A stretch of DNA of 64,000 nt from Ruegeria meonggei. Lineage in GTDB: Bacteria > Pseudomonadota > Alphaproteobacteria > Rhodobacterales > Rhodobacteraceae. Every line of letters begins with the position of its first letter. Position 1 is the first letter of the stretch. Position numbers and translations under genes: made by a program. A model generated the notes under the pieces. The model made no database searches, was not told the DNA's origin, and saw only the letters and a list, made by a program, of their open reading frames with translations. This document shows positions 1 to 64,000 of this stretch, one piece after another. The stretch spans positions 62,001 to 126,000 of the forward strand of contig NZ_FWFP01000001.1 in NCBI RefSeq assembly GCF_900172215.1, written 5' to 3'.

Positions 1-2
1 TG

Positions 3-164
3 CGCGCGATGTATCCCAAGGCACATTTCGCGACGGTCTATGCGAAACCAAAAGGCCGCCCGATGGTCAACACTTTCATCACAGAGGTCAGTCAAGACAC
101 GTGGATTTTCTTCCCGTGGGACATGGCTCTGCAATACGTCGAACCCTATCGCGGCACGGACTGA
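3..164 (+). CDS. gpt: Xanthine phosphoribosyltransferase, C-terminal end (partial)
   Basis: The window opens inside a gene; only the last 53 codons are visible, read in the frame that stops at TGA 162-164. The peptide has YAKPKGRP followed by [18 protein letters not shown], which closely resembles the C-terminus of enterobacterial Gpt (KPAGRP...PQDTWIEQPWD). Gpt salvages xanthine and guanine by joining them to PRPP to give XMP and GMP. The PRPP-binding loop lies upstream of the window and cannot be checked. An aminotransferase gene starts 31 bases downstream on the same strand. Confidence 0.82.
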
Positions 165-194
165 CGCGCCTTTACCTCAAATCAGAGATCACGC

Positions 195-1370
195 ATGAGC
201 CAAACACGCACTGCCGCCACCTTCGCCCCTCCGGTGATGGAGGCGCGGCGCTGGTTGGAGGGTGTGGCTTTTCCAACCGACCGGCCTTTGATCAATGTCA
301 GCCAGGCTGCGCCGGTTGATCCGCCGCCACTGGCCTTACGGAAAGCCATTGCAGAGTTTGCTGTGACCGAAGATGCAGCGCATCTTTATGGGCCGGTTCT
401 GGGCAATCCCAACCTGCGGGCAGAGCTGGCAGAACAGATCGGGCAGCACTACGACGCGATCCTTGCACCGGAAAATGTTGCAATCACTTCGGGTTGCAAT
501 CAGGCTTTTGCTGCGGCGATTTCTGCGATCACCGACCAAGGGGACGAGGTCATCCTGCCGACGCCGTGGTACTTCAACCATAAAATGTGGCTGGATATGG
601 CGGGCGTTCACGCTGTGGACCTGAAAACCGGTGATGATCTGTTGCCCGATCCCGAAGCGGCCCGGGCACTAATCACCGACAAAACCCGCGCCATTTCCCT
701 GGTCACCCCGAATAATCCGGGCGGTGTCGAGTACCCCGCAGCCCTGGTGCGCGCCTTTTATGAGCTGGCCCGTGAAACCGGCCTTCGCTTGTTGGTTGAT
801 GAGACCTATCGCGATTTCGACAGCCGTGGCGGCCCGCCGCATGATCTGTTCAGCCAACCCGGCTGGGAAGATACGCTGGTCCACCTCTATTCCTTCTCAA
901 AGTCCTACCGGCTGACAGGCCACCGGGTTGGCGCCATTGCGACCAGCGCTGCATTGTTGTCCGAGGTCGAAAAGTTCCTGGACACGGTGGCGATCTGCCC
1001 GGGTCAGATCGGACAGTTCGCGGCCCTTTGGGGAATGCAAAACCTGTCGCAATGGGTGTCAGGGGAACGCGATGAAATCCTGGACCGCCGCGCCGCAATT
1101 TCCGAGCAATTGCCGCGTCTGACAGACAAGGGCTGGCGGTTGTTGGGGTTGGGTGCTTATTTCGCTTATCTCGAACACCCGTTCGATATCCCTTCGGATC
1201 AGCTGGCCCGCCGAATGGTGCCCGAGGCCGGTGTTCTGCTGCTGCCCGGAACCATGTTCATGCCGGCGGATGATCCGGCCGGCAAACGTCAGGTTCGGGT
1301 CGCATTTGCCAACCTTGACCGTGCCGGTATCGGGCAATTGTTCGATCGCTTGCAGGCGCTACCCTTCTAA
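195..1370 (+). CDS. PLP-dependent aminotransferase, class I/II
   Basis: This 391-residue protein has the fold-type I aminotransferase landmarks in order: a substrate and cofactor loop at TSGCNQAF (about 98-105), the NNPGG turn (173-177), the PLP-ring aspartate in VDETY (Asp202), and the Schiff-base lysine in SFSKSYRLTGHRVG (Lys236). The last motif is typical of the aspartate/aromatic aminotransferase branch. The ATG at 195 is kept because the N-terminus aligns with family length. The amino donor cannot be told from sequence. It follows gpt on the same strand and precedes a PpiD-like chaperone gene by about 80 bases, so a functional link to either neighbour is doubtful. Confidence 0.85.
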   Translation: MSQTRTAATFAPPVMEARRWLEGVAFPTDRPLINVSQAAPVDPPPLALRKAIAEFAVTEDAAHLYGPVLGNPNLRAELAEQIGQHYDAILAPENVAITSGCNQAFAAAISAITDQGDEVILPTPWYFNHKMWLDMAGVHAVDLKTGDDLLPDPEAARALITDKTRAISLVTPNNPGGVEYPAALVRAFYELARETGLRLLVDETYRDFDSRGGPPHDLFSQPGWEDTLVHLYSFSKSYRLTGHRVGAIATSAALLSEVEKFLDTVAICPGQIGQFAALWGMQNLSQWVSGERDEILDRRAAISEQLPRLTDKGWRLLGLGAYFAYLEHPFDIPSDQLARRMVPEAGVLLLPGTMFMPADDPAGKRQVRVAFANLDRAGIGQLFDRLQALPF

Positions 1371-1450
1371 GCTTGCCCCCCGGCTGTGTGCATCGTATTC
1401 AGGGCCGCAACCGACAGGGCAGTCACCTGCCATAAAATCAAGAGGGCACC

Positions 1451-3292
1451 ATGGCCGCAGGCATGAAAAAGCTATCAAAGACCTTTGTCTGGATTCTCAT
1501 GGGCCTATTGATGCTCGGCCTTGCCGGGTTCGGCGCCACCAGCCTGTCCGGCACCGTCCGCACGGTCGCGCATGTCGGGAATGAAACGATCTCGATCGAC
1601 GCCTATGTTCGTGAACTGCAGCGTGAAATCCGGGCGGTCGAAAGCCAGACAGGTCAGCCGCTGCAAATGTCGCAGGCGCATGAGTTCGGACTGGACCAGT
1701 TGGCCTTGTCGCGCCTAACTGCTCTGGCCGCGCTGGACAATGAGGTCGGAGAGCTGGGCATTTCGATCGGTGACGAAAACCTGCAACGCGAAATCGTCGC
1801 CATCCCGGCGTTTCAGGGTGTAAACGGCACTTTCGACCGTGAGGCCTATCAATTTCAGCTGGAACAGATCGGGATGACGGATTCTCAGTTCGAATCGGAT
1901 CTGCGTAAGGAATCGTCCCGGACCATCGTGCAAAACGCCGTGGTCAGCGGGGTCGAGATGCCTGATACTCTGGTTCAGGTTCTGACGGATTACGTAGGCG
2001 CGCGGCGCAGCTTTACCGTGGCCACGTTGTCCCCTGACGCCCTGCCCGCCCCGGTACCGGCACCGACGGAGGAGCAGATTCAAACCTATTACGACGACAA
2101 CTCTGACCGGTTCACTCTGCCCCGCACCAAACAGTTGACCTATGCGATCCTGTCACCCGAGATGCTGCTGGACAGTGTTGAGGTTGACGAAGAAGCCGTG
2201 CGAAGCCTGTACGACCAGCGTGCGGCTGAGTTCCAACAGCCCGAGCGTCGTCTGGTTGAACGCCTGACCTACCCCAACGAGGAAGAAGCGAAAAGCGCAA
2301 TGGCGCAGCTTGAAGTTGGCGGCACCACCTTTGAACAGCTGGTGCGAGATCGCGAGCTGGAATTGCGGGATATCGACTTGGGCGATGTGACGCGCGAAGA
2401 TTTGGGCGAGGCGGCCGATGCTGTCTTTGACGCCGATCTGGACGCTGTGGTTGGGCCGTTGCCTTCGACCTTTGGGCCTGCCCTGTTCCGCATCAATGGC
2501 TCGCTGGCTGAAAGCAACACCACGTTTGAAGATGCAGCCCCTGCCCTGCGCGAAGAGCTTGCCGCTGTTCGCGCCCGCCGCCAGATCGAAGCGCAGGCCG
2601 AAGATATCAACGACCTGCTTGCTGGCGGTGCCACGCTGGAGGAACTGGTTGGCGAAACCGATATGGAGCTTGGCCAGATCGACTGGTCCCGCCAAAGCCA
2701 AGACGGCGTGGCGGCTTATGACGGCTTCCGCACCGCGGCCCAAGCTGTAAACGAAGGGGATTTCCCCGAAGTGGCCTTCCTTGAAGACGGCTCGATCTTT
2801 GCCCTGCGCCTGAATGAGGTGCTGCCGCGTCGCCCCGAACCTTTGGACACCGCGCGTGATCGTGTTGCTGCGGCCTGGACGCTGGCTGAAACCAACACCG
2901 CGCTGGAAAAACAGGCCAACACCACGTTGGCGCAATTGAAGACAGATGGAGACTTCAGCGCAACAGGACTGCCCTTCCGGGTTGAAAACGCGTTGACCCG
3001 CACGGCGTTTCTGGATGACGTGCCTGCGAATTTCATGGCTCAGGTGTTCGAAATGGAACCCGGCGAGTTACGCGTAATTCCCGGCGTTGGCTCGGCCTTT
3101 GTTGTCCGAATGGACGAAGAACTGCCCCCAGCCGAGACTGATGAGTTGCGTCAGGCCCAGGCAGCGCTTGAGGTACAGTTGAACCAGGCACTGGCCCAGA
3201 ACATATTTGACGCCTATGTGCGCGACGCCCAGACCCGCGCCCGCCCCGAGATTGATCAGCGGGCTCTGAACGCTGTGCAGTCGAGCTATTGA
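1451..3292 (+). CDS. PpiD-like membrane-anchored peptidyl-prolyl isomerase / periplasmic chaperone
   Basis: The 613-residue product has a short basic N-terminus, one membrane segment (about residues 12-36, WILMGLLMLGLAGFGA) and a long periplasmic part. This matches the SurA_N/PpiD layout with a parvulin-like region in the middle. PpiD proteins sit at the SecYEG exit and help exported proteins fold. The many acidic and helical stretches fit the chaperone arms. AGAGGG sits six bases before the ATG at 1451, supporting that start over the internal ATG at 1463. trpE follows after 12 bases and may share its transcript. Catalytic parvulin residues are not clearly conserved, so chaperone activity is more likely than strong isomerase activity. 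Confidence 0.82.
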   Translation: MAAGMKKLSKTFVWILMGLLMLGLAGFGATSLSGTVRTVAHVGNETISIDAYVRELQREIRAVESQTGQPLQMSQAHEFGLDQLALSRLTALAALDNEVGELGISIGDENLQREIVAIPAFQGVNGTFDREAYQFQLEQIGMTDSQFESDLRKESSRTIVQNAVVSGVEMPDTLVQVLTDYVGARRSFTVATLSPDALPAPVPAPTEEQIQTYYDDNSDRFTLPRTKQLTYAILSPEMLLDSVEVDEEAVRSLYDQRAAEFQQPERRLVERLTYPNEEEAKSAMAQLEVGGTTFEQLVRDRELELRDIDLGDVTREDLGEAADAVFDADLDAVVGPLPSTFGPALFRINGSLAESNTTFEDAAPALREELAAVRARRQIEAQAEDINDLLAGGATLEELVGETDMELGQIDWSRQSQDGVAAYDGFRTAAQAVNEGDFPEVAFLEDGSIFALRLNEVLPRRPEPLDTARDRVAAAWTLAETNTALEKQANTTLAQLKTDGDFSATGLPFRVENALTRTAFLDDVPANFMAQVFEMEPGELRVIPGVGSAFVVRMDEELPPAETDELRQAQAALEVQLNQALAQNIFDAYVRDAQTRARPEIDQRALNAVQSSY

Positions 3293-3304
3293 ACGAGAGC
3301 TGAA

Positions 3305-4816
3305 ATGGCCCTGACCCCCGATTTTGACAGTTTCGCTCGCGCGTATGAAGCGGGCGAAAACCAGGTTGTCTATACCCGACTTGCCGCAGACCTGGACACG
3401 CCGGTGTCGCTAATGCTCAAGCTGACGGGCGCGCAAAAAGACGCATTCATGCTGGAATCAGTCACCGGCGGCGAAGTCCGGGGGCGTTATTCCATCATCG
3501 GAATGAAGCCGGACCTGATTTGGCGCTGCCGGGGTGAAGTGTCCGAGTTGAATCGCTCAGCCCGGTTCGACCCCGAAGCGTTCTCGGCGCAGGACGGCAA
3601 CCCAATGGTTAATCTGCGGGCACTGCTGGCCGAAAGCCGGATTGAATTGCCCGACGATCTGCCACAGGCGGCGGCGGGTCTTTTTGGCTATTTGGGCTAT
3701 GACATGGTGCGGCTGGTGGAATACTTGCCCGACGTGAACCCCGACCCTCTGGGCCTGCCGGATGCGATCATGCTGCGGCCTTCGGTCATCGCGGTTCTGG
3801 ATGGCGTGAAGGGAGAGGTGACGGTCGTTTCCCCCGCTTGGGTCAGTGATGGCCAATCCGCCAAGGCCGCCTATGCGCAGGCTGCCGAACGTGTGATGGA
3901 CGCGGTCCGCGATCTGGAACGCGCCATGCCCGCTGAAACCCGCGATTTGGGTGACGCCTCCGAGGTTGCGCCTCCGGTGTCGAACTTTACCAAATCCGGC
4001 TATATGGAAGCGGTTGAAAAAGCCAAAGACTATATCCGCGCGGGCGACATTTTTCAGGTGGTCCCGGCACAGCGCTGGACGCACGACTTCCCGCTGCCAC
4101 CCTTTGCACTCTATCGGTCACTGCGGCGTACCAACCCTTCGCCGTTCATGTTCTACTTCAACTTCGGCGGCTTTCAGGTGGTTGGCGCCAGCCCCGAGAT
4201 TCTGGTGCGCGTCTTTGGCCACGAAGTCACGATCCGACCCATCGCCGGCACCCGCCCGCGTGGAGCAACACCCGAAGAGGATAAGGCCAACGAAGTCGAT
4301 CTGCTGGCCGACCAAAAAGAACTGGCTGAACATCTGATGCTGCTGGATCTGGGCCGCAACGACACCGGGCGTGTCGCCAAGATCGGCACCGTGCGCCCGA
4401 CCGAAGAGTTCATCATCGAACGCTACAGCCACGTGATGCATATCGTGTCCAACGTGGTCGGCGAATTGGCCGAAGACAAGGACGCGCTGGATGCGTTCTT
4501 TGCCGGAATGCCTGCGGGCACCGTCTCGGGTGCGCCCAAGGTCCGTGCGATGGAAATTATCGACGAGCTAGAGCCGGAAAAGCGCGGCGTCTATGGCGGT
4601 GGTGTCGGTTATTTCAGCGCAGGCGGGGACATGGATATGTGTATCGCCCTGCGCACTGCCATTGTGAAGGATCACAAGCTCTATATTCAGGCAGGCGGCG
4701 GCGTTGTCTACGACAGCAACCCCGAAGCCGAATACATGGAAACCGTGCATAAATCGAACGCCATCCGGCGGGCCGCAGCAGATGCGGCGCGTTTCACGGG
4801 CTCTGGGAATAGCTAG
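3305..4816 (+). CDS. trpE: Anthranilate synthase component I
   Basis: TrpE turns chorismate into anthranilate using ammonia from TrpG, the first committed step to tryptophan. The 503-residue protein shows an N-terminal feedback region with the tryptophan-pocket motif LLES-like (MLESVTGGEVRGRYS, about 49-63). The chorismate-binding C-terminal half contains AGTRPRG, DLLADQKELAEHLMLLDLGRND and the FFAGMPAGTVSGAPK motif. Length is normal. GAGAG precedes the ATG. It lies 12 bases after the PpiD-like gene. It is separated from trpG by a convergent gene on the other strand, so trpE is not co-transcribed with trpGDC. No Trp-rich leader peptide was found in front of it. Confidence 0.96.
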   Translation: MALTPDFDSFARAYEAGENQVVYTRLAADLDTPVSLMLKLTGAQKDAFMLESVTGGEVRGRYSIIGMKPDLIWRCRGEVSELNRSARFDPEAFSAQDGNPMVNLRALLAESRIELPDDLPQAAAGLFGYLGYDMVRLVEYLPDVNPDPLGLPDAIMLRPSVIAVLDGVKGEVTVVSPAWVSDGQSAKAAYAQAAERVMDAVRDLERAMPAETRDLGDASEVAPPVSNFTKSGYMEAVEKAKDYIRAGDIFQVVPAQRWTHDFPLPPFALYRSLRRTNPSPFMFYFNFGGFQVVGASPEILVRVFGHEVTIRPIAGTRPRGATPEEDKANEVDLLADQKELAEHLMLLDLGRNDTGRVAKIGTVRPTEEFIIERYSHVMHIVSNVVGELAEDKDALDAFFAGMPAGTVSGAPKVRAMEIIDELEPEKRGVYGGGVGYFSAGGDMDMCIALRTAIVKDHKLYIQAGGGVVYDSNPEAEYMETVHKSNAIRRAAADAARFTGSGNS

Positions 4817-4862
4817 TAAGGGAGCTGCCCACAGCGGGGCTGCCATATTCGTTGTTCAGATT

Positions 4863-6281
4863 TTACTGAACCTCTTGCATCATGACGGCCGATATCGGCG
4901 CCATGGCCACGCGGCCGCCGCGATCCTCAAGCCCCCACAACAGCAGCGCCGAGATCGTATCGGGGCGCAACCGTCCCAACATGACGACAGTGCCTTCCTG
5001 ACCGGCGCGGAACGCCGCCTGATCCAAAAACCGCCGCATAATCTTGGGATCCTGACGGGCGCCGTCGATATCGCGGAAGATAACACTGGAAGGAACGCCG
5101 TTGCGCGCCGCCAATTTTTGCGTCGTGTTCAAGCCGTTATCTTGCGTGATCAACCCACGACCGGTTCCCCCGGCAATTGCGGCGACCTGATCGGCCAGCT
5201 TTCGGTTGCCCTGAATTCCCGAATCCACGCCTTCGAGGATACCAACGGTTTCTGGCAGGGTCTCCAACCAAACGGCCAGTGACACCTCGGCATCCTGCGC
5301 GCTGGCGGCTTCGGGCAGATCGGCCAGGGCCAGAACCTCAAACCCCGCGTCCCGGTGCCGGGCCATCTTTTCCGAGGCTGCGGGATCAGACGGGCTGACC
5401 GCAAAGCTCAGCGGGTACGGGAAATCCTGCAGCGCTTCGGCACCAAATGCGCCTTCGTCGTCGATCAGAATAATCGACATCAGCGGCTTGGCCTCGGGGT
5501 TCTCAAACTTGGCCGCGAAGGCTTCGATCGGTTTGCCGGGCACAACGGCAGCGCCAATGACCAGAGCGTCGTCCCGCTCAGTCAGTGGCACGACTCGCTG
5601 GCCAACGGTCTGGTTTTCGGCGGGCTCTGCTTCGCCCCCGATCTGTGGCACTGCCGCAATACCGGGTAGGTTGCGCGGAGCTGTATCTTCGTCACCTTCA
5701 ACCGCAATCGGGCTGTCTTCAAAGGGGTTTTCTTCGGCCACCGACACGTCGGTAGTGTCCGCCTCGGGCGCGGGCTGAGGTTCTGCAACTTCGGCCGTCG
5801 GGTCCGCCTCCACCGGCTCGGGCTCTACCTCGGCGGGCTGGGGCACGTTCAAGGCGACCTCCGGCAAGGATTCTGCGTTCGCTTCACCCTGCAACAGCGC
5901 GGGGGGCTGCGGCGCGACAGGGGCTTCTGTCGACACAGTCACCTGAGTCTCACTGGCAACGTCCGGGGTATCAACCTGCGCTAAAGCCTCGTTGATTTCC
6001 GGCTGCGCATCTGCCTTGATTTCGACGTCCGCGAGTTCAGCCAGCGTATCCGTCTTTTCATCTGAAGGATCCGGAGCCCGCGGCGCCAGTTCGACCAGAT
6101 CGGCGTCCTTGCCCATATCTTTGGCGTCATTGGCCACTTCCGGCACCTCAAGCGGCGCAGGTTCAGGAGCTGAAACCGCAACCTCTGGCGTGTTGGTCAA
6201 TGGCGCGCTCAAGGACAGCACAATTCCCACCGCGACCACAACGACCGCCCCCACGATCATTCCACCAAGAAATCCGCCCAT
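4863..6281 (-). CDS. Divergent polysaccharide deacetylase family protein
   Basis: The start is placed at ATG 6281 ([11 protein letters not shown]), with GAGAGG ten bases upstream; a longer reading frame to 6527 would run into trpG. The 472-residue product has one N-terminal membrane segment (about 5-27), then a long Pro/Glu/Ala-rich linker (about 30-250), then a C-terminal domain. That domain carries [26 protein letters not shown] and [10 protein letters not shown], characteristic of the YibQ-like divergent polysaccharide deacetylase family (PF04748). Members are thought to act on envelope polysaccharide, but activity is unproven. It is convergent with trpE and divergent from trpG. Confidence 0.8.
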
Positions 6282-6476
6282 CACTTTTGCCTCTCGTCTA
6301 AGCCCTGCTTCGATCGCTCGCACGCCGTCTTTCGCGGTATTCCCTTGCTGCAGCACCAAGAATGGGATGTCCTCTTGACGCTGCCGTGCAAGCCTGAGCA
6401 TGTATGTCCCGACATTATACCGTGGCTCGGGGCTGCATCGCCAGCCCGAAATGCCCAAGCCGAGACAAGTGCCCAA

Positions 6477-7054
<578 letters not shown>

Positions 7055-7058
<4 letters not shown>

Positions 7059-8074
7059 GCGACGCTCTGAAACCGCTGATTGGAGCCGCTGCCGACCGGC
7101 CGCTGACCCGCGCCGAGGCCGAACAGGCCTTTGGAATTCTCTTTGACGGCGAAGCCACGCCCAGCCAGATCGGCGGGCTGTTGATGGCGATGCGGACCCG
7201 GGGTGAAACGGTCGACGAATACGCCGCCGCCGCCGCCGTGATGCGCGCAAAGTGCAATGCTGTTCAGGCCCCGACAGGTGCGATGGACATTGTCGGAACC
7301 GGCGGCGACGGCAAGGGTACACTGAACATCTCGACCGCTACGGCCTTTGTTGTCGCAGGCGCAGGCGTTACCGTTGCCAAGCACGGCAACCGCAATCTCA
7401 GCTCAAAATCCGGTGCCGCTGACGCGCTGGGACAGTTGGGTATCAACGTAATGGTCGGCCCGCAAACTGTTGAAAAAGCACTGAAAGAAGTGGGGATCGG
7501 CTTTATGATGGCTCCGATGCACCACCCGGCCATTGCGCATGTTATGCCCTCCCGACAAGAGCTTGGGACTCGCACGATTTTCAACATCCTCGGCCCGTTG
7601 ACCAATCCCGCAAGCGTCAAGCGTCAGCTGACCGGTGCATTTAGCCGTGATCTGATCCGCCCCATGGCCGAGACATTGGGCCTGCTTGGAGCCGAACACG
7701 CCTGGCTGGTGCACGGATCAGACGGAACAGATGAGCTGACCATTACCGGCGTCAGCTGGATCGCGGCGCTGGAAGACAGCGCGGTGAAAGAAGTTGAGTT
7801 GCACCCCGAAGATGCCGGGCTTCCGGTTCACCCGTTCGAAGATATCATCGGCGGCACACCAGAAGAAAACGCCGTGGCCTTTCGCGCCCTGCTGGACGGC
7901 CAAGCGTCGGCCTATCGTGACGCGGTGTTGCTGAATGCTGCGGCCGCCCTGGTGGTTGCAGATGTGGCCAGCGACCTCAAAGACGGCGTCGCCAGAGCCG
8001 CCGAAAGCATCGACAGCGGCAACGCCAAAGACAAAATCGCCGCACTGGCCCGAATTACGCAGGAGGCCGCATGA
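7055..8074 (+). CDS. trpD: Anthranilate phosphoribosyltransferase
   Basis: TrpD joins anthranilate to PRPP. The 339-residue protein has the family's PRPP-binding signature [19 protein letters not shown] (about 80-98), the [17 protein letters not shown] motif, and the [27 protein letters not shown] region lining the anthranilate tunnel. Length is normal. It starts inside the trpG stop (ATGA) and ends in an ATGA overlap with trpC, so the three genes are probably translationally coupled. Pathway position agrees with gene order: trpG, trpD, trpC. Confidence 0.96.
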
Positions 8075-8883
8075 CCGAGACGGTACTGGACAAGATCAAA
8101 GCCTATAAGCTGGAAGAAGTTGCGGCAGATAAGACGCAGAAATCTCTGGAAACGTTGGAGAATGAAGCCCGCAACGCCCCAGAGTTGCGCGGCTTTGCGC
8201 AATCTCTGCAGGCAGCGACACGCCGCGGGTACGGCCTGATCGCTGAGGTTAAAAAAGCCAGCCCGTCCAAAGGCTTGATCCGTCCGGATTTCGATCCGCC
8301 GATGCTGGCCAAGGCGTATGAAGAAGGCGGAGCCGCCTGCCTTTCTGTGCTAACCGACACTCCCAGCTTTCAGGGGGCCAAGGATTACCTAATTGCAGCC
8401 CGCGCCGCCTGTTCGCTACCGGTCTTGCGCAAGGATTTCATGTACGACCCCTATCAGGTGGTCGAAGCGCGCGCGTTGGGCGCGGATTGCATTCTGATCA
8501 TCATGGCCTCTGTCGAAGACAGCCAGGCGGCAGAGCTGGAACACACGGCGTTTGAATGGGGAATGGATGTTCTGATCGAAGTTCACGACGAGGACGAGCT
8601 GCACCGCGCAACACAGCTAAAAAGTCCTTTGATCGGAATAAACAACCGCAATCTGAAAACGTTCGAGACCTCACTTGATACAACGCGCCGGCTGTCCAAA
8701 CTCGTGCCTGGCGACCGGACGATTGTCTGTGAAAGCGGGTTGAGCGCCCCCGAGGACCTGGCCGACATCGCCCGCTATGGCGCGCGGTGTTTCCTTATTG
8801 GCGAAAGCCTGATGCGTCAGGATGATGTGGCAGCAGCCACACGCCAATTGCTGGCCAATCCGCTGATCCCCGGAGTGATGTGA
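8071..8883 (+). CDS. trpC: Indole-3-glycerol phosphate synthase
   Basis: TrpC closes the indole ring from carboxyphenylamino-deoxyribulose phosphate. The 270-residue TIM-barrel protein shows the catalytic motifs [14 protein letters not shown] (about 56-69), [35 protein letters not shown], and the phosphate-binding ESGLSAPED and GESLMR segments. It is a single-function TrpC, not fused to TrpF. It starts in an ATGA overlap with trpD and stops inside the moaC start (TGATG), so amino acid and molybdopterin genes share one transcript. Confidence 0.96.
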
Positions 8884-9356
8884 TGCCGCTGACCCATTTT
8901 GACTCTCAGGGTCAGGCCCATATGGTCGACGTTTCGGGCAAGGCCGTAACGGACCGCGTGGCCGTGGCTACCGGTTACATCAAGATGGCACAGGAAACCC
9001 TTGATTTAATTTCAGAAGGTGGTGCCAAAAAGGGCGATGTTCTGGGTGTTGCGCGCCTTGCGGGCATTATGGGGGCCAAGAAGACGCCTGATCTGATCCC
9101 GCTCTGCCACCCTCTGCCGGTTACTAAAATTGCGGTGGAATTGTCCTTGGATCCCGATTTGCCCGGTGTTCGGATCGAGGCCACCGTCAAGACCTCGGGG
9201 CAGACCGGTGTTGAAATGGAGGCGCTGACTGCGGTCTCTACCGCTGCTCTGACAGTCTATGACATGACCAAGGCTGTAGACAAAGGCATGGAAATCGGTG
9301 GCATCCGCGTCCTTCTGAAAGACGGCGGAAAATCAGGGCGTTACGAGGCGAAATGA
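8883..9356 (+). CDS. moaC: Cyclic pyranopterin monophosphate synthase
   Basis: MoaC acts with MoaA to make cyclic pyranopterin monophosphate from GTP, the first step of molybdenum cofactor synthesis. The product has the family core [17 protein letters not shown] (active-site Cys-His-Pro) and the C-terminal [14 protein letters not shown] motif containing the catalytic Asp-Met-x-Lys. ATG 8883 is chosen over the adjacent GTG 8880 because it is spaced properly from CGGAG (8871-8875); this gives 157 residues. It overlaps the trpC stop by one base and ends in an ATGA overlap with moeA. moaA is not in the window. Confidence 0.95.
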
Positions 9357-10525
9357 TAACCGTCGAAGACGCCCGTGCTCTGCTGTTTGATCTCGTCTCA
9401 CCGCTGGAATCCGAGGCGATCAGGCTGGCCGACGCCGCTGGACGAATTCTGGCACAGGATATTGTTGCGACCAGGGATCAACCGCCTTTTGCGGCCTCAT
9501 CCATGGATGGATATGCCGTCAAATCCTCCGAAGTTGAGCCGCACGCCATGTTCAAGGTCATCGGCGAGGCCGCCGCAGGTCGCCGGTTTGAAGGTTTAGT
9601 CGGCCCCGGTCAGGCTGTTCGGATCTTTACTGGCGCGCCAGTGCCAGAAGGTGCAGATTTTGTTGTTATTCAAGAAGATACCGAGCAACGTAGTGATCTG
9701 TTGACGATCACCGATACGCCCGGCCCCAAATCCAATATTCGCTCGGCTGGTGTTGACTTTGTCAGCGGTACCAAGATCACCGCCCCCCGCTGCCTGCGAC
9801 CCGAGGATGTTGCGCTGATAGCAGCAATGAACATTCCCAAAGTGCCGGTGGCGCGGCAGCCGGTGATCGCTCTGATCTCAACCGGGGATGAATTGGTTTT
9901 ACCGGGTGAAACCCCTGGCCCGGATCAGATCATTGCTTCAAATACCTTTGGCCTCAAGGCTTTGCTTGAAAAAGCTGGTGCCAAGGTTCGCGTCCTTCCC
10001 ATTGCCCAAGATACTGTCGCGTCGCTGGAAACGGCATTTGGACTGGCCGAGGGCGCCGATCTGGTGGTTACCATCGGGGGGGCGTCGGTCGGAGACTATG
10101 ATCTGGTCTCGGAGGTGTCGCAGGGACTGGGGATGGAGCGGTCCTTTTACAAAATCAGGATGCGCCCGGGAAAACCCTTGATGGCTGGGCGTTTGGGTAA
10201 GACGGCGATGGTCGGCTTACCAGGAAACCCTGTCAGTGCAATGGTTTGCGGCTATCTCTTCCTGGTGCCTATGGTGCGACGGATGCTGGGGATTGCGCAG
10301 GCTCTGACGCCTTTACAACGTGCCCGACTGGCCGAGCCCATCGACAAGAACGGGCCGCGTGAACATTACATGCGCGCCATTCTGAATGATACGGGCATTC
10401 GTGTATGCGACGATCAGGACAGCTCATTGCTCAGTGTTCTGGCACAGGCCAACGCGCTATTGGTGCGGGAACCCAACGACCCTGCGCGCCTTGCCGGGGA
10501 TGAAGTGCAGTATTTGCCGATTTAG
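9353..10525 (+). CDS. moeA: Molybdopterin molybdotransferase
   Basis: MoeA inserts molybdate into adenylylated molybdopterin. The 390-residue protein carries the N-terminal motif [13 protein letters not shown] (about 43-55), [11 protein letters not shown], the central MoCF-binding core with [18 protein letters not shown], and [11 protein letters not shown] followed by [10 protein letters not shown]. All are standard for MoeA. It starts in an ATGA overlap with moaC. The next gene, lexA, has its own promoter immediately after the moeA stop, so the transcript probably ends or is diluted here. Confidence 0.95.
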
Positions 10526-10541
10526 GTCCGGCGCAAATCCA

Positions 10542-10570
10542 TTGACACAAAACGTGAACATGCGTAGAAC
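10542..10570 (+). promoter_or_regulatory. lexA promoter with LexA (SOS) operator
   Basis: A -35 hexamer TTGACA (10542-10547) is followed after 17 bases by TAGAAC (10565-10570). The direct repeat GAAC-N7-GAAC (10556-10570) is the known alphaproteobacterial LexA box. It lies across the spacer and the -10 element, so bound LexA should block RNA polymerase. The lexA start is 33 bases downstream. Autoregulation of lexA is general; the exact match here makes the call strong. Confidence 0.88.
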
Positions 10571-10603
10571 AAAAGAAAACGCATAACCGACGAGGTGTGA
10601 GCA

Positions 10604-11302
10604 ATGCTGACCAAGAAACAGTTGGATTTGTTGGAATTCATCCACAAACGCGTGCAGGCGGACGGTGTTCCGCCCAGTTTCGACGAAATGAAGGCAGCGT
10701 TGGATCTGCGCTCTAAGTCTGGCATCCATCGCCTGATCACCGCGCTGGAAGAGCGCGGCTTTATCCGCCGCCTAGCTCACCGCGCCCGCGCGATTGAGAT
10801 TGTCAAACTGCCTGAAAGTCTGGGGGGTGAGCCCACGGTTGCGTTCAAACCGCGTGTAATCGACGGCGATAAGCCCGAAGGACCGCGACCTGCCAACTTT
10901 GACCCGGTTACAGTGGATGCGCTGGAATTGCCGGTGATGGGCCGCATCGCCGCTGGGGTTCCGATCGAGGCGATCAGCCACGTATCGCACCGCGTTGCAG
11001 TGCCGGGTAGCATGGTCTCTGGCCGAGGGGATCACTATGCGCTTGAGGTACGCGGCGATTCGATGATCGATGCGGGCATCAATGACGGCGATGTTGTGGT
11101 GATCCGTGAAACCAAGGTCGCAGATAACGGAGACATCGTTGTCGCGCTGGTCGAAGACCAAGAAGCCACGCTCAAGCGATTTTTCCGCCGCGGCAATGCC
11201 ATCGCGCTTGAGGCCGCCAACCCCGCCTATGAAACCCGAGTACTGCCAGAAGACCAGGTCAAAGTGCAGGGCAAACTGGTTGGTTTGATCCGCAGCTATT
11301 GA
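10604..11302 (+). CDS. lexA: LexA repressor (SOS regulator)
   Basis: LexA represses DNA-damage genes and cleaves itself when RecA is activated. The 232-residue protein has an N-terminal winged helix (about 1-66, with PPSFDEM and [11 protein letters not shown]). The cleavage site is Ala117-Gly118 in RIAAGVP. The peptidase dyad is Ser153 (RGDSMID) and Lys191 (EATLKRF). Length is typical of alphaproteobacterial LexA, with the longer linker. GAGGTG precedes the ATG. Its own operator lies just upstream. The last bases overlap the end of convergent comEC by seven bases. Confidence 0.97.
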
Positions 11303-13347
11303 TCCCGTTTGAATTTGTGGTCCGCGGGGGAAACCGGGGACCATAATCTGTTGCCGATAGTCTCCCGACTGGTTGTTACGCGCCCATCGGTCAAAGCCAG
11401 ACTTCCGGTTTTCATAAGCAGATCAGGGTCGAATACACCGCATTCCCCGCGTAATTCCAACGCAACCGCAGAGACGACGATCTGATCGGCACGGCATTCG
11501 TCAAAGCCGTTGGCGGCACGTTTTCCAGTGATGTGAATCAATTCTTTCCCCTGCCAGACATACCGTTGAACAAAGTCCGAACCCTGCGGCCATCGACCTG
11601 CCGCCTTGATCTGATCTACCCCGTCACCGTCATTTTCCAGCCAGACGGTGGCAATGAACCCGCTGCCCTTTTTCTTGCTGAGCGCCCGGCCCTTGTCCGT
11701 CATGACACCTACCAACCCGCCCGAATCCGCGATCAGAACCTCAGGACGCTGTCCCTGCCCCCACAGCAAGAAAGCTGCCACAACCGGTGCAAGGCCGATC
11801 CACTTCGCCCGTCCCCGCCACAGCGCCAACCACAAGGCACCAAGCGCGAATAGGGGCAAGACCATATGCGGCGGGCTGACCACGTAACCCTGAGCACCGT
11901 TCAGCCCGGCCACCCATTCCGAAACGCCTAGGATCCATTTCAACCCGAGGCCCATGACGTTCAACGCCAACGCCTCTAAACCGAAGGGTGCCAAAAGCGC
12001 GGCCACCACGGCGGATGGCACCACCACAGCGCCCATCACCGGTACTGAAAGCATATTGGCCAGCAACCCGTAATGGGACATCGTGTTGAAATGTGCCGCC
12101 CCGATCGGTGCGGTCGCCAGCCCGGCAATGGCCGAGGACATTAGCAATCCGGTCACAGGCTTCAACCATTTCGGCCCGGGCATTGGCCCAAACTCGCGCA
12201 GCGCCCCAAACACCGCGACGAGCGCAGTTGTAGCTGCAAATGACATCTGAAATCCGGGGCTTAACAGAGATTCTGGTCGCAAAATCAATACGATCAGCGC
12301 GGCAACAGCGACCGCGCGCAGGGATATCGCCCTTCGGTCGATCAGGATAGCGCCCAACATAACGCTGGCCATCACAAAGGCACGTTCTGTCGCGACGTTC
12401 CCGCCAGAAAGCAAAAGATAGATGACCGCGGCCCCCAAGGCGCACAGCGCCGCCAGTTTGCGCACCGGCATGCGCAACGCAACCGCGGGAAAGGCGGATA
12501 GGACCAGCCTGCAGGTCAGATAGACGAACCCTGTCAGCAGCCCCATATGCAGCCCGGAAATCGCCAGCAAATGTGCAAGGTTGGACGCTCGCAGAGATGT
12601 CAGCGTCTCCTGCCCCATGCCGCTGCGGTCACCTGTTGTGACGGAGGCAGCAAAGCCACCGACCTCTCCAGGCAGGATCGCCCGTACCCGGTCCGAGATC
12701 GCCATCCGCCAGGCCGTAATCCGAACCCCCTGCGTTTCACCCTGCGCCGATGCAATTGTCACCACCGGGACACGTGTGTACCCGACCGCACCCAAACGCT
12801 GAAACCAGGCGTGTCGGCGAAAATCAAACCCTCCGGGTTCAACCGGGCCTTGCGGCGGCGATAGATGTCCAGTTGTCATAATCCGCTGACCAGGCGTCAG
12901 AGAGACCGGCCCGCCATGCAAGGAAAGCCGGACGCGCTGCGGTCTGCGGTCCAATGGCACATCCCCAATCCGTACCTGGTCCAGCGTCACCCGCAGCGCG
13001 TCCGATGCAGACCGGTCCATGGCTACAACCCGCCCCTCGACCGGGCCGTAATAGCGCCATGACAGAACCGGCTCTGCCACCGTATGGGCCCGCGCCCCTG
13101 CCAGGATGAACCCGGCAGCGATCAGCGCACCCCCCGTTGCCAACGACGCCCAGCCAGACGGTGCAGCGCGGCCAACCCAGGCGGTGGCGGCAGCCAGAAC
13201 ACCTAGGCAGGCATAGACCTGCCACTCCGGCTCGAACCGGAGGCTGAAGTATAGGCCGATACCAACTGACAGGCACACCGGAGACCACTGAAACATGTAC
13301 CCTGTCTGGTTCAGTAACGCGGCCTCGACCCGTGCCAGAACACGCAT
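11296..13347 (-). CDS. comEC: ComEC/Rec2 family DNA-uptake channel protein
   Basis: ComEC forms the inner-membrane channel through which single-stranded DNA enters during transformation. The 683-residue protein has several N-terminal membrane segments, an OB-fold-like stretch (about 105-200), and the competence-domain core with [28 protein letters not shown] and [15 protein letters not shown]. The C-terminal tail resembles the shrunken beta-lactamase-like domain of alphaproteobacterial ComEC but has no HxHxDH metal motif. It is convergent with lexA. Translation starts at ATG 13347. Whether the organism is naturally competent cannot be judged from this gene alone. Confidence 0.88.
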
Positions 13348-13425
13348 GGTTGCCCCCGTCCTTCGGGCTCGTTAGACAGGCGCCAAACTATGCCAGACAC
13401 GGTTACCAAAAGGTTAATCCACACA

Positions 13426-14826
13426 ATGTCCGATCAGGTCGTCACCCGTTTCGCCCCTTCGCCCACCGGTTTTCTGCATATCGGCGGTGCACGCACCGCG
13501 CTGTTCAACTGGCTTTACGCTCGGGGTCGTGGTGGCAAGTTCCTGCTGCGGATTGAAGACACGGATCGCGAGCGTTCAACCCCTGAGGCAACAGCCGCCA
13601 TTCTGCAAGGCATGGCGTGGCTGGGTCTGGATCACGACGGGGAAGTCATCAGTCAATTCGAAAGCGCCCAGCGTCACGCAGAGGTCGCGCACCAGCTGTT
13701 GGCCGAGGGCAAGGCTTATAAGTGCTACTCGACCCAGGACGAGATCGCGGCTTTCCGCGAACAGGCCCGGACTGATGGCAAATCAACCCTGTTCCGCAGC
13801 CCATGGCGCGAGGCCGATACCGCGACCCATCCAGATTTGCCTTTTGTCATCCGCATCAAGGCCCCGCTGGAGGGTACGACAGTTATTCGGGATCAGGTGC
13901 AGGGCGATGTGAGCATCCGCAATGACCAGTTGGATGACATGGTCCTGCTGCGGTCGGACGGGACGCCGGTTTACATGCTGGCCGTCGTCGTCGACGACCA
14001 CGATATGGGTGTGACCCATGTGATCCGAGGCGACGACCACCTGAACAACGCCGCCCGTCAGATGATGATTTACGAGGCCATGGGCTGGGACGTTCCGGTC
14101 TGGGCCCATATCCCGTTGATCCATGGGCCGGACGGCAAAAAGCTGTCCAAGCGTCACGGCGCATTGGGCGCGCAGGAATACCAGGCCATGGGGTACCCCG
14201 CTGCCGGTATGCGCAACTATCTGGCGCGACTGGGCTGGAGCCATGGCGATGATGAATTCTTTACAGATGATCAGGCCAAGGAGTGGTTCGATTTGGCTGG
14301 AATCGGCAAAAGCCCTGCCCGATTTGATTTGAAAAAGCTCGAGAATCTGTGCGGACAGCACATTGCAGTCTCGGACGATGCCGCATTGCGGCAGGAGATC
14401 GAGGAGTATCTGGCTGCGGCCGACCTGCCGGCCCTGACGAACACACAATCTGGTGATCTGGAACGTGCGATGTATTGCCTCAAGGATCGGGCTCGGACTT
14501 TTCCGGAACTGCTTGAAAAAGCTCACTTTGCACTGGCATCCCGCCCAATAGATCCCGACGAGAAAGCTGCGAAAGCGCTTAACTCTGTATCCGATGGTAT
14601 ACTGAGTGAATTGACGCCGCACGTGCAAAATGCTAGCTGGACGCGAAGCGAACTGGAGGAAGCTCTGAATTCTTTTGCGGACGCAAAAGGATTGAAGTTC
14701 GGCAAGCTTGCAGGGCCATTGCGCGCTGCTTTGGCAGGTCGGGCCGTTACGCCTTCGGTTTTTGACATGATGCTGGTGTTGGGGCGCGACGAATCCCTGG
14801 CCCGGCTTTCTGACGCAGCGGTGTAA
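13426..14826 (+). CDS. gltX: Glutamyl-tRNA synthetase
   Basis: GltX charges tRNA-Glu (and, in many alphaproteobacteria, tRNA-Gln for later amidation). The class I signatures are [19 protein letters not shown] (HIGH motif as HIGG, about 17-20) and KKLSKRHG (KMSKS motif, near residue 238). The start is set at ATG 13426 ([13 protein letters not shown]), the usual N-terminus. An in-frame ATG at 13390 would add 12 residues ([12 protein letters not shown]), and neither start has a strong ribosome site. It lies divergently from comEC and ahead of gltA. The 466-residue length is normal. Confidence 0.95.
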
Positions 14827-14945
14827 CCAAAGGTTCACAATTGGGTAACGCTGCTCCGCTAACACCGGGACAGTGCGCTTGCGCGCGCCCGCCGCCTGCA
14901 GGGTCGCACCGCGATCCGCTTACGTATGAATGAGGAAGGGACACT

Positions 14946-16241
14946 ATGACCGACAGCAACAAAACAGCCACTCTGACAGTCCATGGCGAAACATACGAGT
15001 TGCCGGTTCATTCTCCGACCGCCGGGCCAGACGTGATCGACATCCGCAAGCTTTATGGTCAGGCAGGCGTTTTCACTTACGATCCGGGATTTACGTCGAC
15101 CGCCAGCTGCGACAGCACCATCACCTTTATCGATGGTGACAAGGGTGAGCTGCTGCACCGTGGCTATCCAATCGACCAACTGGCCGGGAAATCGCATTTT
15201 CTGGAAGTATGCTATCTGCTTTTGTACGGAGAGCTTCCGACCGCTGCCGTACTGGAAAAGTTCGAAACCACAATCACCCGCCACACAATGCTGCACGAAC
15301 AGATGCAGTATTTCTACCGCGGGTTCCGCCGCGATGCGCATCCGATGGCCATCATGGTGGGCGTTGTGGGCGCTATGTCGGCGTTCTACCACGACTCGAC
15401 CGATATTGCCGATCCGCATCAGCGCGAAGTCGCCTCGCACCGCCTGATCGCCAAAATGCCGACCATCGCGGCCTGGGCTTATAAGTACCACATCGGTCAG
15501 CCATTCGTGTATCCACGCAACGACCTGGACTATGCGTCGAACTTCCTGCGCATGTGCTTTGCTGTCCCCGCCGAGGATTATGAGGTCAACCCGATCCTCA
15601 GCCGTGCGATGGACCGTATCTTTACCCTGCATGCTGATCACGAGCAGAACGCCTCGACTTCGACCGTACGTCTGGCGTCGTCCTCGGGCGCGAACCCGTT
15701 TGCATGTATTGCGGCCGGTATTGCCTGTTTGTGGGGCCCGGCCCATGGTGGTGCCAACCAGGCGTGCCTTGAAATGCTTGAGGAAATTGGCTCGGTTGAC
15801 CGTATTCCCGAGTATATCGACCGCGCCAAGGACAAGGCCGATCCTTTCCGCCTGATGGGCTTTGGCCACCGCGTTTACAAAAACTTTGACCCGCGCGCCA
15901 AAGTGATGAAGCAATCCGCGGACGAAGTTCTGGATCTGCTTGGAATCGAAGACAACCCGAAACTGCAGGTCGCCAAGGCGCTGGAAAAGCAAGCTTTGGA
16001 AGATCCGTATTTCGCCGAGAAGAAACTGTTCCCGAACGTCGATTTCTATTCGGGCATTATCCTCGAGGCGATGGGCTTTCCAACCTCGATGTTCACACCG
16101 ATTTTCGCTCTGTCACGTACCGTTGGTTGGGTCAGCCAGTGGAAAGAAATGATTGCCGATCCTCAGAACAAGATCGGCCGTCCGCGCCAGCTGTACCTGG
16201 GCGAAACCACGCGCGACTATGTGGATATCGAAAAGCGTTAA
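14946..16241 (+). CDS. gltA: Citrate synthase
   Basis: Citrate synthase condenses oxaloacetate and acetyl-CoA at the entry to the TCA cycle. The 431-residue protein is of the Gram-negative hexameric type. Its catalytic residues are recognisable in [15 protein letters not shown] (His), [15 protein letters not shown] (His) and NVDFYSG (Asp). A strong AGGAAGGG ribosome site precedes the ATG. About 120 bases separate it from gltX. A perfect 16-bp terminator hairpin follows the stop. Confidence 0.97.
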
Positions 16242-16253
16242 TCGCTGACGCAC

Positions 16254-16289
16254 ACACAAAGCCCCGAACGCAAGTTCGGGGCTTTGTGT
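16254..16289. terminator. Bidirectional terminator hairpin after gltA
   Basis: A perfect 16-base stem (16254-16269 with 16274-16289) closes a GCAA loop. The stem is G/C-rich in the middle and has AAA/TTT near the base, so it can act on both strands. It lies between the convergent genes gltA and the PA0069-type radical SAM gene, and its last base touches the stop codon of the latter. Confidence 0.9.
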
Positions 16290-17353
16290 CAGAACAGGGC
16301 CAGCTGATCGCCGACTTGCGCCGGTATTTGGAACAAATCACACCGCAAGGGCGGCGTGCGTGTGGCAAGACCCAGCCGCTTGACGGCCAGGGCAAAACGT
16401 TTGGCGATCAGCGCGGCGTATTCACCTTCACCGCGCATCCGGTGCCCCCAACGGGGGTCGTAATCCCTGCCCTCGTGCATTTCGCGCAGCTTTGACATGA
16501 TCTTCTCAGCGCGGGCAGGCTCATGATCCCTCAGCCACTCCTGCCACAGCCCAGACACCTCGCGCGGCAGGCGCAGCATGATCCAGCTGGCCGCATCAGC
16601 CCCCGCATCCCTGCCCGCCTCAAGCAGGTTTTCCAGCTCATGATCCGTCAGCCCCGGCACCACCGGTGACGTCATGACCCGAACGGGCACGCCTGCTTCG
16701 CTCAGGCGCCGTATCATCGCCAGACGTCGTTTGGGTGACGGCGCGCGTGGTTCCATTCGGCGGGACAAATCCGCATCCAGCGTTGTCAGCGATATCCCGA
16801 CACGTACCAGCCCGTCCCGGGCCATTGGAGCCAGAATATCCAGGTCCCTCTCGATCAGAGCGCCTTTGGTCACGATGCCCACGGGGTGCCGAAACTCGGA
16901 CAATACCGACAGGCACGACCTTGTAATCCGGTGACTTTTCTCGATCGGTTGATACGGATCGGTATTGGTGCCCAACGCGATGGTAGCCAGCTTATAAGAC
17001 TTGGACGACAGCTCTTTTCTTAGAACCTCGGCGGCGTTTGGGCGAGCAATCAACCGGGTTTCAAAATCCAGTCCGGCCGACAGCCCTAGATAGGCGTGGG
17101 TTGGACGGGCGAAACAATAAACGCATCCGTGCTCGCACCCGCGATAGGGATTGATCGAGCGATCAAACGGCAGGTCTGGTGAGCGGTTATAGCTAATCAC
17201 ACTGCGCGCGATTTCTTCGCTGATTTCGGTGCGCAACGGCGGCAGATCTTCGTCACCTTCCCACCCGTCGTCACAGTCAACGGTTTCGAACTGTTCGAAC
17301 CGTCCGGCGGCGTTTGTGGCCACGCCCCGGCCCCGAATATTGGACGAAACCAT
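16289..17353 (-). CDS. PA0069 family radical SAM protein (SplB-like, DNA repair photolyase relative)
   Basis: The 354-residue protein has the radical SAM cluster motif RGCEHGCVYC (Cys73, Cys77, Cys80) followed by FARPTHAYLGLSAGLDFE. This identifies the PA0069 family, related to spore photoproduct lyase and often labelled DNA repair photolyase; the true substrate is unknown. IALGTNTDPYQPIEK and GVSLTTLD-type strands complete the partial TIM barrel. A GAAC-N7-GAAC LexA box lies seven bases before the ATG, so the gene is probably induced by DNA damage, which supports a repair role. It is convergent with gltA. Confidence 0.88.
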   Translation of the reverse strand: MVSSNIRGRGVATNAAGRFEQFETVDCDDGWEGDEDLPPLRTEISEEIARSVISYNRSPDLPFDRSINPYRGCEHGCVYCFARPTHAYLGLSAGLDFETRLIARPNAAEVLRKELSSKSYKLATIALGTNTDPYQPIEKSHRITRSCLSVLSEFRHPVGIVTKGALIERDLDILAPMARDGLVRVGISLTTLDADLSRRMEPRAPSPKRRLAMIRRLSEAGVPVRVMTSPVVPGLTDHELENLLEAGRDAGADAASWIMLRLPREVSGLWQEWLRDHEPARAEKIMSKLREMHEGRDYDPRWGHRMRGEGEYAALIAKRFALAVKRLGLATRTPPLRCDLFQIPAQVGDQLALF

Positions 17354-17672
17354 CTATTTGTTCTCTCTTTGTTCTATTTGTGAGGTATAAAGCATCAAAC
17401 CCGCGCCGACAAGAGGGCAGACACACTCGCGCTGATTCCAGTAATTTCAGAGACTTGTGCACGGTTTAAATCACGCCCAAACGGACCTTGGTGTGAACGA
17501 AACGCAGGATGATCTTGCAAAGAATTCTATCGAGAGACGCGAAAATCTGGCCTATAGGTCGGTCTCGAAACCGCCAAGGTCGCAATCGTCACAGTAAAAC
17601 TGCGACGTTTTGGCCAAAACGAGAAAAATGCCACCACGGGCCTCAGGTCCGCACAGCTCAGGGAAACGCCCC
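17354..17672. other. Intergenic region between radical SAM and corrinoid genes
   Basis: These 319 bases hold the SOS promoter of the radical SAM gene at the left end and the leader of the corrinoid gene at the right. A GGTATAAAGC stretch near 17382 could serve a promoter in either direction. CGCGCTGATT near 17430 faintly recalls a SAM-II riboswitch, but the rest of that fold is not seen. No coding region or tRNA is evident. Confidence 0.6.
17360..17374 (-). promoter_or_regulatory. Predicted LexA box upstream of the radical SAM gene
   Basis: The plus strand reads GTTC-TCTCTTT-GTTC, which on the minus strand is GAAC-N7-GAAC, an exact alphaproteobacterial LexA box. On the minus strand TTGATG, a 16-base spacer and TAGAAC form a promoter laid out like that of lexA in this window, with the box overlapping the -10 element. 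The radical SAM start codon is seven bases downstream of the box. Confidence 0.75.
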
Positions 17673-18371
17673 ATGTCTGAAGAAGAAGACATCGTCCTGT
17701 CCGAACTGAATGACGACGAACTTGTCGAACAGATGTTCGACGATCTTTATGACGGCCTGAAAGAAGAAATCGAAGAAGGTGTGAACATCCTGCTGGAACG
17801 CGGATGGACACCTTATGACATTCTGACCAAAGCATTGGTCGGTGGCATGACTATCGTGGGACATGATTTCCGCGACGGCATCCTGTTTGTACCCGAGGTT
17901 CTGCTGGCCGCCAACGCGATGAAGGGTGGCATGTTCATCCTCAAACCCTTGCTAGCCGAAACCGGCGCGCCCCGTGTGGGCAAGATGGTCATCGGCACCG
18001 TAAAGGGCGACATTCACGACATCGGCAAAAACCTTGTTTCGATGATGATGGAAGGCGCGGGTTTCGAAGTGGTTGACCTTGGCATCAACAACCCGGTCGA
18101 AAACTATCTAGAGGCGCTGGAAACCGAAAGCCCTGATATTCTGGGAATGTCGGCCCTTTTGACCACGACCATGCCATACATGAAAGTTGTCATCGATACG
18201 CTGACCGAGCAGGGTCTGCGCGAAGACTACATTGTTCTTGTCGGAGGCGCGCCGCTCAACGAAGAGTTCGGCAAGGCCATCGGTGCCGACGCCTATTGCC
18301 GCGACGCAGCCGTTGCTGTGGAAACCGCCAAGGATTTCATGTCGCGCAAGCACAACCAACTGGCCGGCTGA
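17673..18371 (+). CDS. Corrinoid (cobalamin-binding) methyltransferase protein
   Basis: The product is a stand-alone B12-binding protein of 232 residues: a helical cap domain (about 10-95) followed by a Rossmann-like domain. The His-on motif GDIHDIGKNL (Asp113-x-His115-x-x-Gly118) ligates cobalt, and GMSALLTTTM and LVGGAPLNEEF line the nucleotide loop. Such proteins carry the methyl group in B12-dependent methyl transfer. ATG 17673 follows CAGGGA. The acidic N-terminus (SEEEDIVLSELNDDE) is ordinary for the group. The neighbour is a DUF1638 gene. In roseobacters this pair has been linked to a split methionine synthase; that role is inferred here. Confidence 0.88.
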   Translation: MSEEEDIVLSELNDDELVEQMFDDLYDGLKEEIEEGVNILLERGWTPYDILTKALVGGMTIVGHDFRDGILFVPEVLLAANAMKGGMFILKPLLAETGAPRVGKMVIGTVKGDIHDIGKNLVSMMMEGAGFEVVDLGINNPVENYLEALETESPDILGMSALLTTTMPYMKVVIDTLTEQGLREDYIVLVGGAPLNEEFGKAIGADAYCRDAAVAVETAKDFMSRKHNQLAG

Positions 18372-18393
18372 TCGGACCCGAAAGACTGTTTGA

Positions 18394-18434
18394 GGGCCGT
18401 CCGGTTATGCGGGCGGCCCGATTTGTTTCTTTGG
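18394..18434 (+). terminator. Terminator or attenuator between corrinoid and DUF1638 genes
   Basis: A 10-bp stem with one G-T wobble (18394-18403 with 18410-18419) around GTTATG is followed by a T-rich tail (GATTTGTTTCTTT). It should lower read-through into the DUF1638 gene 55 bases on. Confidence 0.75.
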
Positions 18435-18488
18435 GCCAGAACGGTCAACCGTTCAAATTCCGTCGTACAAATTCCGAGGAGCACCCCA

Positions 18489-19154
18489 ATGCAGCAGGAT
18501 GAATTGCCAGACGATGCCAGCCTGACAAACAAAGGGTACCAGTCGACGGAACGGGGCCGCATCTTGCTGTTGGCCTGCGGCGCGCTGGCACGCGAAATTC
18601 TGGATTTGAAACGCCGCAATGGCTGGGATCACATGGAGCTGACCTGCCTGCCTGCAATCCTGCATATCCATCCCGACAAAATCACCCAGGCCGTGCAGGA
18701 CGCGGTTGCGAAACACCAGGATGACTATGACCAGATCTTTGTCGTCTACGCCGATTGCGGCACAGGTGGCCTGCTGCAAACCGCCTGCGACGAGCTGGGC
18801 GTCGAGATGATCAAGGGCCCTCATTGTTATTCTTTTTTTGAGGGAAATCAGGTCTTTGAAGACCGCGGCGAAGATGAAATCACCTCTTTTTACCTGACCG
18901 ATTTTCTGGCCCGTCAGTTCGATGCGTTTGTGTGGAAACCACTTGGTCTAGATCGTCACCCCGAGCTGCGGGATATGTATTTCGGCAATTACACTAAGGT
19001 GGTCTATCAGGCGCAGACAGACGACCCGAATCTGACGGCCCGCGCCCGTGAGTGTGCCGAGCGCATGGGGCTGGAATTCGAGCGCCGTTTCACCGGCTTT
19101 GGTGATCTTGAAACGACGCTGATGGATTGGGCCAACCGGGCACCGCCCGTTTAA
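18489..19154 (+). CDS. DUF1638 domain protein, probable methionine synthase accessory
   Basis: The start is ATG 18489, eight bases after GAGGAG. The 221-residue product opens the domain with RILLLACGALAREIL and continues with YADCGTGG, the central GPHCYSFFEG segment and FYLTDFLARQFD. These conserved Cys/His-containing stretches are typical of DUF1638. No biochemical function is established. The family is common beside corrinoid methyltransferase genes. From memory, genetic fitness work in Phaeobacter tied such a gene to methionine synthesis. It directly follows the corrinoid gene, with a terminator-like hairpin between them. Confidence 0.8.
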   Translation: MQQDELPDDASLTNKGYQSTERGRILLLACGALAREILDLKRRNGWDHMELTCLPAILHIHPDKITQAVQDAVAKHQDDYDQIFVVYADCGTGGLLQTACDELGVEMIKGPHCYSFFEGNQVFEDRGEDEITSFYLTDFLARQFDAFVWKPLGLDRHPELRDMYFGNYTKVVYQAQTDDPNLTARARECAERMGLEFERRFTGFGDLETTLMDWANRAPPV

Positions 19155-19163
19155 CCTGGTTAG

Positions 19164-19574
19164 TCAGACGTTTTCCTGCGCCACGTCGCGGATGCGCTCG
19201 ATCATCGCCCGCAACCCGTTCGAACGTTGCGCGGAAAGATGATCGTTCAGACCCAGTCGCGCCAGCTCTCCGCCCGCATCCACCTTTGGCACGTCACCAA
19301 CCGGAAGACCGTTATACAGGGACCGCAGCACTGCAATCAGACCGCGCACAATCAGTGCGTCGCTGTCACCATCAAACCGGAACGCGCCGTTTTCGACGAT
19401 GGGATGCAGCCAGACCTGACTGGCACAGCCATGCACCTTTGTGGCCGGAACTTTCAGCGCGTCATTCAGCGGCTCCATCGCTTTGCCCTGTTCAATGACA
19501 TGACGATACCGGTCTTCCCAGTCTTCCAGAAATTCGAAATCCTCGACGATTTCCTCAAAGGCAGGCGTTGCCAT
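19164..19574 (-). CDS. sufE: SufE sulfur acceptor protein
   Basis: SufE takes persulfide sulfur from the cysteine desulfurase SufS and passes it to the SufBCD scaffold for Fe-S cluster assembly. The 136-residue protein has the family motif VHGCASQVWL with acceptor Cys50, and the terminal segment RSNGLRAMIERIR. AAGGA precedes the ATG. It stands alone, convergent with the DUF1638 gene and away from any suf operon in this window. Confidence 0.93.
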   Translation of the reverse strand: MATPAFEEIVEDFEFLEDWEDRYRHVIEQGKAMEPLNDALKVPATKVHGCASQVWLHPIVENGAFRFDGDSDALIVRGLIAVLRSLYNGLPVGDVPKVDAGGELARLGLNDHLSAQRSNGLRAMIERIRDVAQENV

Positions 19575-19713
19575 TTCGCGACGGTCCTTTTGTTGCGATC
19601 ACAATTGTGACCTAAGCCGCCGATCTGTGCCTGTCCACCCCCCTGCGTGGCTTTTCAAACAGAGGAAATTGCGGTAACCCATTGCAGGAATTAATGCTCT
19701 GGACTTTGAGACC

Positions 19714-20238
19714 ATGCTAAAACCTCTTTCGATTCTGATGGTCACCGCCTTGACCTTGTCTGCCTGCACCAGCTGGCGCGAGTCGCGGGTGAACCCGTCC
19801 AACTGGTTTGGCCCCAGCACACCATCGGTGGCCGAGACCTCGCCGGATGACGCCAACGCGCTTGTGCCGCAGGAAAAAGAAGGCTCGGGCCTGTTTGCCC
19901 GACCAGATCCAGAAGATACAAGCGTCGCAATCGCCAAAATTGATGAGCTGCGGTTGGATCCGACCCCTGGCGGGGCGATTGTCTATGTCAGTGGTACTGC
20001 GGCGCGCCAAGGGGCCTATAACGCCCAACTTGTGCGCGTCAACTCAGAAGAAAACCAGAAAAACGGCGTTCTGGAATACACGTTCAAGGTCAACTACCCG
20101 AACTATGCCACCAATCAGGGCACTGAGCGGTCCCGTATGGTGTCTGACGCAGCCAATGTGAGCCAGCAGGATTTGCAAGGCATCCGCCTTGTCCGGGTTG
20201 TCGGTCAGCAGAACACATTGGAGTCCCGGCGACGCTGA
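19714..20238 (+). CDS. Putative lipoprotein, unknown function
   Basis: The 174-residue product begins with a short signal peptide and a lipobox, LSAC, predicting lipidation at Cys18 after cleavage. The mature part is polar, with a low-complexity acidic linker (about 40-75). A C-terminal beta-rich region follows (GGAIVYVSGTAARQGAYNAQL, then LEYTFKVNYPN). I do not recognise a named domain. The gene lies divergently from sufE and six bases before the convergent end of rnd. It is most likely an outer-membrane lipoprotein. Confidence 0.72.
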   Translation: MLKPLSILMVTALTLSACTSWRESRVNPSNWFGPSTPSVAETSPDDANALVPQEKEGSGLFARPDPEDTSVAIAKIDELRLDPTPGGAIVYVSGTAARQGAYNAQLVRVNSEENQKNGVLEYTFKVNYPNYATNQGTERSRMVSDAANVSQQDLQGIRLVRVVGQQNTLESRRR

Positions 20239-20244
20239 TCTGGA

Positions 20245-21402
20245 TTAGATCGCGACAACCTTGACCGTTTGGCCCTTTGCGGCCAGCGCAATCTTACCCT
20301 CACACAGTTTGAGAGCATCTTCGCCAAAGACTTCGAACCGCCAGCCTGACATGGCTGGCACATCCCGTTCACCCGCAGCGATCTGATCCAGTTCAGAGCT
20401 GGTTGCAATCAGCTTGGCAGCAACGCCCGAACTTTCGGTCTTGGACTTCAGCAAGACGCGCAGCAAATCCGACAGCGCCGGGTTGACCTTCAACTTGTCC
20501 CGGCTGTTGTCGACTTCGGGCATTTGATCCGCTGGGCAATTTACACCAGCCTTCACGGCAGCAAGAATACCTTCGGAAATGGCACCTTTGCGCGCCTCGC
20601 GCAGCAACAGCCGCGAGCCGCCTAGATCAGATGGCGATTTTGGCTTGGTCGAGGCGAGCTCGATCAGCGCGTCATCTTTAAAAACCCGACTGCGGGGAAC
20701 ATTGTTGTCCTGTGCGTAGCCTTCACGAAACTTTGCCAGTTCACGAACGACCGCCAGAAACTTGGCAGAGTTTGTCCGTGTCTTGACGCGTTTCCAGGCG
20801 TCTTCGGGCCGGATGTCATAGGTTGTGGGTCGGGTCAGAATGCGCAGCTCTTCCGAAACCCAGTGGCTACGCTGCGATTTCTTCAGTTCAGCAGCGAGGT
20901 ATTCGTAGATCTGTCGCAGATGGGTCACGTCGGCCAACGCATAGGTCTTTTGTGCCTCGGACAGCGGGCGTCGTGACCAGTCGGTGAACCTCGAGGTCTT
21001 GTCGACACCCTGTTTGCAAATCTTACGCACCAGCGTTTCATAACCGACCTGCTCACCAAATCCGCAGACCATCGCCGCGACCTGTGTGTCAAACAGAGGG
21101 TTGGGAAACACGCCCGCCTCGACCCAGAAGATCTCGAGGTCCTGGCGCGCGGCATGGAATACCTTGACCACATCTTCATTGCCAAACAGCTCGTAAAGCG
21201 GGTCCAGCGACATGCCGTCGGCCAGCGGGTCGACCAGGACAGCACTGTCCTCATCGGTAGACGGGACTGCAATTTGCAGCAGACAGAGTTTTGAGTAATA
21301 GGTTCGTTCGCGCAGAAACTCGGTGTCTAAAGTGACATAGTCGTATTGCGCAGCGGCCTTGCAGAAGTCGGCCAGCTCTTGCGTCGTCGTGAGGGTTTTC
21401 AT
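20245..21402 (-). CDS. rnd: Ribonuclease D
   Basis: RNase D trims tRNA 3' ends and other structured RNAs from the 3' side. The 385-residue protein has the DEDD exonuclease motifs YVTLDTEFLRERTYYSKLCLLQ (ExoI, Asp and Glu), VFHAARQDLEIF (ExoII) and a late YALADVTHL (ExoIII, Tyr and Asp). An HRDC-type helical region follows (about 210-290). Length is normal. It sits on the minus strand downstream of purN with a 116-base gap. Confidence 0.93.
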   Translation of the reverse strand: MKTLTTTQELADFCKAAAQYDYVTLDTEFLRERTYYSKLCLLQIAVPSTDEDSAVLVDPLADGMSLDPLYELFGNEDVVKVFHAARQDLEIFWVEAGVFPNPLFDTQVAAMVCGFGEQVGYETLVRKICKQGVDKTSRFTDWSRRPLSEAQKTYALADVTHLRQIYEYLAAELKKSQRSHWVSEELRILTRPTTYDIRPEDAWKRVKTRTNSAKFLAVVRELAKFREGYAQDNNVPRSRVFKDDALIELASTKPKSPSDLGGSRLLLREARKGAISEGILAAVKAGVNCPADQMPEVDNSRDKLKVNPALSDLLRVLLKSKTESSGVAAKLIATSSELDQIAAGERDVPAMSGWRFEVFGEDALKLCEGKIALAAKGQTVKVVAI

Positions 21403-21518
21403 ACGCGGTGCTATTCTTGCTCTTGTTCTTAGTATCTGCCCGTCAGTTCTTTGCCGTACCGAGCCGTAGTGCGAACCATAAGCTGAATGACAGGCATGTG
21501 TAAATCACCCTGAGGTGT

Positions 21519-22115
21519 TCAGGATAGCAACACCGGGTTACGGTCCCCACTGGCGTAACGGCGCAACACTGCCGGATAGAGCTTGTGCTCAAAAACCAGC
21601 ACCCGCGCGGCCAGAGAAGCGGCCGTGTCACCAGCCTCAATCGCAAGCCGCGCCTGCCCCAAAATTGGGCCGTCATCCAGCTCGGCCGTGACTTCATGAA
21701 CCGAACACCCATGCTCGGCATCCCCGGCCTCGATCGCCCGGGCATGGGTATTGAGGCCCTTGTATTTCGGCAACAGCGACGGGTGAATGTTCAGCATCCG
21801 CCCCTGAAAACGCGAGACAAAGTCGCCGGTCAGCACCCGCATGAACCCAGCCAGACAAACGATATCAGGCTGCGCCTGTTCCAACGGTTTTAGCAGTTCG
21901 GCCTCAAACGCGGCCCGGTCCCCGGCAAAGGGGCGATGATCCACGGCGGCTGTCGGAATGCCGCGATCTGCGGCCTTGACCAGCCCGCTCGCCTGCGGGT
22001 CGTTGGACAAAACCAGACAAGGGCGCGCCGGGTGGTTACCGGTCATGCTATCGACCAGCGACACCATGTTGGACCCGCCCCCCGAGATCAGGATGGCGAC
22101 GCGCTTGTGACTCAC
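21519..22115 (-). CDS. purN: Phosphoribosylglycinamide formyltransferase
   Basis: PurN formylates GAR with 10-formyl-THF in purine synthesis. The 198-residue protein has the N-terminal [15 protein letters not shown] phosphate loop and the catalytic block [46 protein letters not shown] (Asn, His and Asp in the usual places). Translation starts at GTG 22115, overlapping the purM stop as GTGA, so the two are coupled. Confidence 0.95.
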
Positions 22116-23158
22116 AACAGCTTGCCTGAATAGGTCATACCGGCTGTGTCAGTGACAGTGCCGATCCGCGACACGGTCTCGCCCGCCTCGGCCAGCAACG
22201 TTGTCAGATCTTCAGCCCGGTCTGCTGCGCAAACAACGATCATGCCAAGCCCACAGTTGAACGTCTTCAGCATCTCGGATTCGGCAATACCACCGGTTTC
22301 GGCCATCCAACGAAAGACAGGAGGCAAGTCCCAGGCATTCAGGTCAACCTCAGCGCCCTGCCCCTCGGACAAGACGCGCGGCAGGTTTTCGGTCAATCCG
22401 CCACCGGTGATATGGGCCAACGCATGCACGCCCCCGGCTCGGATCGCCTGCAATGCCGATTTCACATAAAGCCGCGTGGGCGTCAGCAGCGCCTCACCCA
22501 ACGAGCCGTCACTGAATGGCGATGCTGCGTCCCAACCCAGGCCCGATATCTCAACCAGTTTGCGCACCAGCGAATAGCCGTTGGAGTGCACCCCGTTCGA
22601 GGCCAGACCCAGCAGCACATCCCCCACCTGAACCTCGGCTGGCAAATGTGCGCCCCGTTCCATGGCCCCGACCGAGAACCCGGCCAGATCGAATTCTCCA
22701 TCCGGGTACATGCCCGGCATTTCGGCGGTTTCTCCACCGATCAGCGCACAACCGGACTGCACGCAGCCCTCGGCAATACCTTCGATGATCCGCGCGGCCG
22801 TGTCGGTGTCCAGCTTGCCCGTGGCAAAGTAGTCGAGGAAGAACAGAGGCTCGGCCCCCTGACAGATCAGGTCGTTGACGCACATCGCCACCAGGTCGAT
22901 GCCAACCCCGTCGACCACGCCGGTATCAATGGCGATCCTCAACTTGGTACCGACACCATCGGTCGCCCCCACAAGTATCGGGTCCTGATATCCAGCAGCT
23001 TTGAGGTCAAACAAAGCGCCAAACCCACCCAGACCGCTCATCACACCGGACCGGTTGGTTCGCTTGGCAGCGGGTTTGATCCGGTCGACCAAAGCGTTCC
23101 CCGCATCAATATCGACGCCTGCATCGGCATAGGTGATTCCGTTCTTGCCCGCTGTCAT
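22112..23158 (-). CDS. purM: Phosphoribosylformylglycinamidine cyclo-ligase (AIR synthetase)
   Basis: PurM closes the imidazole ring to give AIR using ATP. ATG 23158 ([20 protein letters not shown]) is chosen because AAGAGG precedes it and the sequence matches the family N-terminus; the in-frame extension to 23254 has no family match. The 348-residue protein shows [46 protein letters not shown] and [11 protein letters not shown], the standard PurM motifs. The next gene on the strand, purN, overlaps its end. Confidence 0.96.
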
Positions 23159-23265
23159 GGCCAACCTCTTTTGAATGGTTCCCGCGCGGGTTATTCGATT
23201 GTTGGACATGTTGCAACGGTCAGGCTTGACGCGGGCGTTCACCGTGATAGGCAAAGCGCTCAGGC

Positions 23266-23342
23266 GGGCCTGTAGCTCAATTGGTTAGAGCAGAGCGCTC
23301 ATAACGCTTTGGTTGGGGGTTCGAGTCCCTCCGGGCCTACCA
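23266..23342 (+). tRNA. tRNA with CAT anticodon, probably tRNA-Ile2 (lysidine type)
   Basis: The 77-base cloverleaf is complete, including the encoded CCA. The acceptor is GGGCCTG with CGGGCCT. The anticodon stem GAGCG/CGCTT closes the loop CTCATAA, giving CAT. The T-arm GGGGG-TTCGAGT-CCCTC is also present. The acceptor has C4-G69 and C5-G68, and the stretch after the anticodon arm (TTTGGTT) resembles E. coli tRNA-Ile2. These are TilS recognition traits, so an AUA-reading tRNA is more likely than elongator Met. Confidence 0.9.
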
Positions 23343-23467
23343 GAAGTCCACTATTACTGGACAATCCACGCCTTCCCGCGCCAACACAGTGTTCAACCGC
23401 AAACTTGTGTGTCAACCCAATTTGACTTTTCTCTGAAACACAGAGGTCTTAGCTAAGGTCAGAAGGC

Positions 23468-24484
23468 ATGGTCAACAAACCCGACACTGTTACCCATCTT
23501 GCAATCATCGTAGCGCCCAGTTTCAATATGGCGGCCACGATGGGTTTCATCGATCCGTTTCGCGCGGCCAATTATCTGGACGGAAAATCATATTTCAGCT
23601 GGACGTTTATGTCCGAGGTCGGTGGTTTCTGTGTCTCTAGTAACGGTGCTGGAATCAACACCGTGGCACTGGCCGAACTTGAACCAACCAGACCTGACAT
23701 CGCGGTGGTGTCGACCAGTTGGACACCCGAACGGCACATGACCGAAGGGGTGGGCAACGCCTTGCGGCAATGGGCCCGCGCTGGCGCAACGCTGGGCGCT
23801 TTGGACACTGGCGCGTTTGTTCTGGCGCAAGCCGGGCTGCTGACCGGTCGGCACGCAACCGTGCATTACGAGCATATCGACGCATTTCAAGAGCTGTACC
23901 CTGATGTGGAGGTGATCGAAAACCTCTACGCGTTGGACGGGAATCGCATCACCTGTTGTGGTGGCGGGGCGTCGGTGGATTTCGCGCTGCAGATCCTGCA
24001 GGGCATCCACGGCAGCGCGCTGGCAAATGCGGCCGCGCGCTATATCTTTCACGACCGGCTGCGCGGTCCTGCCGCCATGCAACACCCCGAGGGCAGTGAG
24101 CCGTTGGGAGCTGTCGTGCCGGCCACCCTTAAAACGGCCATCCAGGTGATGGAGTTGCATCTGGAAGACCCCCTGCCTATCCCCGATATCTGCAAACAGG
24201 CGGGCGTATCGCATCGCCAGCTTGACCGGCTGTTTGCGACATTCATCAAGAAGACACCTGCGCTTTACTATCGGGACATTCGATTGGATCGGGCCCGCGG
24301 GCTGGTCACCCAGACCGAGCTGCCCATAGCACAAGTCGCGGTAGCATCAGGGTTTGCCAGTCAGGTCCATTTCAGCCGCTCCTACAAGGAAAGATTCGGC
24401 CTTACACCCAGCCGGGACCGGATCGAAGGCCGGGTTCCCTTTGAATACCGGGCGTGGCCCATGCACCGCAAACCAAAAGCATGA
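23468..24484 (+). CDS. GlxA family AraC-type transcriptional regulator (betaine/carnitine type)
   Basis: The 338-residue protein joins an N-terminal DJ-1/PfpI-like sensor domain (about 10-200) to a C-terminal AraC double helix-turn-helix (about 225-325, ICKQAGVSHRQLDRLF and VAVASGFASQVHFSRSYKERFG). The segment LDTGAFVLAQAGLL has Asp-Thr-Gly where other GlxA proteins have Cys-Thr-Gly. That variant is shared by the GbdR/CdhR/ArgR group that senses glycine betaine, carnitine or related compounds. It stands just upstream of a Rieske oxygenase operon and is its likely activator. The effector is inferred, not shown. Confidence 0.85.
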   Translation: MVNKPDTVTHLAIIVAPSFNMAATMGFIDPFRAANYLDGKSYFSWTFMSEVGGFCVSSNGAGINTVALAELEPTRPDIAVVSTSWTPERHMTEGVGNALRQWARAGATLGALDTGAFVLAQAGLLTGRHATVHYEHIDAFQELYPDVEVIENLYALDGNRITCCGGGASVDFALQILQGIHGSALANAAARYIFHDRLRGPAAMQHPEGSEPLGAVVPATLKTAIQVMELHLEDPLPIPDICKQAGVSHRQLDRLFATFIKKTPALYYRDIRLDRARGLVTQTELPIAQVAVASGFASQVHFSRSYKERFGLTPSRDRIEGRVPFEYRAWPMHRKPKA

Positions 24485-24509
24485 CTCTGCCACATGGCGC
24501 TTTTGGTTT
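24470..24509 (+). terminator. Terminator hairpin at the end of the GlxA-type regulator gene
   Basis: An 11-bp perfect stem (24470-24480 with 24499-24509, AAACCAAAAGC and its complement) spans the stop codon. The descending arm ends in TTTTGGTTT. It probably separates the regulator from the catabolic operon. Confidence 0.65.
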
Positions 24510-24535
24510 AGCTGATGGCGTAAAAAGTTAAGCGC

Positions 24536-24563
24536 AGAGCTGCGTTTCGACGCACACTGCTCT
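24536..24563 (+). promoter_or_regulatory. Interrupted inverted repeat upstream of the Rieske oxygenase gene
   Basis: AGAGC-TGCGT-TTCG-ACGCA-CACT-GCTCT forms two nested 5-bp stems with a four-base bulge, 30 bases before the start codon. It could be a regulator site or a leader hairpin; nothing in the sequence decides which. Confidence 0.35.
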
Positions 24564-24592
24564 AAGCAAGCCAGTCATAGTTGGAGCCCTTC

Positions 24593-25732
24593 ATGAGCGC
24601 GCTGCCGTCCAAAGAACAATTCGACCGGATTTCCGACGGGTTCAGCACCGACCCGTTCAACACACACTCGTTAAAAGCCGAGGCCTATGTCGATCCCGCA
24701 TGGCATCAGGTTGATCTGAACGAAATCCTGGCTAAGACCTGGCAATGGGTGTGCCACGTGGAAAAGCTGCGGTCGCCCGGGTCTTATGTAACGGTCGACA
24801 TCGCCGGCAGTCCGATCGCCGTGGTGCGCGACCGCGAAGGCAGATTGCGCGCGTTCTATAACGTCTGCAAACACCGTGCCCATCAGCTGCTGACTGGTGC
24901 CGGCGAAACAACCCGCATCATGTGCCCCTATCACGCCTGGGTCTACAAGCTGGACGGCCAGTTGGTACGAGCCCCCGAAACGGAAAACCTGGACAACTTC
25001 AACACCAAGGAAATCTGCCTCGACCAGGTTCAGGTCGAAGAATTCGCGGGGTTCATTTACGTCAATCTCGATTCCAAGGCACAGCCTTTGCACGCGGTGT
25101 CCGGCAACCTGAAGGCCGAGATCCAACACTGGGCCCCGGATATCGAAAACCTGACTTTCGGTCACCGCCTTACCTATGACATCAAGTCAAACTGGAAGAA
25201 CGTCGTCGACAATTTTCTGGAGTGCTACCACTGCCCGACCGCACATAAGGATTTCTGCGATCTGGTCGACATGGACACCTACAAAGTGACCACATACGGC
25301 ATCTACTCCAGCCACATGGCCGAGGCGGGCAATGGCGCAAACACTGCTTACGACGTCTCGAACGCCTCGGTGCGCACCCATGCGGTGTGGTGGCTTTGGC
25401 CGACGACCTGTCTGATGCGCTATCCGGGCCGGTCTTCGATGATCGTGCTGAACGTGATCCCCATCGGTCCGGACCGGACGTTGGAGACCTATGATTTCTA
25501 TCTTGAAACTCCCGAGCCTGACGCCGCAGAACTGGAAGCAATCCGCTATCTGGACGAGATACTGCAGCGCGAGGATATCGACATTGTCGAAAGCGTTCAG
25601 CGCGGCATGAGCACGCCCGCCTTTACCCAGGGGCGGATTGTGCACGACCCCAACGGCTCGGGCAAATCGGAACACGCAGTGCATCATTTCCACGGGCTGG
25701 TGCTGGACGCCTATGCAAAGGCCGCGCCTTGA
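24593..25732 (+). CDS. Rieske [2Fe-2S] oxygenase, alpha subunit (carnitine/glycine betaine monooxygenase family)
   Basis: ATG 24593 follows GGAG at seven bases; 379 residues. The Rieske cluster motif is CKHRAHQ with a second CPYHAW (C-x-H...C-x-x-H, about 87-111). The mononuclear iron site is in DNFLECYHCPTAHKDF, with a bridging Glu-Cys-Tyr-His. The end, VESVQRGM...QGRIVHD...SEHAVHHFHGLV, closely resembles the CntA/GbcA/YeaW group, which oxidises the N-substituents of carnitine, glycine betaine or similar amines. The gene for its ferredoxin reductase partner is not nearby. Its stop overlaps the TTG start of the sulfatase gene. Confidence 0.88.
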   Translation: MSALPSKEQFDRISDGFSTDPFNTHSLKAEAYVDPAWHQVDLNEILAKTWQWVCHVEKLRSPGSYVTVDIAGSPIAVVRDREGRLRAFYNVCKHRAHQLLTGAGETTRIMCPYHAWVYKLDGQLVRAPETENLDNFNTKEICLDQVQVEEFAGFIYVNLDSKAQPLHAVSGNLKAEIQHWAPDIENLTFGHRLTYDIKSNWKNVVDNFLECYHCPTAHKDFCDLVDMDTYKVTTYGIYSSHMAEAGNGANTAYDVSNASVRTHAVWWLWPTTCLMRYPGRSSMIVLNVIPIGPDRTLETYDFYLETPEPDAAELEAIRYLDEILQREDIDIVESVQRGMSTPAFTQGRIVHDPNGSGKSEHAVHHFHGLVLDAYAKAAP

Positions 25733-27264
25733 ATCGGCCCAATATTGTTGTGGTTATGGCCGACCAATTGGCACCCCATTTTTGCGGGACATACGGCCAT
25801 CCAACCGTGAAGACACCCAATATAGATGCGCTGGCGGCGCGCGGAATGCGGTTTGATGCAGCCTATTGCAACTCACCCCTGTGCGCCCCGTCGCGCTTTG
25901 CATTCATGTCGGGGCAATTGATCAGTCGCATTGCCGCCTATGACAACGCCAGTGAGTTCCGAGCTTCGGTGCCGACCTTCGCGCATTACCTGAAAGCATT
26001 GGGGTATCGCACCTGTCTGTCGGGCAAGATGCACTTTGTCGGCCCTGATCAGAAACACGGCTTTCAGGACCGCGTGACCACCGACATCTACCCCGCCGAT
26101 TTCGCCTGGACCCCGGATTGGGAGGCCCCGGATGAGCGGATCGACAAGTGGTATCACAACATGCAAACGGTCAAGGAAAGCGGCGAGGCTGTCGCGACTT
26201 TTCAGACCGACTATGATGACGAGGTCGAATTTGCCGCCCGCCGCTGGCTGATCGACCGGGGCCGCGACCGGGCTGCGGGGGATGCCGCGCCGTTCTGTCT
26301 GGTGGCCAGCTTTATCCATCCGCATGATCCCTATGTGGCCAAGCCCGAATGGTGGAACCTCTACTCCGATGCGGACGTGCCGATGCCGGAATTCCCCCTG
26401 AGGCCCGAACAACAAGACCCGTTCTCGCGCCGGGTGATGGACGGGATTGAGGCCAGCTATGTTCCTTTGACCGAACAGGAAATCCGCCGTGCCCGCCGCG
26501 CATATCTGGCCAATGTCAGCTATTTCGACAGCAAGCTGGGTGCGATGGTCAAGGCGCTGGTGGAGATCGGAGAGCTGGACAACACACTCGTCATCCTTAC
26601 CGCCGATCATGGCGATATGCTGGGCGAGCGCGGGCTGTGGTACAAGATGAACTTTTTCGAACACTCTGCCCGTGTGCCCTTGATCATGGCTGGTCCGGGT
26701 GTGGTCTCGGGCACTGCCCCCAACGCCTGTTCCCTTGTCGATCTGCTGCCGACCTTCGTGGATGCAGCCGGAGGCACAGACGACCTGTTTGGAGAGCCCG
26801 TGGATGGCCGGTCACTGATGCCCCTGGCACGCGGAGAACTCGATCCGGTGGACGAAGCCATCGGTGAATACTGCGCCGAAATGACACCCTACCCCGTTTT
26901 CATGATCCGGCGTGGGTCGTTGAAATACATCCACTGCGACCCCGATCCGCCACAGCTGTATGACCTGTCGGATGATCCGCTGGAAAAGGTCAATCTCGCC
27001 CTCGACCCGGCCTATGCCGAGCAAGCCGCAGGGTTTGCGGCTGAGGTCGCACAAAGATGGGACAGTGAAACCCTGCGCGCCGATGTCATCGCAACTCAGA
27101 AATCCCGGCGCGCTTTACATGCCGCGATGGAGGCCGGGGCTGGCGAGCCCTGGGACTATACACCGCCCCGGGACGCCACGCAGGAATACGTGCGCAACCA
27201 CATGGACTGGACCGTCGCCGCGACCCGCTATCGCTATCCGCCGCTGAAGAAGGAAACCGAATGA
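25729..27264 (+). CDS. Choline-sulfatase-like enzyme (formylglycine sulfatase, BetC family)
   Basis: The 511-residue sulfatase starts at TTG 25729, which overlaps the Rieske stop (TTGA) and is needed to keep the first strand NRPNIVVVMADQ. Formylglycine motif: PLCAPSRFAFMSGQ. Metal and sulfate residues lie in SGKMHFVGPDQ, SFIHPHDPY and TADHGDMLGERGLWYKMNFFE. The C-terminal end (WDYTPPRDATQEYVRNH) matches the choline-sulfatase C-terminal motif. BetC hydrolyses choline-O-sulfate. Here the gene is coupled to a Rieske oxygenase instead of betBA, so the true substrate may be another sulfated quaternary amine. A formylglycine-generating enzyme is not in the window. Confidence 0.85.
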   Translation: MNRPNIVVVMADQLAPHFCGTYGHPTVKTPNIDALAARGMRFDAAYCNSPLCAPSRFAFMSGQLISRIAAYDNASEFRASVPTFAHYLKALGYRTCLSGKMHFVGPDQKHGFQDRVTTDIYPADFAWTPDWEAPDERIDKWYHNMQTVKESGEAVATFQTDYDDEVEFAARRWLIDRGRDRAAGDAAPFCLVASFIHPHDPYVAKPEWWNLYSDADVPMPEFPLRPEQQDPFSRRVMDGIEASYVPLTEQEIRRARRAYLANVSYFDSKLGAMVKALVEIGELDNTLVILTADHGDMLGERGLWYKMNFFEHSARVPLIMAGPGVVSGTAPNACSLVDLLPTFVDAAGGTDDLFGEPVDGRSLMPLARGELDPVDEAIGEYCAEMTPYPVFMIRRGSLKYIHCDPDPPQLYDLSDDPLEKVNLALDPAYAEQAAGFAAEVAQRWDSETLRADVIATQKSRRALHAAMEAGAGEPWDYTPPRDATQEYVRNHMDWTVAATRYRYPPLKKETE

Positions 27265-28055
27265 TGTTGCAAGGAAAAACCGCGCTGGTCACGGGTGGGC
27301 GCGGTGGGATCGGACGGGCAATCGTGGCCCGCTTTTTGCGCGAAGGCGCACGGGTTTATGCCGCTGATCTGACACCGCACGGATCTTTGGCGGCCCATGA
27401 CGACGACGGCAGTCACTTTGTCAAACTGGATGTCACCCAAGAGGTGGATGCCGTAGCAGCAATGGCGCAGGTCAACGCAGATGCTGGTCAGTTGGATATC
27501 CTGGTGAACGCCGCCGGGATCGAGATTGAGAAGACCATCGAAGAGACCTCGCTTGAGGAATGGAACCTTTCGTTTGCCGTAAATGTGACTGGCACGTTCC
27601 TGACCTCGAAACATGCATTGCCGCTGATGCGCAAGGCCGCACGTGCGGGAACCACCGCCTCGATCATCAACTTCGGCAGCTATGACGGGTTTATCGCCGA
27701 TCCCGGCCTTGCGGCCTATTGCGCCACCAAGGGTGCGGTGCATGCGTTGACGCGGGCAATGGCCTGCGACCATGGACCCGAAGGCATCCGCGTCAACGCG
27801 ATCTGTCCGGGCTATGTCGATACCCCGATGTTGCAGAGCTTTTTCACCGGTGAGGGGTCAGGTGCAGCCGGTAAATCCATCGATCAACTGCAGCAAGCTG
27901 TCCGCGATGTTCACCCGATGCGCACCTTTGGCACGCCCGAAGACATCGCCAATCTGGTCAACTGGCTGGCCTCGGATGAGGCACGCTATGCCAGCGGCCA
28001 GCTATGGGTTCTGGACGGAGGTCTGAGCGCGCAGGTTCAGCAGATGAAGCTATAA
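27261..28055 (+). CDS. Short-chain dehydrogenase/reductase (first of two)
   Basis: A 264-residue classical SDR. The NAD(P) loop is TGGRGGIG (about 10-17), DVTQE follows the first half, NAAGIE closes the cofactor site, and the active site is Ser (FGSYDG) with Tyr and Lys in YCATKGAVH. ICPGYVDTPML is the usual C-terminal loop. It starts in an ATGA overlap with the sulfatase gene (a second ATG follows at 27264). It probably oxidises the hydroxyl freed by, or present in, the operon's substrate; specificity is unknown. Confidence 0.88.
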   Translation: MMLQGKTALVTGGRGGIGRAIVARFLREGARVYAADLTPHGSLAAHDDDGSHFVKLDVTQEVDAVAAMAQVNADAGQLDILVNAAGIEIEKTIEETSLEEWNLSFAVNVTGTFLTSKHALPLMRKAARAGTTASIINFGSYDGFIADPGLAAYCATKGAVHALTRAMACDHGPEGIRVNAICPGYVDTPMLQSFFTGEGSGAAGKSIDQLQQAVRDVHPMRTFGTPEDIANLVNWLASDEARYASGQLWVLDGGLSAQVQQMKL

Positions 28056-28102
28056 GCAAACCTGCCATTATCACCTATGCGAATTGGATTGGAGGTTCAC
28101 TG

Positions 28103-28843
28103 ATGCGGCTGGCTGGAAAAAGAGCGTTGGTTACGGGTGGTCGCCAAGGGATCGGCCGCGCAATCGCCGAGTCCTTTGCGAATGAGGGTGCGACTGTCAC
28201 AATCTGCGGCCGCGGACCCAGGCCAGAGGACCTGCCCGCGCAATTTATCTGGTACACTCTGGACGTGACAAATGCGGACGCGGTCAATGAGCTGGCATCG
28301 ACCACAGACGGTACGGATATTTTGGTGAACAACGCCGGTGTACAGGTCGAAAAGACTGTCACCGAAAGCGTGGACGCGGATTGGGATGCGGTGATCGGCA
28401 CCAATTGCCGGGGGGTCTTCAACCTCTGCCGCGCCTTTATTCCGCGAATGCCCGGGGGCGGATCGATCATCAATATCGGGTCGATTTCGGGCACCGCCGC
28501 AGACCCGTCGATGGCGCTCTATAATGCGTCCAAAGCCTTTGTGCACGGGCTGACGCGATCAATCGCCGTTGATCACGGCCCCAAAATCCGTTGCAACGCG
28601 ATTTGTCCGGGCTGGATCGAAACAGGTATGCTGGACGCCGCGTTTGAACTTGCGGACAACCCCACTGCCGCACGGCGGGATGCCCTGAACCGCCACGCCA
28701 CGCGCCGGTTTGGCAAGCCCGAAGATATCGCCAGCATGGCAGTTTGGCTGGCCTCAGATGAGGCCGGTTTTGCAACCGGGCAGTTGTTCACTGTGGATGG
28801 TGGTATGACCGCGGCCTCGCCTCTCAATCCGGGACTGTTCTGA
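28103..28843 (+). CDS. Short-chain dehydrogenase/reductase (second of two)
   Basis: GGAGG (28091-28095) sets the start at ATG 28103, giving 246 residues. The cofactor loop is TGGRQGIG, the middle strand NNAGVQ, and the catalytic residues are Ser in GSISGTA and Tyr/Lys in YNASKAFVH. It resembles the preceding SDR in parts but differs clearly in length and in the loop after ICPGW, so it is a paralogue with its own substrate or step. It ends in a one-base overlap (TGATG) with the next dehydrogenase. Confidence 0.88.
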   Translation: MRLAGKRALVTGGRQGIGRAIAESFANEGATVTICGRGPRPEDLPAQFIWYTLDVTNADAVNELASTTDGTDILVNNAGVQVEKTVTESVDADWDAVIGTNCRGVFNLCRAFIPRMPGGGSIINIGSISGTAADPSMALYNASKAFVHGLTRSIAVDHGPKIRCNAICPGWIETGMLDAAFELADNPTAARRDALNRHATRRFGKPEDIASMAVWLASDEAGFATGQLFTVDGGMTAASPLNPGLF

Positions 28844-29769
28844 TGGAATTTCAGCACACAGCCTGCCTAGGCGGCGGCGTGATTGGGGCCAGCTGGGCGG
28901 CGCTGTTTCTGGCCTCGGGACGTTCGGTGGCGCTGTTTGATCCAGACCCGGAAGTGGAACGCAAAGTACGTAGCTACATCGACACCGCCTGGCCCGCGAT
29001 GACCGAGCTGGGGTTGACCCGCAATGGCGCACCTGACGCGATCACATTCCACACCAGCGCAGCCAGCGCGGTTGAAGGCGCTGCTTTTGTGCAGGAAAAC
29101 GTCCCCGAGCGGCTGCCCATCAAACACGCAACTTTCGCGCAAATCGAACCTGCCCTTGCACCGGATGCCATCGTCGCCAGTTCAGCCTCTGGCCTGACAC
29201 TCAGCCAGATGCAGCCCGGATGGACCGATCCGTCCCGCTTTGTACTTGGGCATCCCTTCAACCCTCCGCACTTGATCCCCCTGGTCGAGGTTCTGGGAAA
29301 TGAACAAACCGAAGATGGGGTGGTCGCAGCCGCGCAACGGTTCTACAAGGCCGTCGGTAAAACCACGATCCGTGTCCAAAAAGAAGTGCCCGGCCATGTC
29401 GCCAACCGCCTTCAGGCCGCGATCTGGCGCGAGGCGGTTAGCCTTATCATGTCCGGCGTTGCCTCGGTCGAGGATGTGGACAAGGCCGTATGGGCAGGTC
29501 CTGGCCTGCGCTGGGCGGCAATGGGACCGACCATGCTGTTCAACCTCGGTGCCGGAGAAGGCGGGTTGCAGGCGTTCTGCGATCACTTCACCGAGACATT
29601 CAATGGCTGGTGGGACGATCTGGGGCAGGTTCACCTGACCGACGAAGTCACGCAGACCCTGGTTCAAGGCGTTAAATCCGAAGCAGGCGGCATGTCCACT
29701 GCCGAGTTGGCGCAAACGCGCGACGCGCTGATTGTGGCGATGCAGAAATCGATGTCAGGCCTGCGCTAG
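28843..29769 (+). CDS. 3-hydroxyacyl dehydrogenase family enzyme, L-carnitine dehydrogenase-like
   Basis: The 308-residue enzyme has the NAD loop CLGGGVIGASWAALF (about 8-22) and SSASGLTLSQMQ. The His-containing LGHPFNPPHLIPLVEV motif follows, then GLRWAAMGPTML in the C-terminal domain. This is the layout of the single-domain 3-hydroxyacyl-CoA dehydrogenase relatives such as L-carnitine dehydrogenase and L-gulonate 3-dehydrogenase, which act on free 3-hydroxy acids. With a carnitine-type regulator and Rieske oxygenase in the same cluster, a carnitine-like or betaine substrate is favoured. It is the last gene of block A; the next gene is convergent. Confidence 0.83.
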   Translation: MEFQHTACLGGGVIGASWAALFLASGRSVALFDPDPEVERKVRSYIDTAWPAMTELGLTRNGAPDAITFHTSAASAVEGAAFVQENVPERLPIKHATFAQIEPALAPDAIVASSASGLTLSQMQPGWTDPSRFVLGHPFNPPHLIPLVEVLGNEQTEDGVVAAAQRFYKAVGKTTIRVQKEVPGHVANRLQAAIWREAVSLIMSGVASVEDVDKAVWAGPGLRWAAMGPTMLFNLGAGEGGLQAFCDHFTETFNGWWDDLGQVHLTDEVTQTLVQGVKSEAGGMSTAELAQTRDALIVAMQKSMSGLR

Positions 29770-29778
29770 CCCTGCCCA

Positions 29779-30489
29779 TTAAAACTCGGGCGGCCTGAGC
29801 CCGGCCTGAAACCAGCTGACCAGAGAGACGATGGAATAGACCGGCAGGTCGGTCGCCTTTTGAATGTCGGCAGCATAGGGGCACATATTCGTGCACTCCA
29901 ACACCAGCGCGCCCAGTTCAGGGTGGTTTTGTTTCATCGCCAGCGCGGCCTCGACATTGTCGGCGCGAGCCTTTTCAATATCCAGCACCAGTTCGTTGCC
30001 CAGAATCGCCCGCGTGAATTCCTGTCCGCCTTCGGTCGATCCGATGGGCGTCCCATCTGGTACCAGAGCGCTGCGCAAATGCTCGGTGGTGAGGGTTGAG
30101 GCTGAGATCGTCAACACCCCGGCGCGTTTGCCTGTGGGCAACAGCCGATTCACCATCTCGACCTGCATCAGGGATGAGGTGACAACGGGCACCGGAACCG
30201 CCTCGGACAGTTCCTTTTGGAAGAGGGACAGAAACCCGCAATTTGTGGTGATACCGTCCACCCCGTCTTCGACCAGACCACGCGCTGCGTCCACAAAGGC
30301 ATCCAGCAAACCCTCGGCCCTGCGTCGCACGACCAGATCGGGCGAGGCGTTCCGCACGATGCGGTAATGCACCGGGAACGGCCATGTCAGCGCGTTGCCC
30401 ATGTCACCCGGAATACGGGGAAACCGGGCATCCAGCATCAGTATCCCAACCGACGCGCCGTATATCGATTTTCCACCAGTCGCGATCAT
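29779..30489 (-). CDS. Aspartate/glutamate racemase family protein
   Basis: The 236-residue protein belongs to the Asp/Glu/hydantoin racemase and maleate isomerase superfamily. The paired catalytic cysteines are in GITTNCGFLS and VLECTNMCPY. The N-terminus has GILMLDARFPRIPGDMGN, common in uncharacterised members of this group. Racemase, isomerase or decarboxylase activity are all possible. It starts three bases after the GntR-type gene, so the two form one operon under that regulator. Confidence 0.8.
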   Translation of the reverse strand: MIATGGKSIYGASVGILMLDARFPRIPGDMGNALTWPFPVHYRIVRNASPDLVVRRRAEGLLDAFVDAARGLVEDGVDGITTNCGFLSLFQKELSEAVPVPVVTSSLMQVEMVNRLLPTGKRAGVLTISASTLTTEHLRSALVPDGTPIGSTEGGQEFTRAILGNELVLDIEKARADNVEAALAMKQNHPELGALVLECTNMCPYAADIQKATDLPVYSIVSLVSWFQAGLRPPEF

Positions 30490-30492
30490 TCC

Positions 30493-31191
30493 TCAGGCCT
30501 TTTCAATGATGCGGGCCGAGATGTCTTCAGACCCTTCCATATAGATGTTCGAGATACCATGACGCACAGCGTCCTGGACCTGATCCATCCGTTTGGCAAT
30601 ATGTCGGCTCAGAACCTCTGCCGCGCTGTTCTCGTCGCGCTCCAGCAACGCTTGCATGACTCGTTTATGTTCGTCTTTCGACCGCTGCACCCGGTCCAGG
30701 CTCATGGAAATCCAACGGATGTACCGGATACGTTCGTTGATGCGGCACAGCGTTTCAAACAGTTCCGAGTTGCCCGACAGGCGGGCGATGCCCAGGTGGA
30801 ACGCTTCATCCCGATTCACCGCCTCTTCTACGGTAAGACCGGTGATATCAATTCCGGTGGCGTAAAGCTCATCCTGCATGGCCTGCAATTCGTCATCGGT
30901 TGCCGTGGCGCAAGCTGACCGCACAGCGGCAACTTCGATAATCTGGCGCAGCTCGAACAGGTCGAACACACTTTTGGCGTCCAAAGCGCGGCAGAAAAAC
31001 CCCTGCCCTGGGCGGAAATCAAACATCTTTTCGGCTACCAACCGGTTCAGCGCCTCGCGCAGCGGCGTGCGGCTGACGCCAAGCTCTTTCGACAGCGCAA
31101 CCTCGTTCAGGCGATCGCCGGGGCGTAGGCGAAACGAAACCGCCATCTCTTTGACGCGCTCATAAATGTCATCAACCCGTGGACCCGCCAT
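30493..31191 (-). CDS. GntR family regulator, FadR/FCD type
   Basis: ATG 31191 (MAGPRVDDIYERVKE) begins the winged-helix domain; the in-frame extension upstream crosses the operator and is rejected. The 232-residue protein has LRPGDRLNEVALSKELGVSRTPLREALNRL, the FCD-family helix-turn-helix, followed by an all-helical FCD ligand domain (about 80-215) with metal-ligand-type residues in NRDEAFHLGIARLSGN. These domains usually bind a carboxylic acid ligand. A TATACA-N4-TGTATA palindrome 54 bases upstream is its likely operator, shared with the divergent TPP enzyme gene. Confidence 0.88.
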   Translation of the reverse strand: MAGPRVDDIYERVKEMAVSFRLRPGDRLNEVALSKELGVSRTPLREALNRLVAEKMFDFRPGQGFFCRALDAKSVFDLFELRQIIEVAAVRSACATATDDELQAMQDELYATGIDITGLTVEEAVNRDEAFHLGIARLSGNSELFETLCRINERIRYIRWISMSLDRVQRSKDEHKRVMQALLERDENSAAEVLSRHIAKRMDQVQDAVRHGISNIYMEGSEDISARIIEKA

Positions 31192-31234
31192 AACACCGCC
31201 TTTTGTCTTTCCGCACAGCTGCCACAGGTGGGGC

Positions 31235-31262
31235 TTGAAATCAATATACAAAACTGTATACA
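31235..31262 (+). promoter_or_regulatory. Divergent promoter region with GntR-type palindromic operator
   Basis: The perfect inverted repeat TATACA-AAAC-TGTATA (31245-31260) lies between the GntR gene and the TPP enzyme gene. TTGAAA (31235-31240) and TATACA (31257-31262) form a plus-strand promoter with a 16-base spacer, overlapped by the palindrome, so binding should repress the TPP gene and probably the regulator itself. Confidence 0.68.
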
Positions 31263-31294
31263 GCTCTGAACACAATTTGAAAGCGAGGCAAAAG

Positions 31295-32989
31295 ATGTCG
31301 GGAACAAATTATCTGACCGGAGCCGAGGCGATGGTGCACATGCTGAACGCGCATGGTGTGAAACACATGTTTGGCCTGTGCGGGGATACGACACTGCCCT
31401 TTTATGACGCGTTGGCGCAGATGGATCATGGGATCGAACATATCCTGACCCGCGACGAACGGCATGCAGCCTATATGGCCGACGGCTATGCCCGTGTGAC
31501 CGGCAAGCCCGGCGTGTGCGAGGGCCCGTCTGGCGGCGGCGCGACATACATCCTGCCCGGTGTGATCGAGGCCAATGAAAGCTCGGTCCCGATCCTGGCC
31601 ATCACTTCTGATGTGGCGACCACCAGCCGGGGAAAATACCCGCTGACCGAGCTGGATCAGGAAGCTCTGTTCAGGCCGTTGTCCAAGTGGAACGCCTCAT
31701 TAGATGATGCAACCCGCCTGCCCGCCATGGTGCGGGCTGCCTTTCGGGCGATGACCACAGGCACCCCTGGCGCGACACATCTGGCCTTGCCGTTTGACAC
31801 ACAGAAAGCACAGGTGGACGAGGCCGAAATTTGGGCCGACGCAAGGCACCAAACCTATCCCGCAGAACGCGCGGCCCCGGATCAAGCCGCAATTGAAACT
31901 GCGGCCGACATTCTGGCCGGGGCGAGCTCAGCCGTGGCGATCTGCGGCGGAGGTCCGGTTCTGTCAGGCGCAACGGATGCGTTGCACAATTTGGCCGCGC
32001 TGCTGGATATGCCGGTGGCGACAACTGTGTCTGGTCAGGGATCGATTGCGGAAAGAGACGCACTGGCTTTGGGCGTCGTGGGATCGAATGGCGGGGTCCC
32101 GGCAACGCGCTCGGTTGTGGACGCGGCAGATGTTGTTCTGTTCATCGGATGCCGCGCCGGATCGGTTACCACCGAACGTTGGCGCAGTCCGACACGCGAC
32201 GTCACCGTGATCCATATCGACAGCGATCCGATGGTCATCGGCGCCAACTATCAAACCGAGGTGGCTATCTGCGCTGATGCGCGGCTGGCGCTTGAGGCGT
32301 TGGTGAACACACTCGGCGAACGGGGTGACCTGCCTGCCCAGGGCGGCGCGGCCAAGGCGAAAACCGCGTGGGACGCCAAACTGGCGGCCTATGCCCCACT
32401 GGCCGCCAGCCGTGAAGCGCCGATCCGGCCCGAGGCCGTCATGGCCTCTCTCATGGATATTCTGGACGACGACGCCATTGTGGTAGCTGATCCGGGCACC
32501 CCCTGCCCCTATTTCAGCGCGCACTACCGCTGGCAAAAGCCGGGACGGCATTTCATTACCAATCGGGCCCATGGCGCGCTTGGCTATGCGCTGGGTGCTG
32601 CGATGGGCGCACATGTCGGTCGCCCTTCGGTCAAGACATTGGCGGTGATGGGTGACGGATCTTTTGGCTTTGCCTGTGGCGAGTTTGAGACCATGGTTCG
32701 GCACAACATGCCGATCACGTCAATCGTGTTCTCGAACGCCGTGTTCGGCTGGATCAAGGCCGGTCAGGATGCCGGGTTCGGGCAGCGATATTACAATGTC
32801 GATTTCAATCGAACGGACCACGCGGCCGTCGCCTCGGCCTTTGGCGTCAAATCATGGACGGTCAAGGACCCTGACGATTTGCGCCGTGTCCTGAAAGAAG
32901 CCATCGAACATGATGGTCCCACCCTGGTGGACATCCACTCGCAACCCCTTCACGAAGCAGCCGCGCCTGTGTCCGAGTGGGTGGCGTAG
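31295..32989 (+). CDS. Thiamine diphosphate-dependent enzyme, acetolactate synthase-like
   Basis: ATG 31295 follows GAGG at eight bases; the protein has 564 residues. The three usual TPP domains are present. The N-terminal pyrimidine-binding domain carries the activating Glu in TRDERHAAYMADGYAR, and a central domain has VVLFIGCRAGS. The C-terminal diphosphate-binding motif is GDGSFGFACGEFETMVRHNMPITSIVFSN. The FAD-binding trait of true acetolactate synthase is not evident. Likely roles are decarboxylation or carboligation of a 2-oxo acid. It faces the GntR/racemase operon across a shared operator. Its end overlaps the convergent LysR gene by 40 bases. Confidence 0.85.
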   Translation: MSGTNYLTGAEAMVHMLNAHGVKHMFGLCGDTTLPFYDALAQMDHGIEHILTRDERHAAYMADGYARVTGKPGVCEGPSGGGATYILPGVIEANESSVPILAITSDVATTSRGKYPLTELDQEALFRPLSKWNASLDDATRLPAMVRAAFRAMTTGTPGATHLALPFDTQKAQVDEAEIWADARHQTYPAERAAPDQAAIETAADILAGASSAVAICGGGPVLSGATDALHNLAALLDMPVATTVSGQGSIAERDALALGVVGSNGGVPATRSVVDAADVVLFIGCRAGSVTTERWRSPTRDVTVIHIDSDPMVIGANYQTEVAICADARLALEALVNTLGERGDLPAQGGAAKAKTAWDAKLAAYAPLAASREAPIRPEAVMASLMDILDDDAIVVADPGTPCPYFSAHYRWQKPGRHFITNRAHGALGYALGAAMGAHVGRPSVKTLAVMGDGSFGFACGEFETMVRHNMPITSIVFSNAVFGWIKAGQDAGFGQRYYNVDFNRTDHAAVASAFGVKSWTVKDPDDLRRVLKEAIEHDGPTLVDIHSQPLHEAAAPVSEWVA

Positions 32990-33870
32990 GACGCGATTGA
33001 AGGTGTCAGCTGGGCCAGAAACTCTTGTGCGATTGCAGATAGTGGACGCCCCTTGGCGGTGATGATGGCCAGATCCAGCATAACCGCAGGCCGGAACGGG
33101 CGGGTTTGATAGCCGCCTTCCGCGTCAAACGTCACGGTAAATGGGTCGATCACTGCAACGCCCATGCCCTGTTTGACAAAGCTCAGCAAATTTTCGGACA
33201 GGTGCGTGTGAATCTTGGTCCGCCACGTGCGACCCTCCGCCTGAAATATATCGCGGGTTCGGCGATGGGTCTGATGTTCCGGGCCCATGACGATAAAGGG
33301 CTCATCCTCCAGCAATTCCGCGGTCAGGACATCGTATTGGGTTAAGGGGCTGCCTTCGGGAAATGTGGCCAGCGTTTCGAAATGGAATTCCTGATAGTTG
33401 AGCGTGTCGTGCAGGATCGGCATCTCAACAACCCCCACCTCGAACAGGCCCGAAATCACCCATTCCTGAATTTTTGACGAATATTGCGATTGAAAACTAA
33501 CCGACAGGTTGGGCCGGCTGGCAGCGAACCGGGCGATTTCCTGTGGCATAAAGCCAAAAGACAGCAGATGCGGGGCCGCCACCTGCAACTGACCGGGATG
33601 CTTGTTCTGCAAATCGGTCACCGCCTGTGCCACGTGGTCTAGCCCGCGAACAACAGTGTCTACTTCACGAAACAGCAGCTCGGCTTCGGGGGTTGGTAAC
33701 AGCCTGCCTTTGTTACGCTCAAACAGCGGCAGGCGGGCTTCGCGCTCCAATTGGGCCAGAAGGTTGCTGATCCCCGGCTGCGAAATCCCCAGAACCGAGG
33801 CCGCACCCGTCACCGTTCCAGTCTCCATGATCGCATGAAACGCCTGCAATTGCCGAAACCGAAGAGACAT
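32950..33870 (-). CDS. LysR family transcriptional regulator
   Basis: The 306-residue protein has the LysR helix-turn-helix at the N-terminus (FRQLQAFHAIMETGTVTGAASVLGISQPGISNLLAQLE) and a periplasmic-binding-protein-like effector domain (about 90-295). It lies divergently from the enolase-superfamily gene with a 99-base gap holding an inverted repeat, the usual arrangement for a LysR activator and its target operon. It shares 40 bases of coding sequence at its end with the TPP gene on the other strand. Confidence 0.92.
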   Translation of the reverse strand: MSLRFRQLQAFHAIMETGTVTGAASVLGISQPGISNLLAQLEREARLPLFERNKGRLLPTPEAELLFREVDTVVRGLDHVAQAVTDLQNKHPGQLQVAAPHLLSFGFMPQEIARFAASRPNLSVSFQSQYSSKIQEWVISGLFEVGVVEMPILHDTLNYQEFHFETLATFPEGSPLTQYDVLTAELLEDEPFIVMGPEHQTHRRTRDIFQAEGRTWRTKIHTHLSENLLSFVKQGMGVAVIDPFTVTFDAEGGYQTRPFRPAVMLDLAIITAKGRPLSAIAQEFLAQLTPSIASYATHSDTGAAAS

Positions 33871-33879
33871 TGGCCTAAC

Positions 33880-33929
33880 TCATCATTTTTTCTGATGATC
33901 TTGCCATAACATAGTATTTGAAATGATAC
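33880..33929 (+). promoter_or_regulatory. LysR-type operator and promoter of the block C operon
   Basis: The inverted repeat TCATCA-N7-TGATGA (33880-33898) fits a LysR recognition site. TTGCCA (33901-33906) and TGATAC (33924-33929) with a 17-base spacer form a plus-strand promoter just downstream of it, as expected for LysR activation of the enolase-superfamily gene. Confidence 0.65.
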
Positions 33930-33969
33930 ACTTGCCACGGCACGGTTCTTTTACCAGACCGGAGTAACG

Positions 33970-35103
33970 ATGACCGACCTGCACCAGACCATCACGGGCT
34001 TTGACCTGTGGCATCTTGAACTGCCCGTCACCTCGCGGCGCGATCATGGAATCGGATCAGTTGAAGGAAGCTGCGAGGTCGTCATCCTGCGCCTGACATC
34101 CGAGGACGGAACTCAAGGGTTTGGCGAGGCCTCGCCCTGGTCGGTTTTCACCGGCACGCCCGAGGCGACATATGCGGCGCTGGATCGGTATCTGCGACCG
34201 CTGGTTGTCGGATCACGCGTTGCAGATCGTGCCGCCATCATGGCTAAAACAGCCTTTGCGGTTGCCCATTGCACCGAGGCCAAGGCAGCCCTGGAAACCG
34301 CGCTGCTGGACCTTGCCGGTCGCGTCAGCGCCGTGCCCGTTTGGGCGCTGTTAGGTGGCAAGTGCCGCGACACGATCCCGCTCAGTTGCTCAATTGCCAA
34401 CCCGGACTTCGCGCAGGATGTGGCGCTGTTGGAGCAATTGCAGGTAGACGGCGTGCGGATCGTAAAGCTGAAAACCGGGTTCCGAGATCATGCCTTTGAT
34501 ATTCTGCGGCTAGAGCATTTAGCCCAGAATTGCCCCGAATTCTCGGTCCGCGTGGACTATAATCAGGGGCTGACCGTTGAGGACGCGTCAGAGCAGGTGC
34601 GCGATGTCGCGCAGTTCAAACCGGATTTCATCGAACAACCGGTGCGCGCGCATCATTACGGAATGATGGCCACCCTGCGCGGTCAGATCGATGTGCCCCT
34701 TCTGGCCGATGAAAGCGTGTTTGGCCCCGAAGAGATGGAACGCGCCGCGCGCGAGGGGATTTGTGACGGTGTCTCGGTCAAGATCATGAAATCCGGCGGG
34801 CTGAGCCGCGGGCAGACCGTCGCGCGGATTGCGGCGGCGCATGGGCTCAGCGCTTATGGCGGGGACATGTTCGAGGCTGGCCTGGCCCATCTGGCCGGAA
34901 CCCATATGATTGCGGCGACCCCCGAAATCACACTCGGGTGCGAGTTCTATCAGGCTTCGTACTTCCTGAAGGAGGACATTCTGGAAGAGCCGTTTCTTGT
35001 GCAGAATGGCAAGGTCATCGTACCGGACAGCCCCGGTTTGGGAGGACGCCCTGATCTGGACAAGCTGGACCACTACGCTTTAGCCAAGGCGGTGGCGGCA
35101 TGA
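33970..35103 (+). CDS. Enolase superfamily enzyme, muconate-lactonising subgroup
   Basis: A 377-residue barrel enzyme. Catalytic and metal residues can be placed: Lys166-x-Lys168 (VKLKTG), Asp196 and Asn198 (VDYNQG), Glu222 (FIEQP), Asp247 (LADES) and Lys271 on the sixth strand ([10 protein letters not shown]). This Lys/Lys pattern is the muconate-lactonising subgroup, which includes cycloisomerases, dipeptide epimerases, proline-betaine epimerases and hydroxyproline dehydratases. The sequence is not close to what I remember of HpbD. An ATGA overlap couples it to a DadA-like oxidase gene, so epimerisation or dehydration of an amino- or imino-acid derivative is the best guess. Confidence 0.85.
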
Positions 35104-36350
35104 GCGAGAAAAAAACCATCGCCATCATCGGCGCCGGGATTGTCGGCGTGTCCGCAGCTGTATGGCTGCAACGCGACGGGCACGAAGTGATCCTGATCGA
35201 CAAGGCCGGGCCCGGCGAAGGGACCTCACACGGCAATGGCGGGGTTTTGGCTTCGTGTTCCGTTGTGCCGGTCACAGTGCCGGGGCTGCTGGGCAAGGCG
35301 CCTCGAATGCTGTTCGACCGCTCGCAGCCCTTGTTCATGAAATGGGGGTACATCCCCAAGTTACTGCCGTGGCTGCTGCGCTATTTGAAACATGCCAACA
35401 CTGATGACGTAAACCATATTGCCGCCGCCCTGACCCCTATCGTGGGTGACAGCCTGAACGACCATCAAGCGCTGGCCCAAGGAACCGGGGCTGAGAAATG
35501 GATCACCCCGTCGGACTATTTGTTCCTATATGAAAACAGGCAACATTTCGAAGGCGACGCCTTTGGCTGGGATATCCGGCGCAAAAACGGGTTCACTTGG
35601 GACGAACTGGAAGGCCAAGCCTTTCACGACTATGACCCGGTGTTCAGCAAGGACATCAGCTTTGCCGCACGCCTGGGCGATCACGGGCATATCCGCGATC
35701 CGGGGCGTTATGTCAAAGATCTGGCTGCGCATGTCGAAGCCAACGGCGGCCGGATCATCCAGGCTGCGGTCGATGATGTGGCGCGCGAAAACGGCAAGGT
35801 GACCGGCGTGCGCGCTGGCGGCCACACCATTGCCTGCGACACCGCGATCGTCACCGCAGGCGTCTGGTCCGGCCCATTGGCCCGCAAACTGGGTGTTGCT
35901 GTTCCACTGGAAAGCGAACGCGGGTATCATCTTGAATTGGTGGAACCTTCCGCAATGCCCAAAAGCCCGGTTATGGTGGCCTCAGGCAAATTTGTTGCCA
36001 CCCCGATGGAGGGCCGCATCCGGCTCGCGGGGATTGTCGAATTCGGTGGGCTGGACGCGCCGCCATCGCGGGCTCCGTTCGAGTTGTTGCGCAAGAATGC
36101 CCAGTCTGTGTTACCGGGGATCACGTGGAAGGACGAAGTGGAATGGATGGGGCACCGGCCCGCCCCGGTGGATTCGATCCCGGTGATCGGAGAAGTCCCC
36201 GGAGCGGAAGGTGCCTACATGGGCTTTGGGCACCACCATATCGGCCTGACGGGAGGGCCAAAAACTGGACGCCTTTTGGCGCAGATGATCGCAGGAAGAA
36301 CACCCAATACGGATATGACCGTCTATGCGCCGTCACGATACAAAACATAA
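35100..36350 (+). CDS. FAD-dependent oxidoreductase, D-amino acid dehydrogenase-like (DadA family)
   Basis: The 416-residue protein starts with the FAD loop [28 protein letters not shown] (about 7-34) and [13 protein letters not shown], the DadA-family flavin contact. It ends with the second FAD segment [24 protein letters not shown]. It probably oxidises a D-amino or N-methylated amino acid and passes electrons to the respiratory chain. It starts inside the enolase-superfamily stop (ATGA). A hairpin and 50 bases separate it from the TRAP binding-protein gene. Confidence 0.87.
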
Positions 36351-36354
36351 CAAA

Positions 36355-36372
36355 GCCGGTGCTCAAACCGGC
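36355..36372 (+). terminator. Short hairpin between the DadA-like gene and dctP
   Basis: GCCGGT-GCTCAA-ACCGGC forms a 6-bp stem just after the oxidase stop codon. With a weak following tract it may act as a partial terminator or as a processing barrier ahead of the strongly translated binding-protein gene. Confidence 0.45.
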
Positions 36373-36400
36373 CCATCTTATTAAACCAGGGAGACTAAAG

Positions 36401-37378
36401 ATGAAAAAACTGACAAGCCTTTTGGCAGCAACTGCGCTGACCGCAGCTGCGGCTGTTCCGGCAACAGCGGAAAAATGGGATATGCCGATGGCCTATTCGG
36501 CGTCGAATTTCCATTCCGCAACTGGTGCCGAGTTCGCCAAATGCGTCACCACCGGCACCGGCGGCGAGATTGAGATTGTGACCCACCCATCAGGCTCGCT
36601 GTTCAAAGGCGCCGATATCAAGCGTGCGATCCAGACTGGGCAAGCCCCGATTGGTGAGCGTCTGCTGTCCGGCCACCAGAACGAAAACGCGCTGTTCGGA
36701 TTTGACTCGATCCCGTTCCTGGCCACCTCATTCGACGACAGCGCCAAGCTGTGGGACGCTGCAAGGCCGTCGATTGAGAACCTGCTGGCCGAACAGAACC
36801 TGACGCTGCTGTATGCCGTACCGTGGCCACCGCAGGGCCTGTATTTCAAAGACGAGGTGAACTCGGTCGCAGATATGAAGGGCATCAAGTTCCGGTCGTA
36901 CAACAACGCCACATCGCGTTTGGCCGAACTGACCGGAATGCTACCGGTGACCATCGAAGCTGCAGAAATCAGTCAGGCATTCGCCACCGGTGTTGCGGAT
37001 TCCATGGTGTCCTCTGGATCAACGGGGTACGACCGCAAGGTCTGGGAAAGCCTAGATTATTTCTACGAAGTCGATGCCTGGCTGCCGCGCAATTATGTGA
37101 TGGTCAATTCGGACATCTGGTCCGGCGTGTCTGATGCCAACAAGAACGTGATCAAGGCTTGCGCCGAACTTGCAGAATACGCGGGCAACTGGAGGGCCAA
37201 GGAATACACCGGGTTTACCCTGCAAGGTCTACGGGACGGCGGTATGACTGTGGGCCCCGCGTCCGAGCAGATGACGAACGAACTTAAAGAGATCGGCGTC
37301 ACCATGACCAACGAATGGCTCGAAGCCTCTGGCGATGAAGGTAAAGCCATCGTCGACACCTTCAACTCGGCTCAGTAG
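36401..37378 (+). CDS. dctP: TRAP transporter substrate-binding protein (DctP family)
   Basis: ATG 36401 follows AGGGAG and begins a clear Sec signal peptide (MKKLTSLLAATALTAAAAVPATA, cut near residue 23). The mature protein has the DctP hallmark GIKFRSYNNATSRLAE with the carboxylate-binding arginine, and FATGVADSMVSSG. Total length is 325, as usual. It delivers an organic acid or zwitterion to the DctQM permease. The substrate is not determined by sequence but is probably that of the enolase/DadA-like enzymes encoded upstream. Confidence 0.92.
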   Translation: MKKLTSLLAATALTAAAAVPATAEKWDMPMAYSASNFHSATGAEFAKCVTTGTGGEIEIVTHPSGSLFKGADIKRAIQTGQAPIGERLLSGHQNENALFGFDSIPFLATSFDDSAKLWDAARPSIENLLAEQNLTLLYAVPWPPQGLYFKDEVNSVADMKGIKFRSYNNATSRLAELTGMLPVTIEAAEISQAFATGVADSMVSSGSTGYDRKVWESLDYFYEVDAWLPRNYVMVNSDIWSGVSDANKNVIKACAELAEYAGNWRAKEYTGFTLQGLRDGGMTVGPASEQMTNELKEIGVTMTNEWLEASGDEGKAIVDTFNSAQ

Positions 37379-37390
37379 TTTTGCTGACAG

Positions 37391-37414
37391 GGGCGGCAGT
37401 GTGAATTGCCGCCC
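37391..37414 (+). terminator. Intercistronic hairpin after dctP
   Basis: A perfect 8-bp G/C stem (GGGCGGCA with TGCCGCCC) around an 8-base loop lies in the dctP-dctQ gap. Such hairpins stabilise the upstream message or end part of transcription, so that binding protein exceeds permease. Confidence 0.72.
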
Positions 37415-37448
37415 GCTTTCCATCAAATAATAACAAAGCGGGGACAGC

Positions 37449-37982
37449 ATGGCGGCATTGCGAGGGCTTCGGTCCGTACTGGATTTCATCTACCAAGCGG
37501 CGGGCGTCCTGGCGGCGCTGAGCCTGATCGCCATTCTGGTGCTGATCGTTGTGCAGATGCTGGCCCGCTGGACGGGAGAGGTTTTTCCCGGCGCGCCCGA
37601 TTACGCTGGCTATGCGATGGCTGCGGCTTCGTTTCTGGCCTTTGCCAACGCACTGAACCGGGGCAGCCATATCCGTGTGTCGATTCTGTTGAATGCGGTT
37701 CCGGACAAGGCCCGCAGAATTCTAGAGATCTGGTGCTTTACCATTGGTGCCGCAGTGATGTGGTATTTCTGCTGGTACGCATATCGCTTTGTTTATTGGA
37801 GCTGGAAGTTCAACGATATCAGCCAGGGGCAGGACAGAACGCCCCTGTGGATTCCACAATCGGCAATGCTGATCGGAGCCATCATTCTGGCCATCGCGTT
37901 GACTGATCACCTGTTCCACGTGCTCTTCAAAGGTGACCACCGCATCACCCGCGATCTTGCCGATCAAAGCCACGGAGAGTGA
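37449..37982 (+). CDS. dctQ: TRAP transporter small permease (DctQ family)
   Basis: The 177-residue membrane protein has four hydrophobic helices (about 20-40, 52-72, 92-115 and 137-157) and the DctQ-type segments AGYAMAAASFLAFANALNRGSHIRV and WIPQSAMLIGAIIL. DctQ supports the large permease in sodium-driven TRAP uptake. A GGGGA ribosome site precedes the ATG. dctM starts five bases after its stop. Confidence 0.9.
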   Translation: MAALRGLRSVLDFIYQAAGVLAALSLIAILVLIVVQMLARWTGEVFPGAPDYAGYAMAAASFLAFANALNRGSHIRVSILLNAVPDKARRILEIWCFTIGAAVMWYFCWYAYRFVYWSWKFNDISQGQDRTPLWIPQSAMLIGAIILAIALTDHLFHVLFKGDHRITRDLADQSHGE

Positions 37983-37986
37983 GCGC

Positions 37987-39300
37987 ATGGAAAACGCATC
38001 AATCATTATCCTCTTTCTCTTTGTTCTGTTCACGCTACTGGGCTCTGGCATCTGGGTCGGCCTTGCCCTGATGGGCGTCGCATGGGTCGGGATGGAGCTG
38101 TTTACGACGCGCCCGGTCGGCGACGTCATGATAACCACGATCTGGTCAGCCTCGTCTTCATGGACCCTGACGGCGTTGCCGATGTTCATCTGGATGGGAG
38201 AAATCCTGTACCGAACGCGATTATCCGAGGATATGTTCAAGGGCCTCTCACCCTGGATGGTCCCCTTGCCCGGCGGTCTGGTGCACACCAACATCGTGGG
38301 CTGCACGGTGTTCGCCGCTGTGTCCGGGTCGTCCGCCGCGACACTTACCACGGTCGGCAAGATGTCGATCCCAGAGCTGCGCAAACGCAACTATCCCGAA
38401 CGTATGATCATCGGCACTCTGACGGGTGCGGCAACGCTGGGGCTGATGATTCCGCCCTCATTGACGCTGATTGTGTACGGCGTCACCATCAATGAATCGA
38501 TCACCAAACTGTTCTTTGCCGGTATCATGCCGGGGTTGTTTTTGGCGGCCATGTTCATGGGCTATGTCGCGATCTATTCCAAGATGGGCAAGGATTGGAA
38601 CCCAAACCAGGAAGCTAAGCTGAGCTTTGCTGAGAAGATCAGGAATTCGCGGTTCCTACTGCCCGTAATTCTGCTGATCCTCGTGGTGATCGGGTCGATG
38701 TATCTGGGCTATGCCACTGCCACCGAGGCCGCCGCATTTGGCGTGATCGGAGGGCTGCTGCTGGCTGCGGGCCAAGGATCGCTCAGCTGGAAGACCTTCA
38801 CTGAAAGCCTGATGGGCGCAACTCGCACCAGTGCGATGATCGCTCTGATCCTTGCGGGTGCTGCGTTCCTGTCCTTGTCGATGGGTTTCACCGGCTTGCC
38901 CCGTGGTCTGGCCGACCTGATCGCCGGATGGGATCTGACCCGGTTCGAGCTGCTGATGGTGCTGCTGGTTTTCTACATCATTTTGGGGTGTTTTCTGGAC
39001 GGCATCTCGTCGGTCGTGCTGACAATGGCGGTGGTCGAGCCGATGATCCGTGACGCAGGGATTGACCTGATCTGGTTTGGCATCTTCATCGTTGTTGTGG
39101 TCGAGATGGCGCAGATCACGCCACCCATCGGATTTAACCTGTTTGTCATGCAAGGCATGACCAACCACGAGATGGGCTATATCGCGCGCGCTGCGATCCC
39201 GATGTTCCTGATCATGGTTGTGATGGTGTTCGTGTTGATCTGGTTCCCGGAGCTGGCCACGTGGCTACCGGAAAACCTGCGTCAAAGCCCATCCGGGTAG
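37987..39300 (+). CDS. dctM: TRAP transporter large permease (DctM family)
   Basis: ATG 37987 follows GGAGAG; the frame-open extension to 37933 lies inside dctQ and is rejected. The 437-residue protein has about a dozen membrane segments and the DctM motifs GSSAATLTTVGKMSIPELRKRNYPE, GTLTGAATLGLMIPPSLTLIVYG and EMAQITPPIGFNLFVMQG. It is the transport channel of the system, using a sodium gradient. It is co-transcribed with dctQ and probably with the next membrane gene. Confidence 0.94.
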   Translation: MENASIIILFLFVLFTLLGSGIWVGLALMGVAWVGMELFTTRPVGDVMITTIWSASSSWTLTALPMFIWMGEILYRTRLSEDMFKGLSPWMVPLPGGLVHTNIVGCTVFAAVSGSSAATLTTVGKMSIPELRKRNYPERMIIGTLTGAATLGLMIPPSLTLIVYGVTINESITKLFFAGIMPGLFLAAMFMGYVAIYSKMGKDWNPNQEAKLSFAEKIRNSRFLLPVILLILVVIGSMYLGYATATEAAAFGVIGGLLLAAGQGSLSWKTFTESLMGATRTSAMIALILAGAAFLSLSMGFTGLPRGLADLIAGWDLTRFELLMVLLVFYIILGCFLDGISSVVLTMAVVEPMIRDAGIDLIWFGIFIVVVVEMAQITPPIGFNLFVMQGMTNHEMGYIARAAIPMFLIMVVMVFVLIWFPELATWLPENLRQSPSG

Positions 39301-39307
39301 CCCGCCT

Positions 39308-40246
39308 TTGAACCCGCTGCACATCGCCGCTCGCCACGGACCTTATGTATTGTTGGCGGGCTTGATTGCCGGACTGTTGTTGCCCGGTCTGGCGCAACCC
39401 ATGCGCCCCCTGCTACCGCCGATGGTGGTACTTTTGCTGTTCGTCACAGTGTTGCGTATGCAGCCCGAGAGCATTCTGGGTTCGATCAGGCACCTGCCCC
39501 AGGTCATCGCTATTGTTGTCGCGTTGCAATTGGCTCTGCCGTTGTTGGTTCTGGCTGGCGGCGCGGCAGGCGCGTGGATCGGCAGTCCGGTGTTGTTTGC
39601 GTTGCTGGTCATGACGGCTGCTCCATCCATCGCCGGCAGCCCGAACCTGTGCCGGATGATGGGGCATTCGCCAGAATTTGCCCTGCGTCTGCTGGTGGTC
39701 GGCACTGCGCTGTTGCCGTTGACCATGGCGCCTGTGTTCTGGCTGGCACCGGAACTTGGCAGTTTCAGTGCCGTACTTTGGGCGGCCGGGAAGCTGCTGA
39801 TCACTATCTCACTTGCAACGGCAGTTGCGATCACCCTCCGGAAAACCATGCTCCGGACCCCCTCAGAAGACACCGAGCTTAGCCTGGAAGGTCTTGCAAA
39901 CATCACTCTGGCTGTCTTTGTGGTGGGCCTGATGCCTTCGGTCAGCGAGTCCCTTTTGATGGACACCGGGCAGGCCCTGTTCTGGATCGTCTTTGTCTGC
40001 GTTGTGAATTTTGGCGCGCAGGTGGTCTTTTTCAAGCTGACACAATTTCGTTTGCCCCCTGCAAGCGCCACGGCGGTTTCTGTGATCTCTGCAAACCGGA
40101 ATATCGCGCTGTTTTTCGTGGCGTTGCCGCCGGACGTCACCGCACCGATCATGGTGTTCATCGGCGCGTATCAGATTCCGATGTACCTGACGCCCTTGGT
40201 CATGCGGTGGCTATACCAACGCGGGCCAAAGCCTACCGGCCAATGA
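39308..40246 (+). CDS. Bile acid:sodium symporter (BASS)-like membrane protein
   Basis: The reading frame starts at TTG 39308, eight bases past the dctM stop; no ATG lies before the first membrane segments and the ribosome site is weak, so the start is uncertain. The 312-residue protein has about nine or ten hydrophobic helices and the motif ISANRNIALFFVALPPDV, similar to the BASS superfamily. TAAPSIAGSPNLCRMMGHSPE resembles its first crossing region. It may export or import an organic acid from the block C pathway. Its end overlaps the convergent kinase gene by 14 bases. Confidence 0.7.
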   Translation: MNPLHIAARHGPYVLLAGLIAGLLLPGLAQPMRPLLPPMVVLLLFVTVLRMQPESILGSIRHLPQVIAIVVALQLALPLLVLAGGAAGAWIGSPVLFALLVMTAAPSIAGSPNLCRMMGHSPEFALRLLVVGTALLPLTMAPVFWLAPELGSFSAVLWAAGKLLITISLATAVAITLRKTMLRTPSEDTELSLEGLANITLAVFVVGLMPSVSESLLMDTGQALFWIVFVCVVNFGAQVVFFKLTQFRLPPASATAVSVISANRNIALFFVALPPDVTAPIMVFIGAYQIPMYLTPLVMRWLYQRGPKPTGQ

Positions 40247-41552
40247 TGATGTCGGCACACAGCCCGCCCAGCCGCTCACTTTTGCCCAAGCGTAACACGC
40301 CCCCATGCGCGCGGGCGATATCCGCCACGATGGCTAGCCCCAGCCCCACGCCGCTGCCCTGATTTTGGTTGCGCGCCGGGTCCAGACGGGAAAACGGTTT
40401 GACCGCCTCAGTACGCTGCTCGGGGGGAATGCCCGGCCCATCATCCTCAACCCGGATACGGATAGATTTCGGTGTGATCGTCAAACTGACATCGGCATGC
40501 GCACCATATCTAACCGCATTTCCGATCAGATTTTCCACCGCCCGACGAATGGCTGTGGGCCGCAGCATGGTGGTGCCTGCCCCCTCGACCAAGACAAGAT
40601 CCGCCGCGTGACCTGCCCGTTTCGCATCCTTGACGATCTGCTGCAGCAACACCTCCGGGTTCACAGCTTCCGGTGTCCCCTCGGCTGCGCCACGGGAAAA
40701 CTCCAGGAAAGCATCCAACAGCAACTGCATCTCGTCCACATCCTGCTGCAGCGGGGCGGCGTCATCTTCGGGCAGCATCGACAGGCCCAGTTTCAGCCGG
40801 GTCAGCGGTGTCCGCAAATCGTGGCTGACCCCGGACAACATCATCGTGCGCTGCTCCATCTGGCGTTCGATGCGGGCGCGCATGTCCAGAAACGCACTGC
40901 CGGCGGCACGCACTTCGATCGCACCACCCGGAGAGTACGGCACCACGCGTCCGCGACCAAAGGCCTGAGCGGCCTCGGCCAGTCGGGTTATCGGGCGCAG
41001 CTGATTACGCATGTAAAGAAACGAGATCGTGGTCATGACGACGGCAAAAAACAACATCGTCACGATCAACTGGTGCGGCGCCACCGGCGACAGGCGGCGG
41101 CGATCAAAGGTCAGTTGCAACAGGCCAAGCTTTGTATTCAGGTACAACCGCGCCTCATGTGTACTAGGCAAAGCAACCATTTCAAGATCCGGCAACAAGG
41201 CGCGCAGCTCGAACTCGACCTGTGGCGCGATGAAATCATACCACCGGCGAGAGCCGATCACGGGCTCTTCGTTGATACCCAGAAACCGAGCCTTCATATC
41301 CAGCGCCACCAGATCGGGGCGCACGGCCGCCAAAGCCTGTTGTTGCGTTTCCATCACTGCCACGACATCGGTAATCAACGTCACCTCGCGCGAGGCTGCG
41401 CGGGTCATCTGCGCCGTGACATCTTCGAGGTGCTTTTGAAGGAAGGCGATGCCCACCACCAACAGCAGGACAATCACTGGCAGGACCAGTATCAGCGCGG
41501 AACGGGCATACAGGCTGCGCGGCATATAGGGTTTGAGCCATTGTGCGGACAT
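40233..41552 (-). CDS. EnvZ-like sensor histidine kinase
   Basis: The 439-residue kinase has membrane segments at about 15-38 and 163-183 around a periplasmic domain, then a HAMP linker. The H-box is SGVSHDLRTPLTRLKLGLS, and the ATPase lobe has the N-box ENLIGNAVRYG, the G1 box DDGPGIP and the G2 box GSGVGLGLAI. The N-terminus and H-box resemble EnvZ. The expected OmpR-type regulator gene is not adjacent: the gene upstream is an MBL hydrolase on the other strand. It may therefore signal to a regulator elsewhere. Confidence 0.9.
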   Translation of the reverse strand: MSAQWLKPYMPRSLYARSALILVLPVIVLLLVVGIAFLQKHLEDVTAQMTRAASREVTLITDVVAVMETQQQALAAVRPDLVALDMKARFLGINEEPVIGSRRWYDFIAPQVEFELRALLPDLEMVALPSTHEARLYLNTKLGLLQLTFDRRRLSPVAPHQLIVTMLFFAVVMTTISFLYMRNQLRPITRLAEAAQAFGRGRVVPYSPGGAIEVRAAGSAFLDMRARIERQMEQRTMMLSGVSHDLRTPLTRLKLGLSMLPEDDAAPLQQDVDEMQLLLDAFLEFSRGAAEGTPEAVNPEVLLQQIVKDAKRAGHAADLVLVEGAGTTMLRPTAIRRAVENLIGNAVRYGAHADVSLTITPKSIRIRVEDDGPGIPPEQRTEAVKPFSRLDPARNQNQGSGVGLGLAIVADIARAHGGVLRLGKSERLGGLCADIIIGR

Positions 41553-41596
41553 GCGCTAAACCTAACGGGCTGTTACGACAAGAGAAAGAGTGCAGA

Positions 41597-42511
41597 ATGC
41601 AGGCCCCAGACGATTTCAACCCAATCCCCGGTCAAGCTGTTGAATTGCAGCCCGGTCTGCGACGCATAGTGGCACCGAACCCTTCACCCATGACCTATCG
41701 CGGCACCAATACCTATCTATTGGGCATCCGTGACATCGCCGTGATCGACCCCGGCCCCCAAAGCGCGCCGCATCTCGAGGCGATTCTAAACGCGGTGCAG
41801 CCGGATCAGCGCATCAACCATATCATTGTGACCCATACCCATCTGGATCATTCGCCCCTCGCCGCCCCTTTGGCCGCGCGCACTCGCGCGCCGGTTCTGG
41901 CCTTTGGCGGCCCTCAGGCAGGGCGCAGCGCGATCATGTCTGAGCTGGCGCAACAGGGGCTTGCGGGCGGCGGTGAAGGCATCGACACAGGTTTTCGCCC
42001 AGATATTGAAGTGGCGGACGGCGCGCGGATCGCCGGAGATGGTTGGCAGCTTGAGGTCATCCACACGCCGGGCCATCTGGGCAATCACATCGCACTGGGT
42101 TGGGGGGATGTGTGTTTCACGGCTGATCACGTCATGGGGTGGGCCAGTTCGCTGGTCTCCCCCCCGGACGGAGATCTGACAGATTTCATGCAGGCCTGTC
42201 ACCGTCTGCGTGCACGCGACTGGTCAGTGTTCCACGCGGGTCACGGCGCACCAATAACTGACCCTGCGGGTCGGCTGGACTGGCTGATCAATCACCGCCT
42301 TGCCCGCGAGGCCCAGATTCTGGCGGCGCTTGAGGATCAGCCGGGCACGGCCCGGGACCTGGCCACGCGCATATACACCGACACGCCAGCCGCACTATTG
42401 CCTGCAGCCGAGCGGAACGTATTCGCCCATCTTGTTGATCTGTCGGGGAAATCAAAGGTTGAATTTGACGGAGAACTCTCTGCCAATGCCCGGTTTTTCA
42501 GGCAGACCTAA
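41597..42511 (+). CDS. MBL-fold metallo-hydrolase
   Basis: ATG 41597 follows AGAG; 304 residues. The zinc-binding motif is THTHLDHSP (HxHxDH, about 92-97), followed by the later HTPGHLGNH, ADHVMGW and a final FHAGHGAPI. A C-terminal winged-helix-like segment (about 235-300) is typical of the LACTB2-like group, which cleaves RNA or thioesters. The precise substrate is unknown. It is divergent from the kinase gene, and two tRNA-Asn genes follow it. Confidence 0.85.
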   Translation: MQAPDDFNPIPGQAVELQPGLRRIVAPNPSPMTYRGTNTYLLGIRDIAVIDPGPQSAPHLEAILNAVQPDQRINHIIVTHTHLDHSPLAAPLAARTRAPVLAFGGPQAGRSAIMSELAQQGLAGGGEGIDTGFRPDIEVADGARIAGDGWQLEVIHTPGHLGNHIALGWGDVCFTADHVMGWASSLVSPPDGDLTDFMQACHRLRARDWSVFHAGHGAPITDPAGRLDWLINHRLAREAQILAALEDQPGTARDLATRIYTDTPAALLPAAERNVFAHLVDLSGKSKVEFDGELSANARFFRQT

Positions 42512-42550
42512 GCGACCCGAAGTTTTTTGCGAATTCGTGTCGTTCCCCTC

Positions 42551-42578
42551 TGGACGGCGAAAATCCGGGTTGTTATAC
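42551..42578 (+). promoter_or_regulatory. Promoter of first tRNA-Asn gene
   Basis: TGGACG (42551-42556), a 16-base spacer and TTATAC (42573-42578) lie ten bases before the tRNA. The same layout recurs in front of the second copy, which supports it. Confidence 0.6.
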
Positions 42579-42588
42579 GCCCCTCAGT

Positions 42589-42663
42589 TCCGGCGTAGCT
42601 CAGCGGTAGAGCAGTTGACTGTTAATCAATTGGTCGTAGGTTCGATCCCTACCGCCGGAGCCA
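42589..42663 (+). tRNA. tRNA-Asn (GTT), first copy
   Basis: A 75-base cloverleaf with encoded CCA: acceptor TCCGGCG paired with CGCCGGA, anticodon stem TTGAC/ATCAA region with loop CTGTTAA giving anticodon GTT, and T-loop TTCGATC. It is identical to the copy at 42793. Confidence 0.95.
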
Positions 42664-42752
42664 ATTTTCCCACAGTATGCATACTATCATCACGTGGGTA
42701 TTGGCCTGTGTCTCACAGTCAGAGTTTTCGACGAAAAATCACTTCCCCCCTC

Positions 42753-42780
42753 TGGACGCCGCAGAAACGGGTTGCTATAC
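42753..42780 (+). promoter_or_regulatory. Promoter of second tRNA-Asn gene
   Basis: TGGACG (42753-42758), a 16-base spacer and CTATAC (42775-42780) lie twelve bases before the second tRNA-Asn. The hexamers and the flanking CCCTC and GGGTTG match those of the first copy. Confidence 0.6.
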
Positions 42781-42792
42781 GGCGCGAACCGT

Positions 42793-42867
42793 TCCGGCGT
42801 AGCTCAGCGGTAGAGCAGTTGACTGTTAATCAATTGGTCGTAGGTTCGATCCCTACCGCCGGAGCCA
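42793..42867 (+). tRNA. tRNA-Asn (GTT), second copy
   Basis: Base-for-base the same as the tRNA at 42589-42663, including CCA. It has its own promoter, so the pair arose by duplication of the whole transcription unit and not just the tRNA. Confidence 0.95.
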
Positions 42868-42911
42868 ATTCCTCCAAACCGACCAAATTCTGGGCCACGT
42901 TAGTGGATTCA

Positions 42912-42943
42912 CGGGGTCTCAAGCCTGACCCCGACAGGGTCAG
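42912..42943. terminator. Overlapping hairpins between tRNA-Asn and the acyltransferase gene
   Basis: Two mutually exclusive 7-bp stems occur: CGGGGTC (42912-42918) with GACCCCG (42927-42933), and CTGACCC (42925-42931) with GGGTCAG (42937-42943). They probably end transcripts from both directions; the second covers the acyltransferase stop codon. Confidence 0.5.
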
Positions 42944-45006
42944 TTGATCTTTGCCATGCCCTTTTCAAGGTTGGGCACCTCCAGGAACTCAAGCAAATCT
43001 CGTTGTTCAATTGCCCACTTAATCAGCTTGTGGCTGCCAAACTCTGACAAATGATTGTCATCCTGGTACAGCGCAATGCCTGTATCGGGATCTGTAAAGT
43101 GACAGGTATTTTCATCACAGAATAAGTCCATCGGCAGAACGGTAAGAACACCTTCCTTCTTTCCGAATTCTGCCAACACGCCATCCGTGTATGCGGCGCG
43201 TTTTTGCATTTCTTCCGCAGTCAGGCTGTAACACCGATTCTTCCTGATCGTGGTTGTGTCAGACCCCGGAAACAAGCTTTGGCATTGCGTCAGATCGGAC
43301 CCCAGTGACGGAACCTGGGAAAAGATTACCACGCGTTTTCCAGCCCGTTTCAGTTTGGAAACGGTTTCGGCCAAAGACGATTCGAACAGGTCGCGAGTGT
43401 CCTCAAGGCTCGGGATTTCGTCCTGGGCACGGGTTGTCAGCTTGTCCCTTTCGAACCGGCTTGTAGGGGGCTCTTCCAGCATGGAGTACCAGCGTGCCGA
43501 TATAACCACAGCGTCATATTCGGGTTGAAGCGCCAAGGCCTCTTTGTTCTGAATGTTGTTCAAACAGTTCTGCTGACGGTCTTTTCTGATCTTCTCGCCC
43601 ACGTAAAAGCGCGACACCCCAAAAAGCGGGGGGCATGCTGGAAGCTCTGCACTGTCAACTAGTGCGCCACGGCTGACAATTTCCTGTATGAACCCAATGT
43701 GCAGATGGTGCGCGTGACTGTCACCCAACAGAAGAATCTTTCGGGAAACAGGCCTGTCCGTTGGTTCGAACCGATAAATCACGTGCTCGGGTTCACCGGG
43801 ATAAGGCAACTTTGCATAACTGACATTGGTCACCTTTGTGCCTTTGGGTAGCACCGCACTGGGAGGTGTGGACAGAAACAGAGAGTACGTAGAAAAGCCA
43901 ACCAGTGCGGCAAAACCGGCGGTCGTCGCCAGGAAGGGAATATTGCCAAATCGACTGTCCCCTGGCGCAGGTTTGCGAAATCGTTCCTCGACCAGATAGT
44001 AGCTGATCGCCGCCAACGCGATAGAGATCGGGAAGAACGAAAGGCGCAGCCATATAGAAGGCTCAATCGGCATGCGGTAAGCGAAATACACCTGAACCGG
44101 CCAGTGAAACAGGTACAGGGAATAGCTGATCAAACCGATCCAAACCACTGGCCGAAGGCTAAGCACTTTCCCAACAACCCCACTTGCGCCAAAGGCAATG
44201 ACCAGAACCGTGCCCAATACAGGAACCAAACTGAGAAGGCCCGGAAGCCGGCTTTCTTCAGTCATTAGGGCAAAGGACAATCCGATCATCACAATACCCG
44301 CAAGAGCGAGATAGCCTCGTGTTTTTTCGGACAATGTGCTAGGCCGGGCATAAGGGGACAAAGGCGCCAGGAAAGCGGCCAACAAAGCACCGGCGAGCAA
44401 TTCAAACGCGCGGGCGGGAAGCAGGAAATAGGCTGCACTAGGGTCCTTGTTCACCGTGATCTGCGCCACCAGTACCCCGACCACAAACAAAGCAATCAAA
44501 ACACCCGTTCCAAACCGGCGCACCCACAGGACGGCCAAAAGAACGGTCGGCCAGATCAGGTAAAACTGTTCTTCCACGCTGAGCGACCACATATGAAGGA
44601 GCGGTTTGAATTCGGCCGCCGTGTCGAAATAGCCGACCTCCCGATAGAACCCGATATTGGCAAGAGACAGGATAGAAAGAGGTATCGACCTCAAAAAGCT
44701 GCTCAGATTCGCAGTTCCAAGCACCGGGTAGAACACTAGAAAACACAATCCGATAAGAAACAGCGCGGCGGGTAGAAGCCTGCGAAATCTGCGGATATAA
44801 AAACGGCGATAGCTGAAGGTTCCGGTACGACCTTTTTCCTGAATGATCAATCTTGTGATCAGGTAACCGCTGATGACAAAGAAGACATCTACACCCAAAA
44901 ATCCGCCCGGCACGCCGGGAATCCCGTAGTGAGCCAGAAGAACACCCAACACGGCGACCGCGCGCAGACCATCGATATGTTTGAAATACTGCCCCTGGCC
45001 CTTCAC
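42940..45006 (-). CDS. Acyltransferase 3 / SGNH fusion protein (OafA/YrhL type)
   Basis: The 688-residue protein starts at GTG 45006, five bases after GGAG. The N-terminal half (about 1-370) has ten or so membrane helices and the acyltransferase-3 signatures HIDGLRAVAVLGVLLAHYG, FFVISGYLITRLI and YIRRFRRLLPAAL. The C-terminal half is an SGNH domain with ILLLGDSHAHHLH and a final DDNHLSEFGSH. Such enzymes O-acetylate lipopolysaccharide or capsule sugars. The gene is visibly richer in A+T than its neighbours and stands beside a tRNA, which suggests acquisition. Confidence 0.88.
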   Translation of the reverse strand: MKGQGQYFKHIDGLRAVAVLGVLLAHYGIPGVPGGFLGVDVFFVISGYLITRLIIQEKGRTGTFSYRRFYIRRFRRLLPAALFLIGLCFLVFYPVLGTANLSSFLRSIPLSILSLANIGFYREVGYFDTAAEFKPLLHMWSLSVEEQFYLIWPTVLLAVLWVRRFGTGVLIALFVVGVLVAQITVNKDPSAAYFLLPARAFELLAGALLAAFLAPLSPYARPSTLSEKTRGYLALAGIVMIGLSFALMTEESRLPGLLSLVPVLGTVLVIAFGASGVVGKVLSLRPVVWIGLISYSLYLFHWPVQVYFAYRMPIEPSIWLRLSFFPISIALAAISYYLVEERFRKPAPGDSRFGNIPFLATTAGFAALVGFSTYSLFLSTPPSAVLPKGTKVTNVSYAKLPYPGEPEHVIYRFEPTDRPVSRKILLLGDSHAHHLHIGFIQEIVSRGALVDSAELPACPPLFGVSRFYVGEKIRKDRQQNCLNNIQNKEALALQPEYDAVVISARWYSMLEEPPTSRFERDKLTTRAQDEIPSLEDTRDLFESSLAETVSKLKRAGKRVVIFSQVPSLGSDLTQCQSLFPGSDTTTIRKNRCYSLTAEEMQKRAAYTDGVLAEFGKKEGVLTVLPMDLFCDENTCHFTDPDTGIALYQDDNHLSEFGSHKLIKWAIEQRDLLEFLEVPNLEKGMAKIN

Positions 45007-45192
45007 AATAACTCCGCCTTCTTAATCAGCTTTTTCGGCCAGTCCACTTACTTCAGGACGCCAGTATAAATGAATGTCGCCCACAGGCCTTAGGCCAGAA
45101 TGAGCGTGATCGCTGCATTACGCGAGCATCAGTTTTGGCGCAAGTAGCCTGCCCAAAACTCCAAGGGCCTGAACCTGACGTCAAAAGGGTCG

Positions 45193-46812
45193 TTAACGGG
45201 TCAGGACGCCCTCGAACTCTGCCCGCAAAGTACGCTTGAGGATTTTGCCTGTTGCATTCAACGGCAGAGCATCCACGAAGACAACCTTGTCGGGCACCTG
45301 CCACTTGGCGATCTTGTCATCGAAGAAGGCCAACAATTCCTCCTCGGTCGGGTCTTCGCCTTCGGCCTTTACCGCAACCAGGATCGGGCGCTCATCCCAC
45401 TTTGGATGAGGCACCCCAACAACGGCTGCGGTTGCCAGTTTGGGATGCGCTACGGCAATATTTTCAAGTTCGACCGAACTGATCCACTCACCACCAGATT
45501 TGATGATGTCTTTCGAGCGGTCCCGGATCGTCATGTACCCATCCGCATCCAGCGTCGCGACATCACCGGTGGCGAACCAACCATCCTGCAGCAGATCTTG
45601 ATCCTGCATCTGGAAATAGCTGTCCAGAACCCAATACCCCCGCACCATGAGATCGCCCTGCGCTTCGCCATCGCGCGGTAACTCGTTGCCATCGTCATCC
45701 ACGATCTTTAGCTCAACACCATAACAGGGGCGACCTTGGCTTTCTCGCACTCTGTGCTGTTCCTCAGTCGGCAGCGCCCGGTGCTTGGCCAAGGGATGGT
45801 TGGCAGTTCCCAGCGGGCTCATTTCACTCATGCCCCAGGCATGAACGGTATCGACACCATAAGTTTCTCGGAAGGTTTCGATCATCGATGGGGGGCAAGC
45901 CGCCCCGCCAATTACGGTGCGCTCCAGGCTTGCCAGTTTACTGCCGGACTGCTCGGCATGAGCCAACAACCCCTGCCAGATTGTCGGCACCCCCAACGCC
46001 AAAGTGACCCCATAATTGTCGATCAGTTTCACCAGGGCCTCGCCATGCAGGTCCGGCCCAGGCATCACCATACGAGACCCCGACATGGCACAGGCGTAAG
46101 GTGATCCCCAGGCATTCACATGGAACATCGGCACAACGGGCATCACCACATCCATGGCTGAAAACCCAATGACATCGCGCGTGTTCGATCCAAAACTGTG
46201 CAGAACTGTAGAGCGATGGGAATACAGCACGCCTTTGGGATTGCCAGTCGTGCCGGACGTGTAACACAGGCTCGAGGCGGTGTTTTCGTCGAAACTGGGC
46301 CATTGGAAATCGGGATCTCCGGCCTCGATCATCTCATCATAAAACTGAACACCAGGAATCTGGGCGGTTGCATCGTCATTGCGTGGCCCCATAAACACGA
46401 AATGCTGAACCTCAGTGAGATGCTCCCGCAGTGCTGCGACCAGCGGAATGAAGGTCGCGTCGAAAAACAGAACCCGGTCCTGCGCGTGGTTGATGATGTA
46501 AGTCAGCTGTTCGGGAAACAGGCGCGGATTGATCGTGTGGCAAACGAACCCTGCGCCGGAGGCCGCAAAATAGATCTCAAGATGGCGGCGATTGTTCCAG
46601 GCCAATGTCCCGATCCGGTCCTGCGGGTCGAGCCCCAGCTTGCTCAAGGCTGATGCCAGTTTTCGCGCGTTCTCTGCCACTTGCGACCAGCTGGTCTCTG
46701 TCACTGAGCCATCGGTTTCGACCGAGAATATCTCAGTCTCGCCATGATAGCGATCGGCGTGTTCAATCAGCGACGAGATCAGCAATGGCTGCGTCATCAT
46801 CTGTCCCAGCAT
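45193..46812 (-). CDS. dmdB: Acyl-CoA ligase, probable 3-methylmercaptopropionyl-CoA ligase (DmdB)
   Basis: AGGGAGG six bases upstream sets the start at ATG 46812, giving 539 residues, the DmdB length. The AMP-forming motif is [43 protein letters not shown] and the C-terminal NATGKILKR (catalytic Lys) complete it. The N-terminus [19 protein letters not shown] matches what I recall of roseobacter DmdB. DmdB activates methylmercaptopropionate made from DMSP by DmdA. No other dmd gene is in the window. A broader medium-chain acyl-CoA ligase role is possible. Confidence 0.8.
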
Positions 46813-46994
46813 GGGCATCCTCCCTATGTCAGCACGGTTTCTGAGTGACCGTACCATTTTATTGCAGCGTAACGCGGACCGATCTGGCGCGGTTTCGCTG
46901 CTTCTCCTCAGGAAGAACCCTGCCAATCATTTAATTGTCTGACAATAAGAGAATGCGGCCTGCCGCCACGGCAGGGCACGGTTTCCGCATGGAT

Positions 46995-48605
46995 TTAGTC
47001 CCGGTGGCGCAGCGCATAAGCGACCAGCGCCGCGGTCGAGCCGTCCTTGCCATCAGCGCTGATCTCACCGTCGACGACTGGGCCCAGCGAGGTCGCCAGT
47101 TCCTTACCAAGCTCAACCCCCCATTGGTCGAACGAGTTGATCCCCAGTAAAACACCTTCGACAAACACGCGGTGCTCATACAGCGCGATGATCTGGCCCA
47201 ACACAAACGGTGTAAGCATCGGATAGATCAAGGTCGAAGATGGGCGGTTGCCCGGAAACACCCGGTGACGGGCCTGACGTTCCAGTTCTTCGCCTTGCAA
47301 ACCCTTGTCAGCCATAAGTTGCCGCGCCTCATCCAACCCACGCCCTCGCATCAGGGCCTCGGATTGGGCAAAGCAATTGGCCAGCAACAGACGGTGATGG
47401 TGGACAAGCTCGGGCTCATGACCCTCGGCGGCAACCATGAACTCGCAGGGGATCACGTCGGTGCCTTGATGGATCAGCTGGTAAAAGGCGTGCTGACCAT
47501 TAGTGCCGGGCTCGCCCCATACAACAGGGCCGGACGGGCCAGTCAACGGGCTGCCATCCATCGCCACGGATTTGCCGTTCGATTCCATTTCCAACTGCTG
47601 GAAATAGGCCGGAAGTCGCAGCAATCGCTGATCATAGGGCAAAACGGCCCGGCTGGAATGGCCCAGAACCTGACGGTGCCAGATGCCGACCAACGCCAGC
47701 AGCACCGGCATGTTCTCGAACCAAGCGGCGGCCTGGAAATGCACATCCATCGCCTGACCACCCCGCAGAAACGCATCAAAGGCGTTGGAACCGACCGCGA
47801 TCATGACCGGCAATCCCACCGGCCCCCAGACCGAGTAACGCCCACCGACCCAGTCCGCAAAGCCAAATACGTGCTCTGACGGGATGCCAAAGGCCTGGGT
47901 CTTGTCCAGCGCACTGGACACTGCGGCGAATTGTTTGGCCGGATCACCACCACCATCCGCCATCCAGGCCCGGGCCGTGCGGGCATTGGTCATGGTTTCG
48001 ATAGTAGTAAAGGTCTTAGAGGCCACGATCACCAGCGTCCGCGTCGGATCAAGCTGGCGAAGAGTGTCGGCGATATGTGCACCGTCCACGTTGGACACAT
48101 AGTGCAACCGTGGGCCGTCATGATACGGAGCCAGCGCGTGGGTGGCCATCACCGGGCCCAGATCAGAGCCGCCGATCCCTATGTTGACCACATCGGTTAA
48201 GCTGCCCCCTGCCCCGATCACCGCGCCGCCGCGTACCTCTTCGGCAAAGACGCGCATGCGGTGCAGCGTGTCCAGAACATCGGGCATGACGTCCAGTCCG
48301 TCGACTTCAACCGGACCGCCATCCAGATTGCGCAACGCGGTGTGCAACACCGAACGTCCTTCGGTCTCATTGATCTTCGCCCCATCGAACATCGCGGTGC
48401 GACGGTCGGCCAACCCGGCCTCGTCACACAAGCGGATCAGGGCGTTCCGAATATCGGCGTCGATCTGAGTTTTGGAGTAATCAAACAGCAGATCGCCGGT
48501 CGAGATCGAAAAACCCTGTGCACGGTCCGTGTCTGTATCAAACAACCCAAGAATGGTTTGGTCATTGCGTTCCAGGGCAAGCTTATTGAGCGTTTCCAGG
48601 TTCAT
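46995..48605 (-). CDS. pgi: Glucose-6-phosphate isomerase
   Basis: Pgi interconverts glucose-6-phosphate and fructose-6-phosphate. Key segments are [50 protein letters not shown] and [16 protein letters not shown] with the catalytic Glu/His region. ATG 48605 is preferred over ATG 48611 because GGAG is eight bases from it; that gives 536 residues. It is the third gene of a zwf-pgl-pgi operon on the minus strand. Confidence 0.96.
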
Positions 48606-48610
48606 CGTCA

Positions 48611-49282
48611 TCACTCCGCCCAATGTACTGTCATGCCACCCAGAACCGCCGCAATCGGGGCGTCTTCGGGTGGCAAAGACATGGCCCGTTCCAGCGCGTC
48701 GCGCTTTGCTGTGCCAAAGATGATCAGATGTTTCGACAAGGCACCATCCAACACCTGAGCGCTGAGCGTGATCCGCGCCTCAGGTTGAACATCGGTGCGC
48801 GCCACCGCCAAGGTAGGCGCGTGACTGTCTAGCGCGGCCTCTAACCCGTCCATCCCGGGAAACAGCGAGGCGGTGTGCATATCCTCGCCCATGCCAAGCA
48901 CAAGAACCGACAAAGGCAGCACCGGATTGATCAGGCTTTCAACCTCGGGCAGCACGTCCTCGGGCGCTTTGCCCGCGACATACAAAGGAAGGTACTGCGC
49001 TACCGCAGCGCGGTTGGTCAGCAGGCGTTCACGGATTAGACGCTCGTTCGAGCGGTCGTGGTCACCCGGCACACAGCGTTCATCCGTTGGCAGAACGTGC
49101 ACCCGGTCCCATTCCAGATCCGCCGCACACAACCCGTCAAATACCGGCCCCGGCGTGGTGCCGCCCGGAACCGCTAACGAGACCGTATCATGGTGCAGCA
49201 AAGCTGCCTCAAGATCTCCGGCCAGTACGTTTGCGACGTCGATGGCCAGCATGTCCCGGTCGGCGTATTCTTGAATGTTCAT
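48611..49282 (-). CDS. pgl: 6-phosphogluconolactonase
   Basis: Pgl hydrolyses 6-phosphogluconolactone. The 223-residue protein, SOL/DevB type, shows [17 protein letters not shown] (sugar phosphate loop), [22 protein letters not shown] and [19 protein letters not shown] 49282 overlaps the zwf stop (ATGA); a TTG further upstream is rejected. Its stop abuts the pgi start. Confidence 0.94.
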
Positions 49283-50733
49283 GGGTTTATTCCTTGCCAA
49301 CGGCGACCGTCACGTTTCATCAGCAGCTCGGCGTCGCCCGGGCCTGTGCTGCCAATATCATAGGGTTTGGGCACGTCACCGCGCGCGTGCCAGCCTGCAA
49401 TGATGGGGTCGGTCCATGCCCAGGCGGCCTCAACCTCGTCCCCACGCATGAACAGGGTCTGATTGCCGCGGATCACATCCATCACCAGCCGTTCATAGGC
49501 GTCCGGCGGGTCTTGACTTTCGGGCCCCAGCGCCTCGGCAAAACTCATGTCCAGCGGCACATCAACCAGACGCATACCGCCCTGCCCTGGTTCTTTGATT
49601 GTTACTTTCAAGGTGATGCCTTCGTTGGGTTGCAGACGGATCGAAAGCGCGTTGGCATGCCGCCCGGCATCGGCGCCAAAGATCGAATGCGGCGCGTCCT
49701 TGAACATCACGTTGATCACCGAAGACCGCGCCACCAAACGTTTCCCGGTGCGCAAGTAAAACGGTGTTCCCGCCCATCGCCAGTTGCTGACATGGGCGCG
49801 CAGGGCCACATAACTTTCCGTGGTCGAGCGCCGGTTGCCCACTACTTCGCGATAACCGGGATTGCCAGCCCCGCCTTCGAACTGGCCGCGCACGATATGA
49901 TGCGGCTTTACCGGATCCAGCGCGCGGATAACCTTGAGCTTTTCGTCCCGCACCGCGTCGGGGTCAAACTTGGCTGGCGGCTCCATCGCGATCAGGCACA
50001 GTAGCTGCATCAGGTGGTTTTGCATCATGTCGCGCATGGCACCTGCGCGCTCATAATACTCTTCGCGCCCGTCGATACCGACGGATTCAGCCACCGTGAT
50101 CTGGATGTGATCGACGTATTGGCTGTTCCAAAGCGGCTCGAACAGCATGTTCCCGAACCGAACCGCCATCAGGTTCTGAACCGTTTCTTTCCCCAGATAA
50201 TGATCAATCCGGTAGATCTGGCTTTCTGAGAAATGCGCAGCCAGCGTGGCGTTCAATGCCCTTGCGCTGTCGAGATCGTGTCCAAAGGGTTTTTCGACAA
50301 CAATCCGCGTTTCCTGGGTTGCCAGATCGTGGGATTTGATCCGCTCGGCCAGCGGCCCGAACAAGCTGGGCCCAACCGAGAAATAAAACGCGCGTACGCG
50401 GTCGGCGGTCAGCTTGCCGGCAAGCTGATCCCAGCCTTCATCCGACAGCCCATCCAGCGCGACATAGTCGACCCGCTGCAAAAACGCACTCAGTGCACTG
50501 GCGTCCCGACACTGGTTTTCGGCATAGGTACGCAACGATTCGGTGACCATGCCAAGAAAGCCCTGCCGGTCCAGACCGGCCCGCGCTGCACCAATGATCT
50601 GCACCTGTTGGGGCCACTGTCCTGCGCAAAAACGCCGAAACAGCGCCGGAAGGATCTTGCGCTGCGCAAGATCTCCGGTGCCGCCAAAGATGACCAGATC
50701 GAACGGATCAACGGGTATAACACGAGAAACCAT
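49279..50733 (-). CDS. zwf: Glucose-6-phosphate 1-dehydrogenase
   Basis: Zwf oxidises glucose-6-phosphate, feeding the Entner-Doudoroff route used by roseobacters for sugars. The 484-residue enzyme has the cofactor loop VIFGGTGDLAQRKILPAL (about 13-30), VVEKPFGHDL, the substrate-binding RIDHYLGKETVQNL and YYERAGAMRDMMQNHLMQLL. It leads the zwf-pgl-pgi operon. A 162-base divergent gap separates it from a radical SAM gene. Confidence 0.97.
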   Translation of the reverse strand: MVSRVIPVDPFDLVIFGGTGDLAQRKILPALFRRFCAGQWPQQVQIIGAARAGLDRQGFLGMVTESLRTYAENQCRDASALSAFLQRVDYVALDGLSDEGWDQLAGKLTADRVRAFYFSVGPSLFGPLAERIKSHDLATQETRIVVEKPFGHDLDSARALNATLAAHFSESQIYRIDHYLGKETVQNLMAVRFGNMLFEPLWNSQYVDHIQITVAESVGIDGREEYYERAGAMRDMMQNHLMQLLCLIAMEPPAKFDPDAVRDEKLKVIRALDPVKPHHIVRGQFEGGAGNPGYREVVGNRRSTTESYVALRAHVSNWRWAGTPFYLRTGKRLVARSSVINVMFKDAPHSIFGADAGRHANALSIRLQPNEGITLKVTIKEPGQGGMRLVDVPLDMSFAEALGPESQDPPDAYERLVMDVIRGNQTLFMRGDEVEAAWAWTDPIIAGWHARGDVPKPYDIGSTGPGDAELLMKRDGRRWQGINP

Positions 50734-50895
50734 GCGTTTTCCTTACCTTGCCCCCAGAGACATGTCCAATGTTAGCGCAATCAATCAAGCGGATTTCCCC
50801 TCATCAAAACTCTGTCAGGTCGCCGCGGACCCACTTAACTATCCTGTATCGAAGGGCTAAGTCAGTTTGACGACTTCAAAGAACCGGATACCGGA

Positions 50896-51849
50896 ATGAA
50901 AGACAACGCCCCTCAGAGCGCCAATATCGGCAAATTTCAGGACAAATCAGTAACAGCTGACGGGCAAACGCGGGCCTCCGTGGCGCTGAGCAACCCCGAG
51001 ACATTGTGGTTCAATACCGGAACCCTGTGCAATATCGAATGCGTCAATTGCTATATTGCCAGCAGCCCGACCAATGATGCGCTGGTCTATATCTCGGCGG
51101 ATGAGGTGCGCGATTATCTGGATCAGATTGAAACTCGCAATTGGCCCATTCGCGAAATCGGATTCACCGGCGGCGAGCCGTTCATGAACCCCGAGATGAT
51201 CGACATGACCCGTGCCGCGCTGGAGCGCGGCTACGAAGTGTTGATTCTGACCAACGCCATGCTGCCGATGATGCGCCGCAAGATGCGTGAGGGGCTGCTG
51301 GAGCTGCAGCGCGAGTTTGGCAATAAACTGACCCTGCGGATTTCAGTCGACCACTACCGCCCCGAGCTTCACGATAAGGAACGCGGCAAAGGCAGTTTCG
51401 CAAGGACCGTGACCGGAATGGAGTGGCTGCGTGACAACGGTTTCAACATGGCCGTGGCCGGGCGCACTGTCTGGGGTGACAGCGACGCCGAAAGCCGTGC
51501 CGGGTATGCAGCGTTCTTTGTGCAGCACGGGTTTGACATCGACGCGCAAAATCCCGGCATGACCGTTCTGTTCCCGGAAATGGACGAAACCGTAGAGGTG
51601 CCTGAAATCACCAACGCCTGTTGGGGCATCCTGAACAAGTCACCAGACGCGGTGATGTGCGCCAGCGCCCGTATGGTGGTCAAACGCAAAGGTGCTGAAA
51701 AACCAGCTGTTCTGGCCTGCACCCTACTGCCTTATGAACCCGAGTTCGAAATGGGCCACACCCTGGCCGAGGCGGAGGCGGATGTGCACCTCAACCACCC
51801 GCACTGCGCCAAGTTCTGTGTTTTGGGCGGGGCCAGTTGTTCGGGCTGA
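50896..51849 (+). CDS. Radical SAM protein of unknown function
   Basis: The 317-residue protein has the cluster motif TLCNIECVNCYIASSP (CxxxCxxC, about 44-51), the SAM-binding GFTGGEPFMNPE and LILTNAMLPMM, and a partial TIM barrel. The C-terminus is cysteine-rich: CWGIL, MCAS, LACTLLPYE and HPHCAKFCVLGGASCSG. These could hold one or two auxiliary iron-sulfur clusters, as in SPASM or twitch proteins. I do not recognise a named subfamily. It is divergent from zwf and ends one base before the convergent SYLF gene. Confidence 0.82.
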   Translation: MKDNAPQSANIGKFQDKSVTADGQTRASVALSNPETLWFNTGTLCNIECVNCYIASSPTNDALVYISADEVRDYLDQIETRNWPIREIGFTGGEPFMNPEMIDMTRAALERGYEVLILTNAMLPMMRRKMREGLLELQREFGNKLTLRISVDHYRPELHDKERGKGSFARTVTGMEWLRDNGFNMAVAGRTVWGDSDAESRAGYAAFFVQHGFDIDAQNPGMTVLFPEMDETVEVPEITNACWGILNKSPDAVMCASARMVVKRKGAEKPAVLACTLLPYEPEFEMGHTLAEAEADVHLNHPHCAKFCVLGGASCSG

Positions 51850-52545
51850 TCAGTTCAGTTCGGGCGATTTCCAGAATTTTGTACCGGACGCACCGGCCGA
51901 CACGCGCCAGCCTGTTTTCGACAGCTGAAAGAATGATCGGCCGTCAGTAAAGCGCACGGTCTCTGCGGTACTTTCGTCTCCGTACATCGCCCCCGTTTCA
52001 GCGGTGGCATCGTAACCATCCGCGATAAACTTATCCAAGTCGGTCGGGGTTTCGAACATGATCACGAACTTGGATTCGAACCCGCCAATGCCGATCGCCC
52101 CACCGACACCGCCTGTTCCCATGTTCATATATGTGTGCTGACCCGTATCTTTCGAAATCGCCACGCCGCGCCCATAGCCAGCTGAAACTGGGAACACCGT
52201 AACCTTACGAGAATCAAAAACTGCGTAACCGGCGCAGATTTCATACAGCGATTGCGCTTTTGGGTTTTCCGCCAATAGTTGATCCAGAATTTCGGTGGCC
52301 ATCCCATCCAGCTTGGCGCGTGTCTCTTCAGGAGTGGCTTCGTTGCTCAGCAGTTCTGAAGTCGAGTCCACAGTGCCCTCGACAGCGTTCACGCCTTTAT
52401 CAATGGTATTGCCAACAGCATCAGCCCCTTGCCCGATGGCAGTGGCGGTTTTCTCGGCACCTTTTTTGATTGTGTCCAAAACGCCGTCAGCTGCGGCGGG
52501 GCCGCTGAGACAAACGGCAGCGGCAATAAACAACAATCTGGGCAT
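51850..52545 (-). CDS. SYLF/YSC84-domain lipid-binding protein
   Basis: A 231-residue exported protein: signal peptide (about 1-19, LLFIAAAVCLSGPAAA), a helical low-complexity stretch (about 22-70), and a C-terminal SYLF domain. That domain contains SLYEICAGYAVFDSRKVTVFPVSAGYGRGVA and GTGGVGGAIGIGGFESKFVIMFET. SYLF domains bind membrane lipids; bacterial members are periplasmic and poorly studied. Its end touches the convergent radical SAM gene, leaving no room for a terminator. Confidence 0.82.
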   Translation of the reverse strand: MPRLLFIAAAVCLSGPAAADGVLDTIKKGAEKTATAIGQGADAVGNTIDKGVNAVEGTVDSTSELLSNEATPEETRAKLDGMATEILDQLLAENPKAQSLYEICAGYAVFDSRKVTVFPVSAGYGRGVAISKDTGQHTYMNMGTGGVGGAIGIGGFESKFVIMFETPTDLDKFIADGYDATAETGAMYGDESTAETVRFTDGRSFFQLSKTGWRVSAGASGTKFWKSPELN

Positions 52546-52649
52546 GGGTGATTCCTTATCTGACCGGTCGCGTGGTCAACACCCTAGCCCACGCACCCGC
52601 GAATGAAATACGCTGAAGTACTTTTGTGGCACTCAATCTGGCCCAGCTG

Positions 52650-52919
52650 TCAATTTACCCGAAACTCACCCACGACATTGCGCCATTCCCCCGGTGCGAC
52701 CATCTTGCGATGCGTGAACCGGACGGAATGCAGCGGGCCTTCCATTTCGCGTTGCCAAAAGTCGATGAAATCGAACAGCTTAGGATGATCCGGCGCCAGG
52801 TCGTATTCTTGCCAAATGAACGTGTTCAGAACGTGGATATAGTCGGGCATTCGGTAGAAGAATTCCGCCGTCGTCAGCCCGTATCCCTTGAGCATTAATT
52901 CAGTTTCGCTTTGCTCCAT
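52650..52919 (-). CDS. usg: Usg family protein
   Basis: GGAGG six bases before ATG 52919 sets the start; the 89-residue product is MEQSETELMLKGYGLTTAEF followed by a compact alpha/beta sequence with MPDYIHVLNTFIWQEYDLAPDHPKLFDFIDFW. This is the Usg family, confined to alphaproteobacteria and first seen beside trp genes in Caulobacter. Its function is unknown. It is divergent from gyrA with a 193-base gap. Confidence 0.82.
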   Translation of the reverse strand: MEQSETELMLKGYGLTTAEFFYRMPDYIHVLNTFIWQEYDLAPDHPKLFDFIDFWQREMEGPLHSVRFTHRKMVAPGEWRNVVGEFRVN

Positions 52920-52981
52920 GCAGACCTCCAATTTCTTGCAAGGTCTCTTCATCATAACACCAAAACTGCCTAACCCTTAGT

Positions 52982-52994
52982 TAACAATATGTTA
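52982..52994. promoter_or_regulatory. Palindrome between usg and gyrA
   Basis: TAACA-ATA-TGTTA is a perfect 13-base inverted repeat in the gap between the divergent usg and gyrA genes. It may be an operator, but A/T-rich palindromes arise by chance and no matching regulator is known here. Confidence 0.3.
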
Positions 52995-53054
52995 CGCAGA
53001 TGTTACCGGGGTATTTCATGTGCAAAATCGTTGCCTGCTTGCACCTTATGTGCC

Positions 53055-53089
53055 GGGTCTGATAAGGTATATCCACAAGATATAGACCC
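53055..53089 (+). promoter_or_regulatory. Structured leader element just upstream of gyrA
   Basis: GGGTC (53055-53059) and TATATC (53068-53073) pair with GATATA-GACCC (53079-53089), an 11-bp stem with an eight-base bulge and a CACAA loop, 23 bases before the gyrA start. In RNA it could influence translation; in DNA it could be a supercoiling-sensitive or protein-binding site. Confidence 0.4.
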
Positions 53090-53112
53090 AGCACAATAAA
53101 CGGGCAGTTTAC

Positions 53113-55842
53113 GTGAGCGATACGCCAGAAATCCCCGAAAACATGGATGAAACCCCGCCCGAGCGCCCCGTTTACGACGGCCCGACGGTGTCCATCGAAT
53201 CCGAGATGCGCACGTCGTATCTCGATTATGCGATGTCCGTCATTGTCAGCCGCGCGATCCCCGATCTGCGCGACGGGTTGAAGCCGGTTCATCGCCGTAT
53301 TCTTTACGCGATGCATGAAACCGGGAATACGCACGACAAATCGTACCGTAAATCGGCCCGTCCGGTCGGCGACGTGATGGGTAAATACCACCCTCATGGC
53401 GACAGCGCGATTTATGACGCACTGGTGCGGATGGCGCAGGATTTCTCGATGTCGCTGCCGTTGCTGGACGGTCAGGGCAACTTTGGTTCGATGGACGGCG
53501 ATAACCCGGCGGCCATGCGCTATACCGAAGTGCGGATGGACAAACCGGCCGCATCCCTTTTGGCCGATATCGAAAAAGACACGGTTGATTTTCAAGACAA
53601 CTACGACGGCAAAGACAAAGAACCGACCGTCCTGCCCGCGCGGTTCCCGAACATGCTGGTCAACGGTGCCGGTGGTATCGCCGTCGGTATGGCGACCAAC
53701 ATCCCGCCGCACAATTTGGGTGAGGTGGTCGACGCCACGCTGGCCCTGATTGACGATCCGGACCTGACATCGGAACAGCTGATTGATTACGTCCCCGGCC
53801 CCGATTTCCCAACCGGCGGCGTCATGCTGGGCCGGTCCGGCGCGCGTAAGGCCTATCTGGAGGGTCGTGGCAGCGTCATCATCCGGTCAAAGACCCGCGT
53901 CGAAGAGATCCGAAAGGATCGCTATGCCATCGTCGTGGATGAGATTCCCTATCAGGTGAACAAAGCCTCGATGATCGAAAAGATCGCCGAAGCCGTGCGA
54001 GAAAAGCGGATCGAAGGCGTCGCCCATGTGCAGGACGAATCCGACCGCAATGGTGTGCGGGTTGTCGTCGAACTGAAACGCGACGCGACGCCCGAAGTGG
54101 TGCTGAACCAACTTTTCCGTTTCTCGCCCATGCAAACCTATTTCGGCTGTAACATGCTGGCCCTGAACGGTGGTCGGCCCGAGCAACTGACCCTGCGCCG
54201 GTTCCTGACCAGCTTCATCGATTTCCGCGAGGACGTGGTCGCCCGCCGCACCGCCTATCTTTTGCGCAAGGCGCGCGAGCGCAGCCATATTCTGTGTGGT
54301 CTGGCCGTGGCCGTGACCAATATCGATGAAATCGTCACAACGATCCGTCAATCGGCTGATGCGTCTGAGGCGCGGGAAAAGTTGATGACGCGGCGCTGGC
54401 CGGCGCAACCTATTCTGGAATACATCGCACTGATCGATGATCCGACCCACACTGCAAACGAAGATGGCACGTATAACCTGTCGGAAACGCAAGCCCGCGC
54501 CATTCTGGAACTGCGGTTGCAACGCCTAACCCAGATCGGCGTCAAAGAAGTCACCGACGAGTTGGAAGAACTTGCAGGCAAGATCAAGGAATACCTTGAG
54601 ATCCTGTCCTCACGCGAGCGCATCATGTCCATCATCGGTGATGAACTGCGAGAGGTCCGCGAGCAGTTTGCCGTAACCCGCCGCACCGAGATCGTCGACT
54701 GGTCTGGCGACATGGATGACGAGGACCTGATCGAACGCGAAGACATGGTCGTGACGGTCACGTCAGGCGGCTATATCAAGCGGACCCCGCTAGCTGACTT
54801 CCGGGCGCAAAAGCGTGGCGGCAAAGGACTGTCGGGCATGCAGACCAAAGAAGAGGATGTCGTTACCAACCTCTTCGTGGCGAATACCCACACGCAGTTG
54901 CTGTTTTTCACCACGGATGGGATGGTCTACAAGCTCAAGACCTGGCGCCTGCCGCAATCCGGGCGCACCGGCAAAGGCAAGGCCATCGTCAACATCCTGC
55001 CGATCCCGACCGGGGTTTCCATTGCGGCGATCATGCCCGTGGACGTGCCGGATGAAGAATGGGAAAACCTGCAGATCGTCTTTGCCACCAGCGCCGGTGA
55101 CGTCCGCCGCAACGCGCTGAGCGATTTCACCAACGTCAAACGCAACGGCAAGATCGCCATGGACCTGCCCGAGGGCGTGGAACTGGTGAATGCGCGCATC
55201 TGTTCGGAAGACGACGATGTAATGCTGGTGACAAACTCCGGCCGGGCAATTCGGTTCCAGACCACTGCCGTGCGGGTCTTCAAAGGTCGTAAATCCACCG
55301 GTGTGCGTGGCATCAGGCTGACAAATGGCGACCGTGTCGTTTCCATGTCAGTGATCCGCCATTTCGAGGCCACCTCGGACGAACGCGCCGCTTATCTCAA
55401 GATGCGTCGCCTGATGGCCGGTGTCACGGACGAAACCGAAAGTGATGAGGATGAGGGCAACGCCGACAGCGTCCTGCCACAGGAGCGGTATGCCGAAATG
55501 TCCGCAGCCGAGAACCTAATCCTGACCATTTCCGCAAGCGGGTCTGGCAAGCTCAGTTCCAGCCACGACTACCCGGTTCGGGGACGTGGCGGCATGGGCG
55601 TGGCCGCGATGGACAAGGCGATGCGTGGCGGCGAATTGGTTGCCTCTTTCCCGGTTGAGATGGACGACCAGATCATGCTGGCCACTTCAAAGGGTCAGTC
55701 AATCCGCGTTCCGGTCGAAGGGATATCCTTCCGTTCGCGCAGCGCAGGCGGTGTCAAAGTGTTCAACACCGGCAAGGGTGAAGTTGTCGTCAGCGTTGCC
55801 TGGATCGCCGATCAGGGCGATGAGGACGAGACGGAAGAATAG
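53113..55842 (+). CDS. gyrA: DNA gyrase subunit A
   Basis: GyrA breaks and rejoins DNA as half of the A2B2 gyrase. The 909-residue protein starts at GTG 53113 with a weak ribosome site. The catalytic tyrosine is Tyr137 (AAMRYTEVR). The quinolone region is [10 protein letters not shown], with Ser98 and Asp102 matching E. coli Ser83 and Asp87, both in the sensitive form. The C-terminal beta-pinwheel has the GyrA box QKRGGKG (566-572), which separates it from ParC. An acidic tail ([10 protein letters not shown]) ends the protein. Confidence 0.97.
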
Positions 55843-55868
55843 CCGCACCCTTGAAATTTTTCGTCGGT

Positions 55869-55895
55869 GGGCCACAAGAAAACGCCTTGTGGTCC
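55869..55895. terminator. Terminator hairpin after gyrA
   Basis: A 10-bp stem with one G-T wobble (GGGCCACAAG with CTTGTGGTCC) around a 7-base loop lies between the convergent gyrA and hydrolase genes. The T-tract is weak. Confidence 0.6.
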
Positions 55896-55903
55896 GTTGT
55901 CAT

Positions 55904-56800
55904 TCACTCGGTAAGACCGTCAAACCAATCAAGCATTAACCCAACCCATATCTCTGGTATTCCATGTCCCCCCGGATGGGCGATCACCGATATGTTTTTG
56001 TCTTCAGCGAATCCATCATAGCTACGTTGGTCATAACCCTTCGCATGGGAAACCTTTACCGTATCGCAGTTTATAGCGACGGCCATGCCTTCAACGGTTT
56101 CAACTGCGCCTAGATAACCCGGCCACCCTATAGTCGCACCGGAGCCAGCAAATGGAATGACGGTGTCGGCATACCCGTGGCTGTGCAGCACATCGAACTT
56201 GAATCCTGAAGTTTGACATGGGCCTGGCCGACCTCGCACAGGAGTTCCTCCAATCGGTGCAAATGCCCGCAGGCGCGTGTCAATTTCGGAACAGGCCAAA
56301 TACCACGCAAAACTCCCGCCGCGTGAATGGCCCGCGACGACTATGCGCTCCGGATCAATTGGAAAACGCTTGACCGCATCGTTAACGACGTCGGAGCTAA
56401 AACTAAAATCAATCCAATCATAGTTTTCGGCATTCCAGACCCAACCGGTTCCCGGTCCGGTAGCATAGTCTATTTCAAGAGCCGTCGGTGCGACTATGGA
56501 ATATCCACGTTCCAGAATTGGCCGAACCAAAGCGCTATTCTGAATGGTCAGTTGGCCAGTACCTCCAGATCCGTGGAAAAAGAGAACTACGGGAAACGGG
56601 CCATCGCCTTTCGGGATCAATGCACTGTAATGGCGCCCAGCCACATCGCAAGGAGCACCGAGGCTACCACAATCCAATGGTTGATACAGGTACGCCAGTG
56701 AATCTTTTGTTTGAGGGCCTTGCGACGCCAAGAACAAGGCGATTGCAGATGTTGAAACGACCGCGAATCTTACCAGAAACTTGCCACTAGGCATCCTCAC
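55904..56800 (-). CDS. Exported alpha/beta hydrolase
   Basis: The 298-residue protein begins with a hydrophobic export signal (about 8-26) and has the esterase landmarks LFFHGSGGTG (oxyanion loop), VVAGHSRGGSFAW (nucleophile Ser), HSHGYADTVIPF (acid) and HPGGHGIPEIW (His). It resembles feruloyl-esterase and PHB-depolymerase-like secreted hydrolases. Several cysteines could form disulfides in the periplasm. Start choice is GTG 56800, which overlaps the preceding stop, or ATG 56794. Base composition is visibly more A+T-rich than the neighbours, so it may be acquired. Confidence 0.78.
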   Translation of the reverse strand: MRMPSGKFLVRFAVVSTSAIALFLASQGPQTKDSLAYLYQPLDCGSLGAPCDVAGRHYSALIPKGDGPFPVVLFFHGSGGTGQLTIQNSALVRPILERGYSIVAPTALEIDYATGPGTGWVWNAENYDWIDFSFSSDVVNDAVKRFPIDPERIVVAGHSRGGSFAWYLACSEIDTRLRAFAPIGGTPVRGRPGPCQTSGFKFDVLHSHGYADTVIPFAGSGATIGWPGYLGAVETVEGMAVAINCDTVKVSHAKGYDQRSYDGFAEDKNISVIAHPGGHGIPEIWVGLMLDWFDGLTE

Positions 56801-58266
56801 AACTCATAAAGCGCCCCAAACTTCTGCTCCAGATACTCCAGCAACGGCTCAGGCCCCGGTTCGACACCGCTGGCGCGCTGGATTGTGTCGCGGGGTGCAT
56901 AAAGCCCGCCGTAACACTGAAGATTATCCCGCAACCATCCTGTCGCACCGGACGTGTCGCCCTGTGCCAATTGCCCGCCCAGCCCCGGAACCGCTGCGCG
57001 CAAGGCCTGATTCAGACACCCGGCATAGACATTGCCCAACGCATAGGTCGGGAAATATCCAAACAGGCCCACCGACCAATGCACATCCTGCAAACACCCG
57101 TTCGAGGGCCTATCGACCCCATAGCCGAAATCAGCCTTGAATCGGTCATTCCAGGCGGCCTCGAGGTCGCTAACCTGCAGGTCACCGCTCATCAAAGCGC
57201 GTTCTAAATCAAAGCGCAGCATGATGTGCAGGTTGTATTGCACCTCGTCGGCCTCGGTGCGGATGTACCCATTATGGACACCGTTTACAGTGGCATAGAA
57301 CGCATCGGCGTCTGCAATTCCGAAATCGCCGAATGCGTCGGTCATCTGTTCAAACAGCCAGCCAGTGAAGGCACGGGACCGACCCAGTTGGTTTTCGTAA
57401 ATCCGGCTTTGGCTTTCGTGCACACCCATCGACACGCCCTGCCCCAAAGGTGTCAACAGATAAGCCGGGTCGATGTTTTGTTCATAAGCGGCGTGGCCGA
57501 CCTCGTGAATGGTCGAATAGAAACAGTTGAACGGGTCGGCCTCATTGGTACGGGTGGTAATCCGCACGTCCAACCCACTGCCAGAGCTGAACGGGTGAAC
57601 GGCCTTGTCAACCCGACCTGTGGTCAGATCGTACCCGAAGGTTTCAGCCAGCTTTTGAGACAGCCGCAACTGGGTCGGTTCGTCAAAGGTCCCGGTCAAG
57701 GCTGCGGGTCTGGCTTTGTCCAGAACAGCCGCGCGCAAGGCCACCAGACGCGGGCGCATCTGGTCAAATATCCGGGCAATCTGAGTGCCGGTCGTATAGG
57801 GCTCATAATCTTCGACCATGGCGTCATAAATATCGCCGCCCTGAGCCAGCGCCGCGCCCTCTTCGCGCTTAAGAGCGACAACTTCTTGCAGAACGGGCAG
57901 GAACGCCGCCACATCCTCGTGCGCACGCGCTTGCGCCCATGTGCCTTGCGCCGCCGAGGTGACCCGGGCGATGGCTTTCGCCAGGTCAGCGGGCACCTTG
58001 ATCGTACGCTCGTACGAGCGGCGAATTTCTCGCAGTTGTGCTTTGCCAACGTCGTCCTGTGGGTCGGCTTGCTCCAGCCACTCAGCCACGCGAGGGTCTG
58101 ATCGACGCGCGTGCAGGACTGCTTCGATTGCGGCCATTTCCTCGGCGCGTTGCGGGGTGGCCCCGCGCGGCATGACGGTTTCCTGATCCCATCCCAACCG
58201 CCCGGCGATTTGCCCCAGCGCCGAGGTTTCGCGTTGAAAGGCCATCAGGTCGTCGTAAGCGCTCAT
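56797..58266 (-). CDS. Carboxypeptidase M32 (thermostable carboxypeptidase Taq family)
   Basis: ATG 58266 (MSAYDDLMAFQRETSAL) gives 489 residues, the usual M32 length; the open frame upstream lies inside ctaA. The zinc motif is STIHEVGHAAYEQN (HExxH), followed by LGQGVSMGVHESQSRIYEN, the M32 HES sequence. The enzyme removes C-terminal amino acids in the cytoplasm. It starts six bases after the ctaA stop, so it belongs to the ctaA transcript. Confidence 0.93.
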   Translation of the reverse strand: MSAYDDLMAFQRETSALGQIAGRLGWDQETVMPRGATPQRAEEMAAIEAVLHARRSDPRVAEWLEQADPQDDVGKAQLREIRRSYERTIKVPADLAKAIARVTSAAQGTWAQARAHEDVAAFLPVLQEVVALKREEGAALAQGGDIYDAMVEDYEPYTTGTQIARIFDQMRPRLVALRAAVLDKARPAALTGTFDEPTQLRLSQKLAETFGYDLTTGRVDKAVHPFSSGSGLDVRITTRTNEADPFNCFYSTIHEVGHAAYEQNIDPAYLLTPLGQGVSMGVHESQSRIYENQLGRSRAFTGWLFEQMTDAFGDFGIADADAFYATVNGVHNGYIRTEADEVQYNLHIMLRFDLERALMSGDLQVSDLEAAWNDRFKADFGYGVDRPSNGCLQDVHWSVGLFGYFPTYALGNVYAGCLNQALRAAVPGLGGQLAQGDTSGATGWLRDNLQCYGGLYAPRDTIQRASGVEPGPEPLLEYLEQKFGALYEL

Positions 58267-58271
58267 CAGGG

Positions 58272-59417
58272 TCAAGCTCCGCGAATTGAGGTTGCAATTG
58301 GATAGGCCGTCAGGAAGCGCGCGCGCAGGATCAGGGTCCAAACGACAACGGCCATGAACTGATGGAAAATGGCAATCTGCCATGGGGCTGCGTAGACAAC
58401 CGTCACGATGCCTACAACAACCTGCAGTGACAGGGCTGCAAAAGCCGCGTTAAAGGCAAAGCGCGTCTGCGGATGAGCGCTGGTGCTGCCGCGTCGCCAG
58501 ACCACAAAACCAAATGCAAACAGCAGATAACCGGCGCAGCGATGGATGAACTGCACAAGGCCGGGGCTTTCAAAGAAGTTCCGCCACATCGGTTCCAGCA
58601 TTGTGGCATCAGGTGGAAAGACCTGCCCGCCGATCAGCGGCCAATCAGTATAGGACCGCCCGGCATCTATACCCGCCACCAGCGCACCGATCAGGATTTG
58701 CAGGAAAGCGAAATGCATCAACCCGGTGGACAGCGAGAACAGCCTGGCCTCTTTGGCGCGCCGCGCCTGCATCAGATCGCGCTCTTCACGGCCCAGCTCA
58801 AAGATGTACCAGGCCAGAAAGCCCAGGATCACAAAAGCCAGCCCCAGATGCGTGGCAAGACGATAGCTGGCAACGGCGGTCATCCCCTCGCCCTGCGTCA
58901 CGCCCGAGGCGACCATCCACCAGCCAACAGCACCCTGAACCCCGCCCAATACGCCGGGGATCAGCAGTTTCGTGGTCCATCCGGTGGGAATCTTGCGTGC
59001 AATCAGAAATCCAAAGAACCCAATCGCCCAAACCAGACCGATCACACGGCCCAGCTGACGGTGACCCCATTCCCACCAATAGATGGTTTTGAAATCACCC
59101 AGCTCCATCCACTGGTTCTGGATTTGCCACTGGTCGATCTGTTTGTATTTGTCGAACTCGGCCTGCCAGTCAGCCTCAGTCGTAGGCGGAATGGCCCCGG
59201 TGATCGGTCGCCATTCAGTGATCGACAGCCCGCTGTCGGTCAGGCGCGTCAGCCCGCCCACGGCGATCATCACAACCACAAGTGCAAACAGGATCATCAA
59301 CCAGGCGCGAATGGCCCAGCGCGCGCCACCCCGGCCGCGATCAATCATACCGGGTTGAACGGCCTGTTGTTTTTCGGTGTCCGAGACGTCTTCGAAGATG
59401 CTGCGCTTTCCGCTCAT
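58272..59417 (-). CDS. ctaA: Heme A synthase (COX15/CtaA family)
   Basis: CtaA oxidises the methyl group of heme O to make heme A for aa3-type cytochrome oxidase. The 381-residue membrane protein has eight predicted helices. The conserved segments are VGGLTRLTDSGLSITEWRPITGAIPP, EWGHRQLGRVIGLVW (heme ligand His), RLATHLGLAF and QFIHRCAGYLLF, and the last part carries the final His. This is the alphaproteobacterial type. GAGGAC precedes the ATG. Confidence 0.94.
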   Translation of the reverse strand: MSGKRSIFEDVSDTEKQQAVQPGMIDRGRGGARWAIRAWLMILFALVVVMIAVGGLTRLTDSGLSITEWRPITGAIPPTTEADWQAEFDKYKQIDQWQIQNQWMELGDFKTIYWWEWGHRQLGRVIGLVWAIGFFGFLIARKIPTGWTTKLLIPGVLGGVQGAVGWWMVASGVTQGEGMTAVASYRLATHLGLAFVILGFLAWYIFELGREERDLMQARRAKEARLFSLSTGLMHFAFLQILIGALVAGIDAGRSYTDWPLIGGQVFPPDATMLEPMWRNFFESPGLVQFIHRCAGYLLFAFGFVVWRRGSTSAHPQTRFAFNAAFAALSLQVVVGIVTVVYAAPWQIAIFHQFMAVVVWTLILRARFLTAYPIATSIRGA

Positions 59418-59487
59418 GCTGTCCTCATGTCTTGATTTCGTCGCAAGCTAGGGCTGTCGGGGGCCGAGGTCCAGCCTCAGCCGTGGT

Positions 59488-60231
59488 TTAACCCCGGTCT
59501 TTCCAGCGGACCATCTGCCGCATGACACCGTGCAGCATCTGCACATCCGCCCGTGTCATCCGCATCCGTGACCACAGGTTGCGCAGGTTGGTCTTCATGC
59601 CTTCGGCTTTTTCGGGCGGATAAAAGAAGCCGGCCTCCTCCAGCCGGTCCTCATAATGTTCAACTAGTTTCTCAACCTCGACACCTGTGGCCCAATCGCC
59701 CTTGCCCAGATCGGTGGCCTCATGCACCACATCGCCGGATTGGCGCATCCACTCATAAGCGGTCAGCAACACGCATTGGCCCAGGTTCAGCGAGGCATAT
59801 TCCGGGTTCACCGGGACCGAGATGATGGCGTTGGCCTTGGCGATATCCTCGTTCTCAAGCCCGGCCCGTTCGGGGCCGAACAGGACGGCGACCTTCTCGC
59901 CCGCCGCCACCTTTTCCGCGGCGATCTGCATGGCGCGTTCGGGGCTGTAGACCGGTTTGGTCAGCCCGCGCTGCCGGGCCGTGGTGGCAAAGACAAAGGT
60001 GCTGTCCGCCAGCGCACCAGCCAGATCGTCATACAACTGCGCTTCGTCCAGCAAACGTCCGGCCCCGCTGGACATGGCAACCGCCTTGGGGTTCGGCCAG
60101 CCATCGCGGGGTGCCACTATCCGCATACGATCCAGACCGAAATTCCACATCGCCCGCGCAGCGGCACCGATGTTTTCCCCCATCTGGGGGCGCACGAGCA
60201 CGAAAGAAGGCTGGGATGTATCGCTGGGCAT
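59488..60231 (-). CDS. trmJ: tRNA (cytidine/uridine-2'-O-)-methyltransferase TrmJ
   Basis: GGAGA precedes ATG 60231; 247 residues. The SpoU-type knot fold shows FVLVRPQMGENIGAAARAMWNFG (motif 1), VLFGPERAGLENED (motif 2) and VPVNPEYASLNLGQCVLLTAYEW (motif 3), the order seen in TrmJ. It methylates position 32 of several tRNAs at the 2'-O. It lies upstream of ctaA on the same strand and is divergent from the ThiE-like gene. Confidence 0.9.
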   Translation of the reverse strand: MPSDTSQPSFVLVRPQMGENIGAAARAMWNFGLDRMRIVAPRDGWPNPKAVAMSSGAGRLLDEAQLYDDLAGALADSTFVFATTARQRGLTKPVYSPERAMQIAAEKVAAGEKVAVLFGPERAGLENEDIAKANAIISVPVNPEYASLNLGQCVLLTAYEWMRQSGDVVHEATDLGKGDWATGVEVEKLVEHYEDRLEEAGFFYPPEKAEGMKTNLRNLWSRMRMTRADVQMLHGVMRQMVRWKDRG

Positions 60232-60383
60232 GGCTGTCTCCGAAAACTTGGCTTGCTGTAAGCGGCGCACCCTGTCAGGGCAAGCCATTGAAGCAGCAAT
60301 TCCCGCACTAATAGGTATAAAAGTTTGCTTCCCCGCCGCAATCGGCTAAACCGCGCAAAAGACTGAAAGCGAAGGACGCGCCA

Positions 60384-61004
60384 ATGGACACCCCCGAGCA
60401 GCCGCAGATTTACCTGATCACCCCACCCGCGATCACGTTGAGCACCTTCCCCGACCAATTGGCCCACGTGCTGGACGGTGCAGATATCGCCTGTATCCGA
60501 ATGGCACTGGCTGGTGGCGATGAAGACACCATCGCCCGTGCTGCCGATGCCTGCCGCGAGGTGGCCCATGCGCGTGACGTTGCACTGGTGATCTCGAACC
60601 ATGTTCTTCTGGCACAGCGACTGGGGCTGGACGGGGTCCACCTGGACGACGGCGCACGTTCGGTTCGGGCCGCCCGCAAGGAACTGGGCGCCGACGCGAT
60701 TGTTGGCAGTTTCTGCGGCACTTCTAACCACGATGGCATGAGCGCTGGCGAAGCAGGTGTGGATTATGTGGCGTTTGGCCCCGTCGGGGCATCAACGCTG
60801 GGCGATGGCACCACAGCAGAGCACGACTTGTTCAAGTGGTGGTCCGAAGTGATCGAGGTTCCAGTGGTAGCCGAAGGCGGGTTGACCCCGGACCTGATCC
60901 GCGACCTGAGCCCGTGCACCGATTTCTTTGGCGTCGGAGACGAGATCTGGTCGCAAGATGACCCGCTGGCCGCGCTGACCACCCTGACTGACGCCATGGG
61001 CTGA
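60384..61004 (+). CDS. ThiE/TenI family protein with altered active site
   Basis: The 206-residue TIM barrel matches thiamine phosphate synthase in outline: IYLITPP at the start, LVISNHVLLAQRLGLDGVHLDD in the middle, VAFGPVGAST and VVAEGGLTPDLI later. Several residues required in ThiE are changed: QLR-x-K becomes CIRMA, the Asn-Asp pair becomes Asn-His, HLGQ-D becomes HLDD, and the Thr-x-Thr-Lys loop is replaced. It is therefore probably not a normal thiamine phosphate synthase. No thi genes are nearby. AAGGA precedes the ATG. Confidence 0.75.
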   Translation: MDTPEQPQIYLITPPAITLSTFPDQLAHVLDGADIACIRMALAGGDEDTIARAADACREVAHARDVALVISNHVLLAQRLGLDGVHLDDGARSVRAARKELGADAIVGSFCGTSNHDGMSAGEAGVDYVAFGPVGASTLGDGTTAEHDLFKWWSEVIEVPVVAEGGLTPDLIRDLSPCTDFFGVGDEIWSQDDPLAALTTLTDAMG

Positions 61005-61057
61005 CGCTGTGAGCGTTAACCCTTGCGCCTGCGTCGGGGCTGCGGCATGAAACCGAC

Positions 61058-61951
61058 ATGAAAAGTAACAGCGAAATCCTGTGTACCGGCTCGGTCCTGT
61101 GGGACGTGATTGGACGCTCGGCCAGTGCCATGCGGCACGGATCGGACGTGCCGGGGCGGATCACCCGCCTGCCCGGTGGTGTGGCCATGAACATCGCCAT
61201 GACGTTGGTGCGGTTCGGCATGACCCCAACCCTGCTGACCGCCATTGGCCGCGATCCCGAAGGGGATGAGCTGGTTAATTCATGCGCCCGGCTTGGGATG
61301 GTCACAGACCACATCTATCGCTCGCAGGATCTGCCCACTGACCGGTATATGGCCGTCGAAGGTGCCAACGGTCTGATTGCCGCAATCGCTGACGCGCATT
61401 CGCTGGAGGCGGCAGGTGCCAAAATCCTGCACCCATTGCTGCACGGGCCGCTGGGTGATGAGACCACGCCGTTTAAAGGCCCCATTGCGCTGGACGGCAA
61501 CTTGACACTGAATCTTCTTGAGGAAATCGCCCAAAGCCCTGCTTTTGCGCGCGCCGATCTGCGCGTGGCCCCAGCCTCGCCCGGTAAGGCCGAACGCCTG
61601 CTGCCGTTTCTCAAACATGCCCGCGCCACGCTTTACGTGAACCTGGAAGAGGCCGGCATTCTGTGCCAGCGCGAATTCAAGGATTCCGACAGTGCCGCCA
61701 AAGGCCTGCTAGACCGCGGCGCGGTGCGGGTTCTGGTCACCGACGGCGGCAATTCAGCCACCGTCGGTAATGCCGAAGGCATCCTGACCCAAACGCCCCC
61801 TTCCGTTCTGGTCACCCGCGTGACTGGCGCGGGCGACACCTTCATGGCAGCCCATATCGCATCCGAGGTCAGCGGCGCGTCCAGCGATACCGCCCTGAAC
61901 CGCGCCTTGCACGCCGCCGCAACTTACGTTTCCGGAGAGACACCACTGTGA
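61058..61951 (+). CDS. psuK: PfkB family kinase, probable pseudouridine kinase
   Basis: The 297-residue sugar kinase has the ribokinase-family N-terminal motif (LPGGVAMNIAMTLVRFG) and the C-terminal signature VTRVTGAGDTFMAAHIASE with catalytic Asp in GAGD. General PfkB features do not give the substrate. The GTGA overlap with psuG fixes the role: PsuK phosphorylates pseudouridine and PsuG then splits it to uracil and ribose-5-phosphate. An alternative start close by cannot be excluded because the ribosome site is weak. Confidence 0.86.
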   Translation: MKSNSEILCTGSVLWDVIGRSASAMRHGSDVPGRITRLPGGVAMNIAMTLVRFGMTPTLLTAIGRDPEGDELVNSCARLGMVTDHIYRSQDLPTDRYMAVEGANGLIAAIADAHSLEAAGAKILHPLLHGPLGDETTPFKGPIALDGNLTLNLLEEIAQSPAFARADLRVAPASPGKAERLLPFLKHARATLYVNLEEAGILCQREFKDSDSAAKGLLDRGAVRVLVTDGGNSATVGNAEGILTQTPPSVLVTRVTGAGDTFMAAHIASEVSGASSDTALNRALHAAATYVSGETPL

Positions 61952-62862
61952 TCGACATCCACTATTCCGCCGAAGTCCGCGCCGCCAAGGATGCGGACCA
62001 GCCCATCGTTGCACTGGAAAGCACCATCATCACCCACGGCATGCCCTACCCACAGAACATCGAAGTGGCAGCGCAGGTTGAACAGGACATTCGCGATTCT
62101 GGTGCCGTTCCGGCCACGATGGCCGTGATCAACGGTACACTGCATGTCGGGTTGGAGGCGGACGACCTGAAAGCTTTGGGTCAGGCCCAGGGCGTCGCCA
62201 AACTGTCCCGCGCCGATATGGCGGCTTGCTTGGCGACCGGCGGCACAGGGGCCACCACTGTCGCTGCGACGATGATCGCCGCACAATATGCCGGGATCGA
62301 GGTCTTTGCCACCGGCGGTATCGGCGGTGTGCATCAGGGGGCCGAGACCTCGTTCGATATCTCGGCCGATCTGCATGAGCTGGCGCAAACTCCGGTCACT
62401 GTTGTGGCAGCAGGGGCCAAAGCCATTCTGGACCTGGCAAAAACGCTGGAAGTGCTTGAAACATTGGGCGTTCCGGTCATTGCCTTCGGTCAGGATGAGT
62501 TCCCGGCCTTTTGGTCCGCCAGGTCTCCGCTGGCGGCTCCGCTGCGAATGGACAGCGCCGAAGATATAGCCAAAGCCCATGCCACCCGCCGCGCGCTTGG
62601 CCTGCCTGGCGGTCAATTGATCGCCAACCCGATCCCTGCCGAAGATCAGATCCCGTCAGACGAGTTGGCACCAATCATCGCCTCAGCCCAGGCCGACGCG
62701 GATGCCCACCGGATTACCGGAAAGGGTGTCACGCCCTATCTGCTGCAGCGAATTTACGAACAGACCAAGGGCCGCTCGCTGACGGCCAATATCGCGCTGG
62801 TCCGGAACAACGCCCGGCTGGCTGCAGGTATCGCGCGCGCCCTGTCCGGCCAAAGCGATTGA
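61948..62862 (+). CDS. psuG: Pseudouridine-5'-phosphate glycosidase
   Basis: PsuG cleaves the C-C bond of pseudouridine-5'-phosphate. The 304-residue enzyme has VALESTIITHGMPYP, the KLSRADMAACLATGGTGATTVAATM block, FATGGIGGVHQGAE, VVAAGAKAILDLAKTLEVLETLGVPV and the final ANIALVRNNARLA, all conserved in the family. Translation starts at GTG 61948 inside the psuK stop (GTGA). Confidence 0.93.
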   Translation: MIDIHYSAEVRAAKDADQPIVALESTIITHGMPYPQNIEVAAQVEQDIRDSGAVPATMAVINGTLHVGLEADDLKALGQAQGVAKLSRADMAACLATGGTGATTVAATMIAAQYAGIEVFATGGIGGVHQGAETSFDISADLHELAQTPVTVVAAGAKAILDLAKTLEVLETLGVPVIAFGQDEFPAFWSARSPLAAPLRMDSAEDIAKAHATRRALGLPGGQLIANPIPAEDQIPSDELAPIIASAQADADAHRITGKGVTPYLLQRIYEQTKGRSLTANIALVRNNARLAAGIARALSGQSD

Positions 62863-62926
62863 CATAAACCTATTGTACCAAGGCACCGGACTGCTTAACT
62901 AAATCCGCAAACCACTCAGGACCGCA

Positions 62927-63604
62927 ATGAACACGCCGTTTGACCAAGAACCCAATCGACGCCCGGGCCTGTTTTCCCGGCTGCGCGCGTCATTTCTGAC
63001 GGGCATCGTTGTCATTGCGCCTGTCTGGCTGACCATCTGGCTGATCTGGTCCGTGGTCGGTTGGATCGACAGCGCTGTGCTGCCGCTGGTGCCGCAGCAG
63101 TTTCAGCCACAGGAATATGTAGGCGTCAATCTGCGTGGCGTTGGGGTGATCATCTTCCTGATCTTCACCATCTTGGTAGGTTGGGTCGCCAAGGGTATCC
63201 TGGGCCGGTCGCTGATCCAGCTTGCCGAAGGTCTGGTGAACCGGATGCCAGTGGTCCGGTCGGTTTATTCCGGTATCAAACAAATCTCAGAGACGGTATT
63301 CGCGCAAACCGAACGGTCCTTCGACAAAGCCTGCCTGATTCAGTACCCACGCCGGGGCATCTGGGCCATCGGCTTTATCTCGACCACCGCCAAGGGTGAG
63401 GTCAGTGAACGTGCCGAAACCAGCGACCAGATGCTGAGCGTTTTTGTCCCCACCACCCCAAACCCGACATCGGGTTTTCTGCTGTTTTTCCCGACCGAAG
63501 ACGTCATCATGCTGGACATGTCGATCGAGGATGCCGCCAAACTGGTGATCTCTGCCGGTCTGGTTTATCCCAACGACAAAGACCCCACGGAACCGCCTGA
63601 ATAA
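62927..63604 (+). CDS. DUF502 family inner-membrane protein
   Basis: The 225-residue protein has two membrane helices (about 24-47 and 68-88) and the DUF502 signatures LRASFLTGIVVIAPVWLTIWLIWSVV, ILGRSLIQLAEGLVNRMPVVRSVYSGIKQI and FVPTTPNPTSGFLLFFPTEDV. Its function is unknown. AGGA precedes the ATG. It ends directly against the convergent patatin-like gene. Confidence 0.86.
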   Translation: MNTPFDQEPNRRPGLFSRLRASFLTGIVVIAPVWLTIWLIWSVVGWIDSAVLPLVPQQFQPQEYVGVNLRGVGVIIFLIFTILVGWVAKGILGRSLIQLAEGLVNRMPVVRSVYSGIKQISETVFAQTERSFDKACLIQYPRRGIWAIGFISTTAKGEVSERAETSDQMLSVFVPTTPNPTSGFLLFFPTEDVIMLDMSIEDAAKLVISAGLVYPNDKDPTEPPE

Positions 63605-64000
63605 TCAGCCAAACATCTCGGGCAGATCGACTGTGCTGCGCTGACCCAGGTCCGTTTTATGAGCGGCTAGAAACCCATCTGCCGCCGCGCGCCCAGCCTC
63701 TTTCAGTTTGTGCAGTACAATTGGGTTCGGCACGGTTTTTGTCGCCACCGACAGGTCATTCATCAACGCGTCATCAGCGATCATATGCACAAGAACGCGG
63801 TTCATCTCGCCCGCGTTCAGCTTGCCCTCGGACAGCAGTCGTTGAACAAAACTGATCGCCCGCAACTCCCGAAACAGCGATGAGTTAAAGCTGATCTCGT
63901 TGATCCGGTTCTGGATTTGCTGTGGCGTCTTCGGGACCTCATCCCGCTCCAATGGATTGATATTCACAATCACAACGTCGTCGGGCAAATCATTGTTAAA
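63605..64000 (-). CDS. Patatin-like phospholipase family protein, C-terminal end (partial)
   Basis: The frame is open to the right edge, reading FNNDLPDDVVIVNINPLERDEVPKT before the helical segment RINEISFNSSLFRELRAISFVQRLLSEG and the tail LHKLKEAGRAAADGFLAAHK. These match the C-terminal part of bacterial patatin-like phospholipases. The TTG near 63988 is not a start, since the frame continues. The catalytic Ser/Asp region lies outside the window. Confidence 0.75.
   Translation of the reverse strand, partial: FNNDLPDDVVIVNINPLERDEVPKTPQQIQNRINEISFNSSLFRELRAISFVQRLLSEGKLNAGEMNRVLVHMIADDALMNDLSVATKTVPNPIVLHKLKEAGRAAADGFLAAHKTDLGQRSTVDLPEMFG

Follow-up and report, generated by a model that had tools for sequence, protein, structure and literature searches.

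Gene organization of the locus

The window, a 64,000-nucleotide stretch of the Ruegeria meonggei genome, was examined by profile search, and all the genes named in the first-pass annotation were located at the expected place, on the plus strand. An AraC-type regulator with a DJ-1/PfpI domain (23468-24484), assigned by model matches as GbdR-like (best NCBIfam match GbdR, 227.6 bits, under the cut-off of 480) and labelled 'GlxA family' in relatives, was kept adjacent to the operon in most loci compared. It precedes a CntA-like Rieske oxygenase of group Va (24593-25732; profile matches, alignment and orthologues) and a choline-sulfatase-like enzyme of a distinct subfamily, here called SULF2 (25729-27264; TIGR03417, residues and tree). 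These are followed by two short-chain dehydrogenases identified from profile matches and co-conservation, SDR1 (27261-28055) and SDR2 (28103-28843; the profile scan covered one extra codon ahead of the ATG), and by HAD3 (28843-29769), a 3-hydroxyacid dehydrogenase that by profile matches resembles the N-terminal half of carnitine 3-dehydrogenase.

The three overlapping junctions described earlier, one of them through a TTG start, were all seen: TTGA at 25729-25732 between the Rieske and sulfatase genes, with TTG as the sulfatase start, an ATGA overlap at 27261-27264 between the sulfatase and SDR1, and a one-base overlap at 28843 between SDR2 and HAD3. SDR1 and SDR2 are separated by a 47-base gap. 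It opens with a scar (28052-28080), the first codons of a BKACE (DUF849) gene that has otherwise been lost. The overlaps suggest that the genes from Rieske to HAD3 are co-transcribed. Promoter and terminator scans returned 4 promoter-like sites (2.5 expected) and 10 terminator-like sites (6.0 expected) and were uninformative. The dN/dS values of the window genes against three relatives were 0.02-0.08 (simple method, dS often near or above 1), which indicates purifying selection.

Conservation of the operon

SDR1, SDR2 and the dehydrogenase were found near the Rieske gene in 72/80 loci (the best 80 of 551); six of the remaining eight end on short contig pieces, and two (L066 and L088) are missing a core gene although their pieces are long. 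Given that 72 of these best 80 loci keep the core, the gene grouping is more than chance, and the comparison points to Rieske-SDR1-SDR2-dehydrogenase as the conserved core. The gene order, for which a check in other roseobacters had been proposed, was kept there and beyond. With the threshold placed at a visible identity gap (67/47%), Rieske orthologues (at least 67% identity) were present in 32/394 family genomes, including the window genome and one genome (G250) in which the gene has an in-frame stop. Rhizobia have orthologues as well, and so does a Pseudomonas plasmid classed as conjugative.

Among 81 operons with both SDRs (the window included; plus-strand matches only, L138 and L141 not among them, and two rows, L081 and L142, identical), BKACE was present in 59, an aldehyde dehydrogenase in 53 and both in 51. 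Both were absent in 20/81 operons that retained the core, and they may therefore be peripheral. The Pseudomonas plasmid version adds a VanB-type reductase and a thioesterase that matches positions 345-492, the second half, of the carnitine 3-dehydrogenase model, and its final gene encodes a choline-type binding protein (TIGR03414, 440 against a cut-off of 379). Betaine/TMAO-type ABC transporters adjoin some operons and are unlinked in the window genome. The best solved relative of a binding protein near the operon is titled glycine betaine/proline-binding protein, not carnitine.

A scar of a lost BKACE gene

Positions 28031-28076 of the window align gap-free to the end of SDR1 and the start of BKACE in L012, a locus with intact BKACE and aldehyde dehydrogenase genes; the scar has ATA where BKACE has its ATG start codon. 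Alignment scores after SDR1 were 32 (L013), 29 (L012), 25 (L011) and 19-23 (three others), and the maximum in 500 shuffles, a control made for L012 only, was 23. Beyond these codons, BKACE and the aldehyde dehydrogenase gene (about 2.3 kb in L012) are missing, which indicates that the window has lost its operon copies of both; the BKACE gene that a carnitine-type BKACE pathway calls for is present in the window operon as a scar only.

The operon-type BKACE of relatives passes the 3,5-dioxohexanoate model (499 of 430) and is 31% identical to the carnitine BKACE of the window genome, and the operon aldehyde dehydrogenase matches the aminobutyraldehyde-type model PRK13473 (663.7 of 615) and TIGR03374 (591.2 of 909). 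HAD3 matches the models for carnitine 3-dehydrogenase (254.8, cut-off 592) and L-carnitine dehydrogenase (251.2, cut-off 414) best and clears neither cut-off, and its solved relatives include lambda-crystallin, of a sugar-acid dehydrogenase family.

The window genome also has a canonical carnitine operon and betI-betC-betA. The canonical carnitine BKACE occurred in all 11 Rieske-positive genomes that lack an operon-type BKACE and in 19/21 of those that have one anywhere in the genome, and this comparison is therefore uninformative on the absence of the operon BKACE. Its frequency in Rieske-positive genomes was 30/32 versus a base rate of 110/149 (p = 0.018, overlapping sets).

The Rieske oxygenase

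The available text of PMC7948474 and PMC10952381 defines group Va, the quaternary-amine class, by an aromatic residue at position 203 and the motif E-C-x-x-C. In the alignment, read by eye, the window enzyme has Phe at CntA position 203 and ECYHC at the motif, as expected for the quaternary-amine class. Two of seven CntA pocket positions are kept (Y225 and Y295), Tyr203 is replaced by Phe, and four differ, with F258, N270, Y315 and F319 of CntA mapped by eye to T, M, L and L. A GbcA-type demethylase was ruled out by the score against the GbcA model (156.7 bits, cut-off 670) and by the aromatic residue, not Asn, at position 203.

No gene for a CntB-type reductase was found in the window operon; the four PF00970 matches in the window genome are all on other contigs. 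A search for a dedicated reductase across the 32 Rieske-positive genomes gave matches in 24, at only 34-43% identity, and was uninformative.

SULF2 is distinct from the choline sulfatase BetC

The window sulfatase passed the choline-sulfatase model TIGR03417 (687 bits, cut-off 433.45), has no evident signal peptide when read by eye, and an FGE-type gene is present in the genome. We compared 84 SULF2 with 21 BetC sequences, collected at no less than 85% coverage and 40% identity and free of stops; L004 was excluded as a copy of the window, and L006 and L097 as copies of the genome's BetC, which was entered once (own_BetC). Among the BetC sequences, L165 is an outlier on a long branch. The formylglycine Cys and the catalytic residues (C54, H201 and K309 of the S. 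meliloti choline sulfatase, SmCS) were kept in 84/84 SULF2 and 21/21 BetC. According to the available text of PMC5870055, Glu386 of SmCS recognises the quaternary ammonium group and matters for choline-O-sulfate, not for an aryl sulfate. The equivalent of Glu386 was kept in 84/84 SULF2, in agreement with the original proposal of a sulfate ester with an N-methylated nitrogen.

At the position of SmCS Leu499, SULF2 has Trp in 83/84 sequences and Tyr in one, and BetC has Leu in 20/21 and a gap in one. At that of Leu502, SULF2 has Ala (74) or Val (10) and BetC has Leu (17), Val (3) or a gap (1); since Val is common to some BetC, only the Leu499 change is clear-cut. Both tunnel positions come from the tail of the neighbouring protomer, and the residues adjacent to Glu386 are larger in SULF2 than in BetC. 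These replacements indicate that the substrate tunnel of SULF2 is remodelled relative to BetC. A single branch divides the two groups (SH-aLRT 94, quick tree).

The genome's own BetC, 46% identical to SULF2, lies beside betI and betA, so that SULF2 is a second, different enzyme, and its context is Rieske/SDR/HAD3 without betI, betA or betB. Among 20 sampled BetC loci, 14 had betA and/or betI, a 15th had a weak betI match and five had neither (L155, L157, L158, L159 and L165). Canonical BetC as the whole explanation was ruled out by the separate BetC in the bet operon and the branch of its own for SULF2. All five SULF2 plasmid records examined name the gene 'betC: choline-sulfatase', and counts of betC in roseobacters may therefore mix two enzymes.

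Distribution and neighbours of SULF2

With the threshold at a visible identity gap (57/50%), SULF2 was found in 26/32 Rieske-positive versus 17/362 Rieske-negative family genomes (one of the genes counted, in G243, has an in-frame stop). Unlinked SULF2 occurred in 10/16 versus 17/362 Rieske-negative genomes. Even where the two genes are unlinked, SULF2 tends to occur in the genomes that have the Rieske gene, in tests that ignore shared ancestry. The sulfatase was absent from the Mesorhizobium, Shinella, Ensifer, Labrys, Paracoccus and Pseudomonas versions compared. In L085, SULF2 precedes the Rieske gene instead of following it, and G072 has a Rieske gene without adjacent SDR or HAD3 and a separate operon SULF2-SDR1-ALDH-SDR2-HAD3. 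The comparisons indicate that SULF2 is a divergent choline-sulfatase paralogue and an optional addition to the operon.

Outside the Rieske operon, where the threshold was set at a visible gap of 60/49%, most of the 27 SULF2 genes had no informative neighbour (22 reference proteins; Pfam on 30 neighbours in 16 loci). In one neighbour extraction SULF2 was not located in 4/27 loci (L112, L119, L123 and L125), for which the reference-protein comparison alone applies. Betaine/TMAO-type ABC transporters adjoin 5/27 of these genes. The SULF2 gene of L134 comes immediately after an operon that encodes a crotonobetainyl-CoA-hydratase-like protein and a carnitine-type BKACE, and in L117 a betaine-type ABC transporter sits between SULF2 and such an operon. 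As the neighbours are mostly unrelated, no substrate follows from them alone.

A proposed pathway and its alternatives

We give about an even chance to the reading that the operon serves the catabolism of a carnitine-family quaternary amine, with the added SULF2 opening its O-sulfate ester. Gene content, co-conservation, residues, selection and the scar are observed, and from these we infer the substrate, the order and every chemical step. The amine would be an N-trimethyl compound that bears a hydroxyl, most likely on a backbone of four carbons. Uptake would be by a betaine/TMAO-type ABC transporter, after which the cytoplasmic formylglycine sulfatase would free sulfate, and the SDRs, together with the aminobutyraldehyde-type dehydrogenase in relatives, would oxidise the freed alcohol or aldehyde. 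The Rieske enzyme and a separate reductase may then hydroxylate the betaine either beside the nitrogen, with a C-N split as in CntA, or at C3, the role that BBOX has in a comparable SAR11 island. HAD3 would form a beta-keto acid, from which BKACE, with acetyl-CoA, would make acetoacetate and a betainyl-type CoA; the betaine would then be freed by a thioesterase. As the window is without the operon BKACE and aldehyde dehydrogenase, those steps would fall to enzymes from other parts of the genome, unless the route is shorter.

Several points weigh against this reading. HAD3 is below the carnitine-dehydrogenase cut-offs, the operon BKACE of relatives passes the 3,5-dioxohexanoate model and is only 31% identical to the genome's carnitine BKACE, and the canonical carnitine operon would make another carnitine route superfluous. 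BKACE and the aldehyde dehydrogenase are both absent from 20/81 operons, most SULF2 genes outside the Rieske operon have no informative neighbour, the solved relative of the binding protein is not titled as a carnitine one, and carnitine sulfate terms were absent from the literature searched.

The C-N bond split envisaged in the first-pass annotation is one option, with only two of seven CntA pocket positions kept. Most relatives also have BKACE and an aminobutyraldehyde-type dehydrogenase, and one has a betainyl-CoA-type thioesterase, which indicates carnitine-style C-C cleavage as well. Its proposal that a sulfated N-methylated compound is degraded draws support from Glu386 and the second BetC-like enzyme and has to be narrowed for the core: the sulfatase is optional, so the pathway would serve an unsulfated compound, and desulfation would be an extra way in.

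A more specific version is offered tentatively and is doubtful as it stands. In it, the SULF2 enzymes would desulfate O-sulfated carnitine, or a different betaine of the carnitine family that carries a sulfate, and the operon would be a second pathway of the carnitine type, with a Rieske oxygenase and a BKACE of its own, by which marine bacteria feed on that compound. We know of no O-sulfated carnitine from nature.

It is unlikely that SULF2 is a second choline-O-sulfatase in a side route that leads to choline and on through the Rieske enzyme (as choline monooxygenase), the SDRs and the aldehyde dehydrogenase. The choline-sulfatase model match, the kept Glu386, the choline-binding-protein gene ending the Pseudomonas operon and the inclusion of choline monooxygenases in group Va (available text of PMC7948474) all fit such a route. 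However, betI-betC-betA is already present, the SULF2 tunnel is remodelled, a 3-hydroxyacid dehydrogenase and BKACE are of no use for choline, and one lone SULF2 lies directly after, and one near, carnitine-type genes. The pomeroyi literature (available text of PMC4744692) was also counted against it, for a strain that may or may not have SULF2. The main substrate of SULF2 is probably not choline-O-sulfate.

An omega-trimethylamino alcohol or diol esterified with sulfate (e.g. of the 4-trimethylaminobutanol type) is a rather improbable substrate, and we know of no such sulfate. An SDR would give the aldehyde, the aldehyde dehydrogenase gamma-butyrobetaine, the Rieske enzyme carnitine, HAD3 dehydrocarnitine, and BKACE with the thioesterase glycine betaine, which gives a role to nearly all the enzymes of the complete operon, including the aminobutyraldehyde-type dehydrogenase. 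The scheme parallels the SAR11 island, with its choline dehydrogenase, aldehyde dehydrogenase, carnitine dehydrogenase, BBOX, BKACE and thioesterase (available text of PMC12421898). Against it, the aldehyde dehydrogenase is missing in 28/81 operons, the larger residues beside Glu386 do not suggest a longer chain there, and C3 hydroxylation by a group Va Rieske enzyme was not described in the available parts of the literature searched.

Marine algae commonly contain sulfonium analogues, and the lambda-crystallin relatives of HAD3 and the naming of the operon BKACE subgroup model for a non-amine acid would suit a sulfonium compound (e.g. gonyol), an aryl sulfate or a sugar sulfate, but a substrate that is not a quaternary ammonium is very unlikely given the group Va signature, the GbdR-like regulator, the betaine- and choline-type binding proteins and transporters near some operons, and the invariant Glu386, which in SmCS matters for choline-O-sulfate and not for an aryl sulfate (available text of PMC5870055).

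If the reading of a carnitine-family amine opened by SULF2 is true, marine bacteria cycle sulfated quaternary amines beyond choline-O-sulfate, which would link organic sulfur with nitrogen and, possibly, with the release of trimethylamine.

Comparison with known systems

No published description of this operon was found in an open-access literature search. SULF2 is like BetC (TIGR03417; SmCS, PDB 6fny) in family, catalytic residues, Glu386 and the C-terminal choline-sulfatase domain, and differs from the BetC of bet operons in its separate branch, the changes Leu499 to Trp and Leu502 to Ala/Val, and its Rieske/SDR/HAD3 context. The Rieske enzyme shares group Va, the aromatic residue at 203 and E-C-x-x-C with the carnitine monooxygenase CntA/YeaW (6y8j), but has Thr, Met, Leu and Leu for Phe258, Asn270, Tyr315 and Phe319, Phe for Tyr203, and no adjacent CntB-type reductase.

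The CdhR operon for L-carnitine degradation (CdhA, BKACE and betainyl-CoA thioesterase), which coexists with the SULF2 operon in the window genome, is similar in its AraC-type regulator and 3-hydroxyacid dehydrogenase, in the BKACE of most relatives and in the CdhA-type thioesterase of the Pseudomonas version. The window operon differs from it in an unfused dehydrogenase that scores below cut-off and in the extra Rieske, SDR and sulfatase genes, and the operons of relatives in another BKACE subgroup and an extra aldehyde dehydrogenase. The Arctic SAR11 island resembles the operon in its enzyme types and in a betaine ABC transporter; it has a BBOX dioxygenase in place of the Rieske enzyme, and no sulfatase is mentioned in the available text (PMC12421898).

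Conservation and gene content of the operon

At the position proposed by the first-pass annotation, the regulator (23468-24484), Rieske oxygenase (24593-25732), sulfatase (25729-27264), two SDRs (SDR1, 27261-28055; SDR2, 28103-28843) and dehydrogenase (HAD3, 28843-29769) were intact open reading frames of the expected families, and three of the four junctions overlapped as claimed, one of them where the sulfatase begins at TTG. All six genes were under strong purifying selection when the window was compared with three relatives (dN/dS 0.02-0.08, obtained by a simple method and with dS often near or above 1).

The Rieske protein was used as query and the best 80 of 551 loci were compared, among them loci from Ruegeria, Roseovarius, Leisingera, Shimia, Paracoccus, Mesorhizobium, Shinella, Labrys and Ensifer. 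SDR1, SDR2 and HAD3 were near the Rieske gene in 72 of these 80 loci, in line with the conserved gene order for which the annotation had suggested looking; six of the other eight were cut by contig ends, and two (L066 and L088) were without a core gene under the thresholds we set. In most relatives the interval between the SDRs holds a BKACE (DUF849) gene and an aldehyde dehydrogenase (ALDH) of the aminobutyraldehyde group (PRK13473 passed, 663.7 bits for a cut-off of 615; TIGR03374 failed, 591.2 for 909). In the fetched sequence both SDRs were present in 81 operons, counting that of the window; of these, HAD3 was present in 79, the sulfatase in 55, BKACE in 59 and ALDH in 53, with both of the latter in 51 and neither in 20. 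When mapped on the Rieske tree, sulfatase, BKACE and ALDH must have changed between presence and absence at least 12, 15 and 18 times, respectively; these changes may be gains or losses, as the tree was quick and its root not inferred.

The same gene set occurs on annotated plasmid records. A Pseudomonas plasmid typed as conjugative carries the operon plus a VanB-type reductase, a choline-binding protein and a thioesterase whose match to the carnitine 3-dehydrogenase model is confined to positions 345-492, the half of that enzyme absent from HAD3; its 112 bits fall short of the cut-off for the whole protein. The Shinella and Mesorhizobium operons have no sulfatase and are preceded by a betaine-type ABC transporter and followed by an FAD oxidoreductase. 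One locus (L137, genome G250) is a decaying copy, its Rieske gene interrupted by an in-frame stop and its BKACE reduced to a fragment. Another (L037), whose proteins are 64-84% identical to those of the window, comes from a record titled Oceanobacillus sp., a Firmicute, and is probably a mislabelled or contaminated assembly.

Loss of BKACE and ALDH, and the surrounding DNA

In the window, SDR1 and SDR2 are 47 bases apart. The first bases of this gap are what is left of the BKACE start, ATA having replaced the relatives' ATG; the SDR1 stop is retained. A gap-free alignment pairs positions 28031-28076 with the end of SDR1 and the beginning of BKACE in the related locus L012, and the segment after SDR1 scored 32 (L013), 29 (L012), 25 (L011) and 19-23 (three others) against a maximum of 23 in 500 shuffles compared with L012. 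Five related Ruegeria loci without BKACE and ALDH (L015, L017, L018, L020 and L021) have SDR1-SDR2 junctions that differ in length and sequence, and the same two genes therefore seem to have been lost repeatedly. By eye, some of these five junctions contain apparent remnants. Elsewhere in the window genome there are four BKACE genes, of which one shares 57% identity with the operon type (L093) and another is part of a canonical carnitine operon (L094); the genome's 24 ALDH matches are at most 37% identical.

HAD3 is separated from a histidine-kinase/metallo-lactamase pair by a block at 29779-40232 (Asp/Glu racemase-like, GntR, TPP enzyme, LysR, muconate-cycloisomerase-like, FAD oxidoreductase and TRAP transporter genes). 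This pair has homologues (85-89% and 81-84% identical) directly after HAD3 in L009, L010 and L011, three loci in which no racemase, TPP or cycloisomerase-like gene was found; the block is thus probably a lineage-specific insertion. A tRNA-Met gene (23266-23342) immediately precedes the operon. Among the best 80 of 551 loci, some with short flanks, only L010 and L011 shared the purM/purN context, indicating that the chromosomal site of the operon varies. Genes for a B12-binding (corrinoid-type) protein and a DUF1638 protein lie side by side at 17610-19154, a type of pairing known from the vicinity of corrinoid methyltransferases.

The Rieske enzyme

The best full-length solved relative of the Rieske enzyme was carnitine monooxygenase, CntA (235 bits). 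Phe at the position of CntA Tyr203 and the E-C-x-x-C pair place the enzyme in group Va, as defined in excerpts of PMC7948474 and PMC10952381. In an alignment mapped by eye, Tyr225 and Tyr295 of the CntA pocket are kept, whereas Phe258, Asn270, Tyr315 and Phe319 are replaced by Thr, Met, Leu and Leu. Given this signature and the partly changed pocket, the enzyme probably acts on a quaternary amine, not demonstrably carnitine.

A distinct sulfatase subfamily

The operon sulfatase passes the choline-sulfatase model. Reading its sequence showed a C-x-P-S-R motif but no evident signal peptide. The window genome contains one gene of the FGE type, the family that makes formylglycine. Its betI-betC-betA locus encodes a BetC 46% identical to the operon sulfatase. 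Sulfatase identities in 394 family genomes from 393 genera showed a gap between 57% and 50%, and the 43 genomes above it were scored as positive for the operon-type subfamily, SULF2. SULF2 occurred in 26/32 genomes with a Rieske orthologue compared with 17/362 without (Fisher p 9e-24), and unlinked SULF2 in 10/16 compared with 17/362 when the 16 adjacent cases were left out (p 3.6e-9), genomes being treated as independent in both.

We aligned 84 SULF2 (57 in Rieske operons, 27 elsewhere) with 21 BetC (19 fetched loci, the window genome's copy and an outlier, L165). In a quick tree, a single branch (SH-aLRT 94) splits the two, with L165 as a long branch on the BetC side. C54, W129, H201, K309 and the ammonium-recognising Glu386 (S. 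meliloti numbering) are kept in all 84 SULF2. At the Leu499 position, 83 SULF2 have Trp and one has Tyr, compared with Leu in 20 BetC and a gap in one; at Leu502, SULF2 has Ala (74) or Val (10) and BetC mostly Leu (17; Val in 3). The roles of Glu386 and of these two tunnel residues are taken from an excerpt of PMC5870055. Around Glu386, BetC usually reads A-x-E-A-S (fourth place A or G), and nearly all operon SULF2 read C-x-E-M-T, the other SULF2 being more varied.

SULF2 outside the Rieske operon

Neighbours of the 27 SULF2 outside Rieske operons were compared with 22 reference proteins. In five cases an ABC transporter orthologous to the one in the rhizobial operons is encoded no more than about 6 kb away. 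A single copy of its binding protein (at least 60% identity) was present in 12 of 28 genomes (the 27 and the window's), near SULF2 in five of the 12 and near a Rieske gene in two. The best solved relative of this protein is 4xz6, titled glycine betaine/proline-binding protein, which we take to be the TMAO-binding TmoX. In the window genome the transporter is on another contig with no operon genes adjoining.

SULF2 at L134 comes immediately after an operon encoding an acyl-CoA dehydrogenase, an ADP-forming-type ligase, a crotonobetainyl-CoA-hydratase-like protein (331.6 of 500, below cut-off) and a carnitine-type BKACE that shares 82% identity with the window genome's. This operon recurs at L117 (genes 63-88% identical, BKACE 85%), where a three-gene betaine-type ABC transporter separates it from SULF2. 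In genome G072, SULF2 is first in SULF2-SDR1-ALDH-SDR2-HAD3 (L131) and the Rieske gene is elsewhere (L166), away from SDRs and HAD3. An SDR2 relative (59%) follows SULF2 at L125, and SULF2 precedes rather than follows the Rieske gene at L085. For most other lone SULF2, neither the 22 reference proteins nor Pfam assignments of 30 neighbours at 16 loci revealed an informative neighbour.

Proposed pathway and comparison with known systems

The full gene set maps well onto a carnitine-type route, which would comprise alcohol and aldehyde oxidation, hydroxylation, a 3-hydroxyacid dehydrogenase, BKACE, a thioesterase and a betaine transporter, with the sulfatase as a putative entry module. Given the retained ammonium site, the changed tunnel and the pairing with quaternary-amine genes, we favour an O-sulfated carnitine-family compound over choline-O-sulfate as the putative sulfatase substrate. 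Against the carnitine-family reading, HAD3 and BKACE fail as carnitine enzymes, the neighbours of most lone SULF2 are uninformative, and the genome already has a carnitine operon, whose fused dehydrogenase-thioesterase passes its model (796.6 of 592) and whose AraC-type regulator is 32% identical to that of the Rieske operon.

Open-access full-text searches for the enzyme combinations and carnitine sulfate gave no description of the operon among the matches listed, and for carnitine sulfate no paper matched. The enzyme families are already known, but there appears to be no description of how they are combined here, of the sulfatase subfamily or of where it occurs. A SAR11 island, in an excerpt of PMC12421898, has similar enzyme types, with the hydroxylase BBOX where the operon has the Rieske enzyme.
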